Shown in pieces: positions 1-64,000 of a stretch of DNA of 64,000 nt; position 1 is the stretch's first letter, and each line of letters opens with the position of its first letter. The notes under the pieces are model-generated. The model did no database searches, was not told the origin of the DNA, and saw nothing but the letters and a program-made list of their open reading frames with translations. The position numbers were made by a program, and so were the translations under genes. Location of the stretch: positions 1 through 64,000 of the forward strand of contig JAJEKV010000845.1 in the NCBI GenBank assembly GCA_021234155.1, given 5' to 3'. Source of the DNA: Isoetes taiwanensis. Lineage: Eukaryota > Streptophyta > Lycopodiopsida > Isoetales > Isoetaceae.

Positions 1-940
1 ATGTTGTTTCCAAGTGTTGATTTTTCGAAAAATGATATGTGGTTTAAAAAAAATGTGGTTATTCAAGAATATTTGTTTTCCAAAACAATGTTTTTACGAT
101 AAGAAGAAATTTTGATATATAGCTTTACATACAAATCACATGTAGTTCTTTATAAAAGTAAAGATCTTTAGGTGTTGTTTTCCCAAAACAATATACATGT
201 AGTTCTTTATAAAAGTAAAGATCTTTAGGTGTTGTTTTTTCCAAAACAATATATGCGATGGTTTTAGAAACATAATAAAGGATGCAATTCTAAATAACGT
301 GGTTTTACAAGGTTTTTAACATCTTTTTCAAAGTATTAAATTCTGGCATCTTGTTTAATTTTTATTCCCCACCACTGATCCACAAAATATTCCATAAATT
401 CTTTCAGATTGGTGGCTCACATCATTTTGAATGGAAATGATAAATAACATTTCAATGGTGTACATAGGCTTCCATGGTCGAAAATATTGAGGGGCTTCCA
501 TGGTCGAAAATATTGAGGCCATTATTCAACATGGAAAATCCACAAACAATGCAGCAAAGAAAAAATCTATGTTGGGGTAATAGCTGTTTAAACAGGCCGC
601 TCCTGCGGATCGATTGCGGCTAACAGATGCAACCGAGCAGAACCTCGGCTTCTTCTGCAAATGTAGACCTATGTAAATGTAGAGCCTCATGCGCTTCTCA
701 CCAATGCTTCTGACCTAGCCTCTGCAAATCCTAAATGCAGGTATTTTCAAAAACATGGACGATCTTAAGCAGGTATGCTAAACTTGGATTTGGGCGATCT
801 TATATCTCGGGTTTTGGAAATGGATGAAAGCTCTGCAGGGATTGCTCTCGCAAAACGTCTATGGCTAAGAATAAGTTGCTCCTGAGGGCACCCACTAAGT
901 TGAATAATATTTCAAAATCAAACCCTGCAATAAACCGTAA
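1..940. other. AT-rich intergenic DNA with two short tandem duplications
   Basis: No gene was recognised. Two local duplications are visible. One is a 57-bp unit beginning acatgtagttctttataaaa at 138 and again at 195. The other is a 26-bp unit beginning ggcttccatggtcgaaaata at 467 and again at 493. Both are near-identical neighbours, consistent with recent slippage or unequal exchange. Confidence 0.6.
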
Positions 941-1110
941 GCTTTGCTATGGAGATACAGATGCAAAGATGTAAACCAGAAAGGATTTCAAATGACTTGG
1001 GCCATGAATTTTACCACTGAACCGTTTTTTTTTTTTTGCAAAAAGACAAAACCGTAAGCTTTGCTATGGCAGATCTGGCTGCAGAGATGTAAACCGGAAA
1101 GGATCTGCGC
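930..1110. repeat. Diverged direct repeat, about 60 bp, spaced about 116 bp
   Basis: A segment starting aaaccgtaagctttgctatg near 932 recurs near 1,048. In both copies it is followed by a related stretch containing gatgtaaacc(a/g)gaaaggat. The two copies differ by several substitutions and small indels, so the duplication is older than the ones at 138-253 and 467-518. No coding meaning was seen. Confidence 0.55.
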
Positions 1111-1283
1111 CTCTGCCTCGGCAAATCTGGATGGAGATGCAGACGCCCTGAAGACGAGCTGTGAATGGGTTATATGCTACCAGAATGGAAAGCCTGGAGT
1201 GCCCCCGATATGGAAAAGCAGTATATATTTTGCGAAATCTCCATCAAACAACCATATTCTAGGCAAAGAAGGCGCAAAGAAGC

Positions 1284-1460
1284 CTAGATCTTCCAAATAA
1301 AAGAACCGATTGCGAAATCCCTCTTTTCATGCAAAGAACCAGTGCAAGGGAGGCCATATTCCTCAAGCAAGCGATCAAGCTGCCATTCCGGCATGACCTC
1401 ATACTGTGGTCGACTATATTTAGGGTAATGTAGAGGCATTTGGAAAAATCCATGCTCCAT
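1284..1460 (-). CDS. DUF7722-domain small protein (58 aa)
   Basis: The frame from ATG at 1,460 to TAG at 1,284 encodes MEHGFFQMPLHYPKY, then a YEVMPEWQLDRLL block, a YGLPCTG block and an FAIGSFIWKI end. This order matches what I know of DUF7722, a plant-specific domain of about 50 residues with unknown function: a QMPLHYPRY start, a MPEW..D.LL..YGLP core and a KR.FA.GAFLW end. The frame stays open upstream to about 1,490 but only through a TTG, so the ATG is the likely start unless an upstream coding exon exists. The last residues are WKI where the family usually has WP, so the C-terminus may be slightly truncated. No signal peptide or membrane segment is visible. Expression cannot be judged from the sequence. 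Confidence 0.65.
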   Translation of the reverse strand: MEHGFFQMPLHYPKYSRPQYEVMPEWQLDRLLEEYGLPCTGSLHEKRDFAIGSFIWKI

Positions 1461-1499
1461 GATTCCGAATGGAAAGCGGATGTACTTCAATCAGAACTG

Positions 1500-3480
1500 T
1501 ACCTTTTGCTGTAAATCCGGCATTCCCTGTTACTCCGTCCATTTGGCTGTAAATCCGGGCTCTCCATGACCGCCTTTGCTCTGTTCTAGAAAAAACTAGG
1601 CCATAGCCACTGCGCTATCTCCACAGCAGGAAGATCAAGAATAGGAAGAGAGAAAAAAGAAATCGAAGGATAGAAAAGGCGCGCAACATGAGGCGGCAAA
1701 AGGAAAAAAAAAAAGAGGGTTTTGCCTCCTGAATCTCCGCTGTGGCCAATAACGTCAAAGCACCAGGATCGCGATCTCGACCATTTATTTCCCATTCATC
1801 TCAGCCGTTGATGCTATACTTTTTCCTCACCCTATTTTTTACCTATTTGCACAAAAATAATGGCAATGCTTTGTTGTTGCAACATTATTTTCTTATCTAT
1901 TTAAAGTCAATTTATCTTCAATTTTGGCTAAAGCCTATAGGTCATTAGCAAGGACAAATTTAAAGACCCCAACCATGGTTCAATTTAGTGGCCCACTCAA
2001 CTGAGAAAGATGCTACTCTCTATTTGAGGTTGACAGAGATAGACATGAAGCGGGAGAGGAGGGAGATAGAAGCGGCCCAAAAAAACACAATCCGAGATCA
2101 AATCTGGGCTGTTAATCTTGGCCATTAAATTAGGGCCAATAAGATCATAAGACTTGGATCACAATCTCGGCCTCTCATCTCAGTCGCTGGATGCGATACA
2201 CATGACAAAGCTCCACAGTTTTTTCACTCTAAACCGAGCGTTGTATGTATTGGCCATCGTCGTGTCACCCCATGCCCGCATTCCATAGTGCCCCATTTTT
2301 CCACAGGGCATCCCCAATGATTCTTTCAGACTCGTATTATATTTCATACAAGATCAGATTTCATCCTTAAAACGAATAAAACGTGCATTTATCTAGATAA
2401 TTTGCCACTATATGTCATGCAACTCTGTTGACAGATTAATTCATATTCCTTGAGACAATTGCTTAAACATCATTCATATAGAACATGTCATACAATTTCC
2501 ATAGGAAAGATTTTATCCTAGGAAAGATTTTATCCTTCACATTCACCATGCAACTTCACTCTTTGAATTTACTCAACATTAGCAATTATACTAATGCATA
2601 AACAATGTCATTGATATTCGTATTCAATCTTATACCATTGAACAAATGAAATATTACTTTAGCAATATTACAATGATCGAAATACTCTGGCTTCTCAAAT
2701 CAATGATATTCCTTCCCTTATACAAAGCAACAAACATGTGTTTCTTATTGATCACGACTAGGTAATCTCCTGTGTGTTTAATTTGTACATCTTAGGTTTA
2801 TTTATCAGCATCGATTCCGGCGGTTAAGCCTCACCGATCTGCCGAAGATTTCTTTGCCTTTGGTTCATTGGACCGAGTTCATAACCAACTCGGTCTCATC
2901 TCATTGGACAAGCCTCTTCTTCTTAATAAAAGCTTGTATTGACCTGCTTTATGAAAGCATACTTAAACAAACCCTAAAGCCCTACATATGGATGACATGG
3001 TTGATAGAATTGTGTGCTTTATCTGAGCTGCATGCTACATCCTTCAAATTCTTTAGAATTCATAAAATGCTAAGTCCTTGAACCCTAAACCCATAGACTC
3101 TAACTGTAGACCTTAAAACATAACCTTATAGAACACTTTCTGCAACATCATTTTTATTGTGTGATTAGCATGTAGGTCCAATACATATAATCTAATATCT
3201 CCATTGTTAAGAGATTTAAATTTACTTCATATAATAGTCATGATATCCTATCTAAACACACAAATCTTAAACTACAACTGCTCAATCCTAAATGTATGAT
3301 GTGATGACATGGCTGATAGCATTGCATGGTTGCATATTACATTCTGGGAAGGGACTCGCGAGAGACACAAAACCGGCCGATAGATAGGCTTCTCATTCAT
3401 CTCAGCAGATTTGCTACAATGGTGGACAGTGGATAGCCACACACATGCGAACTATCCACAAAAAATAAAGGGAAAATCCA
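1500..3480. other. Intergenic DNA, no supported gene
   Basis: Only short chance frames are present, several of which begin at TTG or CTG. A purine-rich stretch with an A11 run lies near 1,705-1,717. A phrase about cgatctcgaccatttat...catctcagccgttgatgc at 1,768-1,812 recurs in diverged form at 2,165-2,205 (atctcggcctctcatctcag). This suggests two relics of one dispersed repeat. Nothing else was supported. Confidence 0.5.
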
Positions 3481-3489
3481 ATTATATCC

Positions 3490-3640
3490 TTTGGACCCCA
3501 AAACAAATACAATGCTAATAGATGAGTGGCTGATGTACTTGCCGAAAGCTTATCACCGGGATTAAAAAACCCCGCCCTTTCGGGTTTTCGAGGAAAAACC
3601 CTAGTGATAAGCCTTCAGCAAGGGGCTTAGACAAACGTAA
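3490..3640 (-). mobile_element. LINE 3'-end relic (microsatellite-tailed family)
   Basis: The segment contains the stem-loop-like block gattaaaaaaccccgccctt...cgggttttcgaggaaaaac, which is shared with the LINE 3' ends at 41,960-42,005 and 55,440-55,485 in the same orientation. The left side (about 3,492-3,512, ggaccccaaaacaaatacaa) resembles the gggacccaatacaaaac that lies between this block and the tail in the 55.4-kb copy. The microsatellite tail itself is not recognisable here, so this is an eroded 3' end. Confidence 0.55.
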
Positions 3641-3729
3641 GGCATAGAATCGCTCCCAAAAACCCGCGCATGGAGAAGTCAAAACGGATGGCGCTCGCCA
3701 ACCTGTACCTGCACATCACCAACAACAAA

Positions 3730-4325
3730 CGAGAAACATACCAAAGAATAGCATCACCCAGTGGGTGGAAAAAAAGCATCACCCACCGGGTGGAAAAACA
3801 TGATAAACAGAACTTGTACAAAATAGAATAAACAAAGAAGGGGGGGAGGGTGGGTTCAAAGAGAATAAGGCTGGCACAGAGAGAAGAGGAAGCACCGATG
3901 AAACGTCGATGAAGAAATCCGCAATAAGTAGCAAACTTCAACCCGACAAACGGCCCAAAACGATGCCATGCATGCATACGCGATGTATCGTCTTGAGCAA
4001 GAATCTTGGATTCGCTTCGCATTTAATCGACGACATTCTTGCACTGCGACTCGCATGAAACCAACAAAGCGCCCGAATACCAAAGGACTTTCTTAACAAA
4101 CTAGGATCGAGGACGAAGGTCACAGGATGAAGGCTAAAGGCCGGAAAAGACAGCAGGAAAGCAACGCCAAATTGGCCAAACCAGGCAGGAAGAAGCCCCT
4201 CCCCTGCCTGGAAACAATTCAAAGAGAATAAGGTACTGCTGAGAGAAGAGGAAGCTACGAGAGGATAAGAAGAGCTGCTGTGAGAAGACGCCGATAACCG
4301 AGCCAAAACAGAAATGGCCTAATAT
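3730..4325. repeat. Local duplications around 3.75-4.26 kb
   Basis: A short tandem unit gcatcaccca(gt/cc)gggtggaaa occurs twice at about 3,749-3,797. A longer direct repeat, ttcaaagagaataagg followed by gagagaagaggaagc, occurs at 3,854-3,892 and again at 4,218-4,255, about 364 bp apart. Long minus-strand frames cross this area but have no recognisable domain, so I treat it as repetitive non-coding DNA. Confidence 0.45.
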
Positions 4326-5750
4326 AGGCGCTCGTCCCTTCCCAGAATGGCGATCCGATGGCTCGGATCGATGGGATTCTCCAAGTTCTTTAAATTCAAG
4401 TCTCTACAATAAACCCCTAAATTCTAAACATGTAACCATAAACCCTAAACCCAATACCTAAGATGTGTGATTTATCAAACATGTTAAGCATGCACATACT
4501 ATTATTTGGTATTGTCTGGTAGAGTTGTGAATCATCTTTTTTAAAGAATAACAAAGGTGACTAAAGTTTCCACTTGCACCAGCATCTTTCAAAACAACAT
4601 CCATGTGGATCAAGAATATGCAGGGCATAGGAGGGATTTTAAGTCATGTTGGAGTATGGGTATTTTGGGGTTAACAGCATAACTTAGGGCAAAACAATAC
4701 CAAAGGGCATTATGTTGAAATAACATTTTAAATGCAAAATTATCAATTAGACTGAGTTTTTTTATTCACGCAAGTTTGACGTTTAAATATTCATGTCCCA
4801 CTCAAATTCATTTTTAACATTCCATATATTGATATCTTAAGTTCTTTTCAACTTTTTTAATGCCCATTTGATTACCACATTAAATATCCAGATGATATTT
4901 TAGAGCAAAAAGTTCCTTAATAAACATATGGAGCCCTAGCCCCTTAACAGAGAAGAGAGAAAACCTATATGTATAGATGTTCGACATGCAAAGTGGGTTT
5001 AGATGATAATAAATCATTGTTCAGTAGATTGCACGCACAATTGTAACCTAAAATTGTATGTCTTTTCTAGTAAAAAAAAACAAAGCAAACCCATAGCAAA
5101 GATATCAATTCTGTTAAAGAGGCTATATACATCACATTTTGAATTTTGTTTCTGCACAAATTCGGAATTCTCTTAAATATTCTTACCTTCAAGGTATGCC
5201 CTTGAATTGGGCCTAGACAATGCAAGAACAATACATGGATTAACTCCACACCTGCAAGAACAATCTAGGGGTAGCTCAAACATGCAAAGAAGCTTAAAGC
5301 ATTTATCCACGTTTGTTATCCCATGCACATAAGAGTGGTATTTTTGTTCCCAATTATAACATGACTCGAGAGCACACATAACAAATGTAACAATGGAGAC
5401 GTCATAATTTATTGTCACCCTTTAGGCATTGGGAATCATGGTGACCAAGTAAAATGGTTGGAACTTGATTACATTAGTATTTTTATCATGCAAAACTTTA
5501 GAAATTCTCAAGGCCTTTAAATGATAGACACTTTATTATCCTATGAATTGTCAACCTTTATAACATATAAATAAATGCTCCGTGCAATTGCAGTATTGGT
5601 CAATTGAAATATTAAATTCATTGCAACTCAGAAATCCAATGGAATGTGTGTGGGTTTGTAAAATTCATAAGCCATGCGTCCATGCTAGACAGTCAATGAT
5701 GAATAATGTAGGGGTCAAAAATTGCATGTGTTCAAGACAGTAACAACCTT
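4326..5750. other. Intergenic DNA, nothing recognised
   Basis: AT-rich sequence with only short frames and no domain, tRNA or terminal repeat that I could identify. Confidence 0.5.
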
Positions 5751-5994
5751 AATCTGTAGATGGGATTTACATATAGTGTGTGTGATATGGACTTTTGACT
5801 TATGTTGAGGCATGCGCCAATGCCTCAACCATTAAAGATGGCTTCATTTCAAACCATATTTCCATTTATGTCAATCTGTAGATGCAATTTACGTAGGGTG
5901 TGTGCGATATGGACATTTGATTTATGTCGAGGCATGTGCCAATGCCTCGACCATTAAAGATGGCTTTATTTCAAACCATATTTCTATTGTTTCA
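5751..5994. repeat. Tandem duplication, 122-bp unit, two copies
   Basis: The unit starts aatctgtagatg at 5,751 and again at 5,873 and runs through ...attaaagatggcttcatttc. The copies differ by scattered substitutions, for example gcgccaatgcctcaacc versus gtgccaatgcctcgacc. No coding function is apparent. Confidence 0.8.
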
Positions 5995-6640
5995 GTATTC
6001 TTATGTTGGGTAATATGTTTTCTAGATAATAATGATGGTAGACATGTAGTAGTTTGTGTTGATTGGGAATTTATATCACAACCTTGAAAGCGTGAGTGAG
6101 CAAAGTGAAAGGGAAATTTACATCCTAAAGACTGGAAAACTAATATGTATAGAACCAAAGTGGTTACATGATTGCTTGAATTGGAAATAACATGCAGAGA
6201 ACTACATAAAATATTTTTCTGTCTAAGCCAGATAGTAATTAGAATCACTGAAGGGAACTGGCTCATCTTTTTGTTTCATAATCGGAAAGGGAACTCGAGC
6301 GAAGAGAACTCAAAATGGGATGTAAATCAAAAAGGGAATTCTAAGCGAAGAGGCCATGACTGAGCTATTGCAGGGATTTTGTTTGCAGGCAGACACTGTC
6401 ACGGTCATTTTGATTGGATAACTTATGAATGCTATTTTACCTTATGTAATCAGTAAAATCACCAGAAGAGATCTTGCCCAGTTGCCCAGCAAAAAACCTG
6501 TGTGTAACCTGCAATATAAACAGGACTAATGCTTAAGCTCTGTTGTTGAAGACGATTTGCATGGGATGGAGATCTGCGGATTCAAATTTCGCAATCAATA
6601 CAGTCGGCCAGCGTCCCGCAAGGGGGACCGCAAGATGAAA

Positions 6641-6676
6641 GGGAACGCCGCATGCGGCGTAACATGCGGCGTTCCC
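6641..6676. repeat. Perfect 14-bp inverted repeat (hairpin)
   Basis: gggaacgccgcatg (6,641-6,654) and its exact reverse complement catgcggcgttccc (6,663-6,676) flank an 8-base loop. It is GC-rich in an AT-rich setting and lies about 25 bp from the 3' edge of the copia fragment. It could be a tiny foldback or an insertion scar. Its function is unknown. Confidence 0.75.
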
Positions 6677-6699
6677 TGGCAGGGTTCCCAATGCCATCT

Positions 6700-7565
6700 C
6701 AAAATAAAAAAGAAGATTTGTTTCCTACAACCTGCTTTCCCTTAGGCAAGTCAACTAATTCATATGTAGATGTCTTGTTAAAGGAATTAATCTCTTCATT
6801 CATGGCTTCCGTCCATCTATTTGCCTCTATGCTGTTCACAGCTTCATCAAAGGTTTCAGGAACACCTGTCTGCATAATTATGAGTGCTTCAGGAACCTTC
6901 TCATGTAACTGCAACCTAGAACTCCTGCCATTTTCTTTTCTGCCATAAAGTCTGATGTCAAAGTTTGCATCTTCCATTAATCTTTCACCTTTAGACCTCC
7001 TTTTCTGTTTTTCCATTTCATGCTCCACCATTTCATGATTTTCTGCATTATTGTTATTGTCTTCAACATTGTCAATTTCCTCGTCATTGCATGCATCTTT
7101 AAGATTTGTTTCCAAGCTTTGTGCATTCTTATCCACCTTGTCATCCAAATCTGCCATATCATTTACATTTGTATTGCAGGGCTCTACTATTTTTGACTTA
7201 ATCTCCACTTTGCTTATAGACCTTGGCCTGTATAATTCTTCTTCTACAAAAGTCACCACATCTCTGCTCACTATGATGTTTTTTCTTTCTGGATTGTACA
7301 TTCTGTAACCTTTTGAATGCTCATCATATCCTACCAAATAGGTTATGATGCATCTGTCATCTAATTTTAATCTATTTCCCTTGGTAACATGAGTATATCC
7401 CAAGCAGCCATATGCTTTATAATTTTCAAAGTTAGCCATACTTCCTGACCATAAGAATTCTGGGCACACACCTTCCAGACTTTTGGTTGGCAAAGCATTT
7501 TGCACTAGCACAACAGTCTTTACTGCTTCTTCCCAAAGGAAGTTTGGCAAACCTGCATGCTTGAT
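6700..7565 (-). mobile_element. Ty1/copia polyprotein fragment (integrase C-terminus to start of RT)
   Basis: One open frame (start codon context at 7,550, read on the minus strand) encodes the end of a copia integrase: an FLWEEAV..V.LVQNALPTKSL block, then the GCLGYTHV...LKLDDRCI..YLVGYDEHSKGYR block, then an acidic linker. It ends in the start of the reverse transcriptase region (EALIIMQTGVPETFDEAV, then ELVDLPKGKQVV). The frame breaks where the KWVFK motif should follow, and both the 5' and 3' parts of the element are missing. No LTR was seen, so this is a dead internal fragment of about 0.87 kb. The linker is rich in D, E and N. It is a different lineage from the element at 44-48.7 kb, judged by dissimilar linker and integrase sequence. 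Confidence 0.85.
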
Positions 7566-7569
7566 GCTT

Positions 7570-8030
7570 TTTTGTGTTCAAATTGGCTTCTGAAGAACGA
7601 AGATGCTAACTTTGCAAGGAAAATCACCGGGGAATCTATATGAGAGCTTGCCTTCATCAAAGCGAGGGACCTTTTGAGTTTGATCCCAGTTTAGCGCTTC
7701 CTTCCATTAGCATATTAGAGTATGTATAACAATTGGAGTATTTCACATAACCCATTTAAACACCAGCCGAACCCCATCTGCCTGCCACAGAGAAAGAGGC
7801 ATTCAAAAGCGTTTGATGCTTGAATCCGGTAAGCCAACTCTTATTTTGTGTCAGGTCAACTTTGTTCTATTTGAGGCCCATTGAAGAAATCAATCACGCC
7901 TCTGTTTTGGGGGATGTTGTGTTTGAGTTATGCCTGCTTTCTGCTACTGTATGTACATGCTCATGTGTTGTATACTTGATGAAGCCATGGTGTTGTGGCA
8001 GGGGCGTTCCTATTTAATGGGGTCAATTTG
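7570..8030. other. Intergenic DNA, nothing recognised
   Basis: No supported feature. The plus-strand frame at 7,820-8,017 has no recognisable domain. Confidence 0.45.
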
Positions 8031-8289
8031 ACCCCATGCTGACTCAATACTGGTGCCCGGATCTTGCCGGCCAAAGATATTTCTGAAGGTGCCCCCATCT
8101 GACGGCCAATAAAAGACAATACTAGCTAGGGATGGAAATTAATTTCCCTCCCCCCCCTCCCTCCCGGAACTAAATCAAGCTTAATTAAATAATACATCAT
8201 TAGACAGATCGAGGAGCTTTGTGAAATATCAAATTCCATCTAAAATATACTATTCAATCAAATGTTATAACTAAAATTGTAATAGCGCC

Positions 8290-8631
8290 TAGAAAAGCAC
8301 CATCTGACGATTAGTCTGATGCAATATCTGACGAATAGTCGACGCTTAAAATCGATGATATATCGACATTATATCGGCGCATTTTATGACCCGATTATTA
8401 CGACGCGCAAATTCGATGCTTTTTTTCCGACGCAAAATTCGGCGCTTATTTCGGCGCATATTCGACGAAGGCTTCGGCGGCGATTTATGTGACGATATTT
8501 CTGACGTAGTATCGTCAGGAAAAGCATCAAAGTAGTAATCGTCAGTACGTTCGATTAGCCCATTATCGGGCAAAAATCTCTCTAAACAGTCTGACGATTT
8601 TTCTGACAAAAATGCTCATTCTCTTGTAGTG
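8290..8631. mobile_element. CACTA (En/Spm) transposon terminus with subterminal repeats
   Basis: The segment ends at 8,631 with cattctcttgtagtg, the reverse complement of CACTACAAGAGAATG, which is a typical plant CACTA terminal inverted repeat. The roughly 340 bp inside it is packed with variants of (t)ctgacga, tcggcgca and tcgacgc, as expected of the subterminal arrays bound by the TNPA-type protein. No transposase ORF and no partner terminus was found to the left, so this is a truncated or non-autonomous copy. The 87-aa minus frame across it comes from the arrays and is not a gene. A matching end lies at 39,183. Confidence 0.8.
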
Positions 8632-8639
8632 GTTGGATC

Positions 8640-9400
8640 TAACCATTGAAGTTATTTTAAGAAATAGCCTCAAAAAAACCATACTTCCTTAAGAAATAAG
8701 CTGGCGTAAAAACTATGCCACTTGAGGAAAACCACATACGTAAAAAAAACGACCACTTAAAAAACTACACCTACTTAAAAAACCACACCTCAAAAACCAT
8801 ACTTACTTTTAAAAATAGCTACGTAAAAACTATACCTAGTTATATAAACCACACCAAAAAAAATCATATTTCCTTAAAAATAGCTTCTTAAACACTACAC
8901 CTAGTTATAAACAACACCACTTGAAAACCATACTTCATTAAAAAGCGACCACTTAAAAACTACACCCGCTTATAAACCACACTTCAAAAACCATACTTTA
9001 AAAAAAGCTATTTAAAAACTACACCCACTTATAAACGACACCTCAAAAAAACAACACCTCGATTAAAAAAAATCATACCACTTGAGGAAAATCATACTTC
9101 CTTAAAAAACAACCACTTAAAAACTATACCTCCTTATAAACCACACTTCAAAAAACTATACTTCCATAAAAAACGACTACTTAAAAACTACACCTAGTTA
9201 TAAACTACACTTCAAAAAACAACACCTTCTTAAAAACAACACCTTCTCAAAAAAATAAGCAACACTTCTTTTAAAAAAACGACACCTCAAAAAAAGACCA
9301 CAGCTTCAAAAAAAAAAAAAAACTATAGCTCCATAAAAAAAACTACACCGCCTCCTTAATAAACCACACCTCCACATAACCACATGTAGATTTTTTGGAA
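8640..9400. repeat. G-poor degenerate minisatellite (A/C-rich on + strand)
   Basis: About 760 bp is built from variable units such as aaaaactacaccyacttata, aaccacacttcaaaaaacca and atacttccttaaaaa. G is almost absent from the plus strand throughout. Unit length drifts (about 30-50 bp) and no open frame spans it. It lies directly between the CACTA end at 8,631 and the 3' end of the recombinase-like gene at 9,434. Confidence 0.7.
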
Positions 9401-9433
9401 CAATGACATGTGGTCTTTTTGTTACTATTGTTT

Positions 9434-12317
9434 TTAGGTGTGGACCCAGAATTGGGGTGGTAGTGGTAGGCACAGTGATAATAGCTCTTGAATCCTTGCT
9501 ACTGCTTTTTCTACAACACCTTGATTTTCTTTATTATCAATCCCTGAAATAGGTAGCAATGTAGATGGAACTTTAATAACATTCGTACACGCTTCAACAA
9601 GTATACTACTAGATGGTTCACCAAGCAATCGCTTTATAGCAATTGCATCTGCATAAATGAAAAGAAGACAAATTAATAGACGACAAATTAATAAACAAGA
9701 AAAATTAATAAACGATATGAGTACAGATAACAAAAAATCAATAGCAAGCTTGTGACAAGAGAAAAATGCTCAAATAGAAAACTTTGAGATGCTACCACTG
9801 AATTTCAGAAACTTGAATTTCAGAGAAAAATGCTCAAACAAGAAACTTGACATACTAGGACGAACTTAATTGGAGTGTCAATACAAGTTAGTGGGAACGC
9901 AGGAACTCTACTCTTGCACAAAATAAAATACGTGTAAGTGTACCTACCAGAAAGTGCATCCTTGTACATTCGAGAAGTTCCAATATTATTTAAAGCCTGA
10001 CCAGTTATTCCCATACATGTGTCCACCTTTGACTTCTATGTCCTGTCATACCTAATAAACCATAGGCATCTAACAAATTAAGCCGCCACAACATAAAAAA
10101 CAAGTTAATATAATATTAACACACATCTCACTTACTGTTCATACAATGGTAGTATGGTACAGGCATATGTCCTGTAATACTCATGCCCACTTCGGCAGGT
10201 ACATCTGCAGCAGCCAATCTAGTTACCAATGACACCCTATCAGATTTATTGCAAATCTCTTTGTGGACTTAGAACAGAGCCATCATCTTCAACCAGCTTG
10301 ATAGCTTATTTTTACCAATAGGTGTTACAGCATACCAAACCTAATGAACAACAAAAGGTTATTAAAAAATAAATTATAATTGAAAAACAGTAACGAACAA
10401 ACAGTAATTGAATGCTTACGATGCTTCGGCTCTTTGGAATTGATTGAAGAAATAATGACCTTGGTTTTGAGTCCCTTTCCTTCGTTGGTAAGTGAAGAAC
10501 ATATTGTTTATATGTAAGAACAAAATCTGCTTCACGGAGTCAGAAAGGTTTTTGAAAATGGCGATCATCAACTTTGTGGTTGTTGGCTGATGGTTCTTGC
10601 GAATACGCTCGCTATATTTCAGAAGTTTGCCGTCTTCATCCATTTCTAATACTAGATCACAATCCTTAACAACACGTAGCCCTTTGACGCTGATCTCAAA
10701 TATAGTCAAAATCTAATAGACTAGCCTCTTAATACACCCTGACACATGCATAATTTGATGATCAACATCAGATAAAATTTCTCTCTCTTCAAAAAAGCTA
10801 ATCGGAGGTGTTTTCTTCTTTGGTCTATCATAAGTGCCACTGGTCCTAGTTTTCTTGACCATACAAATTAATGCCTCACGCCTTTGACAGAAAATGGAAC
10901 CATGAAGGATGTCGAATGGATGCTCAAGAACCCCGGTTACACCAATTCTTTCATCTTCTTCCCTCCGAACAATTCTTCCAATGCCTCTAAATAAAGAATG
11001 CAATCAAAATAAAAACTAAATTATAATCTGAAATATAACAAAAGTACATAGTAAAATTCACCAAAATACATTACCTACGTTGCTGGAGGATACAATTTGT
11101 CACTTTTTGATACAATTCATGTATATTTGGGAAGTTGTAGCAACACAGAATCATAGAACCATAATGAAATAATAGAACTTTGGATTAAAGAAAGTTTATC
11201 CATGCACAATTGATATGACAGTACCATTAACCACCAAACCGGATCCACTGGGTTATGGCAAAACACAAGTGCTCTATGGCAAATACAAAGCTCTGGCATC
11301 TGCCTTATTGGCCGTCCAGACTAATCTAGCTACTCCAAGTAGCCACACATCATAAATACAATTGCAGATCTGTGAAGTCGCTATGGCAGTGATCTGTGAC
11401 CCCTTATCACCTTTTCGGTCATTACTCTCTCCTCCGGATGAATTACGGAATGTGCCACCCAATTCGGAAACTAGACTCCGAGCCGGTTCCAAAGAGCTAA
11501 AGGTCGCTTCAATTGGAGCTCTGGTTGCGGAGATATGCCCAACTAAAATTTCAGTTCTATTTATAGATTTCTCTGCGACTTCAGCCTTTTTTAGCAGGCA
11601 GTTGCCTCTTTTCCTCAAAATATCTCCTTGCCTTTAATTAGCTTCTATGACTTATCATATGGGACATTATCTATGATCTTTTCTCAACCAATAATCATGC
11701 TAATGATAGTGCCTCGACCCCTTCCATAAATATCAATGGTTCTTCACATCCAAGTGCTATGTTATCCTATGCCCCTTCTTTCTATACACTTAGGGATACA
11801 TTAGGGCTAACATTCACATAATATTTGCCATAATATTTGCCATATCAATAACCCATTCGCCGTGGACCACTCCCCCGTTCTTGCTCCATATCACTTTTCT
11901 TCTTCTTTGCCTATAAAACAGCAAAAAAAGAAAGATGTACGTTATAAAGAAAATCTATAACATTACAAAATTAAAAAGCATGTACCTTGAGAACAAATCG
12001 TGCTAGCATGTCATTGAATACCCGCAACTCTGATTTCTCAATAGGGATAGAATAACGATGCTTAAAATCCTTTCTCCATGAGTCAAACTTTCGACGTGCC
12101 CATGCATTCACAACTTTTGACTGTTCCAAACCACCATTAAGCACTTTAGATAACAAAGACTCATCTAGAGGTATACAATCATCTTTAGAATCGTCCTCTT
12201 CATCGGTTTCCCCATCCTCAACCTCAGCCAAGATCTTCTCAGCCTCCTCATCGTTGACGAGAGTTGAGGGAATGTAGTTAATACCTTGCGATACTCGACT
12301 AAAAGAAGGCTGGATTT
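9434..12317 (-). pseudogene. DUF3504/Crypton-like tyrosine recombinase gene, decayed
   Basis: Five exon-like blocks on the minus strand have plausible splice sites: A 12,317-11,986 (donor GTACAT), B 10,986-10,420 (donor GTAAGC), C 10,340-10,136 (donor GTAAGT), D about 10,027-9,948 and E 9,648-9,434 (TAA). Block A has an acidic stretch and then WARRKFDSWRKD...ELRVFNDMLARFVLK, like the N-terminal SAM-like part of DUF3504 proteins. B contains CQRREAL, an LLKYSERIRKN strand and RKGTQNQGHYFF. C has WYAVTPIGKNKLSSWLK, then NKSDR...LAAADVPAEVGMSITGH and a YY pair, matching the Arg/GH/Tyr end of tyrosine recombinases. D repeats an ITGQALNNI..S.MYKD phrase. Stops at 10,713 (TAG) and in C (TAA) and a phase mismatch between B and C argue for a dead copy. 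About 0.8 kb of unrelated sequence lies between A and B, with a further possible exon at about 11,060-11,160. The family call is from motif memory. Confidence 0.6.
11170..11890. other. Probable insertion or intron sequence inside the recombinase-like gene
   Basis: The sequence between the first and second coding blocks has overlapping frames on both strands at 11,274-11,637 without a recognisable domain. Near 11,845-11,885 the phrase cgccgtggaccactcccccg recurs in diverged form at 28,373-28,400 (caccgtgggccacttccccg), so part of it is a dispersed repeat. Confidence 0.4.
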
Positions 12318-12599
12318 CTGTCGTTTTGGCCAGCACAACAGAAAATTAAAGCAATGCTATTAAAGCAAACAAAATTAAAGCAATTCTGGCCAGCAAACAG
12401 AATTAAAACAAATATAACAAGCTGCACTGGACATCTTGAAGAGATTGGTTTCCTCGGCTTGTAATAAAGGTAAGAACTTCCCGGTGCCGCTCTTTCTGAA
12501 TTTTGTTCTCTTTAGGCAAACCGGAATGATTGAGCAGAGATAGTTTTCTACTCCTAGTATAAAATGCACTGAGTCACCTCAATGTGCATAGTTTTGACT

Positions 12600-13320
12600 A
12601 AATATCCCAAGTTATATATTCTTTGTATCTTAAGTTATTTTGAGAACTCGTGGACATATCAAAGAATGTTAACATCCTAGCATGTTAAAGTAGAAGCATG
12701 GATTGAAAGAGTTGGCCTTGGAGGAGGAAGTTTTCGAAAAAGAACTTACCAGCAGAAGTAGCAGCACCAGTACAAGTCGACAACCAAAGAAACTATGACG
12801 GTGTGAGGACAATTAATCTTCTTGTTAAAACTATTGCAAGGATCTCACTATTATTCTTGTCTCCTGCAGGGACTATCCAAACTCTTCTTGGGAGAGCACA
12901 CTCGGATGTCTGAAGAAGCAATGGCAAGCTAGCATGAGGCAGAAAATAGGAACAAGATCCTGAACGAAAAATTATCAGCTTTCATTTCTGAACTTGCATC
13001 TAAGGAAGTGGCAGTAAAACAAAGTATCTTGAAATGCTGAAGATTACGAACTTGATTAGGTAGAAATGTCGTTGGCCGATTGATTTACTCTAACCTACCT
13101 TCGATGTCTTCAGAACTGTTATTGTCTTCATCCGGAGACCTATTACTGTCTTCAGAATATGTCGAGAGCTTCTATTCTTTTCAGAACAGGACGAGAGCTA
13201 TCTTCAAGAAATATCGTTAGAAAGGCGGTCGTGAACTCTTACTGTCTTTAAACTTAAGCTGCCATTAAACTACGAGTAAACTGGACATTCGCCTAAAAAG
13301 AAAATCTATACTGATCTTCA
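12600..13320 (+). other. Unassigned region with one exon-like block (12,870-13,036)
   Basis: After a good splice acceptor (ctcctgcag, ending at 12,869) the plus strand reads as GLSKLFLGEHTRMSEEAMAS and, after one stop, as a charged coiled-coil-like stretch (AENRNKILNEKLSAFISELA). I do not recognise the family. The rest, 13,040-13,320, may be the 5' untranslated region of the LINE that follows. The start of that LINE cannot be fixed because no target-site duplication was found. Confidence 0.35.
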
Positions 13321-13874
13321 ATGCCATATAAGCATCAGAATCATAGCGTCCACTTGCAAAGTCTGCACAATCTAATGTCCCATGCAGTGGTATGTCATTT
13401 CACTGGTCAGTTTCTTGATCTCAAGAGGATGGAATTTTGGTTGAAACAACATCTGCAAAAGTTGGGATTGCCTCCGCATGAGTCCCTGAAAGTTTTAGAT
13501 AGGCAAAACAATTATTTCTTAGTGATGTTCGGGTCGTCTATTGCTGTTGATAAACTCGTGGAACGTGGAGTAGATCCTTTGTGGGGGCATTATATCTCTT
13601 GTATCAGGTATACACCCCTGGATTTCTTCCTAATAAGTCTGTTGCACATCGTATGCCCTTCTGTTTTGCATTGGAGGACTTCCCAATTGAGTTGCAAGTT
13701 CCAGACTGCTTGGTCTCCATTGCCAATGGATTAGGGTTGCACCTTGCTCATTCGATTGCCAATGGTCCTCATATTTATGTTCCCCTTCCTGTTGAGGCTT
13801 CCCTCCCCAAGTCTGTGGTTGTTAAAAGTGGTCCACTCTCTTTTAAAGATAAATTATCTTTGCTTATGGCCTAG
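13321..13874 (+). pseudogene. LINE ORF1 (DUF4283-like gag), frameshifted
   Basis: The first frame (13,321-13,734) gives WLKQHLQKLG...LDRQNNYFLVMF...LWGHYIS. After a shift near 13,600 the protein continues in the frame ending at 13,874, with PFCFALEDFPIELQVPDCLVSIANGLG. A basic strand-rich start followed by a W...LPIE......IAN.LG block is typical of plant LINE ORF1 proteins (DUF4283), which bind element RNA. No CCHC knuckle was seen downstream, although many relatives carry one, so the C-terminal part is lost or too decayed. Confidence 0.65.
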
Positions 13875-14362
13875 AGCTTGCCAATATGTTTTCTGATGTT
13901 GAGGCCTTCTCTGCGCTATGGGTGTGCATGAGACCCTCCATTCCGTCCCTCTTCGCTTCTCTCCCCACTTCCTCCCTAGCTGCCATCCCTACTCCAACAG
14001 CTCACTTTTTGTCCTTGCCATCACCCCTTCTTAGTCTTCTCCCGTGTAGACATTGGCACACTCCCTGCAGCCCATAATTGTCTTTCTTCTGACCAGCAAG
14101 AGAGGCTGGACATGATTGCATGCAAGCAAGAGCGCATTGAAGAAGAATGTCCCATTGCTCGCATGAAAAAAGCCGCTCGAAGGAGGAATAGCTTTGCACC
14201 GCGGTATACGCATACGCTTCTCTTAACCACGTTGAATCAACCTCCTCCCACTGTTACTACGCGTCCAATAGCATCGTAGCCACATTGGGCTGATCAAGTG
14301 GATAATGAGTCTCATATACAGGTTGATATGGACTTCGAACATCCTCCACATCCACCTGATCA

Positions 14363-15360
14363 ATGAAGTTAATTTCCTGGAATGTGCGGGGGGTTGCCTC
14401 CTCCCCTACTAAAAGGAGCAGGTTGTCCATGGCCCTGGCTAGGTGGACTCAGATTTCATTTGTTTGCAAGAGCATAAATGCAAGAAAGAGAATGCCCACA
14501 AAGTTGCTGCTGTAATCAATAGGCAGTACAATGTTCTTGTGGCGGCCGCAGACTCGGCAAAGGCTGGTGTCCTTACAGCATGGAGGAGGACTATTACAGT
14601 GTCATTTACTCAAGTTGACAGATTTGGCCGGTGGATCATAATCAAGTGGTTTGATGAGGGGCAAGAATGGGGATTGGTTAATGTATATGTGCATAATCGA
14701 GCACGTCAGAGAGGCGCATTATGGGCTTCTTTGCATTCCAAATTACTGAGGTTAGGCTCCCCTGTTGCATGGATCATGGTGGGTGATTTAACATGGTCGA
14801 GCTTGAGCAAGGCCGGATGTGGCGAGGTGCGTAGAGAGATAGTGCGGGGCTTTGAGCGGGAGCAATGGGCGCAATGCAAGATTGTGGCTTCAAGTTGAGG
14901 TCCCTCAAGTTTTACTTGGGTGTAATGGCTGGTTGGGTGGTGGTAGAGCATATGCAAAGACATGATAAAGGCTACTATAATGCTTTGGTAGCAATCTTGT
15001 TGCCTGCTTTTCATCGTAAGAACATGTTGAATACTGCGATTTCTGACCATAATCCACAATATTTCTCTTGCTCTCATACAGTGGTGCATGCTGCATCTAA
15101 GACATATTTCAAGCTGAATACATTTTTCTTGAAGGATGAGGAATTTTTGGCAGGTTGTAGACAGGCATGGTTCACTTCTTTCTCTCGACGCGGGGCATGG
15201 CGGTATTGTTGATGCTCGTTCTTTGTGAAGTCTTTGCTAAAGGTTGGGGTCATGAGCGAACTGCTACGCTAGCAGAAACCTTGGCGGCTCTTTATCAACA
15301 ACTTGAGGCATGCGGGTCCTGTTGCCCCATCGGATGGTCATGTGGAGAAGCAAATTTTGT
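14363..15360 (+). pseudogene. LINE ORF2, endonuclease part
   Basis: ATG at 14,363 starts MKLISWNVRGV, the canonical opening of an APE-type endonuclease. After a one-base shift the frame 14,443-14,898 gives FICLQEHKCKKENA, then GVLTAWRR, WGLVNVYVHN and WIMVGDLTW. The last is a degraded GDFN motif, with GDL where GDFN is expected. A further shift leads to the AISDHNPQYF block at about 15,040-15,065, corresponding to the SDH motif. Because D-N in GDFN is altered and at least two frames are needed, the nuclease is inactive. Confidence 0.7.
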
Positions 15361-15388
15361 GTAGCATTCTACAGATGGAATCCGAGCA

Positions 15389-16040
15389 GTGCAATTTGCT
15401 TGCATTAAAGCTAGGTTGCAATGGTTTAAGGAGGGAGACCGGTGCACATGTTTTTTCTTCAGAGCTGCCAAAACAAGAAAGCTAGCTGCATCTCTTCAGT
15501 CTCTGCAAATTCAGGATGGGCTTGTTATTTCAGATCCAACTGAGATTAGAGGCTTTTTGCACAATCACTTTTCAGCTTTCTTCATTGCTCGGCGTCTTCC
15601 CTTTCAGTCATATTTTCAAGCGTCTTTGCTTGCTAAGGTTCATCTTATAGTCATCAATGAGCAAAGGGCCACTTTAGAGGCTGAGATCAGCCAGAATGAT
15701 TTAGCTAAGGCCACATTTTCTCTCAAGAGGGGCAAGTGTCCGGGTCTTGATGGTATTCCGGTGGAATTTTGCCAGGAGTATTGGGATTGGCTTGATGCAT
15801 ATGTATATGATGCTTTCAGGGATTTTAAAAGACAGAGGCACCTGGACAAAATCCTCAACTCTGGTTGCATCTCCCTTATTCCAAAATGTAAGGATCCCTC
15901 TTCCATTTCAGATTGGCGCCCCATTACCTTGTTATCCTCGGTGTACAAGATCTTTGCTAAAGTTTTTGCTCAGAAGCTTTGTGGCGTGCTTACTGAGTCC
16001 ATTCCACACATTCAGGTTTCTTGTCTCGCCGGTGTATCTT
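15389..16040 (+). pseudogene. LINE ORF2, reverse transcriptase N-terminal half
   Basis: Open frame with WFKEGDRCTCFFFRAAKTRK, then SLKRGKCPGLDGIPVEFCQE (RT motif 1 region), SGCISLIPKCKDPSSISDWRPITLLSSVYKIF (motif 2: LIPK..DP....WRPI.L....YKI.) and AQKLCGVL....IP..Q. At 16,018 the frame shifts to GFLSRRCILNNL, the usual F..GR.ILDN motif. It then stops abruptly at the nested insertion at about 16,041, exactly within this motif. Confidence 0.85.
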
Positions 16041-17155
16041 GAATAATTTAGTTTAATTTAATTTAATTTAATTTATTCATCAAGCCATTTAGGCCCCCAG
16101 GCCTCTATGACAAACAAAATACATAATGTAATGCAACATAATATAGGCACTCAATCCGAGGCACCTGAAATATCAAAACTATCCATAAGATTAAATAAGT
16201 TTATAATGTCTGTACGCTCCATCCAAACATCCCTAAGATAAGCACTTAACTTATATGCAGGTATTTCTAGTAGCTCTCTCAAGGTCGACTCGTATATCAT
16301 ATTTGGTTATAATATTCTCATAAATTTGAACATTCGAAACGGCGTGCTTCTCTGTTTTCAATTTAGTGGTCTAGGCATCCTAGGCAAAATCTCTCATTAC
16401 GAGGTGTTCCATTCCATCTATACTGTTTCAACATGTAGATGATGCGATGTCGCATGGCCCGAGAAATTAACATCACGGTTCTTTTGTTGATGTTTGTAAG
16501 CAAATACTCTGTTCTTCATATGTGTCCGGCTTGTTTTATATCATCAAGATAGAACCTTTTTTTAACATCTCCGTCCCGGTTCAAGCTTCCACATTTCCTT
16601 GAGGGACACAAGCCTTCACCTCCCCATAAACTTCTTTGTACTTAATTGACTTCGACCACACATCATGTCCAAGCCACTTAGTACTCCATTTTCTCACTTC
16701 ACAATACCACCCCTTATCCTTGGATTGCTCAAGAGCTAGGCGAGGAAATCTATCCACTTCCATTGTGAGAACCCTATTAACAAAAGTTATTGTTCTGCAT
16801 AGGGCTTCCACTTCTAAGGGTAACATGCCTGCCTCAGCCAACATCATGCAATATGGAGTTTGTGGCTTTGCACCAAGCTCACTTAATAAAAAATGCTTCT
16901 ACAGATTCTCAATGCCATTCCAGCATTTTCGGGATAATCCAGGGCCCCATACTGGGCTACCATCTAGAATAATTGGTTTCACTTGAACTCCAAAAAGCAA
17001 TCTTCGTAACTTCCAATGTTCAAAATTATTACGCCTACATTGATAAATCATACCATAAAAGGCCCGCAGTCCTCCTGAAGCGCGTTTCTGAGCCGCCCTT
17101 GTCCATCTGTAATTACATGTCATATCAATCCCAAGATATTTATATTCTTGGGGTA
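16041..17155 (-). mobile_element. 5'-truncated LINE nested in the L1-type LINE, (AAATT)n tail
   Basis: Minus-strand frames at 17,162-16,899 (EYKYLGIDMTCNYRW...LLFGVQVKPIILDGSPVWGP) and 16,847-16,581 (MLPLEVEALCRTITFVNRVL...WYCEVRKWSTKWLG) read as the post-RT region of a LINE ORF2. The element's 3' end faces left and finishes in four or five units of aaatt (plus strand 16,047-16,075, ttaatttaatttaattt). On the right the host RT resumes at 17,158 with YEGLYWARIHGY. The insert is about 1.1 kb and 5'-truncated. A target-site duplication is not obvious. Confidence 0.75.
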
Positions 17156-17157
17156 GC

Positions 17158-18019
17158 AGCATATGAGGGTCTCTATTGGGCTAGAATACATGGTTACCCC
17201 ATTGTATGCTTGAAGTTGGATTTTGCAAAAGCATATGACAGTGTTGACTGGAGTTTCTTGGAGCAGTGTCTTTTACGTCTTGGTTTTGGTGCCCAGTTCG
17301 CAACATACGTTATGAAACTTCATTATTCTGCTCGTTCTTCAGTTCTTTTTCAAGGAGAACCATCAACATTTTTTCAGGTGGGACGTGGCATTCGCTAGGG
17401 CTGTCCTTTGGCACCGCTGCTTTTTACAATTGTGGCGGAGATTCTTTCTCAGGTATTCTCTCTTGCAGTGCAAGAAGGCATCCTGCATGGTCTTCCCATG
17501 AATAATGGTTCACAAGAGATTTGTAATCAGTACGCAGATGACACTTTCTTGTTCTTAATGACTGATGAGCAAAATTTGCAGAATGCCATTTCCTTCTTGG
17601 ACAGTTTCTCTTTGGCTTCTGGTATCTTTGTGGGATGGCAAAAGTGTACTGCCTTGTGGGCCCGAGACTCTCCAGTGCCGCCTACTGTGGTTGCATTTCC
17701 ATGGAAGGTTCTTCCTCATGGGAAGGCATCTAGGCTTCTGGGCATTCCAGTTGGTATACACCTCTCATCTGGAGACGCGTGGGATGTCATTATTAAGGGG
17801 TTGGAAAGGCATTTGTTCTGGTGGTCCACGGCTAAGTTATCCATGGCTGGTCGTATAACCGTGGCAAAGTCGGTTACGAGTGGTACACATGTATATATGG
17901 CATCCATCTTGCGGCACCTTGAGACAAAGATCGCGACTCATTGTTCGTACTACGGGAACTTCATCCGGGGTGGCACGAGGCTGATGTTAAAATTAGTTGG
18001 CGAAGTGCATTATGCTTAA
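17158..18019 (+). pseudogene. LINE ORF2, reverse transcriptase C-terminal half
   Basis: After the nested insert the frame gives YEGLYWARIHGYPIVCLKLD, FAKAYDSVDWSFLE (catalytic FAKAYDSVDW), then GRGIR, a stop (TAG 17,396-17,398) and GCPLAPLLFTIVAE. The normal motif is R-Q-G-C-P, so the stop replaces the Gln codon by one C-to-T change. The YADD box (NQYADDTFLFL, about 17,527-17,560) is intact, followed by the GWQKC, LLGIPVG and AGRITVAKSV blocks. Apart from that stop and later frameshifts this is a well-preserved RT. Confidence 0.9.
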
Positions 18020-18463
18020 ACTTTGTGGAATTTTGGGGATGATTCACTTTCTTCTCGAGCAAAGTCTTTGATTTCCAAGTTCATATGGCGATTCTAAATA
18101 ATGCTGATAATTCTCCAGGTCTCCGTCTCATTCACCAGTCTTTACATATGTGCATTTCCTTTGGCTGATCTCCATCCATTAAGCCACTCCTCCCATGGGC
18201 ATTATTCTATCCACTTTCTCCATATCCTAATGCATCTCCTTTCCTCAAAGGGGTTGCTAGGCGCTTGGGAGGCTGTGCACACTTTGTTTCGGGTTCCATC
18301 CAATGGCCCACCACGGATCCTACATCCGATTCTTTGGTGGATCCCTTTGGGTGACGGCCAGGCAGATTGTCCCCTGGTCTCTTCTATCCATCCATTGATG
18401 CAACGTCGGTGGCGAGCAGCATGTGTGCTCACGGTATCTGCATAGTATAATGAGACAAGATTT

Positions 18464-19204
18464 TTGACGTGGGATGAGTTCAAATTGAAGTTCCTCCTCC
18501 TTCGTTGGGACCGTGGCATTTGGGAAAAAGTAGCTGCTACACTTCCTCCACACCCACAAGATGTGGCTCCCTGGCTCTGGGTAGTTCATGGCAGTATTAA
18601 GGAGGAGCACCTGGTGCACTCGATGTATGTAGGTCTGCTTCATCCTGAAGTGTTGCCTCCATCGCCAAAGTGGCCTTTAGTTATCCCTGAGCCTCATCGT
18701 AAAGCAGTCTGGCGATGGGTATAGGCTAAATTGCTCCATCCTAAGCTATCTATTTTATGGTGGCACACTCATAGATGCGTGCGGGTAAGCACTGTTGTTC
18801 ATCGATTTCATCCAGAAGTCTCTGTAATCTGCCCTCTTTGCATGCAGAGGGATGAGACAATTGAGCACTGCTTTTTCTTATGTCACCATGTTCGTCTTGC
18901 TTGGCAGTGGCTTTTGAGTCTTTTCCATTGTGACTTGAATAGTCAGCAGGTCCTATTGTCAGTCTATCCTAGTTCTTGGGACAAGTTGGCAAAGAGGGCT
19001 TTCCACTTAGCATCTGTTTGGATCATCTGGTCCATCTGGAAGAGACGAAATCTCCTCATTTTCAAGGGACAGGTCTTTTCAGATACGCAAGTGCTTAGCG
19101 ATGCTCGTAGTCGCATTGTGAAGACGTACAAGTGTTCTTCCTTAAAGGATGACGTCAAGAGCGTCATTTGGGAGCAATATCTTCAGATTCAGACCTACTC
19201 ATAG
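18464..19204 (+). pseudogene. LINE ORF2 C-terminus, zinc-binding RVT domain
   Basis: The frames 18,464-18,724 (MTWDEFKLKFLLLRWDRGIW...APWLWVV) and 18,731-19,204 (KLLHPKLSILWWHTHRCVRV...CPLCMQRDETIEHCFFLCHH...W..LL) form the zf-RVT-type tail found in plant LINEs, with the C-P-L-C, H-C-F and C-x-H cysteine/histidine pattern. An in-frame TAG at 18,722-18,724 separates them. The ORF ends at TAG 19,202, and the poly(A) tail begins about 155 bases later. Confidence 0.75.
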
Positions 19205-19827
19205 CAAACAGTTGTGTTCGCGGTGATATGTATTCTCTGCTGTTCTATGTTATATATGTGGTGGGTAGCGTTGCTCTAGTGGACATTTTCTCCACTGGGT
19301 TTTGAGTCCCCCATGTACTCTTTGTATTCTTTTGAGTAATAAAGATCCACATTCATCAAAAAAAAAAAAAACTTTGACCTCAAATGTTGGATGCGGAAAA
19401 ATTCTTAATCTCATCCATTCAACTATAATATCTCAATAATATTCAATCAACCACCTCTCCAAGATTTTGCAGCACTTTCTTTTTGAGTCCATAGCTGTCA
19501 AAGCCATTTTTTACAAATTTGTTGATGATGCCCATGATATCCTTCGCAGCCAAAATGGGGCAGGAATTTATGTATAAGTATGGCATGACCTGAGATAAAA
19601 TCACATTTCTGGCCTGATAGTAGGGTCTACAGTTGTCAGCATGTACATACCTCATAACCTTAAAGGGAGAATGGTCCCTTTTGTCAAACTTGTATATTCT
19701 ATAAAGACCCATTGCCTTGTACCCATAACATTTGTCTGGATCCCCATCTTATTTATACACTATTTCCTCCTTGATTCCAAAAGTCTGCATATCATAGATT
19801 TGCAGGTTCATCTAACTCTTTGATAAT

Positions 19828-20469
19828 AGGATAGTTGAGTGCAAGAAAGTCATCCATGTATCAAAACATATGCTTAAATCTTTCAATACCTTTGTATCTT
19901 CCGTGTCTTGCAAGTTTTTTTATGAAAGAGACTACGAACCAGGATAAATATAGATTACGCCAACACGGACTACATGAGAATCCCATAGGGATACCACATA
20001 CTTGTTGCCATGTACAATCAGCGATGAAAATAAAGCAATTAGTTAAAAGCCATTCACTGAGATTAGAAAACCACTTCGAGTCCATTTTGCTCCAGCATTT
20101 TCCTTGGGGGTTGTGTTTGAACCACTTGGCAGAATAATCTTTTTTAATCCATAAGTCATGGTGTTGATTGACACCCTTCATATACTCCCATGTGGCCTTG
20201 CAAACCTGCCTCATGACTTGGCAAATGCCATTGTTACCATATAATGGGATGTTTTTGTAACATCTTGTAATATCAGCAACAAATACTTGCTCAATTTTTG
20301 CAAGTAGATTTAACACCACGTCATAAATGGAATTAACTACCCAGTAAGGCATGGCCTTATCAGGAAGCAAAGTGCATACTTTGGAACATATCTTTTTGGA
20401 TATGTCAAGCCATAGTTCCAAAATATTGTTAAGCACATCAGTAATAATGTGGAATATTTCTGTGTTCAC
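19828..20469 (-). pseudogene. Reverse transcriptase core of the Penelope-like element
   Basis: The frame begins within a variable region (DKAMPYWVVNSIYDVVLNLL) and contains VADITRCYKNIPLYG (catalytic Asp of motif A), a long spacer with W.....W..L..WLL, a CGIPMGFSCSP motif B with tryptophan in CWRNLYL, and then VVSFIKKLARHGRYKGIERFKHMF. A TGA at 19,861-19,863 falls exactly where an Arg codon normally precedes the catalytic YMDD (19,849-19,860). One C-to-T change at a CGA codon would explain it. The catalytic residues themselves are present, so this copy was functional not very long before decay. Confidence 0.7.
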
Positions 20470-21299
20470 TATGCCATGGGCATTATTGATCCATCGGAAG
20501 TCTTTTTTGTGGGCCTTAAAGATGCCTACAGATACGGGAGGCTATCAAATTCAAAGTCTATGTTTTCTACAAATTCTTGAATTTCTTCTTTTACTTGACT
20601 GCTTTGTCCTTAAGAGGAAACCTTCTTGTGGCATCCACATTGTATGCCTCTTTAACCTCTGCCAGATCTCTATCTACCACCTTATCCGTGATGACATATC
20701 TGTGATTTTCATGTACTACGTAAGTGGATTTGTGTATTTCAAATAATGTGTCACAAATATAGACAATTTCCTCCTTGAATGCCTTACATTCTAGCATTTT
20801 GTTAGGGATATGGTTTAAACCCTTTTTGAACATTCATCTCAGCATTGTAATGTGTATTAAGCTTAAATATGCGGTGCATATGTGCCCTGTTTGCAGTCCA
20901 AAAATCTACTAAGTGATGGATTTTGGCATGGGCATTTAACCTCATGGTCAGTGGCAAAGATAAGATATAGCACATATCTTGAAGACACTTAGTGTACTTC
21001 CAATTGACACTTTTTATAGTATTTCTAAGAACTGCAATCATGTTAGCCTAGATGAGCTTAGGTAGGCGGATCTTGTCCAGTGTCTTTGACAAGAAAGTGC
21101 CATGGACAATTTCATTTTGTTCTTCTTTCCAATGATTCTTAGATGTACATGCCCCACACTTCCTTGCTTTGATTTTTCTGAACTGCAATATATAAATAAT
21201 CAGCACCTATTAATTATTTGACCATTCCAACTGATATCAACCAGTGGAACTGACCATAGATTTTAATCCAGCAATATATGCAATAGGGCTTTTGGTTCA

Positions 21300-21385
21300 T
21301 GTGGCTGAATGGCATTTTGAGGTCTTTGACCTCTTTTTTGTGGACGCTAAAAACCTATTCTATTCTATTCTATTCTATTCTTATA
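21300..21385 (+). mobile_element. LINE 3' end with (TATTC)n tail
   Basis: gacctcttttttgtggacgc, then taaaaacc and five units of tattc. This is a diverged copy of the ggtctccgtggacgttaaaa plus pentanucleotide tail found at 59,965-60,006 and, in reverse, at 41,866-41,900. The amount of LINE body upstream is unclear. It interrupts the Penelope-like element. Confidence 0.6.
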
Positions 21386-22764
21386 TATAGCTTAAATTCA
21401 TCAATTTTAGCATACATGCCATAGATCACTTGCTACTGTAGAGTAAATGTACAAACAAAATGTCTCAGTATAGACTAACCTTTTTTTTAAGTATTGAACT
21501 TGAGTGATTGTACCACAACAACATCCTTATGGTCGATAGTTGAAGCACATTTAGTGACTCAGTGTCCTGCAGGATCCGGTGCTCAAACTCTCCATATAGC
21601 ACTTTCGCATGCTTTGATCCTGCATGCACCTGGGGCAATTGTGAGTCTCGAGGACTATGTAACCTTGCTCTGTGAGCTGCTACCCATGCTGGCATAAATT
21701 TTTCTCGTAGACCTGCTATGGTTGCTGTATGATGCTCTTTGTATCTTCATGAAGATCACATGTTTGATGGTTTTTTCACAAATGTCATTCATTTTATTTC
21801 TCGCCTTTGTTATCATGAAGTTAGCCCATGGGTCTGTTGTTAAGAACCCCAGTAGAAAGCTCCTGATTTCATAATAGGACAAATATGCCATAATGCTCTT
21901 CTTAAAGTTAGTCTTGAGCATGTTTCTGAAAGAGAACATTTGTACAACACAAGACATATTAGGATATAAGAAATCAAGGTTGTTGAACATATACCACACA
22001 GCGTGGGCAAGCCATATCATGTTATCTCTGCATCCATTTTCCTTGGCTTTGTTGGCCTTACTTCCTCCCCTTGGTGTTTCACAACCACACTTCATGTACG
22101 AGCACATAGTCCTCCAAAGCTTTTTGAGGTAAACGCCATCGCGCCTTTTGTAGAATAAGCCATGTGACTTTTTTGACTAACATATATGAAGGGTTCATTA
22201 TTACATGTTTTATCAAAGAATTTGCAGTCAATCATGATTTTGATTTTATCTTTCTTTACAATCTTCTCCATTTTTTTTGCAGCTACTTTTGTGGCAGCTA
22301 GTTGGGCTGGTGTAATATCTTCCAACATGATCTATACTTCCTTACTGATTCTGGCAAGCGCTCTAGAATTCTTGACCGCCATATCCCTTGATTGTATAAC
22401 ACACTTTGACACTCAACAAGTCTTTTAGGAATGATTGGATACAACATACAATTATTAAGAGTGAATTGAAACTCATTATCATAATCCTCGAGCATACTGG
22501 CTTTGACTTTAAGCGTCTCTTTGTCCTCCTCTGAGAGTAGAGCATCTCCAAATGGGTCATCTTCTATGCTCTCCTGTGCAAACTGCATAGTGTTTTCTTC
22601 ACCATTCTCCTCCGTTTACATTGTTAGCAGCTTTAAGGGCCACCATCCCTTTTAAATATTTTGTCTTGCACCTATCCTCTTCCATGGTTCACTAATAAAA
22701 TTCTTCGGTCATGGTCTCATAGATGTTGTTGACCACCAGACCAACATCCTTGTTTGTAGCCTTA

Positions 22765-23423
22765 TTAAGGAATGGAAATATCATGAGGACAAGATTGTTG
22801 TCTCTGTCTCAGAGACTCAATTTTGATTCTCTCATAAGTCGTGTCAAAGGCATAGACTTCAAGTCTACCCTCAAGAGAGATCACCAAGCCTTCATAAGAT
22901 TTAGGAAGGCGATTGAGCAGCATGCAGACTTTCTCGTCCTCACTAATTTCGCCTCCAGTGGCACACAAATCATCCAACATATCTTTCATTTTACAGACAT
23001 GCTCAAGCAAATCACCTCCTTCAGATAGTTGGAGTTCTTACAGACGCTTCCGCAGCACCAGACGATTTCTAGCAGTGGCAGACTCATAGTGAGATATAAG
23101 GGACTCCCGCATAGCTCGGGCAGTTGGGGCGCCCTTCACAATGTGTGCAGGAACATCATCAAGGCTCGTTATCAAAATAACTGAGCCTTACGATCCCTTT
23201 CAACTTCGTCAACAGCCTCCGGAATCAGAGGTTCATCAACAGCAGCTTCACCAGCCAGATTATCAAGAATAGCAATAGATGGAGCAGGCTCTACGACATC
23301 CCAGAGCTTCCGTTCCTTCAAAACCACTTGCATTCTCCATTTCCACATCTGGAAATTCTTCCCCGAGAAGCGAGGACTCATGCGCCACTCAGAGGCAGAA
23401 ATAGTTCCGGTGTTATCTTCCAT
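22765..23423 (-). mobile_element. Ty1/copia gag fragment
   Basis: ATG at 23,423 opens MEDNTGTISASEWRMSPRFS then GKNFQMWKWRMQVVLKERKLWDVV, the usual copia gag start (F.G.NF..W..RM...L....LW.V). After a frameshift near 23,190 it continues with a VKGAPTARAMRESLISHYES block, then LLEHVCKMKDMLDDLCATG, EDEKVCMLLNRLPKSYEGLV and YERIKIESLRQ. The protein then ends without a zinc knuckle, protease or integrase. One in-frame TAA lies near 23,035. LTRs are not visible. It abuts the left element, so part was probably lost at that junction. Confidence 0.8.
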
Positions 23424-23935
23424 ATCCAGGCTTCAAAGAAAGGTGATGAGACAGAGATACCGTACACGAGATTAATCACAAACTTCAAGAATCTGCAACG
23501 GATGTTTAAAGAATATGTGGCCCATAACCTATTAAATATCAATAGTGCAAAACAGAAGAATTGAACCCTTATGAAGATAAGAACTCGAAACTTTGCATTC
23601 AGAAAAAACTTGATTTGATCTAATGATCTACAAGGCATTTTATATGCCATAGCAACACAAACTTAGGCTTAACACAAGCCTTAAGATTAGAAACTTAAAG
23701 CAAAACAAGGAACCGTTTAACTCAGCATAATTCAAGGAGTAAATTCAGCATAAACAAAAAAAGATGTTTCCAGATATTTCCAAGCTCGTGAACCTTTTAT
23801 AGCATGGCTTTGAGATGGCAAGCCCTCTTTCAAAATTGTCCTTGTGCAGATCCTTGAGCAACCCAATCAACCAGTTTTGACTAATTTGCTAGAGTTTCTC
23901 TCTCCCAATCATGAACTTGAGATAAGGTTTTGTAT

Positions 23936-24030
23936 ATAAGAATGGCAGTTTACTGCGCATTCCCAGGGAGAAATCCCTGCGCGTCGGCAGGAAAAGTCCC
24001 TGGGAATGCGCAGTAAACTGCCATTCTTAT
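23936..24030. repeat. Perfect 34-bp inverted repeat with 27-base loop
   Basis: The arm at 23,936-23,969 (ataagaatggcagtttactg, then cgcattcccaggga) is matched without mismatch by its reverse complement at 23,997-24,030. The loop is 23,970-23,996. A transcript would form a near-perfect 95-nt hairpin in the size range of small-RNA precursors. It could also be a young foldback element, since ta lies on both flanks. No coding sequence overlaps it. Confidence 0.85.
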
Positions 24031-24329
24031 AACGTGGATGCAACTTGGGTTGCATTCTGCACCTTAAAGCTCCGGAGTCAGCAGTAAAATCTTCAGAATC
24101 TGGGGTAGAAACGTCAGAATGAGAGGTAGATGGTGAGAATAGTAGGTAAATCCTCAAGAATGCAGAGTAACTTCAAGAACAGCCGTCGCTGTTGAGATTG
24201 GTAGTAGTTTTGGAAAAGAAACTCAACCAGATGGCGCAATGCCATTAGTGCATTTTACAGGAAGCGATACCGATCCCTTGATTCTTTAATCTAAGAATAT
24301 ATAGTCAATAGGGAAGAATTAGGCTATTT

Positions 24330-27300
24330 TTCATTCGTAATTAGTATACTGTGTCTTCGACTTGTATCATGGAACTGTAGGGGATTCCCCTGGAAGAAGG
24401 GCAGTGGCCTTGTTGGGATCGCTACATCTTCTTGCAAGAGACATGGGAATATCGTGGGCATCAGCTGCCGGACATCCTGGGATACCAGTGCTTCTCGCTC
24501 GCTAATGCGCGCCATGGCAAGCGAGGATATGGAGGGATGGCATGCTACTTCAAAGATGCTATAGTAGCCACTATCTCGCTCCACAAGGCTTCCACGGACT
24601 TAACCGCCACCGGTGAGAATCACCGGAGCCTCGGCATCGTCCATTATTTATTGCATCTTTATTATATACCCCATGCGGCCTCTAAGTTCTACCAGTCCGT
24701 GAGGCGGAATACGGATGTACAAATGCCTTATAGAGATGCGTATGATGACATAGAGCAATATCGCCCGGCAAGGGCATGTGCTCTTGTTAGGAGATTTCAA
24801 TGCCCTTTGACCGCAGTTGCGGTCGGTTACCTTCGAGGAGAGGCGATTCGACCCACTCGTGGCTTAAGCAGTTGCACCCCAACATGCGAACGCAGTCTCA
24901 AGATCTGATCCTGCGCCTTTGGAAGGAGTTGGTTCAACTCTGTCGGTCTTTGATATGGTAGTGTGCAATGGTATGATCGGATGGCCACAATCGGGGGTTT
25001 TACTTGCAAAAGCGATAGACATGATGGTGGAGCTGGCGTGGTAGACTATCTCCTTGCTCGGTGGTAGGACTTGACATGATCGGTGAGCTCTCAATTGGCA
25101 CGAGCGAGGGAGATGAGGAGGCTTTGTGGGACCACTATCCACTTTATGTCACTTTGGAGTTAGGAGCACTTCGGTGGCGCAATCCGAGTAGAAACCATCG
25201 AGGGGTTGAGATACATCCCCGACTATCGAAAGCAAGCATAATATGAGTGCGTGTTGGGCGTGAACTGCGAGGGGGGATTGATGCCCTTTGCGTTACATGA
25301 TAGGTGGGAATGGCTTTATGGCGCCTTACTCCACGGCGGCTAGTGCATGCTTTTGAGGATATTTCGCGAATGGACCTTCTTGCATTCCCTCGAATCCACG
25401 GTTTGCTGGCCGAGTGCAAGGCTCTAAAGACCCAACTTCGCCCTGCGTCGGATCCGCGATTCTGCGGCCCAGTATTGAGACTATAGAGCATTCTTGAAAT
25501 CAAAAAGCATCATTACATTGCGGACCATCGGCGGCGCATGTTTGATTTGTTGATGTGTAGAAAGCCTTACGGGCGTAGGGTGTTGTACAAGAGGCATCAA
25601 CCCCGACAATATGCAAGTAGACCGGTGGATGCATCGCTTGGAGGGTATGATCCCCGGGGAGGGCATTTGTTGGGGTTCCGTCAGGGAGAAATCTTTGCGA
25701 CTCACGGAGGAAGACATCAACGGGGCCTTAGACACGGCTAATGGCAAAAGCGAAGGACTTGCGGGGACTTCAAGTAGGAGTTATTGAAATGGGGTGGGCG
25801 GCTTTGCTAGGGCCTCGGCGGCGATCATTAACGGGCCATAAGGGGAGGGCCTCCGGGAGAGTGGATGGTTAGCAAAGGTCACCCCAATTCATAAGGCAGT
25901 GCCGAGGGATGAGGAAATGAACTACCGCATGATCATGGTGAGCCCATTACTGCATAAAGCTTTTAGCGGTGTGGTGGAGAAGAAGTTAACTTCGATTAGG
26001 TGAGGAAGGCTGGAGTGCGTCTGATTGGCGGCGGGGTTTAGCCACTGCCCCTCCCTGTCGACCATATATTCACTCTCGAGAATCCTTATGGAAGCTACTG
26101 CTTAATCTTGCGGCGTGACTGTATTGCACCGTGGATTTCAAAGGCGGCATATAATCACGGTCCGCCGGGACTGTTGTGGCGACATTTTGTAGGTACGCAT
26201 GCCCCACAGGACTTACAAAATGTCATCTATAGACTCTATGATGGGATATATCTTTGCATTACCGCATCGAGATCGGCGAGTTGCTAGCACCATAGGGGTT
26301 AAGCGGGGATGTCGTTATCTCCAGCGCTCTTTGGTCTCTACATTGACAAGTTGGAGACTTGGATGCAAGAACATGGGGCGGTGGCCCGGCTACTGAAGGC
26401 ATCTGAGTATAAGGCAATTGCTCTATCATCGACGATGTAGACTTGCTATCCCTGGCCCGGCCGGAGTATACAAGCGACATTTGGGCGCTCTTAGTGGGTT
26501 ACGTGACTTAAGGAATGGCGGTGAACACGCAAAAACTAAGCTCTGGCGGTCCTCTCATGACATGATATCGGATCTATTCTGGAGGACAAAAGGTGGATGT
26601 TGTAAGGACCTTCAAGTATCGGGGAATCGACTTTTGCGCTAGCATGTTATGGGATTGTGTGGAAAGCCAATTCCGCGGGATGGAAAGCCACGTATGCTAT
26701 GCGAGAATAGGCACTCTGAGAATAGACCTATGTATTTGGGCACGTAGAGCACACTGTTGAGCACTTTCGTTGAACCGGCATTGTTGTATGGGGTAGAAGT
26801 GCAGGGTCCGGCAATTAGCAAAACACACAGGATAAGCTAGAGATGGTGCAAAAGGCCTTCTTAACATACGATCTAGGTATCAAGGACCACGGTGCCTTAT
26901 CAGATTTTTGCTATATGAGGACTGGGTTCTCGGCCCCCCAGCATTGTTCAGCTATGCGCAGACATCTTGCACATTTCCACAAGGTCACCAAACATGGATG
27001 CACAACGCGTTCCCCAGGGGCTTTGTTATTGGCACAAGAGCCACAACGACTAAAGAGGGTATGGCGGAGAACCTTTGTCGAGGGGGTGGTTTATAGCGTG
27101 GTCTATAGACTACCCGGCCCAGTTGTGGCTATGCGATGCCCGAGGACAGTCGACACTGAATGAGGCTTTGCCACCACTGTGGGATGCGACCCACTTTCGT
27201 GCAAAGCCTAAAAAGCGAGCACTACCACACGCAAGTTAATCCAACACTTTGGAACATGGCCCACACCGGTGCCTGAAAGCGTATATATCTATGAAGAAGC

Positions 27301-27833
27301 GGAGAGCTATTGCTCTCGTGAGGGAGGGGTCCCATCATCACCGAATTGAAACAGTCGTTGGACTACGGATGGAGAGGGAGAGAATCCGGCATGAGAGAAT
27401 ATGCCGGATGTTGTTGCCACATCGCGGATGATGAGGATGAGCACCATGCTCTGCAAAGAGTGTCCAAAGCATATACGCATATCAGAGCAACACATCGCCG
27501 ATCTTAGATGCTCCGAGGCCCGTTGCATCAATTCTTTGGCATCGCCAATGGTTGCGCGCCCGCATCCTACATTTTGCAAGTCTCTACTGGTCGGAGAATC
27601 CCCTTACGGGAAAAGGGATCTGAGAGCCTACTACCAGGGTTTTTCCTCCCATGTGGGGGTTTTTTCATCCCAGTAGTAGGGACACATTGTATAGTAGCAT
27701 TTGTCTTTTTGGTGTGGTTTTATCTGCTTTGTGTACTACATGTACCGTCTCATAGGTCAAGTTTGGCCTCCGTGGACGTTAAAATATACTTCCTTCCTTC
27801 CTTCCTTCCTTCCTTCCCTTGGCGTAAAAATTA
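24330..27833 (+). mobile_element. Near-complete LINE with (CTTC)n tail, degenerate
   Basis: The 5' part (from about 24,365) has SWNCRG and, in another frame at 24,432-24,560, LQETWEYRGHQLPDILGYQC followed by GKRGYGGMACYFKDAI, an APE-type endonuclease. A further block (24,690-24,800) ends in a degraded LLLGDFN. The RT region at 25,900-26,480 shows NYR.I.VSPLLHKAF and a SPALFGLYIDKLETWM motif, and the C-terminus (27,290-27,480) has HHRIET...MERERI...ICRM and DEHHAL. The 3' end has a block ending ggcctccgtggacgttaaaa and seven cttc units (27,789-27,818). It is richer in CpG than its surroundings and needs many frame changes, so it is inactive. Confidence 0.75.
27560..27833 (+). repeat. LINE 3' untranslated region with stem-loop and tetranucleotide tail
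   Basis: Contains the stem-loop-like ctaccagggtttttcctccc...gggttttttcatcccagtag, then ctcataggtcaagtttggcc, tccgtggacgttaaaa and a (cttc)n tract. The same order in reverse complement is found at 55,366-55,490 and 41,866-42,010. This conserved 3' end is the signature of the family in this window. Confidence 0.8.
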
Positions 27834-27839
27834 TTTTTG

Positions 27840-29690
27840 TTAATCATCCTACTACAATGCAAGGAAGGATGTGATTCTTTATTGTGCTTCATTTGTATCG
27901 AAAAAGTTTTGTTCTTAAAACTTGTATGAGTTGCAGAAGTGGTTTAGGAACCGAATCATTGGTATCTACTTTGGTTGTGTCGATGCTTGAATATAACATC
28001 ATGTCTTCATACAGTCTTAGGCCCCATAAACGACCACATCTCAATTGACATGTATTTCCTGTTGCGGGACAAACAACTCTTAAGGTGATAATTAGAATAT
28101 AAAATGACATAGTAGTTTTAAAACAATCATTTATATCCTTTTGAATGGGACTTTTGTAAGACTTTAGTACAATATGTGAGACTTTGATATAATGTGTGCC
28201 TACACCACAACAATGGCTGCTCAGAATTTTGATTGTTTCCATTAGAATGTTTTGGTCCAAAGACAAGAAAATTGCCTTGGCCGCGGCAATAAATTTCTTA
28301 TAATAGAATACATTGTAATGCTTTAGATAATTTTATCCCTTGCCCTTATATTATTGGGCGACCCATAGCTCTTTCACCGTGGGCCACTTCCCCGTGCTTA
28401 TACCATAACATAATGACTTCTATTCAAAGAGATGATTTGATTCAGTGTGGCAAAGATAGAGCCATCTGCACGGATTATACATTCAAAAGCAATGATAAAA
28501 GGTGCAAAATTTATGTTTTGTCTTCATTCCATTAAGGACAACTTGCCTGGATTTACTTAATAAGTCGGCTTTACGTTGCCAAGTACTAGCTTTTCACTCA
28601 TTGCATTTGACGAACATTGCAATGGGATGCCCATGGCCTAGGTATCACCAAATCTGTATCTCCCTCCTAGTGGACATTAAAAATGACATGCACACCCATC
28701 CAACTTGCAATATGAAATATAGAGGAAGATGAATAGTGAATATGACATGTAAATAGTTTAGAATAGACCTTTATATGCTAAAGCGAAGACTTCTTCTATC
28801 TCATCATAGTAGCGACTATAGCAAGATTCCTTGCGTCTGCCATTGTAATTACTTAGCATAATGGAACGTGTGAATGTTCTATATAATGGATTATAACATT
28901 AAGGATACTGTGCCCCATTATTAGGTGTTTCAAGGGGAACTGGGCGATGTGATCCTAGTAAAAGGTGGGCTTGATGTGAAAGTCATCTTGCCCAAAACAC
29001 GAGAGTTAGAAATCTGGAATAGTGACTAAAATTCAAACAGCTTGTGTTATAGAAAAATTTTGGCGCATGACATCAGCGAGTTGGATGGAGTAGATAACGC
29101 CCTGGGCCGAGGGTGTTACTGAAAAAAAAATTTGAGGGCCATCAAAATGGCGAGGGTGTCTTGCGCGTGGCGCCCGAAACCATTGATAATTTTATCCCTG
29201 AAGGCTACCGATATCTGCGATATATAACTAACACTGCCCCGAGAGTTTTGGGCCATCCGATCATTATCAAAATCGATCTGGATCCGTTCATTTCATAACA
29301 TCCTAGGGTGTTATGGAGTAGCAGTGTGTTATAGCTCCAGTAACACACTGATCAAGATTGATCTGAACCGTTGGATCACTATAAACTTGAGGGGCAGTGT
29401 GTTAAGGTTAGATTTACGTATTAGGAAGATTAGATCACACTTTGTAACATCCATAATGAACAACACGTAAGATTGATCAATGGGACCCAAGTGATCTGAA
29501 AACTTCTGTGGATGATAAAAGCAGATTCAATTTGATTTAAATTGTGTAGCAAAAGGGGTCTTGCGAAATGGTGGCTAATGCTAGGCCTAGTCTTTAGTCT
29601 TTTTCTCGTCTTTCCAAGGTGTTTCCTTTTCTCAACGTGTTCTGGTTGGAAGTTATAGTAAGGTTTATTTAGGCAGGGATCTACACAAAA
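27840..29690. other. Intergenic DNA with short dispersed repeats
   Basis: No gene was recognised. At 28,274-28,302 the string gccttggccgcggcaataaa followed by tttctt is the reverse complement of the edge of the palindrome at 42,911-42,943. At 29,324-29,352 agtgtgttat and gtaacacact form a small hairpin. Two diverged copies of atcgatctggatccgttcat/attgatctgaaccgttggat lie at 29,270 and 29,354. The minus frame 28,266-27,889 has no recognisable domain. Confidence 0.45.
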
Positions 29691-30256
29691 TGGATATGAA
29701 AGTGAACCTTTTATCGATATTTACAGTGTGTGTAAAAATAGAAGCACAAAATGTTTCAGAATTACGAGCATTTCGTCCGAATAACGACACCGGACTAAAC
29801 GGCGATGGCACGAGCCCGGAAGCTGGTCAATTCTGCCTCGACGCCGAACCTTCGGACCCCTTCTTATCTTTCGTCTCTTCCTTAGCTCTCCTTCAGTCCG
29901 GTGGTCTCCAATGGATCCGGCCATGGCGCACCTATGGCAAGCTTTTTTTCCGCTTTTTTCTCTTCGCGCAAACATTTAGTCTTTTGTTCTTTCCCCTCTA
30001 GCTGGAGCGAGTTTTTCGTTCAACACACAGGTTGCTCTTTGCATGTAAATGTCCTCTTTCTACTTCCTTATATTCGGCCTTTGCTTCTGCTCAAAACTCT
30101 TCAAAACACTTCTTGGCTTAGATTTGGCGAATTTCGCGAGATCCATATTATATGATGCAATTCTGTAGTTTCAATCCATTGAAACCTTGGAACTAAGCGA
30201 ATGTGCACATTTCGCGACGAATTTTAAGCTGTTCTTTTCAAAGCTGAATCTTAGGC
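29690..30256 (+). promoter_or_regulatory. Upstream and probable 5' UTR region of RGLG
   Basis: This is the 570 bp before the RGLG start codon. It contains pyrimidine-rich stretches (ttctcttcgcgcaaacattt, tgtcctctttctacttcctt) typical of plant 5' leaders and is richer in CpG than its surroundings. No convincing TATA box position can be chosen, and the transcription start is unknown. Open frames here (29,690-30,001) have no domain and are not called. Confidence 0.4.
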
Positions 30257-33200
30257 ATGGGAAATTCATCTTCAAGAAGCGCCCGTTATTCCTCCTCCCA
30301 TTCGCTAAGTCCAAGGGGGAGGCCCATCTTGACTAAGCGGGTATCTAAGAAATATATGGTCATCGATGATAACTACAATACCCTTGAGCAGGTAGATTGA
30401 TATTTCTGGCAAAATTTGTCCTAGAGTTTGCATATATTATTTCATATGTTATTCATTTGACCAGGTTCAAGATGCCTTGAGTCAAGCTGGCCTTGAATCA
30501 TCAAATTTGATTGTTGGTATTGACTTTACCAAAAGCAATGAGTGGACAGGTACACCGTAGTACTTGAAGTTGGCATCCGCACTCCTGGAGAAAACGTTTC
30601 TGAAAGTCTTCGTTTGATGGCAGGAAAGCACTCATTCAACGGGAGATGTCTACATGCAATTGGCGAAATAGATAATCCATATGAACAGGCAATTTCCATT
30701 ATTGGACGTACATTGTCCAAATTTGATGACGATAACTTGATTCCTTGTTTCGGATTTGGTGATGGTATTAATCCAACTTATGTGCCTTTTGTGATGTTCG
30801 TTATGGATCAGGAATTTGTCCATGGTGGTAGTTTTTCTTTCATTTCTAATGCAGGAATAAGCACCATGCAGAAAATTTACAAACCATAATGCTGGAACTT
30901 TTGAAGACTCATATAATTATCTGCATTTGCATTCTTTATAACACAACACGAATGTTTAATATGCAGCAACTACTCACGATCAACACGTGTTTAGCTTCAA
31001 CGCGGACCACCGCCCATGTACAGGATTTGAAGAAGCCCTCTTACGTTACCAGAGCATTGTCCCGCATCTTCGACTTGCTGGTTGATAACCCTCAGAGAGA
31101 TGATATTACCTCTTTTACTTGAAAGCCTGGAATGACATTGTGATGTCTGTTTTGGGTTACAGGTCCAACATCATTTGCTCCCATAATTGAAACAGCAATC
31201 AAAATTGTTGAAGAAAGTGGATGCCAATATCATGTTCTGCTCATCATAGCCGATGGTCAGGTTAGTGATATGTGCTCTGGTGGAAATGGTAGTAATCAAA
31301 CATTTATCACACAAATGATTATTGCTTTTAAAAACACTGAAGTTCTTATTTATCTTTTCTTCTCCTACTTTAGCATTTCTTCATAGCATGCTTTCACATC
31401 ACACCAGTTGTCTGTTTTTGAAGATGGCAGTTCCTTGGACATTATGGTCATGCCGGAAGTCTAATCTTAGTTTTCACTTAGATGTAAAATTCAGCTTTAT
31501 CATATCTTAAACAGATAGTATTGCCTATTGACAGTACACACGTAATATGATCAGATGTCATTCTGTCATTTTTCTATGGTTAGTAGACTAATAAGTCTGC
31601 TCCATAAAGCTTTTCAAGACCATTGCTGATGGCAGGATATCCTCATTCTTATTTTATGAAAGCGAGTGTCTTTGATTTATAAGTTGTTGAATTAGACAAG
31701 ATTGGTGTCTGTATGAACGGATGGGATTCATGCTGGCCAGAGGCAATGCTGAAACACAATGTAATTTTACTACACTGCCTGTCCAATATTTGAGTATGAT
31801 GTTCCAGTCTGTCAGAAGCACGTGCATAATGGCATATGCTATATATAGGTTGTCCAATACTATGGACGTCTTGGTTAACATGATTGATAATATTTCGAAC
31901 AATCATAATGAGCTTGTTGCTTAAGCGCAAGGGCTGATTTCTTCGTAAAATCAGAACTTTGAATAGGAATTATATGATGCGTATTGCTCTAAGCATAAGA
32001 TCTGATATATTCTTAAATTCAGAATATCATTAAACTGGCAACCATTTTTTATGGGATGGCACGCTGGAGTCGTCATAAATGTGAGGCTTAACTTCAAAAT
32101 GTTTTTATTTCTTCAGGTTACTAGGAGTGTAAATGTTGAACGTGGGAATCTGAGTCCACAGGAACAAAAGACAATAGATGCAATTGTGGCTGCAAGGTGA
32201 TGGTTCATCTTTATTTGTAGTTTCATCCAAAGTGATAGATGCAATGAATTAAAATAAGTAAACCAACCTCACCTGGATAAATGAATGAAATTATGGTTCT
32301 ATTCCTGCTACTATTATCCTCTCGCCATTACATAGATAAATTGGTGAAATAATCAGCTGTCTGTCTTTCATCCTTTCTTGCACTTCAAAATTGATGTGTT
32401 GCAGTTATGACATGATAAGTATTTATAGAGCTTGATGGCAACAGCACTATAGAAGGCATTATCGTTGGACTTAAATTTCTGAATTGATTGGGTCTTCCAA
32501 ATGCCTGGTGGCTGGAGGCACATATAGAAAGCACAATTGATAGAACTTAATTATGAAGTGGTTGTGGTTGGTTTTCCCAAATAATGCCACGCTGGAAAGT
32601 CACTATTCTTATAGGTGGGAAGAAAAGCTGCAGTATATCTTTTGAATGTTTGGAGAATAAGAATTTAGATGTCGTTGTCCATAATGGAAAGGCAAATAAT
32701 TTCCTTGCATAGAGACCAAAGCATATAAACGGGAGCTATCAGAGCTGTGGACTCCTATTGAAGAGTTTTTATTTCTCTGAGAGAGCAATTACCACATTTT
32801 GAAGGGTTGATCATTTTGCCAAGTTGGTTGTGTTGAAATTGAAGCCAATTTTACAACGAAGGAAAGTTAGAACAAACCTTACAGTAACACGACGTCTGCC
32901 CTCATTATTAAGAGCAATTGTTCAAGAGGAAAATGGTCTTTTGTGTACCGGTTCTAGAATCCCAGTTGACTTCTACTTAATTCATTCGATGCAGTTTGTT
33001 GTTTCTTTGACAAGGCAGTATCTAGATGCAAATTCCTGCTATTGTGCATTTCTATGCAAAAGCTTAATATACGATTATGTTCCAGTGCCTATCCTCTTTC
33101 TATCATTTTGGTTGGGGTTGGTGATGGCCCATGGGATATGATGCGCGAGTTTGATAACAATATTCCTGACCGCCAGTTTGATAATTTTCAGGTGAGTCCA

Positions 33201-34054
33201 GTTTCCATGTCCAATTATTCCCTTCATAGGGTTGTCCATTTAGGAATCAACTCATACATTATTCTATGCCCATGCTCCTCAATTTTTACGCGTTAAATCT
33301 GCATGTAAATGGTATCTTCTTCTTTGCATTGCAGTTCGTTAACTTTTCAGAGATAATGTCGAAACCTATGCCCTCTGCTTCAAAAGAGGCTATGTTTGCA
33401 TTATCTGCACTCATGGAAGTTCCTTCACAGTATAATGCAACTATGGAACTAAATCTTTTGGGGTGAGCTATGATATAAGCTTTCATGATTTACTTAATGA
33501 CATAAATCTGGAGGAACATAAAATGTGTGTAAAGGAACACAGTATTGCAGATCTAAATGCGTTATTACTCACAAAGCAGCAATGTTTTCCTCTGATTTAA
33601 GGAGTCAGAGACATCAATTTCGAAATGTGAACTCCCCTCTTCTGCCACCACAAGCTGTTCTGGAGGCGGATGAAGCGGCCTCACGGTATGCACGGTCTCC
33701 ACAATTCGATTCACATAGTTATTATTCTGCTGGCTCTCGATCTCCCTCTGCACCTGTACACTCTCAAGCCGAAGGACAGGTATTTGCATTTCTTTTAGCA
33801 GAAAATTAAGATTAAGTTTGGGGCTGATAATTTGTACCTGTGCTTCAGATGTGTCCAGTCTGTATGTCATCAAGAAAAGATATGGCATTTGGCTGTGGCC
33901 ATCAGGTGGGGCTATGATTTGTTCACTACAAGATAGTCTTGATTTTTATTTAATGCACTTCTGTCTGTAACAGACCTGTAGGGATTGTGGCGACGGCTTG
34001 CAAAATTGTCCAATATGTCGCCAAAGGATCAGAACTAGAATACGTCTTTATTGA
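30257..34054 (+). CDS. RGLG: RGLG-type E3 ubiquitin ligase (copine/vWA domain + RING), 400 aa, 11 exons
   Basis: Exons: 30257-30391, 30465-30549, 30624-30764, 30967-31080, 31163-31260, 32117-32196, 33086-33191, 33335-33462, 33602-33779, 33849-33905 and 33974-34054 (TGA). All introns are GT/AG, phases agree, and the sum is 1,203 nt. Residues 1-6 (MGNSSS) form an N-myristoylation signal, implying plasma-membrane attachment. The copine/vWA domain spans about residues 58-310 with a MIDAS-like DFTKS at 65-69 and blocks ...NGRCLHAIGE, NPYEQAI, RPCTGFEEAL, LLIIADGQVT and VGVGDGPWDMM. A Ser/Pro/Gln-rich linker follows. A C3HC4 RING at 357-389 has Cys357, 360, 371, His373, Cys376, 379, 386 and 389. 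In Arabidopsis, RGLG proteins make Lys63-linked chains and act in auxin, ABA and drought signalling. Length is slightly shorter than the Arabidopsis proteins. No defect was seen. The symbol denotes the family, not a specific paralogue. Confidence 0.95.
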
Positions 34055-35030
34055 TTTCCAAACAAGCCAACTTTCCACCATATGAAATTTTACCCATCCA
34101 TTCCATGGTATGTTGTACAATACCTTTGTACTTTGCGCTTTTGTACATAGCCCAAAGTTGATCATTGAGCTAGTGTTTATGATTGAAAAAGTTTCCATGC
34201 CCTGTACAGCAACATTGTATTTCATTTTATCATAACAGGAAGTCTTTCTTATTACATTCTTTAGCCTTTGGTGAACATGAAATGTTTCAATCCCGAGGGC
34301 CCCTTTTTTGACAAGTCAAATCTCTCTATCTATAAATTTGACAGCCTCTCACAAAGTTCCAAAAGTTACAGGTGCCATATTCTTTTAGTATTTTGAGGAT
34401 GGGTTGTCTTCAGTTATCCTTTTTTTTTAATGGGATGGGCTATTACCTATTGCACCTGATTCCAATTGTTTCTGATGCTGAATTCTAAAAATTTGAAAAT
34501 TGTACTTATATTTGATATTTTGAAGGTGGGTTCTTGCAATCGATTTTTATGCATAATTGAACACGGGTGTGTTGATATGACATAATTTTCATGTTGGAAT
34601 AAATATGTCATCTTGCTTCACATGGGCTATTCCCATTATGAAATATTTTCACAAGATATTTCATGAAATTAATCTTGGGGTTTTATCGACTCACTTAGTG
34701 GGTTCATGGCTAGCATGCATATAGACATTTAGCTCGATGGTAAGCCACCATATGCGGCATTGTGTAGTGAAGTGAAAACAATGAGACTGTTTGCATATTT
34801 TTTGTTTTGTTGTTTGTGTTGGGATCTTCGTTTAGTATTGAGCCCTTTGAATGGTATAAACATAGGGATTCATTTTCATAGCCCAAGTTTTCTCACATTT
34901 CACAAGTTTGAAAGTTACGCCATACAACTAGAGAAGAAACTAGCAGTAGGGCAGGCCGGCAAAGAGTTTATGCAGCAAGGCCTAGAGATCGCTACATAAC
35001 TCCAAAATTGATACCTAGAGAAGTTCCTCT
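34055..35030 (+). other. RGLG 3' untranslated region and downstream DNA
   Basis: No gene was recognised. A possible polyadenylation signal AATAAA lies at 34,598-34,603, about 545 bases past the stop. Nearer weak variants also exist, so the transcript end is not fixed. Confidence 0.4.
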
Positions 35031-35427
35031 TCTAATGCCCTAGCTTAGAGAAGGATTGTGGCAAAGACTTATCAAATTCTTAAAAGGTTTCATTAGCAAG
35101 TCCATAGGAAGCATGGACTTTAAATACCGACATTTATTGTTCGCGAACATCCTCATGCGAGCTTTAACTACTATTGTCTCACCTGTCTCATCCTTGAGTT
35201 GGTCCTCATAGAATAACTGAGCTATTTGGGTGCACATATTCCATGTCTTGTCATCCAAATACACAAAATAATCATAGTCTCGCATGCCGGCTTTCTTCAG
35301 CTTCTGCTTCACTATAGCAACCCAATCCCGCACAATGTAGCAACACTTAGAACATTGGAAGACTGTTGGGATCAAATTAGGCGCTCGCCCAACTTGACGC
35401 ACAGTGTCGACATCAAGCAGTTAGAAA

Positions 35428-35694
35428 AAGACACAAGGCACAAATTTACACAAGGCACAAGGTATAACAAAACCACAAATTTACAGAAAGGCACAAGGCC
35501 ATCATCCACATTAAAGAAGGCACTAAGGCCTGGATTACAGAATGCCCAAGGCCTGGATTACAGTCGGCACAAGGCCATTACAATTAAAGGCACTAAGGCC
35601 TGGATTAAACAAAAGGCACAAGGCCTGGATTAAACTGAAGATTACAATTAAAGGCACTAAGGCCTGGATTAAACAAAAGGCACAATGATTGCTC
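35428..35694. repeat. Degenerate minisatellite (aaggcacaaggcctggattaa)
   Basis: About ten irregular units of roughly 20-30 bp have the core ggcac(a/t)aaggcctggatta, with internal loss of parts. Longer identical stretches (aattaaaggcactaaggcct) recur at 35,584 and 35,647. Not coding. Confidence 0.8.
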
Positions 35695-35785
35695 TACATA
35701 TTTCAAAATGTCACCAAGACTCAATCTTGGCCCTCGGGTTCTTTGGGCTTTTCCTTAGCTATTTCAAACTTCAATTTATATTGAA
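35688..35785. repeat. Dispersed repeat shared with 59,598-59,695
   Basis: From aatgattgctctacatattt through ctcaatcttggccctc and cttttccttagctatttcaa this stretch is nearly identical to one at 59,598, differing at a handful of bases. In the other copy it abuts a LINE 3' end. The shared boundary at aatgattgc is abrupt in both places. Confidence 0.8.
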
Positions 35786-36088
35786 TAGCCATATTTCCCA
35801 ATGATCATAACTAGACATTCTCTACCATAACTTTATTAATTTTTTTACTTTAATCCCAACAAAAAGCCGAGCAATGCTGGGCACTTTTTCTAATAAATAA
35901 TATAAGAAATTTTACATTTTGTTATAACTCCCACTAGGTAGATAAGAGTTGACCAAATATGAAGTTCGAAGGCCATAACTCTTTAACAAGTTTAAATCAA
36001 ATATCCGTAAGACAACGTGTATATCCTTATGATAGCACGATCCATGGCTTCCTAGTTAGGCCGCACAGTGATCAGTTGCAGACATGCA

Positions 36089-37136
36089 TTAAAGGTTTTT
36101 GTATTTGTTGGATGAAGAAGATATAAGTTTGATGAAGGAAGAAATATCAAGTAAAACCTTGTTGGAGAGGTGGAAAGGATAAAACAGATGAAATACATGG
36201 AAGGCACTATGATAATAAACCAAACGAGTGTCCTTGCCCAATTTCTTCATGCTCTCCACATAATGCATATCCCAGTCATGAAGCGTATCATTTCCTCCAA
36301 CAACAACCAAAGAGGGTGGCAAATCCACATTAGCAAGGTCTCTAGATTGAGGCCCAAAAACATTACATATAGGATGATCTCTGTTCTCTCCTGGAGGAAG
36401 ATAAGCTTTCCAATACCAGTCACAAGCCTCTAAGGAAATGTTAGGAGTATTTTTTAGGCTTAATTCAGAATTAGTCCTCTCTACTGCGCCAAAAAAAGGT
36501 TGGATGAGCACAAGCCAAAGAAGAAAACTCTTGGAGTTAGAGACTCATTTCTTTGCCTTGCATGCCACATAATGAACTAGATTTCCGCACTATCTCCAAA
36601 GAAGAAAACATAGAGATAAATCTACGTTGCATCCAAATCTTTGAAAGGGTCGAATTTTGCAACCATTTGAGGATCTTTGAAGCTATCCTCGTGTGCTATG
36701 GGAAATTTATACTCGGTGACCTCCTATAGTTTCGAGATTACCACACACTTTGCTTTCTTCGCCATCCTTACGCAAAAAGGTCATAGAGAATGAAATCCAT
36801 GGAGACAAGGCGCAAAACCACATCCATGGTAGTATATCCTCTTGGAAGTTTCTCCGCTTGACATGGCTTCTTTGTTGGACTAAAAATTCGGACCCATACC
36901 CCTGTTGCCTCATCTATGACCACATCTTTTGTTCTCACTCCTTTGATTGATTTGGAAATTGAAGGTATTTTCAATTCCACAAGATTATGGATTCTGCGAT
37001 TGATGCTGTGATCCTTCTTTCGTGCCATTGCATTTACACTCATGAAAACCTTCGAAATTAGACGGACAGCCAATGGAGGAGCATTTGGTTTGGAAACCAT
37101 TTCAATGCCATTTGCGACCTGCTCAATAGATTTCAT
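36089..37136 (-). pseudogene. Carboxylesterase / GID1-like alpha/beta-hydrolase, degenerate
   Basis: ATG at 37,136 opens MKSIEQVANGIEMVSKPNAP and continues with INRRIHNLVELKIP...IKGVRTKDVVIDEATGVWVRIFSP, the typical N-terminus of plant CXE/GID1-like hydrolases. The oxyanion motif survives out of frame as YHGCGF (normally HGGGF) near 36,835. Later frames give a CVVIS strand, a KFPIAHED-like stretch, GDSA followed by a stop (nucleophile elbow GDSAGG lost) and, in the frame 36,511-36,089, SLVVVGGNDTLHDWDMHYVE with the catalytic-type Asp and SAFHVFHLF with the His. Keeping Asp and His suggests an esterase ancestor rather than a gibberellin receptor, where the His is replaced. At least two frameshifts and one stop break it. 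No introns are apparent. Confidence 0.75.
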
Positions 37137-37813
37137 GACTCAACAAATGACGCCGTATCAAAGCTCAATTGTCCATTTGAACTCATTTGACATATTCTTA
37201 TTCTTTTCAGAGATGATCCATGCCACTTGACTTTAATGCCTCATTTCAATACTTGCACGAGCACTATCCCAAAATGTGCTACCTTTAGCCACTTTAGCTT
37301 AAATGTAGATTAAATGCAGTCCCAGTTGAAAGCAATGTATCTAGACATACAATGGCCTTGGCTATCAAACTCCATGGACCATTTGCCCATGGTGGTCACC
37401 TCAACATGTGCATTTAGCGTTACATTTATCAAATGGCCCATGACCTCTCTTACAGCCGGACCCTCAGAATCCACAAGAAATCTGCCGGAACAGAGCAAGA
37501 AAGAAGCTGCCACGTGTCAAAGTTTAAGTGGTAATTTGCACCATTCATAGATTACGATGCTTTTCGGTGCAATAAAGCAATTAAACGGAATGCATGGAAT
37601 GGAGTGAAGTTGTCGACCTGGGAGACATAAAAACGTGGGGCCATCTAAAGTCGGACAAGCTTAACTGACAGATCGAACAACCGGGTTGGAATTACTGTAT
37701 ACAACCGGGATGAAAGAGCTAGCAGCTGCAAGCTTATAACAGTCTGGTAATACAGAAGCAGAATCATGGCATCAGAAGCAGAATCATGGCGAAGGCAGAA
37801 ACAGCAGTGGTAA

Positions 37814-38600
37814 TACAAACCTCCTACTCCTGTGTATCAGGCTCCGCCTACTCCTGAATACAAACCTCCTACTCCTGTATATCAGGCTCCTCCAACTCCG
37901 ACTTAGGCTGGGTTCACATGCAACCATCGCCGGAGAGGGGCCCTGTTTTGCCCTGTGCTAATCCGTGATGGCAGATGATGCTCCATGTAAAAGGGTGAGC
38001 CTTTTTACATGACGGTGATGGTGCCTTCATTGCATGATTGCATGTGAACTCGCTCTTAGAGCCGGTCCGGTTCACATGCGGTGAAGGTGCCATCACCGTC
38101 ATGTAAAAAGGCTCACCATTTTACATCCACCATCACCGCCGCCAAATCCGACGTGGCAAAACAGGCCCCTACTTCGGCGTGATGGTTGCATGTGAAACCT
38201 ACACCCCCTCTACTCCGAATACAAGCCTCCTACTCCTGTGTATCAGGCTCCTCCTACTCCGACTTACACCCCTACTCCAACCTACAAACCTCCTACTCCT
38301 ACCTATACCCCTACTCCAACTTACAAACCTCCCACTCCTACACCCACATACAAACCTCCCACCCCCTCTTACAAGCCTCCCACTCCAACGTGACAAACCT
38401 CCCACCCCCCCACTTACAAGCCTCCTACCCCTTCATACAAGCCTCCTACTCCCACCCCTGTTTACAAGTCCCCTACTCCCTCTTACAACCCTCCTTCTTA
38501 CAAGCCTCCTTCATACGCCCCTCCAGTGTATCACATGCCCCCTTATCAGATGCCTCCATCCTATGGTTACCCCCCTAAATCCCCTTCCCCTCCTTACTAG
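37814..38600 (+). pseudogene. Tyr/Pro-rich (PRP/extensin-like) cell-wall protein relic, split by a TIR element
   Basis: Before the insert (37,814-37,905) the frame reads as repeats of YKPPTPVYQAPPTP. After it (from 38,200) a one-base deletion puts the next units out of frame, then the repeats resume as YKPPTP, TYTPTP, SYKPPTP and finally HMPPYQMPPSYGYPPKSPSP, stop at 38,598. An in-frame TGA near 38,391 comes from two nearby indels. The Pro/Tyr/Thr repeat is typical of cross-linked wall structural proteins. The usual signal peptide is not found: upstream of 37,814 the sequence is unrelated and contains a small duplication of agaagcagaatcatggc. The relic is therefore both 5'-truncated and interrupted. 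Confidence 0.75.
37906..38199. mobile_element. 294-bp TIR element (Stowaway/Tc1-mariner type by TA duplication)
   Basis: The two ends are long imperfect inverted repeats: ggctgggttcacatgcaacc at the left and ggttgcatgtgaaacc at the right. The complementarity continues inward through cctgttttgcc and again through gagcctttttacatgacggt. TA flanks the element on both sides (37,904-37,905 and 38,200-38,201). Removing it with one TA restores the phrase actccgacttacaccc, which occurs uninterrupted at 38,256 in the same gene. It encodes nothing, so it is a MITE. Confidence 0.85.
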
Positions 38601-38925
38601 ATCATGCCCTTTCTTCCTTGGATCCCAGCTTTGGCCTCCTCTGCTCCTTCTCATTAATAATGACATTATTTGCATACTTATAATCTCCTTTGTTGTTTTC
38701 TTGCCCAACTTGGGCTATCATATATCATAGTTCCCTTCATCGCATTGTTTCGTTCTTTTGTTTTTGGGTACCATGAATGTTCACCTTTGTTCATGCTTGT
38801 TAAATTTACAAATGTATATTCGAATTATCTTCTCCATTCTCAGCATTTTGGTCTTATACACAGGAGTAGTCAGGAGGAGCTTAATGAATAAATTAATGCC
38901 CCTATCAAAATTAAGCAGCAGAAAA
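38601..38925 (+). other. 3' flank of the proline-rich relic
   Basis: AT/T-rich sequence consistent with an old 3' untranslated region. No gene, tRNA or repeat was recognised. It runs directly into the CACTA terminal region. Confidence 0.4.
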
Positions 38926-38929
38926 AACT

Positions 38930-39183
38930 AACGAATAAATTGACAAAAATGTTGATGATTTTCTGACGATAAATGTGACAAAAAAGCTGACGAATAATGT
39001 GACGCAAACTCCGACGAAAATTCTAATGAATTTGCATCAGAATGTCTGACGCAAAATCTAACGATTTTTGGTCAAAAGATATTCGTCAGAATATACGCCA
39101 ACTATATGGCTCTGAGCAGTGACCTATTTTGTGAAGAGAATCTGACGAATTTTTTGATGCAAAACAGACATTCTCTTGTAGTG
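38930..39183. mobile_element. CACTA (En/Spm) transposon terminus with TCTGACG arrays
   Basis: Ends at 39,183 with cattctcttgtagtg, identical to the end at 8,617-8,631. The preceding 250 bp contains repeated (t)ctgacga(a), gtgacgca and tctgacgcaaa, the likely TNPA-type binding arrays. The opposite terminus was not found to the left, and the interior may include the flank of the proline-rich relic. No transposase was seen. Confidence 0.8.
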
Positions 39184-39189
39184 GAAGTT

Positions 39190-39630
39190 ATCGAAGTATC
39201 TTGACCATTAATGTCATGTTCTTCTGTGTAAGGCATAGCCATACTTTGTTATGTTAGATCTAAGACATCGATGCAAAGATCCAAGATCATTTCATGCCAG
39301 AAAGTTCCAACCTCTATGGACCACAGGGGGTTTCACATTTTATTGGGGTAGAAAACATGTGCGTTAAACGTAAGGGGTTTTTTTTAAGTTGAAACGTACG
39401 TATACGCCAACCAATTCTACAGTAAACTTGGAGGGGAAGTTGGCGGGAGAAGCTTCTCACTCCGTATACGGAGGCCCTATCTTACATTTGGGATGTTTTT
39501 GCCGTATACATAGGCCCTGTGTTTGCTTTGGGTTGTTGCTAGAGATGTAGGATATTATTCTTTTAGAACTCTTATATTTAAATGACATTGGTCTAATTAG
39601 TCTTTGAATTTGAATGCAGATCGTTGCTTG
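39190..39630. other. Intergenic DNA, nothing recognised
   Basis: Contains gtatac-centred short palindromes (for example acgtacgtatacgc near 39,404 and ccgtatacgg near 39,463) but no gene. Confidence 0.4.
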
Positions 39631-39631
39631 C

Positions 39632-39960
39632 TTTTACCATTATCATTCACGATTGAGAGAACGCTTTTGCGGCCACATATCAATTGTGTGATTCTTTCTA
39701 AGCACAATCATGACCTACAAGATTAAGGCTGATCTACTCCAGTACAAAAGGTATCATAGCTCCCATTTTAGTGTGAATTTTTGTAGCTTATAGAGCTTTT
39801 GCACTATCATTCACCATCCAGACAACAATTTCGCAGCCACATATCAACTGTGGGATTCTTTCTAAGCACCATCGTGACCTACAAGATTAAGGCTGATCTA
39901 CTCAAAAGGTATCATAGCTCCCATTTTGGAGTAAATTTTTGTAGCTTATAAAGCTTTTGC
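39632..39960. repeat. Tandem duplication, about 164-bp unit
   Basis: ccacatatcaattgtgtgat...gacctacaagattaaggctg...gtatcatagctcccatttt at 39,673 recurs at 39,837 with about 10% differences and a small deletion. The unit is non-coding. Confidence 0.8.
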
Positions 39961-41440
39961 TAGCAAACAATTATCAGCTATAACGTTTATGGCTCTTGAT
40001 GGCTCTATCACAATGCCCTTATGAACAAATTATCAGTGCTTTTCTTATGCTTAAGGTGGGTAAATGGAAATTATTTGCTCAGTTGTCTGCATTCTGCATT
40101 GATTTCCTAATTTTTTTTGCATAGAAAACAAATAACCTGCTTGTCTGCTATGATCGTCAAGCAATGTGGCCATCCCCATATTTGGATGCTTATGGCAGCG
40201 AGGTAGCTTAGCAATGCTGGTTTTGCAAGGCTAGGAGAGAGTTACTTCTACTAAAAAATAGCAAATTAAAATGCTTACTAAGGCAGCATTGAGGTCTACG
40301 TTTCTAGGGTTCTATGGTGTCAGGTGAACATTCTTTAGTATTAACATTTTTCTCCTTTCTGTCCTAATTCTATAATGTCTTGTTCTATATGGAAAAATCT
40401 ATCTATAAATCTATATTCTTAAGCCTCACAATGTGCTCTAGCAAAGTGAAACTTTTGCAATATATATACAGATCCGCCTCCACTGAAACTGACATAGTAT
40501 GTCCTTTCTCTGGAACTGACAAATCTGATACTTGACCATGCCGTAGGATCTAATGAGTCTGGTATCTTTGCCACTGGTGGAGGGGGACATCTCTGAAATG
40601 ATAACTTGCATTCTGCCATGCTCAGTTTCCATCTTTTTTAGCTTATTCTGTTAGAACTAGCATCCCCATCATTACGTTGAAGCTTCGAGAATCGGGCATG
40701 AAGGGGGATGGGACATTGTTTCACTTAACTAAGCTTTTACGCTTGTAGACAAAAACATCACTGATTAAATCTCATTTATATTTCATAATAACGTAGTAAA
40801 AAAGGTTTCCTTAGCTTTAACAACATTTAATCTGCTGCATAACTGGCACATTGTCTCTTCTTTGTCAATGCGCTTCACCGTCTTCAATCTCGGTTTGTGA
40901 AGAGAAGAGTAGTGTGCAATTTTTGTGAACTTTTGAAAAGGCTCGTATTTTGTTGAGAACTGAAAGATGTATTTTTTGCTGGAGCTGGGTTTAATTTAGG
41001 CAGGTTGTTTATGAGGGATATCTATCTATGTTCTGCCTTAAAATACAAACCTGATTATGGTGGGGCTTTCTAATCAACTGGCTTGGTAAATATTTCGAAT
41101 GTATTTTTCATATGATTACGTCTAAAAAGGCTGGGTCTCCGGTAAATGCATTTCTAGGAAAGTTTTTGCTTGTCTGCTAGGATTTGTGGCATGGGCCTAG
41201 GGCCACGCCAGGATAGACAAAGTCTCACCCTCTAACTAGTGTTAGTGTTTAGAGTAAGTATGTTTGTTAGATTAAGTCCTAGTAGACCTAGTGGAAAGAT
41301 GGATTGGAGTCATAGGTGTTTGGCTAGATTAGATCTATGGAGGTTAGCATCCAAGATAGAATAAACATCAAATTGATATGCATGCACTAGGACATTACTT
41401 AGTGAGTTTTACTGCAAGCTAAGACTTTGCTGCTTTGATT
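39961..41440. other. Intergenic or intronic DNA, otherwise empty
   Basis: Apart from the exon-like segment at 40,470-40,592 I see no gene, RNA or repeat here. A splice-acceptor-like ttttgcag lies at 41,440-41,447, just before the ORF at 41,452, suggesting an upstream non-coding exon. Confidence 0.4.
40470..40592 (-). other. Orphan exon-like segment (41 codons)
   Basis: Bounded by a splice acceptor (tcatttcag, ending at 40,593) and a donor (gtatat, from 40,469 leftward), and exactly 123 nt long. The frame is RCPPPPVAKIPDSLDPTAWS, SIRFVSSRERTYYVSFSGGGS, well-formed protein with no stop. The family was not recognised. It may belong to the same minus-strand gene as the segment at 48,854-49,049. 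Confidence 0.4.
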
Positions 41441-41451
41441 TTGCAGCCAAT

Positions 41452-41865
41452 ATGCAAACTGATCCGCGCATAGTTGTCATTCACTTAGACGATGGCAATG
41501 GGAACTCCACAGAAGTTGGATTTGTAAGGGTGAAAGATGGTGCCTTGTATGCAGATCTAAGAGAAGAGATCCAAATTGATGAATTAGAAGGACTTACGGG
41601 TTACAACTTTGTTTTCCTTGCCGAGTGTAAATTGCCTTTATCAAAAAAACAAGAAACAAGGTTTAAGATCATGGGCAATGAGGTTCTCGTAAAGTTGACA
41701 GACGACAGAAGTATTCAGCCCTCTAAAAGACCACGTTTAGTTATTGATGAATTAGAAGAAGAGGCTAATCTACATGGTGATGTAGTTGAAGTTATAGAGA
41801 CCCAATGTAATAAGGATGAGGATAAAGATGACTGCATTGATAACAGCAAAGGAAGATCTTTATGT
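41452..41865 (+). pseudogene. N-terminal part of a transposase-like gene (acidic, unknown domain)
   Basis: ATG at 41,452 opens MQTDPRIVVIHLDDGNGNST, followed by a compact domain (VRVKDGALYADLREEIQIDE...YNFVFLAECKLPLS....RFKIMGNEVLVKL), a basic SKRPRL patch and an acidic tail. The frame runs into a LINE insertion at about 41,866, after GRSLC. I do not know the domain by name. Its place just before a zinc-finger segment on the same strand (42,378-42,970), and the seemingly continuous reading across the LINE, suggest one gene with the downstream blocks up to 53.2 kb. Disrupted, so annotated as a pseudogene. Confidence 0.5.
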
Positions 41866-42377
41866 AAGAATAGAATAGAATAGAATAGATTTTTTAACGT
41901 CCACGGAGACCAATAGGTCATGGGACCCATACAATGGGCTAGTACAATCATTACTACTAGGATTAAAAAACCCCTTGCCTCGAAAGGTTTTCAAGGGAAA
42001 AACCTTTGTAGTAATGATGATACTAGACAAGCGGAGATAATGACTACTGAGGGCTTAGTAATTGCCGACGTTTATCTAGAACCTCAAGTATGTATAATGC
42101 CAAGTCATGCACAGATGGTGCTCTGAGAAGTTGTGGAAGCATGGAATGGAATGCTAAGGTCAAAAAATGATTCTGGACTATCTCAAAAGCAGGGCAACTC
42201 AGAAGAGTATGGCTTTCATCTGCAAGATACAGTCTAAATTGGCTACAAGAGCTGAACTGTTTAAGTAGAAAAAAGTCGTCAGGGATTTGACAACTAAATT
42301 GAGAAAAGCAGGCAAGCAGGACCGCTTTGAACTCATGTCTGCAGATGTAAAATCGCAAAGCAACGTTTTCTATATGG
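41866..42377 (-). mobile_element. LINE 3' fragment inserted in the transposase-like gene, (TTCTA)n tail
   Basis: The 3' end faces left: (agaat)n at 41,870-41,888 is the tail, followed by tttttaacgtccacggagac, then gattaaaaaaccccttgcct...aggttttcaagggaaaaa, the conserved family 3' end. The minus frame 42,382-42,044 gives FRLYLADESHTLLSCPAFEI...LALYILEVLDKR, the end of a LINE ORF2 with its DE.H.L..CPAF zinc motif. About 0.5 kb, 5'-truncated. Reading across it restores a CNEC zinc finger to the interrupted ORF. Confidence 0.8.
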
Positions 42378-42970
42378 TGCAATGAGTGTGATCAGTCCTA
42401 TGGAAAAGGTCAACGTGATGTCATTGCAAACTTCACTAAGCATTGTAAAACAAAGACACATATATATAATTATCAGCGCAGTCATAACGAGTCAGTTACA
42501 ACAAATCTTGATGCTATGGAATGCACAGAGGATATTGTTGAACGCAACAAGGCCTTGGTGGAGAAATCACTGTTAAATGATATTACACCTTTTGTAACAC
42601 AGTCTGGTGTTGTCTTTGAGATGTACAATGATAGTGTAGCAGGCTATCTAGATCTGGGTAGCATTTGTGTTGTCTGCAAACTATGTAACAAGTCAATTCT
42701 ACTATTTCCACCAGCCGGATCTGTGGTTGTGAACATGAAACAACATATTCAATCATCTAGGCATGTTCAAAATGCTGCCGCAAAGGAAGCTAGAGAGAAG
42801 AAAGACGAGGAGCCAAACACGAGAGGGAGACCACGGAAAGATCACCCACTTGACCCACGACAAATGAGCATGATGACATTTATTACAAGAGGTACTCTAG
42901 TTAATTTTACAAGAAATTTATCGCGGCGGCCAAGGCCGCCGCGAACATTTCTCTTCCTCGAGTTACCCTT
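42378..42970 (+). pseudogene. Zinc-finger segment of the transposase-like gene
   Basis: The frame resumes with CNECDQSYGKG...NFTKHCKTKTH (a C-x2-C ... H-x-C type finger), then IVERNKALVEKSLLNDITPF...YLDLGSIC and CKLCNKSILLFPPAGSVVVN plus MKQHIQSSRH, a second C-x2-C-xn-H-x6-H finger. An AT-hook-like RGRPRKDHPLDPRQMS follows. A donor-like acaagag|gtactc lies near 42,892. Beyond it the frame passes through a GC-rich palindrome (42,921-42,944) that looks like an insertion, and ends at 42,974. Two fingers plus an AT hook fit a DNA-binding N-terminus. Confidence 0.55.
42921..42944. repeat. GC-rich perfect palindrome, 11-bp arms
   Basis: tcgcggcggcc, aa, ggccgccgcga. Both sides are flanked by gaaat/atttc, so the symmetry extends in broken form. 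The left edge (aagaaattta.cg...gcggccaagg) matches a sequence at 28,274-28,302 in reverse complement, so it belongs to a dispersed element. Confidence 0.75.
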
Positions 42971-42974
42971 GTAA

Positions 42975-43975
42975 GGGCAGATTTGTATAACTTTAGAATG
43001 GTGCGAATTTTTTTCTTAAAATGCATTGCCTAATAATAAAGAATTTGTGTGAGAACATTTCTATATTGTATTGGCTCATGTATGTTGGATTTGTGTGAGT
43101 ATGAATTTGAGAACTAGGGGACTTGAACCCGTGTCATTGCCTCATCATTTTGTGTCAATAGAATAGACGAGGGTTGAGCACATAGTTTTGTTCGAGCATG
43201 GTCTCTCAAAGACAAACCTAAAGACATTTACCACCTATTAACACACAAATTCTTAGCTCCCTATACATTTTCTCTACCCTTTTTTTGTTTTTCTTTCCTT
43301 TTAGATTTTTGCTGATGGTCCTTGGTTCAACTGCAACTTTTTATTAATAGGGATGTAATCACATATTTAGGAGTCGACCTATGGCATAAATGGAAATACT
43401 TGTAACTATATATATACCCACATAGTTGCTCACACTCCATATTTAGTCTAGCATTTTGGCCCCCTCAAAAATTTCCCTTAAAAAGTAACATTTCAATAAT
43501 AAGAGAACCATAGACCAATAAAATATGTATGGCAAAAAAATGCAACTCTAATTCATCGCCTGAAAAAAGCAAATTTGATTATTTTGCCACTGGAAAGAGT
43601 TCTAGAAACATTTTCCAATAGGCTGATATTGCAAACGAGAATGCAATTTTGGAGCCTCTCCAAAGGAATGCTTTTGGGACTCTACTTTTGAATTCACTGA
43701 TTGCAAGCCTCTGCCAGATATATTTTCATGTTTGTCAGAATCAAACTGACCTTTCTGATTTTTATCAGAATGAGAACCCTTCTTTTCTTCTCGAACCGGA
43801 CTCTAAAGTCGCAAAGTGCTTCCAACATCCTTATGTTTGTCCTTCTCAGAGTATTGGGGTTTATAAATCCTTGTTGCCCCGTAATCGGCTGTGGGCGCCT
43901 TGGTGCTTCTTCTTCGATGGGATACCGCATAGATATAGTGATGATCCAAAACTCAAAGACGTGATAGCTTAAGTG
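42975..43975. other. Gap between zinc-finger block and copia LTR, possible SINE head
   Basis: No gene is supported. On the minus strand tgtgctcaaccc (about 43,180) is followed 40 nt later by gggttcaagtccc (about 43,119-43,131), resembling RNA polymerase III A and B boxes. This may be a tRNA-derived SINE head. The frames at 43,649-43,972 (+) and 43,930-43,694 (-) have no domain. The second begins with a true ATG and could be an exon, but that is not supported. Confidence 0.35.
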
Positions 43976-43977
43976 AG

Positions 43978-44123
43978 AAGAATGAATGTCTGCTGGTCTA
44001 TTTCTATAATGACCTTGACCCTTGGATGATGTGTAACATGCCGATGTGGAATAGATGAGGTGGAGGTGACGGTTGGGGCTGAAACAGTTCCCGCCTGCCG
44101 CGGGCCGGGATACCGCGTTAACA
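43978..44123 (-). repeat. 3' LTR of the copia element, truncated
   Basis: Matches 48,594-48,733 of the complete LTR with several differences (for example aatgaccttgacccttgg versus aacagacgcagcccttgg). The U5-side 100 bp of the LTR is missing, and the flank begins at 43,977 without homology. Confidence 0.85.
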
Positions 44124-44163
44124 CTCCCACTCGGGTCTCAACCGGGATCTTCCAAATCAGCTT

Positions 44164-45930
44164 CTATGCCCATGGTTCATGAATGTCGCTTAAACTTTGC
44201 TTCCGCAAAGCTTTTGTAAAAATGTCTGCAGCCATATCTCCAGTTGGGCAATACATAGTCTTGATTCTACCAAGTGCAACTTGCTCTCTTATGAAATGGC
44301 GCACCTCAATGTGCTTGGTTCTACCATGATACTTTGGGTTCTTAGATAGTGCGATTGCACTCTGATTATCACAAAGTAAAACTGTTGGACCTTTTTGGAC
44401 ATATCCAACACCTTGTAATAATTTCCTCAACCACAAAAGTTCTTTGGCAGCTAGAGTCATTCCAACATACTCTGCCTCAGCACTTGATAGTGCTGTTATT
44501 TGTTGCCTCTTGCTACTCCAAGTGATAACACCACTCCCAAGGCTAAAAAGATAGCCAGAAGTGGACTTCCTTTGGTCGACTTCCCCAGCCCAATCGGCAT
44601 CGGAGTAACCAAATAACACACATGGCCTGCTGAGCTTTTGATAACATAACTCAAAATTCATAGTTCCCTTCAAATACCTGAAGATTCTCTTTACTGCAAG
44701 CCAATGCTGCCACCCTGGATCTGCAAGAAACTGGGAAACCACTCCCACTGAATATGCAATATCTGCCCGAGTACACACCATTAAATGAATAAGAGATCCA
44801 ACTGTTTGCCTATATGGAATCATCTTCATCTTTTCTCTTTCTTCATTTCTCTTTGGTGCCATATCCTTGGACAATTTTAAGTTCATCTGCATAGGAGTTG
44901 CCGAAGGATTCAATCCTTCAAACTGAAACCTGCAAAGCATATCCTCAACATATTTCCTTTGCGACAACTTGAGAGTGCCTGCACGTCTATCACGCTTGAC
45001 TTCAATTCCTAGACAATAATGTATATCACCCAGGTCTACCATCTCAAACTGAGATGATAATTTGGCCTTCATCTGCTGCAATAAAGATAGATCCTTGGAC
45101 AAAAGAATACAATCGTCTACATAAAGAGCAATCAGAATGTCTATGTACTCTCCCACTCTCTTCATGTAGACATTTGTGTCTGCTGAATTACGAACGAATC
45201 CCAGCCCAAGTAAGAATCCATCAATCTTGTCATACCATGCTCTAGGTGATTGCTTAAGGCCATAAAGGGCCTTGTGCAGCTTGCACACCAAGTGTTCTTT
45301 GCCGGGTTGCACAAAACCTTCTGGCTGAGCAATATAGATTTCTTCTTGAAGTTCTCCATGTAAAAAGGCAGTCTTCACGTCCATCTGATGGATCTCCATG
45401 TCCTCTTGCACTGCAATGTTCAAAAGGACTCTTATGGATGCCATTTTTACAACTGGAGAGAAAGTCTCGTTGAAATCAATCCCTTCAATCTGAGTAAAAC
45501 CTCTTGCCACCAGCCGTGCTTTGAATCTGTCCACTGTCCCATCTGACTTATATTTTATCTTAAACAACCATTTTGTGCTCACTGGTTTCCGCCCTTGCGG
45601 CAATGGGACTAGACTCCAAGTGCCATTCTTTATCAAGGATTGATATTCTTCCTGAATAGCACGCCACCATTCCTCAGCTTGAGGACCTGCAAGTGCCTGC
45701 TTCATAGTGAGAGGTTCTCTATTTACTTGTCCTTGAGTGTACAACACCCAGCCTTTTTGAGAACCTTTCCTAGAACCCTTATCTGAGCTCTTTCTTTGTA
45801 TTCTTGAAGCTTGATAATCTGCACCTTTTTCTGTCAAATAGCTCACTCTTCCTGAGCGAGTAAGTCCTTGATTTGGCTTGTCAAGAGAAAGACTAGTACG
45901 CTGAATTGAAGGACCATCTCCATCTCTCAA
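44164..45930 (-). pseudogene. Copia reverse transcriptase and RNase H
   Basis: The frame is 588 codons ending at TAG 44,164. Its first codon at 45,930 is TTG in a continuous reading frame, not a true start. Domain landmarks by codon: linker with SGRVSYL, EWWRAIQEEY at about 87-96, the W-x-F-KIK RT start at about 121, FKARLVARGF and FSPVVK at 137-162, QMDVKTAFLHG (motif A) at 182-192, KALYGLKQSPRAW at 220-232 and YVDD at 270-273. RNase H residues are SDADW (Asp444), SSAEAEY (Glu485) and LLCDNQSA (Asp521), and the protein ends in a DIFTKAL block. All catalytic residues are present. It is separated from the upstream gag-integrase frame only by a one-base shift. Confidence 0.95.
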
Positions 45931-48359
45931 GCATGGAGTGGGGGACCTCCAAAATCAAACGGATTTGGTGCTTCAATATTCTGAGGCTCATCTCCCACTG
46001 AATGAGCATCATCTAAGGCATCTAAAGCATCATATGTTACTGGAACTTCTTCAGGCTCCTCCTCATCTTCATCAGAAATAAGAGCACAGGTAGGACCAGG
46101 AGGACTTATGTACATAGTGGACATCATAGTACCATAAGTTTTTCCCTCATCAAACTCCACATGACAACTCGTGAACACTTTTCTGCTTGTCAAATTGAAG
46201 AGCCGATATCCCATGATTTCATCATCATATCCTACCATTATGCACTTGATGCTTTTGCCTTCCATCTTGTGTCTATGCTCCTTTTTAACGTGAGCATAAG
46301 CAAGGCATCCAAACACCCTTAATCTGGTAACATCTGGTTTTCTTGAATACCAAATCTCATAAGGTGTTTGACTAATAGCTGCAGTGTTTAACCTGTTCCT
46401 CACATATGCTGCTACTGATATGGCCTCTGCCCAAAAAGAATATTGCAGACCTGCATAGTGCAGCATACTTCTTGCGCTTTCGGTCAAAGTGCGATTGGCT
46501 CGCTCAGCCACACCGTTTTGCTCTGGTGTGTGAGGAACTGTTTTCTGCCTTCTAATGCCAGCTTGTTCACAGAACAGTTTAAACTCCTTGGAGACATACT
46601 CGCCTCCTCCATCTGTCCTTAAGGCTTTGATTTTCTTACTAAGCTCAAGTTCAACTTGAGCCTTATAAATCTTAAATGCCTCAAAGGCCCCAGATTTAAG
46701 TGTAAGGAACTTTACATGCATATATCTTGAGAAATCATCAATGAAAGTAATAAAGTACCGCTTTCTTGAAAGAGAGAGAGTGCGCATTGGACCACACACA
46801 TCTGAATGGATGAGACCGAGCAGTTCAGATGCTCGATCAACACTGCCACTTCTCTTCTTTCTAAAGGGTGCTCTATGCTGCTTGCCTATGATGCAAGCTT
46901 CACATGTCTTCAAGTCTGATGGTTTCAATCTCATTCCTTGCACTAAATTCTTGCTGGATAATGCTTTGATGGCTCTCTCGTTAGCATGACCAAATCGTCT
47001 ATGCCAAAGTTCAATATCAGCTGGAGTATTTGATATATTGGAGTATAGAGCCATCACTTGCTGTCGGGAGACTATGGCTTTTGCATCTAGGCGGTATAGG
47101 CCTTCACTTCTAAGACCTCTAGCAATTCTCATGCCACTCGCTTTGTTCTTGATAATGCATTGCATACTATCAAATTCCATAATAAATCCTGCATCAGCCA
47201 CCTTTCCTACTGAAAGCAATGTTTTCTTTATTCCTGGGACATAGAACACATTTTTCACTTGAAACTCTTGTCCTGAATGCAATCTGATCGCAATGGTACC
47301 ACTACCATGAACATCATGGTAATAGTCATCTCCAAGAAATATTCTTCTGGATCTTGCACTCTGACTAAAAGTCTGAAATAGCTCTCTCAAATGAGTCATA
47401 TGTTCATTTGCCCCTGAGTCTAACCAGATTGTCTCATTATCACACAATCGCTGATTAGTTGCCATGAATAGACAGGGTTTCTCATCTTCTTCCATGGCTG
47501 CAAAATTAGCACTGGCTTTGCCTTCTCTAGCTAATCTTGCCTTTCTAATGTCACAATCTCTAGCAAAATGTCCTGGCTTCTTGCACTCATTGCATAGATT
47601 TCTTTTCTTATTTTTCTTAGAGATTGGACCCCTACTAAAACTAGCAGGATTATTGGTTTGGGCTTGTGCTTTGCCCTTACCATCATTGGGTTTGCCAAGC
47701 CGATCAAAAACTGATCCCTTCTGCTTAGATCTATTGGCAGCAAATAATGCAAGGGATTCTTCATTACCTTTCTGCATTTTTCGCTCTGCCTCAATTAAGC
47801 AAGCAAACATCTGCTCTAGTGTTTGGCCAGGTATACATTCTAGAGCTATAATTGCAGGTTGATATGACTGAGGGAGACTATTTAAAAACACTGCTTTAAG
47901 ATCTACCTCATCAACCTTTTTGAGAGTTATTGTTTCAATTTGATGCACTAAAGATTTTAACTCTCCAATATGTTTAGTCATGGACTCACCTTCTTTCATG
48001 TTCAACTGGAAAAGGCGCTGCTTGAGGGCTACTTGCTGGTTGACGTTGGATTTTCCTCCAAAAGACTTCAAAAGGCTATCCCAATTCTCATGCACTGTCT
48101 TCGTATCATCCACATGATGGATGAAACCGTTTCCAAGCGCTGAACCGAGCAGCCCCAATGCCTTGGCATTCTTCTCCTCCCACTTGAGGAGCGCAGCTGC
48201 ATCTGTGGCTGCTGGCCTAACATCTTTGCCGGTAACAATCAGCCACAATCCCTTTTCCATGAAATGAAATTTCATTCTGGTGTGCCAGTTATGAAAATTT
48301 TCACCGTCATATTTTTCAATCAACCGCTCTACTGCAACCTTAGAAGGAGTCTCTTCCAT
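45927..48359 (-). CDS. Copia gag, protease and integrase frame (810 aa)
   Basis: ATG at 48,359, 128 nt after the primer site, opens MEETPSKVAVERLIEKYDGE, a copia gag. A CCHC zinc knuckle CNECKKPGHFARDC lies at residues 256-269. The aspartic protease motif WLDSGANEHMTH is at 312-323. The integrase has its HHCC zinc part at 453-488 (H-x3-H, C-x2-C), the catalytic D520 (IHSD), D583 (RTDGGGEY) and E619 (NGVAER), and the HTPEQNG landmark. The frame then ends in an acidic linker with TGA at 45,927, and the RT continues in the neighbouring frame. Without ribosomal frameshifting the product lacks RT. All key catalytic residues are intact. Confidence 0.95.
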   Translation of the reverse strand: MEETPSKVAVERLIEKYDGENFHNWHTRMKFHFMEKGLWLIVTGKDVRPAATDAAALLKWEEKNAKALGLLGSALGNGFIHHVDDTKTVHENWDSLLKSFGGKSNVNQQVALKQRLFQLNMKEGESMTKHIGELKSLVHQIETITLKKVDEVDLKAVFLNSLPQSYQPAIIALECIPGQTLEQMFACLIEAERKMQKGNEESLALFAANRSKQKGSVFDRLGKPNDGKGKAQAQTNNPASFSRGPISKKNKKRNLCNECKKPGHFARDCDIRKARLAREGKASANFAAMEEDEKPCLFMATNQRLCDNETIWLDSGANEHMTHLRELFQTFSQSARSRRIFLGDDYYHDVHGSGTIAIRLHSGQEFQVKNVFYVPGIKKTLLSVGKVADAGFIMEFDSMQCIIKNKASGMRIARGLRSEGLYRLDAKAIVSRQQVMALYSNISNTPADIELWHRRFGHANERAIKALSSKNLVQGMRLKPSDLKTCEACIIGKQHRAPFRKKRSGSVDRASELLGLIHSDVCGPMRTLSLSRKRYFITFIDDFSRYMHVKFLTLKSGAFEAFKIYKAQVELELSKKIKALRTDGGGEYVSKEFKLFCEQAGIRRQKTVPHTPEQNGVAERANRTLTESARSMLHYAGLQYSFWAEAISVAAYVRNRLNTAAISQTPYEIWYSRKPDVTRLRVFGCLAYAHVKKEHRHKMEGKSIKCIMVGYDDEIMGYRLFNLTSRKVFTSCHVEFDEGKTYGTMMSTMYISPPGPTCALISDEDEEEPEEVPVTYDALDALDDAHSVGDEPQNIEAPNPFDFGGPPLHA

Positions 48360-48474
48360 TGCTGGTTGCCGAAACTGCGAGATTGATCTGCTCTATGAAA
48401 AACTTTCTTTGCTTCTGGTTACTGCTGTAACCTTATGTGTTCTTCCCAGAATCCTCTTAATGCTGCATCAGATT

Positions 48475-48487
48475 GGCTCTGATACCA
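48475..48487 (-). other. Copia primer binding site
   Basis: TGGTATCAGAGCC on the minus strand, six bases inside the 5' LTR end, matching the initiator-methionine tRNA 3' end used by most plant Ty1/copia elements. Confidence 0.9.
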
Positions 48488-48493
48488 TTTAAA

Positions 48494-48733
48494 TGTAATG
48501 CAAATAAACAGAGTATATATTCATGAACAAAAATGATACATGATATGATCTCTCTCTCATCAAGATCGATCTCTGATACAAGCAAGAATGAATGTCTGCT
48601 GGTCTATTTCTATAACAGACGCAGCCCTTGGATGATGTGTAACATGCTGATGTGGAATAGATGAGGTGGAGGTGACGGTTGGGGCTGAAACAGGCTCCTG
48701 CAGTCTGCCGCTGCCGGGATACCTGCGTTAACA
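48494..48733 (-). repeat. 5' LTR of the copia element, complete, 240 bp
   Basis: On the minus strand begins TGTTAACGCAGG and ends TTTGCATTACA, with the TG...CA ends. It adjoins the primer site at 48,487. The right flank (from 48,734, ttttagaggacatg) is the insertion site. The partner LTR is at 43,978-44,123. Confidence 0.9.
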
Positions 48734-48853
48734 TTTTAGAGGACATGCAGAACAAGTAGCAAATCACAAACGTTACTTTATGTATATGCTAAGAAACAGG
48801 AAGAAAATAGTGATAATGATCAGTGAGAAGAGAAGAAATGCAAGTTTTATCAC

Positions 48854-49049
48854 CTTTTTGAGTCATGTCGTCGTCAGCATGAGATGCCTGCTTTCTAGCC
48901 TGTTGCCATACTGGAGACTTGGATTGGAGACCACTTACAAACTTCTCGGGGGGTCCGCGCTCTATCTCACAAAGGCCACTTGCAATTTCATGTATCGCCT
49001 GTGATATTGCCTCGAGCTCAACATTACCCAAACCGGAAAGATCGCCTTT
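48854..49049 (-). other. Orphan exon-like segment (65 codons)
   Basis: Acceptor-like ctttag ends at 49,050 and a donor gtgata begins at 48,853. The frame reads KGDLSGLGNVELEAISQAIH, EIASGLCEIERGPPEKFVSG and LQSKSPVWQQARKQASHADD plus DMTQK without a stop. It lies 120 bp to the right of the copia element. The family is not recognised. It could belong to a minus-strand gene that also uses the segment at 40,470-40,592. Confidence 0.4.
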
Positions 49050-49059
49050 CTAAAGCTCC

Positions 49060-49830
49060 AAACAGGGTAGGGAGTTACGGAATAAGAGTAGCGTCATTCT
49101 CTAGATTAAAATATGATTTTATGAAAAGCCTTTTAGCCAAGGTCGTTGTATTAGAGCTTCAACACGCCAAATGGGAAAACCCGCCAAACCCAAAACACAA
49201 GAGTCTCGTCGGGTCTGCCGATGCCATATGCTCTAGCCCTGGTTCACTCAAACTTCGGGCTTACTTGGTCCATAAGCCAAGTTTAGCGATCCAATTCGCC
49301 GCCACAATCTACGCTTGAGCTCTCGAACACGCCATTGTAGCATTCGATTTGGCTATGATATCTCTTTGATATAGTAAATGTGCCCAAAAGCCGCAGATAT
49401 CGTCAAGAACCGCAGCAGGCTTGAATCGAGAAAAAATAAATGGATCCGAGAAACAAAACGAAGTGTATGGCCTCTTCAGATAAGAACATTCCCAAAGCCG
49501 GGTCTGGAGGCCGAAGCTGAGAAACAAAACAGGGGCACACACTGTCATGCGCAAAATAGGGACACACAAATCCAAACTTTCCCACCAAAATGCTCTGCAA
49601 TAGATGGAGCTTCTGCCGCTTCCCAGATCCGGCGATGGCGATGCAAGGCGCCATAGCCAAGCCAACCCCTTATTTCGCTGTTTTTTTTTTCTCTAATTTT
49701 TTAAACCCCTATTTTTTCCTCAGAAACCGCATCAACGAATATTCCAAAAGCATTTTCCTAGGAGAATTATATATGTTTTGATAATGGTTTTTTATTGATA
49801 AGCTAAAAATTTCTGTTTTTTTGCATTGCA
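49060..49830. other. Intergenic or intronic DNA upstream of the transposase-like core
   Basis: Overlapping frames at 49,309-49,665 on both strands have no domain. No RNA gene was seen. A splice-acceptor-like run (tttttttgcattgcag, near 49,831) precedes a short block that leads to the main frame at 49,920. Confidence 0.4.
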
Positions 49831-49904
49831 GCAACATCATCTAGAGTGGATAAGGGAGATCAGACTAGTAAGTTTTCATTTCTTATTTTGATTGCAAGTG
49901 TGTA

Positions 49905-52313
49905 GTGCTAGATGTTAAAATATTTGAAAATACAGGAAATGAACGCTTGGCTTCTTTATGTTGGGGTTACTGGCAAATGAAATATAGATATGCATCTGGG
50001 TCAAGAGACTTGAGGCCATTTTTAGATGAATCAAGACTTGGATCCAATTGGTACTGTGACCCAAGCATAAAGTGTTGTTTTAGTGTTAAAGGAGAATCTA
50101 TTATTATTGATGGGACATTTAGGCACACCTCATGTATAAGAGTTAGCAATGATGGGAAACCCTTCACGAACTACCAATGTTCATATTGTTTGTCAATACC
50201 CAAGCAATCTGATTTTAGAATGAGGGTTGCTAGACAAAAACTAGATAAAACACCAAGAGGATGGAGAACGACAAAGACACGTATTAGAGTGGATTATATG
50301 ACCAACAGAGAGATGTATAACCTTGCAAAGGTCACAACATGCAAAAAGAGGAAACTAGAAAGAGAATTGTTGTTTACTAGAATGAGAATTGTCACATTGT
50401 CTGCGAAACAACGATCAATCCGTGATAGTCTAGCTGAATCCATGCATCGGAAAGATGTGAAAAAGTTTTGTGCAGACATTGTTGAGGCCCACTCTCAAGG
50501 TAAGTTTGAGGGGAAGGCTGCATTTTGGAATTTTCTTACAGACACTGCACATAACATAATTAGGCCGGGGCAAGCAAGGCGCTACAAGCAAACGACGAAG
50601 GAGCTCTTTCAAACAATCAAGATTTGGGGAGGGCGAAGAATGCATAATTTTTTGTCGTTGAATTTTTCTGGCCCTAGCTTATCAACCACTATGCGGTCTT
50701 CTCGAGAGAGTTTTACATATAGAGTTGGTGTTAGAGAGGATACCTTCATTCACTTAGCAACAACATATGCAAAGCATATGAAGGATTTAGATTTGACACT
50801 CGGACATGTGCCTGCTATGAAACTGTCATAAAGAGGACCATACAGTGGATTGCAAGAGACGATGGTTTGGTTGGCTTCTGTGGCAAGCTTTATGATCATG
50901 CATGTGATGCTTCCTTTACAGTTACTTACTGTTGGATCAGAAAGAGTGGTTACCAAAACATTGTGCAGGCATTTGCAAATAATGTGATAGCACATTATGC
51001 ACGAGTACTCATTGTTAACCCCTTGCATGCTCGCTTACCGAAGCTTGTCTTGGTGATCCAGCTTACGTGCAATAAGTTTGATCACAAGTTTGTAAGATTA
51101 CAATGGGAAGAAATACTTAGACTTTGGGACATGCATTTGAGTAAGGTCTTAGGGCCCCTAATTGGACATAGCTTCTGGACCGGAGATGCTTGTGGCCAGA
51201 AAATGCATCTTTGCAAGATTATACATCAAAGAGGCCCACTAACTGTTTTCGCATTCATTGGGAAGGATGGGGTTTAAGTGGCAGTGTGTATGGTCTTCAT
51301 GACCAAGACTTCATACATAATGGAAAGAAGTTGATAAATCCCCTTGATAATGCATCAAGGAGATTGTACCTAGGTACTGAGTTAGTGACATTGAATGATG
51401 TTTGGCATGTCTTTAAGCTATGCCATGGAGAGCATGGATTACAAATAGGAGACGTGGAAAGGAAAGATAGGCGTAATTGGGGGCTGCCCAAAAGAATTGC
51501 ATCTAGAAGAGTTCGTGACTTGTTTACTTAAAATTGAGAAATGATATAAATGCTCCACAATTGCGAACATTAGGTACTGAAACCTACCTTGCTGTGGTAT
51601 CATTATACATTGATATCTTCTTGTCACCCCATATGAACTTAAACTCACGGATCAAGGCAGCTTCGACCGTATCTTTTTTTTCAGGTGTGAAACTAATTTA
51701 TTTTTCATTCTTATTTGCTATTTTGGTGTGATTTCTTCCCTCAAATTGTATGTCCTGCCATTGCAGACTTTGGAGGGATTGTTAATCATGAAACCTATTC
51801 CCTCGGCCAAAATTTTATAAGCCGTGAAACCTTTATGGACATTCAAATGTCTTGCCATTTTGTTGTTCTATTGATAAAGTATTTTCGAGATCACTGTAAG
51901 GATCTAGCAGTGCCACTACATTGCAAGGGATCAGATGCTTGCAAGAATTTTTCTCCAAAGTTGGAGGTATGGTAAGAAATGAGAGATCATACACTGGTGC
52001 AGATCTCCTTGAGAGTGCAAGGGCTCTCAATAAGGTGGCAGAATTTCAAGCTCTTTCAGATTTGATATTCCCTGCAGCACATGCAAAACAAGAAAACATT
52101 TGGCAGGTTATTGAGCGCCAAGTAGACGAAGACGGCAAGGAAGTAATTTGCGATCTATCTAATTATAGTGAAGTGAGCATAGATGACGATATTATAGCTA
52201 CTTTAAAAGAAGGCTTCTTGGTTGCAAAAGAGTTATGCAATCAAGTAGGTATAAAGTGTGATGGAAACTCAACTTGGTGGGAGAAGCCATGGCAGATGGA
52301 GGATTACTTTTAG
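49905..52313 (+). pseudogene. Core of a large transposase-like gene of unassigned family
   Basis: Read through four frames: 49,920-50,831, 50,823-51,277, 51,190-51,690 and, after an 82-nt GT/AG intron (51,685-51,766), 51,767-52,313. Landmarks in order: WGYWQMKYRY...DEVRLGSNWY-like start, CSYCLSIPKQSDFRMRVARQ, WNFLTDTAHNIIRPGQARRY, GRRMHNFLSLNFSGPSLSTT, DDGLVGFCGKLYDHA, YARVLIVNPLHARLP, FDHKFVRLQWEEILRLW, GLHDQDFIHNGKKLINPLD, LGLPKR-like basic stretch, TYLAVVSLYIDIFLS, NFISRETFMDIQMSCHFVVL and HCKGSDACKNFF. The D-x-D-x-x-H-x-x-K-K pattern resembles the second catalytic region of some RNase H-fold transposases (P, Kolobok). I recall uncharacterised multicopy proteins in invertebrate genomes with the same blocks but cannot name or check them. 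Frameshifts near 50,830, 51,230 and 51,770 make this copy non-functional. Confidence 0.6.
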
Positions 52314-53216
52314 TTCAGACTATTATAAGCAACTAGACTCTTGTCACATTGAGGATGAATCTGATTATGTCGGAAGTTGAAGCCGAGCTTGAATGTTCTC
52401 CCACATCGTAATCCGTGAAGCTTCTCATGATAGTGAGCATCTTGACCAGGAAATTGTTGCAGAAATGGAGATAAGACATACCTTGATGAGATGCTAGATA
52501 AGGAGGAGTTAGGAAATGATATAAAAAATTGATACAAAGTGGATATTGACGACAAGAAAGTATGCAAAGCGACGCTAGTTAGTCATCTTAATGGAAATCC
52601 TTGGCTCGGAAGGATAGGTCGACTAGAGTAAAGAGTCATGCAAACTATAGTGCGCTTGGCAAGAAGATTAATCTTGCAACATCCCCGGAATTGGATCCGA
52701 TTGTGCAATTTATTTTGAGATAGAAAAGGTGAAGCTTTAAAGCCTAGGAGAGGAAGCTTAGATGGGGAAAATCACTTGTATGGTGCGTGGGCAAGAGTGT
52801 TAAGTATTAGGAGAAAGATCGGTAAATGATGGAGGGAAAGTAGAGAGCCTATTGACTTGACTAACCGGCCTTCTTATTGCGTGGAGGTGAATCTGGCTTG
52901 GCATAAAGAACACAAGGAGAGAAATTCTATCTGGTTTTCTTATGACTTGTCAAATCTTCAGCTTATATCACTTGACTCCATTATTTCCCTTGCATGCATG
53001 GTATATAAACCTCGAACATGTAGATACTATTTAGATGGGAATGACAAATGCCAATTTGATAAGTTTTGGTCGATCAACAAAAAGGTTGGAATGTATGACA
53101 CTAAATTTTCATTAATTATATGTTCTAATATTTCCCCTTACGTTCCTTTGCAGAGAATAAAGGAAGCGAAAGATCGTTTGAAGCCTAGTTTGTCTAAAGC
53201 ATGCTGCTCATGGTAG
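52314..53216 (+). pseudogene. Decayed C-terminal part of the transposase-like gene
   Basis: After the stop at 52,313 coding-like stretches continue in shifting frames: SEHLDQEIVAEMEI, then CKATLVSHLNGNPWLGRIGR, ARVLSIRRKIGK and the open frame 52,857-53,216 (NRPSYCVEVNLAWHKEHKER...YDLSNLQLISLDSIISLACM). Together they read as one C-terminal domain with basic (IRRKIGK.W) and YDLSN...LD.II motifs. Many small indels are needed, so decay is stronger here than in the core. Confidence 0.45.
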
Positions 53217-55365
53217 GTCTTTGTCCATTTCGAGCTACTTTTGGTGCGCGTTCTTATAAGTTAAGATGGCTAAGAACCTCAAGGTTGAACATTTAATCTA
53301 CATAAACTTTAAAGCGTAGATTAAATGTCGCACTTTAACTAATATTGAAAGTGCTCTGCTTTGATCCCATGAAGGCAGGCCGCTTTGAAACAGATTTTTG
53401 CATTTTGAACACCCGCAAGTGATTTTAGTGAAGTTTGTGTATTTGTATATATAAGGATGCAAGCAGATGTCATCTAGTTTTGTATGTTCAAAAATCTCAA
53501 ACCGCTATATTTCTAAGATCACTGTGTCTCTATACTTTCTTTATTAGGGTATTGCAGATCATATGCTGCTTATGGTAGACATCGTACTATAAAGATGTTG
53601 GTTTGGGATGATTGAGTATGACTATGTTGGTCCGCTTCCACGATTTAAGTTACTTAGTATCGACACTGTTGCATTTAGGTCCATAGATGCTTGCATAATT
53701 AATAAGGTCATGTTTCCAAGTTCATAGAACACATGTGAGAACGCATACATGTATGATAAGGTAAGATACAACCGCTTGCACATTTATTTATGACATCCGC
53801 AAGAATTACAAAAGAAAAGCGACTCATCTACAAAGAGCTTTGGAAGAGCAAAATAGCTGCCATAACATTTACTTGAGAGGTGAGTGCAAGGGCTTTGTTT
53901 GCACAAGACTTATATGTTGTTGAAGCAATTGTAGAAAGTAGTGAGTTAAAAGTATAACATGTTCTAAGGGTTCAGACTTGCTCCAAAAATAAGATGATGC
54001 TAAGGATCATATTTATTTACGATTTGTACAACACATGTTCTGCTGTTGAATTGGGTAAGAATAGTCGTGGTCAATTTGATTGGGAAGTCGTAGCATCGAT
54101 TCTAAGTGTAGAGGACGACATTCGGTATTCTATTATGTTACGTTGAATGTTTTAAGGTAAAATATTGAATGAACAATTGCTATGGCCCGGTAGAAGTTAG
54201 AGACGGATCCCCGCAATGACCTATGAGGATATTACATCAAACAAATTTGTTTAGTTGATTGGCATAATCAAAATGATTATCGACAACGGCGGCATTGCCT
54301 ATGAGGCCAATCGGACCGATCAAGAGGAGCGACCAAAATCTAGGAGTTTCTCTTTTGCGAAATCAATTGCTCATTTGAGGTTGTGGTCCGTTAAGAATTT
54401 TTGTTGACATATTTTTAATGGCCTTATTAAGGTGCACACGAGAACTTAATGTGGTGCCCCAAAAAATTGGACCATGTATTAATTGCAAGGCTTAAATATG
54501 CACATGAGAATAAGAAAACAGTTTTAAGATCGAGCTCTCGGACCACATTCATAGGGCATCTGGAGCCACAATCTCCCACTAAAGATTCTACATTTGACGC
54601 AAGAGGCACAAGAGTTCTAAATGTACAACTTCACTTGGAACTTTCCAATTTTACTTAATGTTCTTGATGAGACCCTTCATATGTGGCATAGGAAAAACGT
54701 TTACCTAACCCCACCTTAGAAATGTGCCCAAGTGAGATTACCGACCTAACCCCACGTTAGGAATGTGCCCAAGTGACTTTACAGGTTCGGCATGCCTCAT
54801 TGTGAAGCGTTTATATGAGAATAAAATAACATTATGACGTAGTGGATAAGTGGACAAGACTATAAGCGGCAACATTTAAACCTAGTATTAATTAATCCTT
54901 TGCAAAATGTTAAATGTGTGTCTTGGAAGCTTTCCTCACTTAGAGGCTCAACGTCCTAGCTTTATTTGAGATCCTCACAAAATGAAGAAAAACCCTCAAT
55001 TTAGGATCTTAAATTGCATTGACAAACCTTATTGCATCATTGCCTTGGGACAATGTACAACATGTTCTTCTACTTACATTGGAAATCATATGCTATACCG
55101 TTATTTGCAAATTGAGTGCCTACTTTCATAGAAGACATAACATTCTAAACTACCACTTGTGAAAAATATTATTCTACAAATGGCTTCTTAGCTTTGACTT
55201 GATTTTCATTTATTCTAGACTTTGATTCAAAGCTTTGTGTGTGCCTTTTGTTCTCTAGTGTCCTCCATGCCATTTGTTCTCTAGTGTTCTAAAATTTGCT
55301 TCAGAGCTTTCGTTCTCTAGTGTCCTTGCCTTACGGAATGCAACTTGACTTGATGGAAGGAAGGA
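53217..55365. other. Old repetitive or intergenic DNA, no supported gene
   Basis: No domain was recognised in any frame, including 54,449-54,658 (+). A phrase of about 30 bases (taaccccac..tta...gaaatgtgcccaagtga) is repeated at 54,706 and 54,749. Confidence 0.4.
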
Positions 55366-57080
55366 AGGTACTTTTATCGTCCACGGAGACCAATCGGTCT
55401 ATGGGACCCAATACAAAACGCAAAGAAGCGGATTATCGCCCGGATTAAAACCCCGCCAGAAGGGTTTTCGAGGAAAAAGCGTAGGCGTTAATCACCGGCC
55501 GTGACAACTAATGGCACATATACAATGCGAGAAATACCCAAATATATATGATCATGCACCTTTTGGTAGTGCCCAATCAACGGCGAAAGCGAGGCGGGGG
55601 CAAAAGGTGACCTCCGGAGTCCGGCACCTCCCACGAATGTACGACCCGGTGGCACGCGTGACCGGCGGTGTGTTCATCAGCAAATGTAAGGGGCAAGTCC
55701 GGCCATTACTAAGGGCGTCGATTCGGCCCGGATATTGACCGAATGACCGGGCAACTTCTCGAAAGTGAGAGACTCATCCTCAATGGCACCCGTTTGACAA
55801 GACCGACAGCCACGTCACGGCGGGCTCCCCAATCCACGCACCGTCCGATCGCGAAGATGGTGGGCACTCGTGCGAATGGAGGCAATGAGTCTGGCGGCGC
55901 CAAAGGTACCGGGAACGCGTAGAGCCGTGGACCCCGGGCTAACACGGGGTTGATGTGCTCCTTTGTAATGGCCGCTTTGACCTGTTCTAGAGTGCGTCAG
56001 GGTCCCAGAGCTTGCCAAGGAAACAAGCGCCTAGGCATCTTCAAGAAGCCGTCACGATCGGGCTGCCAGGGTTCAATTGCGACGACCGGTGTTTTTCCGT
56101 ATCGCTCTATATGGCTTAACCAGCGTGTCTCTTACCCCTCCAACAGGCCTAAGCCGAGGACCCATTGCCACGATTAGTAAGCCCGGCGGAGCCGAGCATC
56201 ACCTATAGTAACTACTTTCGAAAAGGAGCGATGTGTTCTATCGGCTGTCGCTGAGGCGGCAAAGAATCCAGTTTCTCGCGGCGAGACCGCGGGGGACTGA
56301 AGGTTTAACCCCTGGGGTGCCCGTGCAAAATGCCTTTTGACCTCCAAGTCATTCCGTGTTTAGCCAAAGAGACAACTGGGCCCCAAACCTCGACCCGTCT
56401 GAAGGGCCGGACAAAGCCCGACGGTGCGGCCCGATGGCCCCAATCATAGAGCTCGCACGGTGGCGTTGTTTACGCATGGCATAAAGCTTTCCCGCCTTTG
56501 TCACCATAGCGGATAGATTAGCGCCCTCAGATGAGGAGGGGAACTCCACCCCTAGGTACTTGTAGGTGGGCATGGCGTCCACGGGTTGCCCCCGATATGT
56601 GAGGCGAGGAGGCATGGGGTGGCGTGAAGAGGATATGAAACCACCACGGTCTTGGCGGATTTCGCGGCGCGTAATCAGCGGCGACAAAATGTGTCTAGGG
56701 CATCAAGTGAGATCATAGAGCGGGGTGTGGGCAAGCGGGCCAACATCGTCCCATATAGATGGTGGCGGATGACCGGTGCAAAAGCTGTATGCCATCCCCA
56801 TGCTCGGTAGAAGCCGGGGCTCTAAGCGATCAATGTAGAGGCCAAAAAGTGTTGGCGAGGGGGCAACCTGTGGGACCCGATACCTACTTGGTGAATGCTC
56901 GCCCGTCGCCGGCATCTGCCAAAACAACTCTCATACAACCCAGTATATGGCATTACGCATTGTGAAGCGGGGCTTTGATTGGCCTAGATCTAGCCGCCTT
57001 TTCCCAGGGAACCGTATCAAAAAAGCCAGCGAAGTCCACAAAGCGACAATATTACTCAAATAAGGCCTCGTGAAGGTTCA
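55366..57080 (-). mobile_element. LINE, 5'-truncated, (TTCC)n tail
   Basis: The 3' end faces left: (ggaa)n tract at 55,357-55,368, then tatcgtccacggagaccaat and the gattaaaaccccgccagaag...ggttttcgaggaaaaa stem-loop block. Minus frames 56,927-56,703 (APSPTLFGLYIDRLEPRLLP, RT motif B region) and 56,687-56,349 (MPTYKYLGVEFPSSSEG) place it in the same family as 24.3-27.8 kb. About 1.7 kb, CpG-rich, with several frame breaks. Confidence 0.8.
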
Positions 57081-57099
57081 TGCGGCAAAATTAGTATGG

Positions 57100-57450
57100 A
57101 GATTATAGTAGTCTATCACGAACTAAATTTGGTAAAAGTATCGGTAAACAATGCATAGAAAACTTGGCTAACTTCTAATTAAGTTAAGCGTATTTCTGTG
57201 AGGCCGTTGTCGTATTTTTAATTAAGTTAAGCATATTTTCTGTGGGGCCGTTATTTAATAAGTTTTTGGTGTAAATCGTGACATTGGGTTCGGTATTATG
57301 TATCTGAGAGGGGTACTTAAATTACGAGAATAAGATATGTAGAAAACCATTAGGGGGTATACTTCATACGTCCGTGCAAGGTCGTATGGGAGGGGGTTTT
57401 CCTTGTGAAAAAACGTATACCTGGGGTTTTTTGGTTACCCCTTGAATGCA
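57100..57450. repeat. Short tandem duplication (43 bp) in intergenic DNA
   Basis: taattaagttaagc(g/a)tattt(t)ctgtg(a/g)ggccgtt occurs at 57,176 and 57,219. The rest holds nothing recognised. Confidence 0.5.
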
Positions 57451-57469
57451 CATGGCATACACCCCCTTA

Positions 57470-58640
57470 GTAAAGGTACTAAGAGCATTACAAAGATTTG
57501 TGATGGGCCATCAGATAGATTTTCTTTTATTTGATGCTTCTCTAATGCTTGTTTCAACTGATTCCCATCATCAAATAAACGTAAAGATACGTTCTCCAAT
57601 CCACGAACCTTCTAGTGACTCATTAAGCATACTTCCATCACTGCTATTGTGCCACTGGGGCTGTCTTGCCCGACAGCTAGACAACTTCAAAAGATAAGAC
57701 TTGCAATTTTCTAACCACGAGTAAAGGTGAATATTTTATAGCCCATTTCTTCGCTTCTCTAACCACTGGTTCCTGTCTGATAAGAGCTTGACCAAAGCAA
57801 CTGCTATGTCCTTCAGGTCATATGGGTCTATTAGTAATGCATTCTTCAATATCTACAACAAATAGAAAATAGGGTAAGCTTCACCATATCTACCTCAATC
57901 AATGTTAACCCAAAAGGCTCCACCAATGTTGGATAAGTAAAAATGCCAAAACACGATGTGTTAGTAAACAAGGTGACAGGAATCCATTAAAGATGGCTAC
58001 CTTTGTTCTCGCTGCAAGACGATAAATATCAGGAACATCAGACTGCCTGTGGTATTTTTTGATATGCAAATCGACCATAAAGGTCATACTTATCAATAAG
58101 TTTCAATATTTTTGTAAGAACACCTGCACCACCAGCAGCCATGACATGTATATTGTCCCGATTACCCATTATTGAAGTCTGAAAAGTCAAAGACAAACAA
58201 ACAAATTTCAACTCACCAAATTTGCCAAGTCCCTCAATGCTCTGCACTCCCAAAAGCTTGCATTATAGTTGCAAGGTCTTCCTTTGGATGGCCAGGCTAC
58301 CACCATAAGAGGCATGTAACGATCATGAGAACTAAGCCCATTCCTCGCCCTTGCTCTCAGTGTTGGGTACAATTTCAAGTTAAAACCATCATATAGACCC
58401 CATTGTTCCTCAATTTCTTGTCTTGTGACTAGTGATAACTATTCCGGATAAATCACTTGACAGTCTTTCTAGTTCAATGCGCCTCAAATTCTATTAGATA
58501 GCACTAATATCATCCTTTGATTGCCAGCCTTGTTTCTGAAGCTGTTCAAGCTTGTTACATCCCAAGGAATGCCCTATCAAAGGCATTGGAACATTTTTTG
58601 AACTGGGTAACAGTGCAATTGCAAGAAACACGCTATAGAA
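57470..58640 (-). pseudogene. Sucrose-phosphate synthase (SPS) gene fragment, degenerate
   Basis: Reading down the minus strand: LLPSSKNVPMPLIGHSLGCN, KLEQLQKQGWQSKDDI, a LRRIELERLSSD block, QEIEEQWGLYDGF-like remnants (out of frame), then TSIMGNRDNIHVM...VLTKILKLIDKYDLYGRFAY (58,165-58,060), QSDVPDIYRLAARTK, and after an intron-like insert LVEPFGLTLIE. It continues with ALLIDPYDLKDIAVAL.KLLSDR and QPQWHN. These are diagnostic blocks of the SPS glycosyltransferase domain (UDP-glucose plus fructose 6-phosphate to sucrose 6-phosphate, cytosolic). Frameshifts, a missing HGLP..ATKNGGP block, retained intron-like stretches (so not a processed copy) and lack of the N- and C-terminal regions show it is a non-functional duplicate. 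Confidence 0.85.
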
Positions 58641-58740
58641 CTCCAGCCAGAACCCTAGTTGCCTAGAGGAGGCCTCTCCGGTTAGCCGATTTCGAGAGCG
58701 GCTGCCCAGCAACGGAAATGACAGACAATTTATAGCCAAT

Positions 58741-58815
58741 AATGGGTTTGGAGTAGTTATTGGCATATTCCAGGCATATACTGATATATACTTGGAATAT
58801 GCCACAAACCCAATA
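58741..58815. repeat. Small foldback at the edge of the SPS relic
   Basis: ggcatattcca (58,762-58,772) and tggaatatgcc (58,793-58,803) are exact inverted repeats with a 20-base loop. Outer gggtttg/caaaccc (about 58,744 and 58,805) extends the symmetry. Probably a small MITE or insertion scar. Confidence 0.6.
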
Positions 58816-58819
58816 AACG

Positions 58820-59597
58820 AGGGTTTGCCCCCTTAGGGGCAACCCAAAAAACCACTTTAACCTTCAAAAAGAGAACATAGTTCAATAAATGGTGTAATGA
58901 GTAAGTTTTATATAAAGATTAAGCATTTATGCAATCTTATGATCTAAAGGACCTCAGTGGCATAATGTCGAACAAGAAAATTGCACCTTATAAAGTTTTT
59001 AATTTTACCATTAATCCAAGAATCTATGCATACCCAAGTGAGCATCTAAGGTTTTACATGCTAAACAACTAAGGTTGTTCTCTCTCTGGCAGGAAAGCTT
59101 GGCCCATGTGTCGATAAAATGTCTATATACTATGTTGGGACTTTTTTACATGTCGCGACACAGGTGCTAGTTTAGTGTTGATTGCCCTTCAAGCTACCCT
59201 TCATGCCCTTTCCTTGCCCTTCATGGCCCTTCAAAAAATATTGGGATATTCTTTAGTTAGGTATAACATAATGAGCAGATTGGCAATGTGAAGCCCTGAT
59301 CACACATGTTACCTATGAAGATGCTGATTTAGTGCTTGAATTTCGTTATTTTGTACACCACTAGCAAAAAAACACCCATTATGCAGTTGCAAAATGACCT
59401 TATGGAGCATGTGAATAAGGGAGTTTTCCCTTCTAAGATGCAAAATGGTCTTATGGAACATGTGCTTAAGGGAGTTTTCCCTTCTATTATCCATATTGAC
59501 CTTAGCAATATTTTTCAACAAGTTTGGGCCATAGAATTGCATATCTCGCATAGGATGCAAAATAGTATCAAAATTAAGTTCATTTGATGCAACAAAA
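58820..59597. other. Intergenic DNA with a local duplication
   Basis: At 59,397-59,423 and 59,449-59,489 a unit gcaaaatg(a/g)(c/t)cttatgga.catgtg...aagggagttttcccttct is repeated with about 52-bp spacing. Nothing else was recognised. Confidence 0.45.
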
Positions 59598-60006
59598 TAA
59601 TGATTGCTCTACATATTTCAAAATGTCACCAAGACTCAATCTTGGCCCTCAGTTTCTTTGGGCTTTTCCTTAGCTATTTCAAGCTTCAATTTACTAGTTA
59701 TGGTGCCCGGCATTGCCGGGCTTTAGGTCCATATGAATTGGAAATGGGGCTTTGGGCAATTTTTGCTAAAATACATAGTGGAAGAGGAGTAAATAGTTTG
59801 ATATATATTGCATTAATGTTTGTGGGCTTGCAAATGTTCTAAAAATATATACCACTCCATTTATATTTGGATGGATATTCTATTAATCACCCCTGGAATA
59901 AATAGCATGTGGTTTTCGATGGGGGGAGTTTACACATATGTATTGTTTGTTTATTACCTATTGGTCTCCGTGGACGTTAAAAAAATTATTCTATTCTATT
60001 CTATTC
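59598..60006 (+). mobile_element. Dispersed repeat followed by LINE 3' end, (TTCTA)n tail
   Basis: 59,598-59,695 matches 35,688-35,785. From about 59,700 (ggtgcccggcattgccgggc) the sequence leads to tattggtctccgtggacgtt, then aaaaaaa and four units of attct ending at 60,006. This is the family 3' end in plus orientation. Little LINE body remains. Confidence 0.65.
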
Positions 60007-60475
60007 CTTGTGTTGTTTATCATTCTCGAGTTTCTATCTAGTGCTAATAATTGTAGTCATATAAAAGATTCAAAAATTGCGCAATCGCATGACAAACAGT
60101 TGAAGCAATAATTCACCGTTCCACAACATCAAGTAGATGCTAGGCAATATGCTAAGATACTTATTACACACTGGGATATGTGATTCTTCACTCTGTGATT
60201 CTTCAAGTAAATGTTTACATCACATAAAACAGTTAGATGCAATAGCCTGCCATTCCACAACACCAAGTAGAAGCTGGCATCAAGTAGATGTTGGGCGATA
60301 TCAGCTGCAATACATGTTGGCCAATCTTTAGTTAAAAGAGATGCTTATAAATAACGAACAAAAATGCAAGTGAACATGCCTGTTAGATTTTTGAAGATCA
60401 AGAGATTAGATTTTTAAATATCAGGAGGATAACAAATAAAAATGCAGGTGAATATACTTATTAGACTTTTAAAGA

Positions 60476-60735
60476 TCAGGAGGATGCTTGGCCAATGGGA
60501 TGCTCGGTTGAAATCAACACAACAAAACCTATATGAATAAGAATGACCGATTCAAGCAGCATGGTAGAAGCATTACCTATAAGGATAAGTAATGCAAACA
60601 TCTTGCTTTGTGTGTAAGAATGTTGGAACACTTGTTTGCAAGTCAAAATGTTTGGCCAGAATCCATATGATCTTCTACCGGGCATCCTCATCATTGACAT
60701 CTTTTTCAGAGCCTATGTAGAGAAGTTAGGATAGT
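60476..60735 (-). other. Exon-like segment, first copy of a duplicated pair
   Basis: A splice acceptor (ctctacatag, near 60,715) and donor (gtaatgc, near 60,582) bound a block containing SEKDVNDEDAR in one frame and MMRMPGRRSYGFWPNILTCK in another. It is related to 61,490-61,645 (shared gagg..cccggtagaagat, acttgcaa, gatgtttgcatt). The true frame and product are not known. Confidence 0.3.
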
Positions 60736-61202
60736 GCAGTGTTGCAAATAAGTCAAGCAACAATGAAATACGTTGAGGAAAATGAATTTCATGTGAGAAA
60801 TAACATTACATATAGTTGGCTAGAAACTTGGGACTTCTGCATCAACAAAGCAAATCAAAGATGTTATAAAATATGTACCACATGAGAAATGAAAGAAGCT
60901 AGTTCAGTAACTGATGTCATAGCAAAGCTCAAGTCTAGCAATAAAATGATCCCTTAGTTGCCCAAAGATAGAAGCCAATAATTTGAAATATCTAAAACAG
61001 AAGTTCAATCTAGAGTGTCAAACCGAAATATCGTCTGAGATCCTGGTATACCTAATTATTAGAATTTTTAAACTCAAATAATAATAAAGTGAGAAGTAGT
61101 TAAAGGTTGAACGGATACCAACACTTTTGAGTGCCAAAATACATAGCTTTCAAATCTGAAGATCACAGGAAATGTCAGATATATGGCAGCCAAATTCTAA
61201 AG

Positions 61203-61430
61203 CTAAAATGCTGCTTGGAGAGATTCACAAAGAATCCTTAACTCTGCATCTATAGTGTTCAAACCTAGACAACAAAATGGAAATGTTAGAAAAAATAAAA
61301 CATGCCGAGGAAAATCTGCATCTACTGTGTTCAAACCTAGATAACAAAATGGAAATGCTGGAGGAAAATCCGCATCTATTGTGGTCAAACCTAGATAACA
61401 AAATGGAAATGCTAAGGAAATAAAGCATGC
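61203..61430. repeat. Three-unit tandem repeat, about 50-70 bp
   Basis: Units of the form gcatctaytgtgttcaaacctagataacaaaatggaaatgct occur at about 61,246, 61,318 and 61,371. The first two units also carry aaaaataaaacatgccgag. This explains the minus frames of 75-76 codons here, which are not genes. Confidence 0.8.
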
Positions 61431-61489
61431 CAAGGAAAATAAAGTCCATCAAAAAGCGCCTCCAGATAGCAGGTTGATGGTGCGATTAT

Positions 61490-61645
61490 TACCTATGAGC
61501 CAAAGCAATGCAAACATCTCTTTGTATACTTTCCAAATGTTGAAATGCTTCCTTGCAAGTGATGGATCTGTGTAATCTTCTACCGGATACTCTCCTAGAC
61601 GGGCATCTTTTCAAGGGTCTGCAGAGGAACTGGGATAGTGCAGCC
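61490..61645 (-). other. Exon-like segment, second copy of a duplicated pair
   Basis: Bounded by acceptor ctctgcag (about 61,620) and donor gtaata (about 61,489). One frame gives GEYPVEDYTDPSLARKHFNI plus WKVYKEMFALLWLIG. Similar to 60,580-60,720. The family is not recognised. A real minus-strand gene may lie in 60.5-62.5 kb, but the frames of the two copies do not agree. Confidence 0.35.
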
Positions 61646-62212
61646 TATGCAAATAATTCAAGCAACTATGCAACACATCAAAGGAGCTGGATTTCATTTG
61701 AGAAATGAACGTATTTGAGCTTCTGCTAATCGAATAGATGACCAGCATAAGTTAATGAGTCTCAGATCTGCGTACGAACCAAATTTAGAAAAAGCCATCT
61801 ACTCTGAAACTAAGATGCATTACATGTTGGCATGAGATGATTCATATCATACCAAGGAATGAAGGCCATTATCATATATTCAGAAAAAAGACAGAAGTTT
61901 GCTTCTTAAAACAAATGCACATGCAAATAAGGTGGGTACATCATCTTCAAATGTAGTCAAAGAGGTTCCTGTAACCTGTAAGCTATAAAATATTATTCTG
62001 TAAGCTATAAAATATTATTCACTGCCTATCAAATTTGAAGCATCAAAGACAGGTGGACAGGCAACCATAGTGACCACAACATGTCAGGTTCAACACTGGA
62101 AAGAGCCATTTTGGCCTGGGCAGTTAATCTAATCCATGCTCATGGAGAATGGAAGAGATATTGATCATAGACAACCTCTTGGAATGCATAACTGAGCCAA
62201 TAGAATAGATAC

Positions 62213-62366
62213 CTTAATTATTTGCATTGGTTTTTGTTTGTCCATATGTAAGTTCATCCTGCATGCAATTTGCTGCCTCCACCATAGGCAACCTTTTGGA
62301 GATGGACTCATGTGTATGAACCTTTCTGCAACAGTTTTGAGAAGTCTTGAGTGGTTGGTACCTACA
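62213..62366 (-). other. Exon-like segment
   Basis: An acceptor (tttatgtag, about 62,367) and donor (gtatct, about 62,212) bound a stop-free frame TNHSRLLKTVAERFIHMSPS followed by PKGCLWWRQQIACRMNLH. Family unknown. It is possibly the same minus-strand gene as the two segments to its left. Confidence 0.3.
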
Positions 62367-62539
62367 TAAAGACACATTAGTTGGTAATAGAGAAAATTCA
62401 AAAAAGTGGTATTTAACATGCCAACTTTGCAACAACACACAAAAGCTTCAAGAGCACAGATATAAGACATGTTTGAAATGAATAGATGCATATACTTATG
62501 AAGGCCCCAATATAGAAGCTGCAGCCCCAAATTGCTCAT

Positions 62540-64000
62540 AGGTTCGCAAATTAGTGGCCCAGAAAAAATTCAACCATAAGGCAGAAACATTGCTTCTATT
62601 TTTGCAAGAACATGCAATGCAATTGGAATATGGAAAGCTTTGCAGGGCAAAAGATCCATAAGATTTATTAGATTCCTTCTTCCAACATCATTCAATGTGC
62701 AGAAAAAAGAGCAAGTCCTAGTATAGAAATCCAGGAATCTAATCATAGCCATCTCCAGTGATGTCATCAATCCCCCTGGAATCCCTCTGCAGGCATAGCA
62801 GAGGATTCTACCAACCTATACCATGATTTTGCTTTCTACAAACATGTTTAGAAAATAAAAAAGCTCTACTACTTAAGATAATAACCAAAATCATAATGTC
62901 CAAGACACAAATCAATCTGCAAACATAGTCTCAGCATGAACATTGGTAGCCGACAAAATTCTTACTGTTTTCAATACACTTTATTTGATCGTATATGTTC
63001 CAGAAACGTCTGTATATGCAAGAGATGTTCATGGTGGATTGCGTTCAAAAATATGCCACTCTACTTTGGTAAACTGCTATAATCTTTTAGTATCTGGATC
63101 GTGGGTCCATAACCAGATATCTGCATATTAGATGGATTTGAGATGGCAAAATAAGAAGCGGCGGATGGGCAAGACTGTGTCATTCCCTGCTCTTGAAACT
63201 CTTGAAAAATGAAGGACATAAGACTTCTGCAGAGGCTGGCAAGCTTAAGCAATCATGTACGAACAAAGAAGAAATAATCAGGCAAAAAATGGCAAACAAA
63301 GAAACCGCCAGAGCGTACAGTCTACTCCTGTGAAAACCCCGTTGTTGCCAAGATTGGAAATGAACAATAAAGTTGAGCCCAAATTTGCAAAATTGAATTC
63401 AGAATCCAGTGGATAGGATGCGCTCAAAGATCTATTACACATGTGAGCTACAAATTCAGCTCAAATATCATTGGGATAGCATCTCTTATAAGCACCTTCA
63501 CAGATTAAGCAGCATGTCAGTTCTTGTTTCCTAACATAAAGATGTATTCTATCACAACAGAAAGCGCAAGTTCTCAAGAACCCCACTGTAAGCAATGGAA
63601 TCATCAGCTGAAGCACCCATAGTACATAAAACAAATAACGGTCGGAATATAAAAGCATAATGGTAGTTAAAGAAATAAACATCCTATAGGATGCTTTAAA
63701 AGATTGAACATGCCTGCACAATGTCTCTGGTCCGAAATGAGATGAATCTCAAGTTATGAGAAATCGCAGCTCGCTACAATAATAAAATTCAATCGGAAAC
63801 AGAGATAGTAAGAAGATAAACTATTATTCTTTCTACACGCGTCTCATGAATTATCAAACATATCCGCATGAAAACCCAAAACCACAAATCTTATCAATTA
63901 GGTATTTCCCGATTTTTAGTATATCAGAAACATTTTCCGGTAGCCAAAACCCTTCAAACCTTAGGATATTAACCTCAAAAAAAATTCTAAAAAGTTTTCC
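62540..64000. other. Intergenic or intronic DNA, nothing recognised
   Basis: AT-rich with only short frames. No domain, RNA gene or transposon end was seen. Confidence 0.4.

Follow-up and report, generated by a model that had tools for sequence, protein, structure and literature searches.

The window, a stretch of 64,000 nucleotides of Isoetes taiwanensis DNA, carries a transposon copy on its plus strand. The original prediction had described a large transposase-like gene split into three plus-strand blocks, and these blocks are present as two open reading frames (41377-41883 and 42351-42974) and a core that lies in several broken frames between 49872 and 53216. In other copies of the element, the N-terminus, the zinc fingers and the AT hook occupy one open exon with the core next, which supports the claim that the blocks encode one protein. 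The possibility of three unrelated genes was rejected, as the blocks form consecutive exons of one gene in those copies. The gene is indeed split, and what splits it is a pair of nested insertions, one at about 41870-42221 and the other at about 42910-49775. However, the predicted extent of 41452-53216 was too small, as the element runs from about 39323 to ~57477. Its features are as follows.

39323..39340, plus strand: left terminal inverted repeat, first 3 bases degenerate, 2 mismatches to CCCGGGGGTTTCAC
39630..39960, plus strand: internal tandem repeat, two units of about 160 bp, in the element's 5' untranslated part (repeat search)
40244..41372, no strand assigned: ~1.13-kb segment present in the window copy and C1007 and absent from C1037 and C1048 (copy comparison)
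41452..41869, plus strand: first part of exon 1, acidic N-terminal region, 98.8% identical to C1037 with no indels
41870..42221, no strand assigned: 352-bp insertion within exon 1, absent from C1037 and C1048
42222..42891, plus strand: second part of exon 1, with two C2H2-like zinc-finger motifs and an AT-hook-like GRPRK motif, read by eye, with no Pfam model over the cut-off
42910..49775, no strand assigned: 6.87-kb insertion in intron 1, holding a Copia element, absent from C1037, C1048 and C1007
43978..48733, minus strand: Copia LTR retrotransposon inside the 6.87-kb insertion (RVT_2 at 2.6e-78, plus gag, rve and SH3 domains)
49936..51684, plus strand: exon 2, running from CWGYWQ to STVSFF, its frame interrupted by several indels, splice sites read by eye
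51301..51330, plus strand: DQDFIHNGKK motif (DxxH at 51307-51318), D and H conserved across copies
51685..51766, plus strand: predicted intron 2, GT..AG, phase deduced from the ORF ends of L003, L004, L006 and L014 and the window sequence
51767..53060, plus strand: exon 3 with the GSDAC(E/K)NFF motif, frame broken here and open in other copies, 3' limit approximate
53154..53216, plus strand: possible short last exon (EAKDRLKPSLSKACCSW), weak, in the window's own subfamily only
55357..57050, no strand assigned: insertion of about 1.7 kb close to the element's 3' end, not present in C1037 or C1048
57400..57477, plus strand: right end of the element, lacking the final bases of its terminal repeat; homology to C1037 and C1048 stops at 57477

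Homology between the window copy and other copies starts at the left terminal repeat (39323), and the 5' tandem repeat also occurs in C1007, C1037 and C1048. Because both ends are degenerate, the target-site duplication is unreadable at this copy. The 1.13-kb segment is either an older insertion or the result of a deletion in C1037 and C1048. Within the 6.87-kb insertion, the Copia element is flanked by repeats of about 150 bp that are 89% identical over 152 aligned positions. A search of the window against Rfam gave no match at the gathering score; the 1.7-kb insertion showed a weak match below that threshold.

Copies, ends and target-site duplications

Relatives of this element number in the dozens in the I. 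taiwanensis genome. Using a read-through of the window core as query, we found 93 matching stretches outside the window at 35-95% identity (96 rows, three of which are the window itself), a pattern far beyond chance, and in 15 rows of this search a single frame free of internal stops covers 500 query residues or more. Element length between the ends is 7.6-8.2 kb in L013, L014, L015 and C1048 and 9.5 kb in C1037, and the terminal inverted repeats begin CCCGGGG(G/A)TTTCAC.

Both ends were read at 29 copies, comprising five read directly (of seven fetched) and 24 from a paired-end survey, and an 8-bp target-site duplication was perfect in 28 and carried a single mismatch in one. The duplication was present in all five directly read copies, and in the survey it was exact in 23 of 24, with one mismatch in the remaining copy, compared with 0 of 552 in a mispaired control. 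A core match lies between the ends of nine of the 29 duplicated copies, and the other 20 are known by their ends alone. The duplicated sequences are varied, with a weak central TA preference, and two of the 29 show the Ac-type T2/A7 pattern. Omitted from these counts are the window copy, whose ends are both degenerate; C144, in which no terminal repeat was found at up to 3 mismatches even after extension; C1030, C1066 and C1079, which have a left end without a right end; and C924 and C1044:4237973, which have a right end without a left end. Locus C1061:6496155 is the same as L014 and was counted once.

In one subfamily, a right end in the correct orientation was found 2.5-8.6 kb from each of 21 left ends and in none of the controls, based on the first 100 of the 235 right ends in that survey. 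The joint pattern returned 171 exact termini, about 100 of them listed, and 0 in the control. Many decayed copies and short elements share these ends. The host-genome search proposed with the original prediction thus yielded multicopy relatives, terminal repeats and duplications, including an open copy, L013.

The transposase gene and its candidate catalytic residues

Exon 1, with the acidic N-terminus, both finger-like motifs and the AT hook, is one open exon in L013, L004, L006, L008 and L012, and in L013 the acidic region itself belongs to a single exon. The core spans two further exons in other copies, with exon 2 open in L001, L004, L006, L008, L013 and L014 and exon 3 open in L013, L014, L003, L006 and L012. 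The introns are those predicted from reading frames and sequence boundaries. Copy L013, which also has a perfect target-site duplication, provides an uninterrupted spliced transposase reading of about 1,385 residues, as predicted from its frames. The putative last exon was found in four of 15 sequences searched, several of the 15 ending short of the region, and in three of those four a stop lies just upstream of it. In most other copies, the motif given as GSDAC.NFF in the original prediction is GSD(A/C/V)CENFF.

Candidate catalytic residues are D655, D774 and E1009, with the DxxH signature in the interval between D and E. In an alignment of 23 rows, counting the copies aligned at each column, conservation is 21 of 23 for the first D, 21 of 22 for the second D, 22 of 22 for the DxxH pair and 19 of 21 for the E. 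This putative triad is assigned from conservation, spacing and near-chance alignments, and an RNase H fold is proposed for the core. The one structure predicted, by AlphaFold from the sequence of the window ORF at 50735-51274 alone, had a pLDDT of 38, too low to lend that fold support. Between subfamilies, pN is 0.11-0.28 and pS is 0.44-0.88, and dN/dS is 0.10-0.18 where dS is estimable. The near-identical pair L013/L014 showed dN/dS of 0.29 in exon 2 and 0.15 in exon 3. The transposase is under purifying selection. Identification of the gene as a transposase, as first proposed, is upheld by the terminal inverted repeats, the 8-bp duplications, the multiple copies and this selection. Taken together, the terminal repeats, the duplications, the conserved candidate D, D, E and DxxH and the low dN/dS therefore point to a DDE-type cut-and-paste transposon.

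The window gene itself contains many small indels, with 17 relative to C1037 in exon 2, where substitution identity is 98%, and 15 in exons 3-4. None of the three candidate catalytic residues is intact: the first D falls within a 13-bp deletion near 50816, the second D within a cluster of indels at 51176-51212, and the E reads K at 51943-51945. Part of the one-base indels may be residual long-read errors in this unscaffolded contig, and part may instead be changes in the compared copies; C1037 and C1048 also have breaks of their own. The window copy is dead and carries nested insertions.

Element boundaries, target-site duplications, copy number, sequence conservation, selection and an exon structure read from open frames were all observed, and on this basis the locus is very probably a dead copy, interrupted by nested insertions, of a large DNA transposon of autonomous type with an intron-containing DDE transposase gene. 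In an intact element, the N-terminal zinc-finger and AT-hook region would bind the element ends, and the RNase H-type DDE core (D655, D774, E1009) would cut both of them, presumably through double-strand excision. Joining of the cut ends to target nicks staggered by 8 bp would generate the 8-bp duplications, and internally shortened derivatives may be mobilised in trans. This mode of working is like that of the hAT/P group, which is a likeness and not an assignment to that group.

Relation to known superfamilies

The original prediction found no place for the core in known families, and consistent with this, no Pfam transposase model matched the element proteins, including the family-specific domains of MuDR, CACTA, PIF-Harbinger, Tc1-mariner, piggyBac and Merlin. 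A sequence search of the PDB gave no match. No relatives were found in IMG/VR viral contigs (two alignments and three degenerate motifs), GTDB genomes or phages, collections that are not informative about animals or plants. Motif scans detect only fairly close relatives, because they require exact short-peptide matches. Among the matches listed, judged by titles and abstract openings, there was no published description of this family.

We weighed three rival explanations. Purifying selection and the many open copies would be expected of a host gene family that was domesticated from a transposase and is not mobile. However, all 29 two-ended copies are duplicated, nine of them around a core match, and many decayed copies and short elements have the same ends. 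This explanation, which we consider barely credible, was rejected on those grounds. A very divergent hAT branch, with sequence drifted beyond Pfam recognition, is a more serious contender, although we regard it as unlikely. The family shares with hAT elements cut-and-paste transposition, 8-bp duplications, N-terminal zinc-finger motifs, a C/DxxH signature and an GSDACENFFSKIGGMV motif similar in shape to the one that surrounds the catalytic E of hAT. The weak central TA preference recalls Buster-type hAT duplications, which read nnnTAnnn (PMC3517528). Against a hAT C-terminal profile built from six copies in the I. taiwanensis genome (6 of 10 loci, L069-L078), the transposase profile scored 24.8 in hhalign, close to the best of 100 column-shuffled decoys (24.0) though higher than any of them; with a deeper profile it scored 24.5, second to the best decoy (25.0). 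In this alignment, E1009 coincides with the hAT E. With Hermes as the only target, the score of 24.1 exceeded those of its 40 sequence shuffles (top 21.4), but this was unexceptional against column-shuffled decoys (top 24.7), and with the deeper profile Hermes scored 21.6 against 26.9. In contrast, the hAT profile does detect Hermes, with a probability of 97%. The Pfam hAT C-terminal dimerisation model (PF05699) gave no match to the family at E up to 10, whereas it scored 150 places in the same genome (of 1,152 candidates) as a positive control, none of them at family copies as judged by eye. Termini of hAT elements are CAGGG-like, whereas those of this family are CCCGGGG. The Ac-type pattern is rare among its duplications, and its transposase is about twice the length of Hermes (612 residues, chain 8edg_A).

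Descent from within the P element superfamily appears less probable still. P elements likewise have 8-bp duplications and a DxxH (DTPH in P), and their triad is D230, D303 and E531 (PMC7776569), with D-D-E spacing of 73 and 228 compared with 119 and 235 in the family; the best local alignment sets E1009 on P E531. However, hhalign with the P sequence (6p5a_A) was at chance, with scores of 17.2 and 19.0 that fell under many shuffles and decoys, and reversed P scored higher (20.5) in one comparison. Exon 1 has no THAP domain, and no Pfam model of the P-type RNase H or GTP-binding domains matched; the P RNase H model was also without a match genome-wide, though control genomes gave none either. 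Such negative profile results say little about distant kinship, because the same test fails to link hAT with P (score 10.9). Other C/DxxH groups are Kolobok, MuDR and Dada. MuDR duplications are typically 9 bp, whereas the family has 8-bp duplications and no MULE profile match. Kolobok elements have 4-bp TTAA duplications (PMC9587614), in contrast to the varied 8-bp duplications of the family, and Dada elements have 6-7 bp duplications at snRNA and tRNA targets and no terminal repeats (PMC3706591), whereas the family has 8-bp duplications and terminal repeats.

With distinctness judged against Pfam and the P and hAT profiles, and with Kolobok and Dada set apart by their descriptions, we give slightly less than even odds to an undescribed superfamily of eukaryotic cut-and-paste transposons, characterised by CCCGGG termini, 8-bp duplications and a giant DDE transposase that has zinc fingers and falls in the C/DxxH group. 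Such a superfamily would be ancient and varied within a lycophyte, and it may be shared with invertebrates through ancient descent or horizontal transfer. Repbase recognised 23 superfamilies among eukaryotic DNA transposons, and in 21 of these the transposase is of the DDD/E type (PMC10045372). If the proposal is true, a further superfamily that is multicopy in a vascular plant, some of its copies being open, would add materially to that list. With the ends, the duplication length and open copies defined to this degree, transposition can be assayed directly and a tree can be designed to classify the family, which could also explain some of the repeats that are unclassified in lycophyte genomes.

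A transposase gene and its interrupted window copy

The original prediction held that three blocks on the plus strand (41452-53216), comprising an acidic N-terminus, zinc fingers with an AT hook, and a core, look like parts of one protein apparently split over 11.7 kb. All three blocks are present on that strand as described, and none of them contains a transposase domain detected by Pfam. That the blocks form one protein is borne out by L013, another copy of the same transposon family in this genome, in which three exons join the N-terminal region and the core in a single uninterrupted spliced frame of approximately 1,385 residues, with an uncertain C-terminal end and with splice sites and phase taken from ORF ends, not transcripts. 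Exon 1 begins the protein with its acidic region and, as read by eye, also encodes a pair of C2H2-like motifs and an AT-hook-like GRPRK, the acidic region likewise being read by eye; exons 2 and 3 encode the core. The candidate catalytic residues of the L013 protein are D655 (D1), D774 (D2) and E1009 (E), at spacings of 119 and 235, and the signature DxxH motif of the D-E interval occupies 823-826.

The window copy extends from 39323 to 57477. Between its zinc-finger block and core, Pfam detected minus-strand domains of a Copia element (gag, integrase and reverse transcriptase), flanked by direct repeats. Insertions relative to C1037 and C1048, two comparison copies of the transposon, account for the 11.7-kb spread of the blocks.

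Features of the window copy
43978-48733, minus strand: Copia retrotransposon; flanking repeats of ~150 bp, 89% identical over 152 aligned positions and 99-100% in ungapped pieces
Exon 1: 352-bp insertion relative to C1037 and C1048
Intron 1: 6.87-kb insertion relative to C1037 and C1048, holding the Copia element
55357-57050, near the 3' end: 1.7-kb insertion relative to C1037 and C1048, with higher G+C

No Rfam family was found in the 55357-57050 insertion at gathering score. A 1.13-kb segment of the window copy is common to C1007, a further copy of the transposon. The coding region of the Copia element lies in two overlapping frames, split at ~45.9 kb, and the 6.87-kb insertion has a perfect G+C-rich palindrome with two 10-bp arms and a 2-bp loop (42922-42943) immediately within its left boundary. 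Just outside the transposon, YKPPTPVYQAPPTPTYTPT-like proline-rich repeats at 37812-38550 appear by eye to be of the extensin or proline-rich cell-wall protein type, with no Pfam match at E up to 0.01 in three reading frames.

The window exons are ~98% identical to those of C1037 by substitutions, with 0 indels in exon 1a, 4 in exon 1b, 17 in exon 2 and 15 in exons 3-4, and D1, D2 and E are all lost or altered. Some of these indels, which lie in an unscaffolded contig, may be read errors. Substitutions and indels also cluster at 51153-51215, a CpG-rich stretch at the candidate second catalytic D, in a pattern that a long-read base-calling artefact could give.

Element ends and target-site duplications

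Terminal repeats and target-site duplications, proposed as a check in relatives, were found as inverted repeats and 8-bp duplications. Using 10-kb stretches around seven copies, plus extended flanks, we found that homology among copies stops at inverted repeats starting CCCGGGG(G/A)TTTCAC, which are imperfect past ~15 bp yet have inner blocks in common. Both ends were readable at once in five of the seven copies (L013, L014, L015, C1037 and C1048), each of which is flanked by a perfect 8-bp duplication. No terminal repeat was found for C144 at up to 3 mismatches, and C1007 is counted among the further end pairs below. Both terminal repeats of the window copy are degenerate, and therefore no duplication is readable there.

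Pattern search for one subfamily located 21 left-end and 235 right-end places (reversed control, 0), and each left end is matched by a properly oriented right end 2.5-8.6 kb away. Among 24 further end pairs, 20 from this subfamily and 4 from that of the window, 8-bp duplications were exact in 23 and carried a single mismatch in C1007, whose ends stand ~40 kb apart; mispaired flanks, which served as a control, gave 0/552 exact or one-mismatch duplications. The duplications show at most a weak G..TA..C preference across 29 sites. The gene is evidenced by a core match between both ends in 9 of the 29 copies with duplications; most of the other 20 are short (2.5-6 kb). A joint pattern of terminal repeat and inner CATGTGCGT block identified 171 exact termini (control, 0).

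The patterns of the searched subfamily match far more right ends than left ends, and several other left-end variants occur near the same right-end type among the joint-pattern matches listed, which suggests many non-autonomous derivatives. In L011, adjoining the C1048 copy, positions 399-2052 contain a ~320-bp sequence in tandem copies, and short stretches of the left terminal repeat recur there, as if an end region had been duplicated.

Superfamily placement and proposed mechanism

Consistent with the claim of an unassigned family, Pfam at E up to 10 detected no transposase domain, whether in intact exons, in fragments or in the members of two alignments. Proteins similar to the transposase may occur in invertebrates, a possibility from which the original prediction drew either an undescribed superfamily or horizontal transfer; no relatives were found in virus, prokaryote and phage collections within reach of the searches used, nor was the family described in the papers listed from a literature library with few subscription papers.

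Against the family profile, the P element (sequence confirmed against 6p5a_A) scored 17.2 and 19.0, which is chance level. Hermes, its sequence confirmed against 2bw3_A and 8edg_A, reached 24.1. This score beats all 40 of its sequence shuffles (top 21.4) yet is exceeded by the best column-shuffled decoy (24.7), and against a deeper family profile Hermes scored 21.6 (decoy top 26.9). A hAT C-terminal profile from the same genome scored 24.8 (top of 100 decoys, 24.0) and, against the deeper profile, 24.5 (top decoy 25.0). This hAT profile found Hermes at a probability of 97% and missed the P element (score 10.9), and therefore profile comparison has little power for distant kinship.

The best local alignment places E1009 on the known catalytic E in all three comparisons (P, Hermes and the hAT profile), which is weak evidence for the candidate triad and for distant kinship. 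The P element residue is given as E531 in PMC7776569. The shallowness of the family profile (Neff ~2) counts against reading the family as a separate superfamily. We class the family among the cut-and-paste transposons, with its superfamily unassigned. Most likely, the N-terminal zinc fingers would bind the element ends, the putative RNase H-type core and its candidate triad would perform cleavage and strand transfer, and the target would be cut with an 8-bp stagger.

Family size and conservation

A read-through of the window core was searched against the 1,658,258,908-base assembly (1,110 contigs), which contains at least 96 matching stretches, including 3 that are the window's own. Multicopy relatives, which had been sought, are thus present in the host genome, with at least 93 stretches outside the window that are 35-95% identical to its core; only 59 of 1,424 candidates seen were scored, so this count is a lower bound. 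At least 15 rows of core matches read uninterrupted (one frame, without internal stop, at least 500 query residues).

In alignments of intact exons (9 and 8 rows), four motifs vary little or not at all: AEDET, SSDGDARRR, HD(Q/P)DFIHN and GSD.CENFFSK. Across a 23-row alignment that includes decayed copies, and counting rows with the column aligned, D1 is retained in 21/23, D2 in 21/22, both D and H of DxxH in 22/22 and E in 19/21, although L013/L014/L015 and L002/L011 are mutually close and the rows are therefore not all independent. Between most subfamilies pS is 0.44-0.88, with synonymous sites near saturation, and pN is 0.11-0.28; dN/dS is 0.10-0.18 where dS is estimable, and the remaining comparisons yield only pN/pS (0.24-0.37). 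For the near-identical pair L013/L014, dN/dS is 0.29 in exon 2 and 0.15 in exon 3. In the present lineage, the transposon family is both old and diverse, and it is under constraint.
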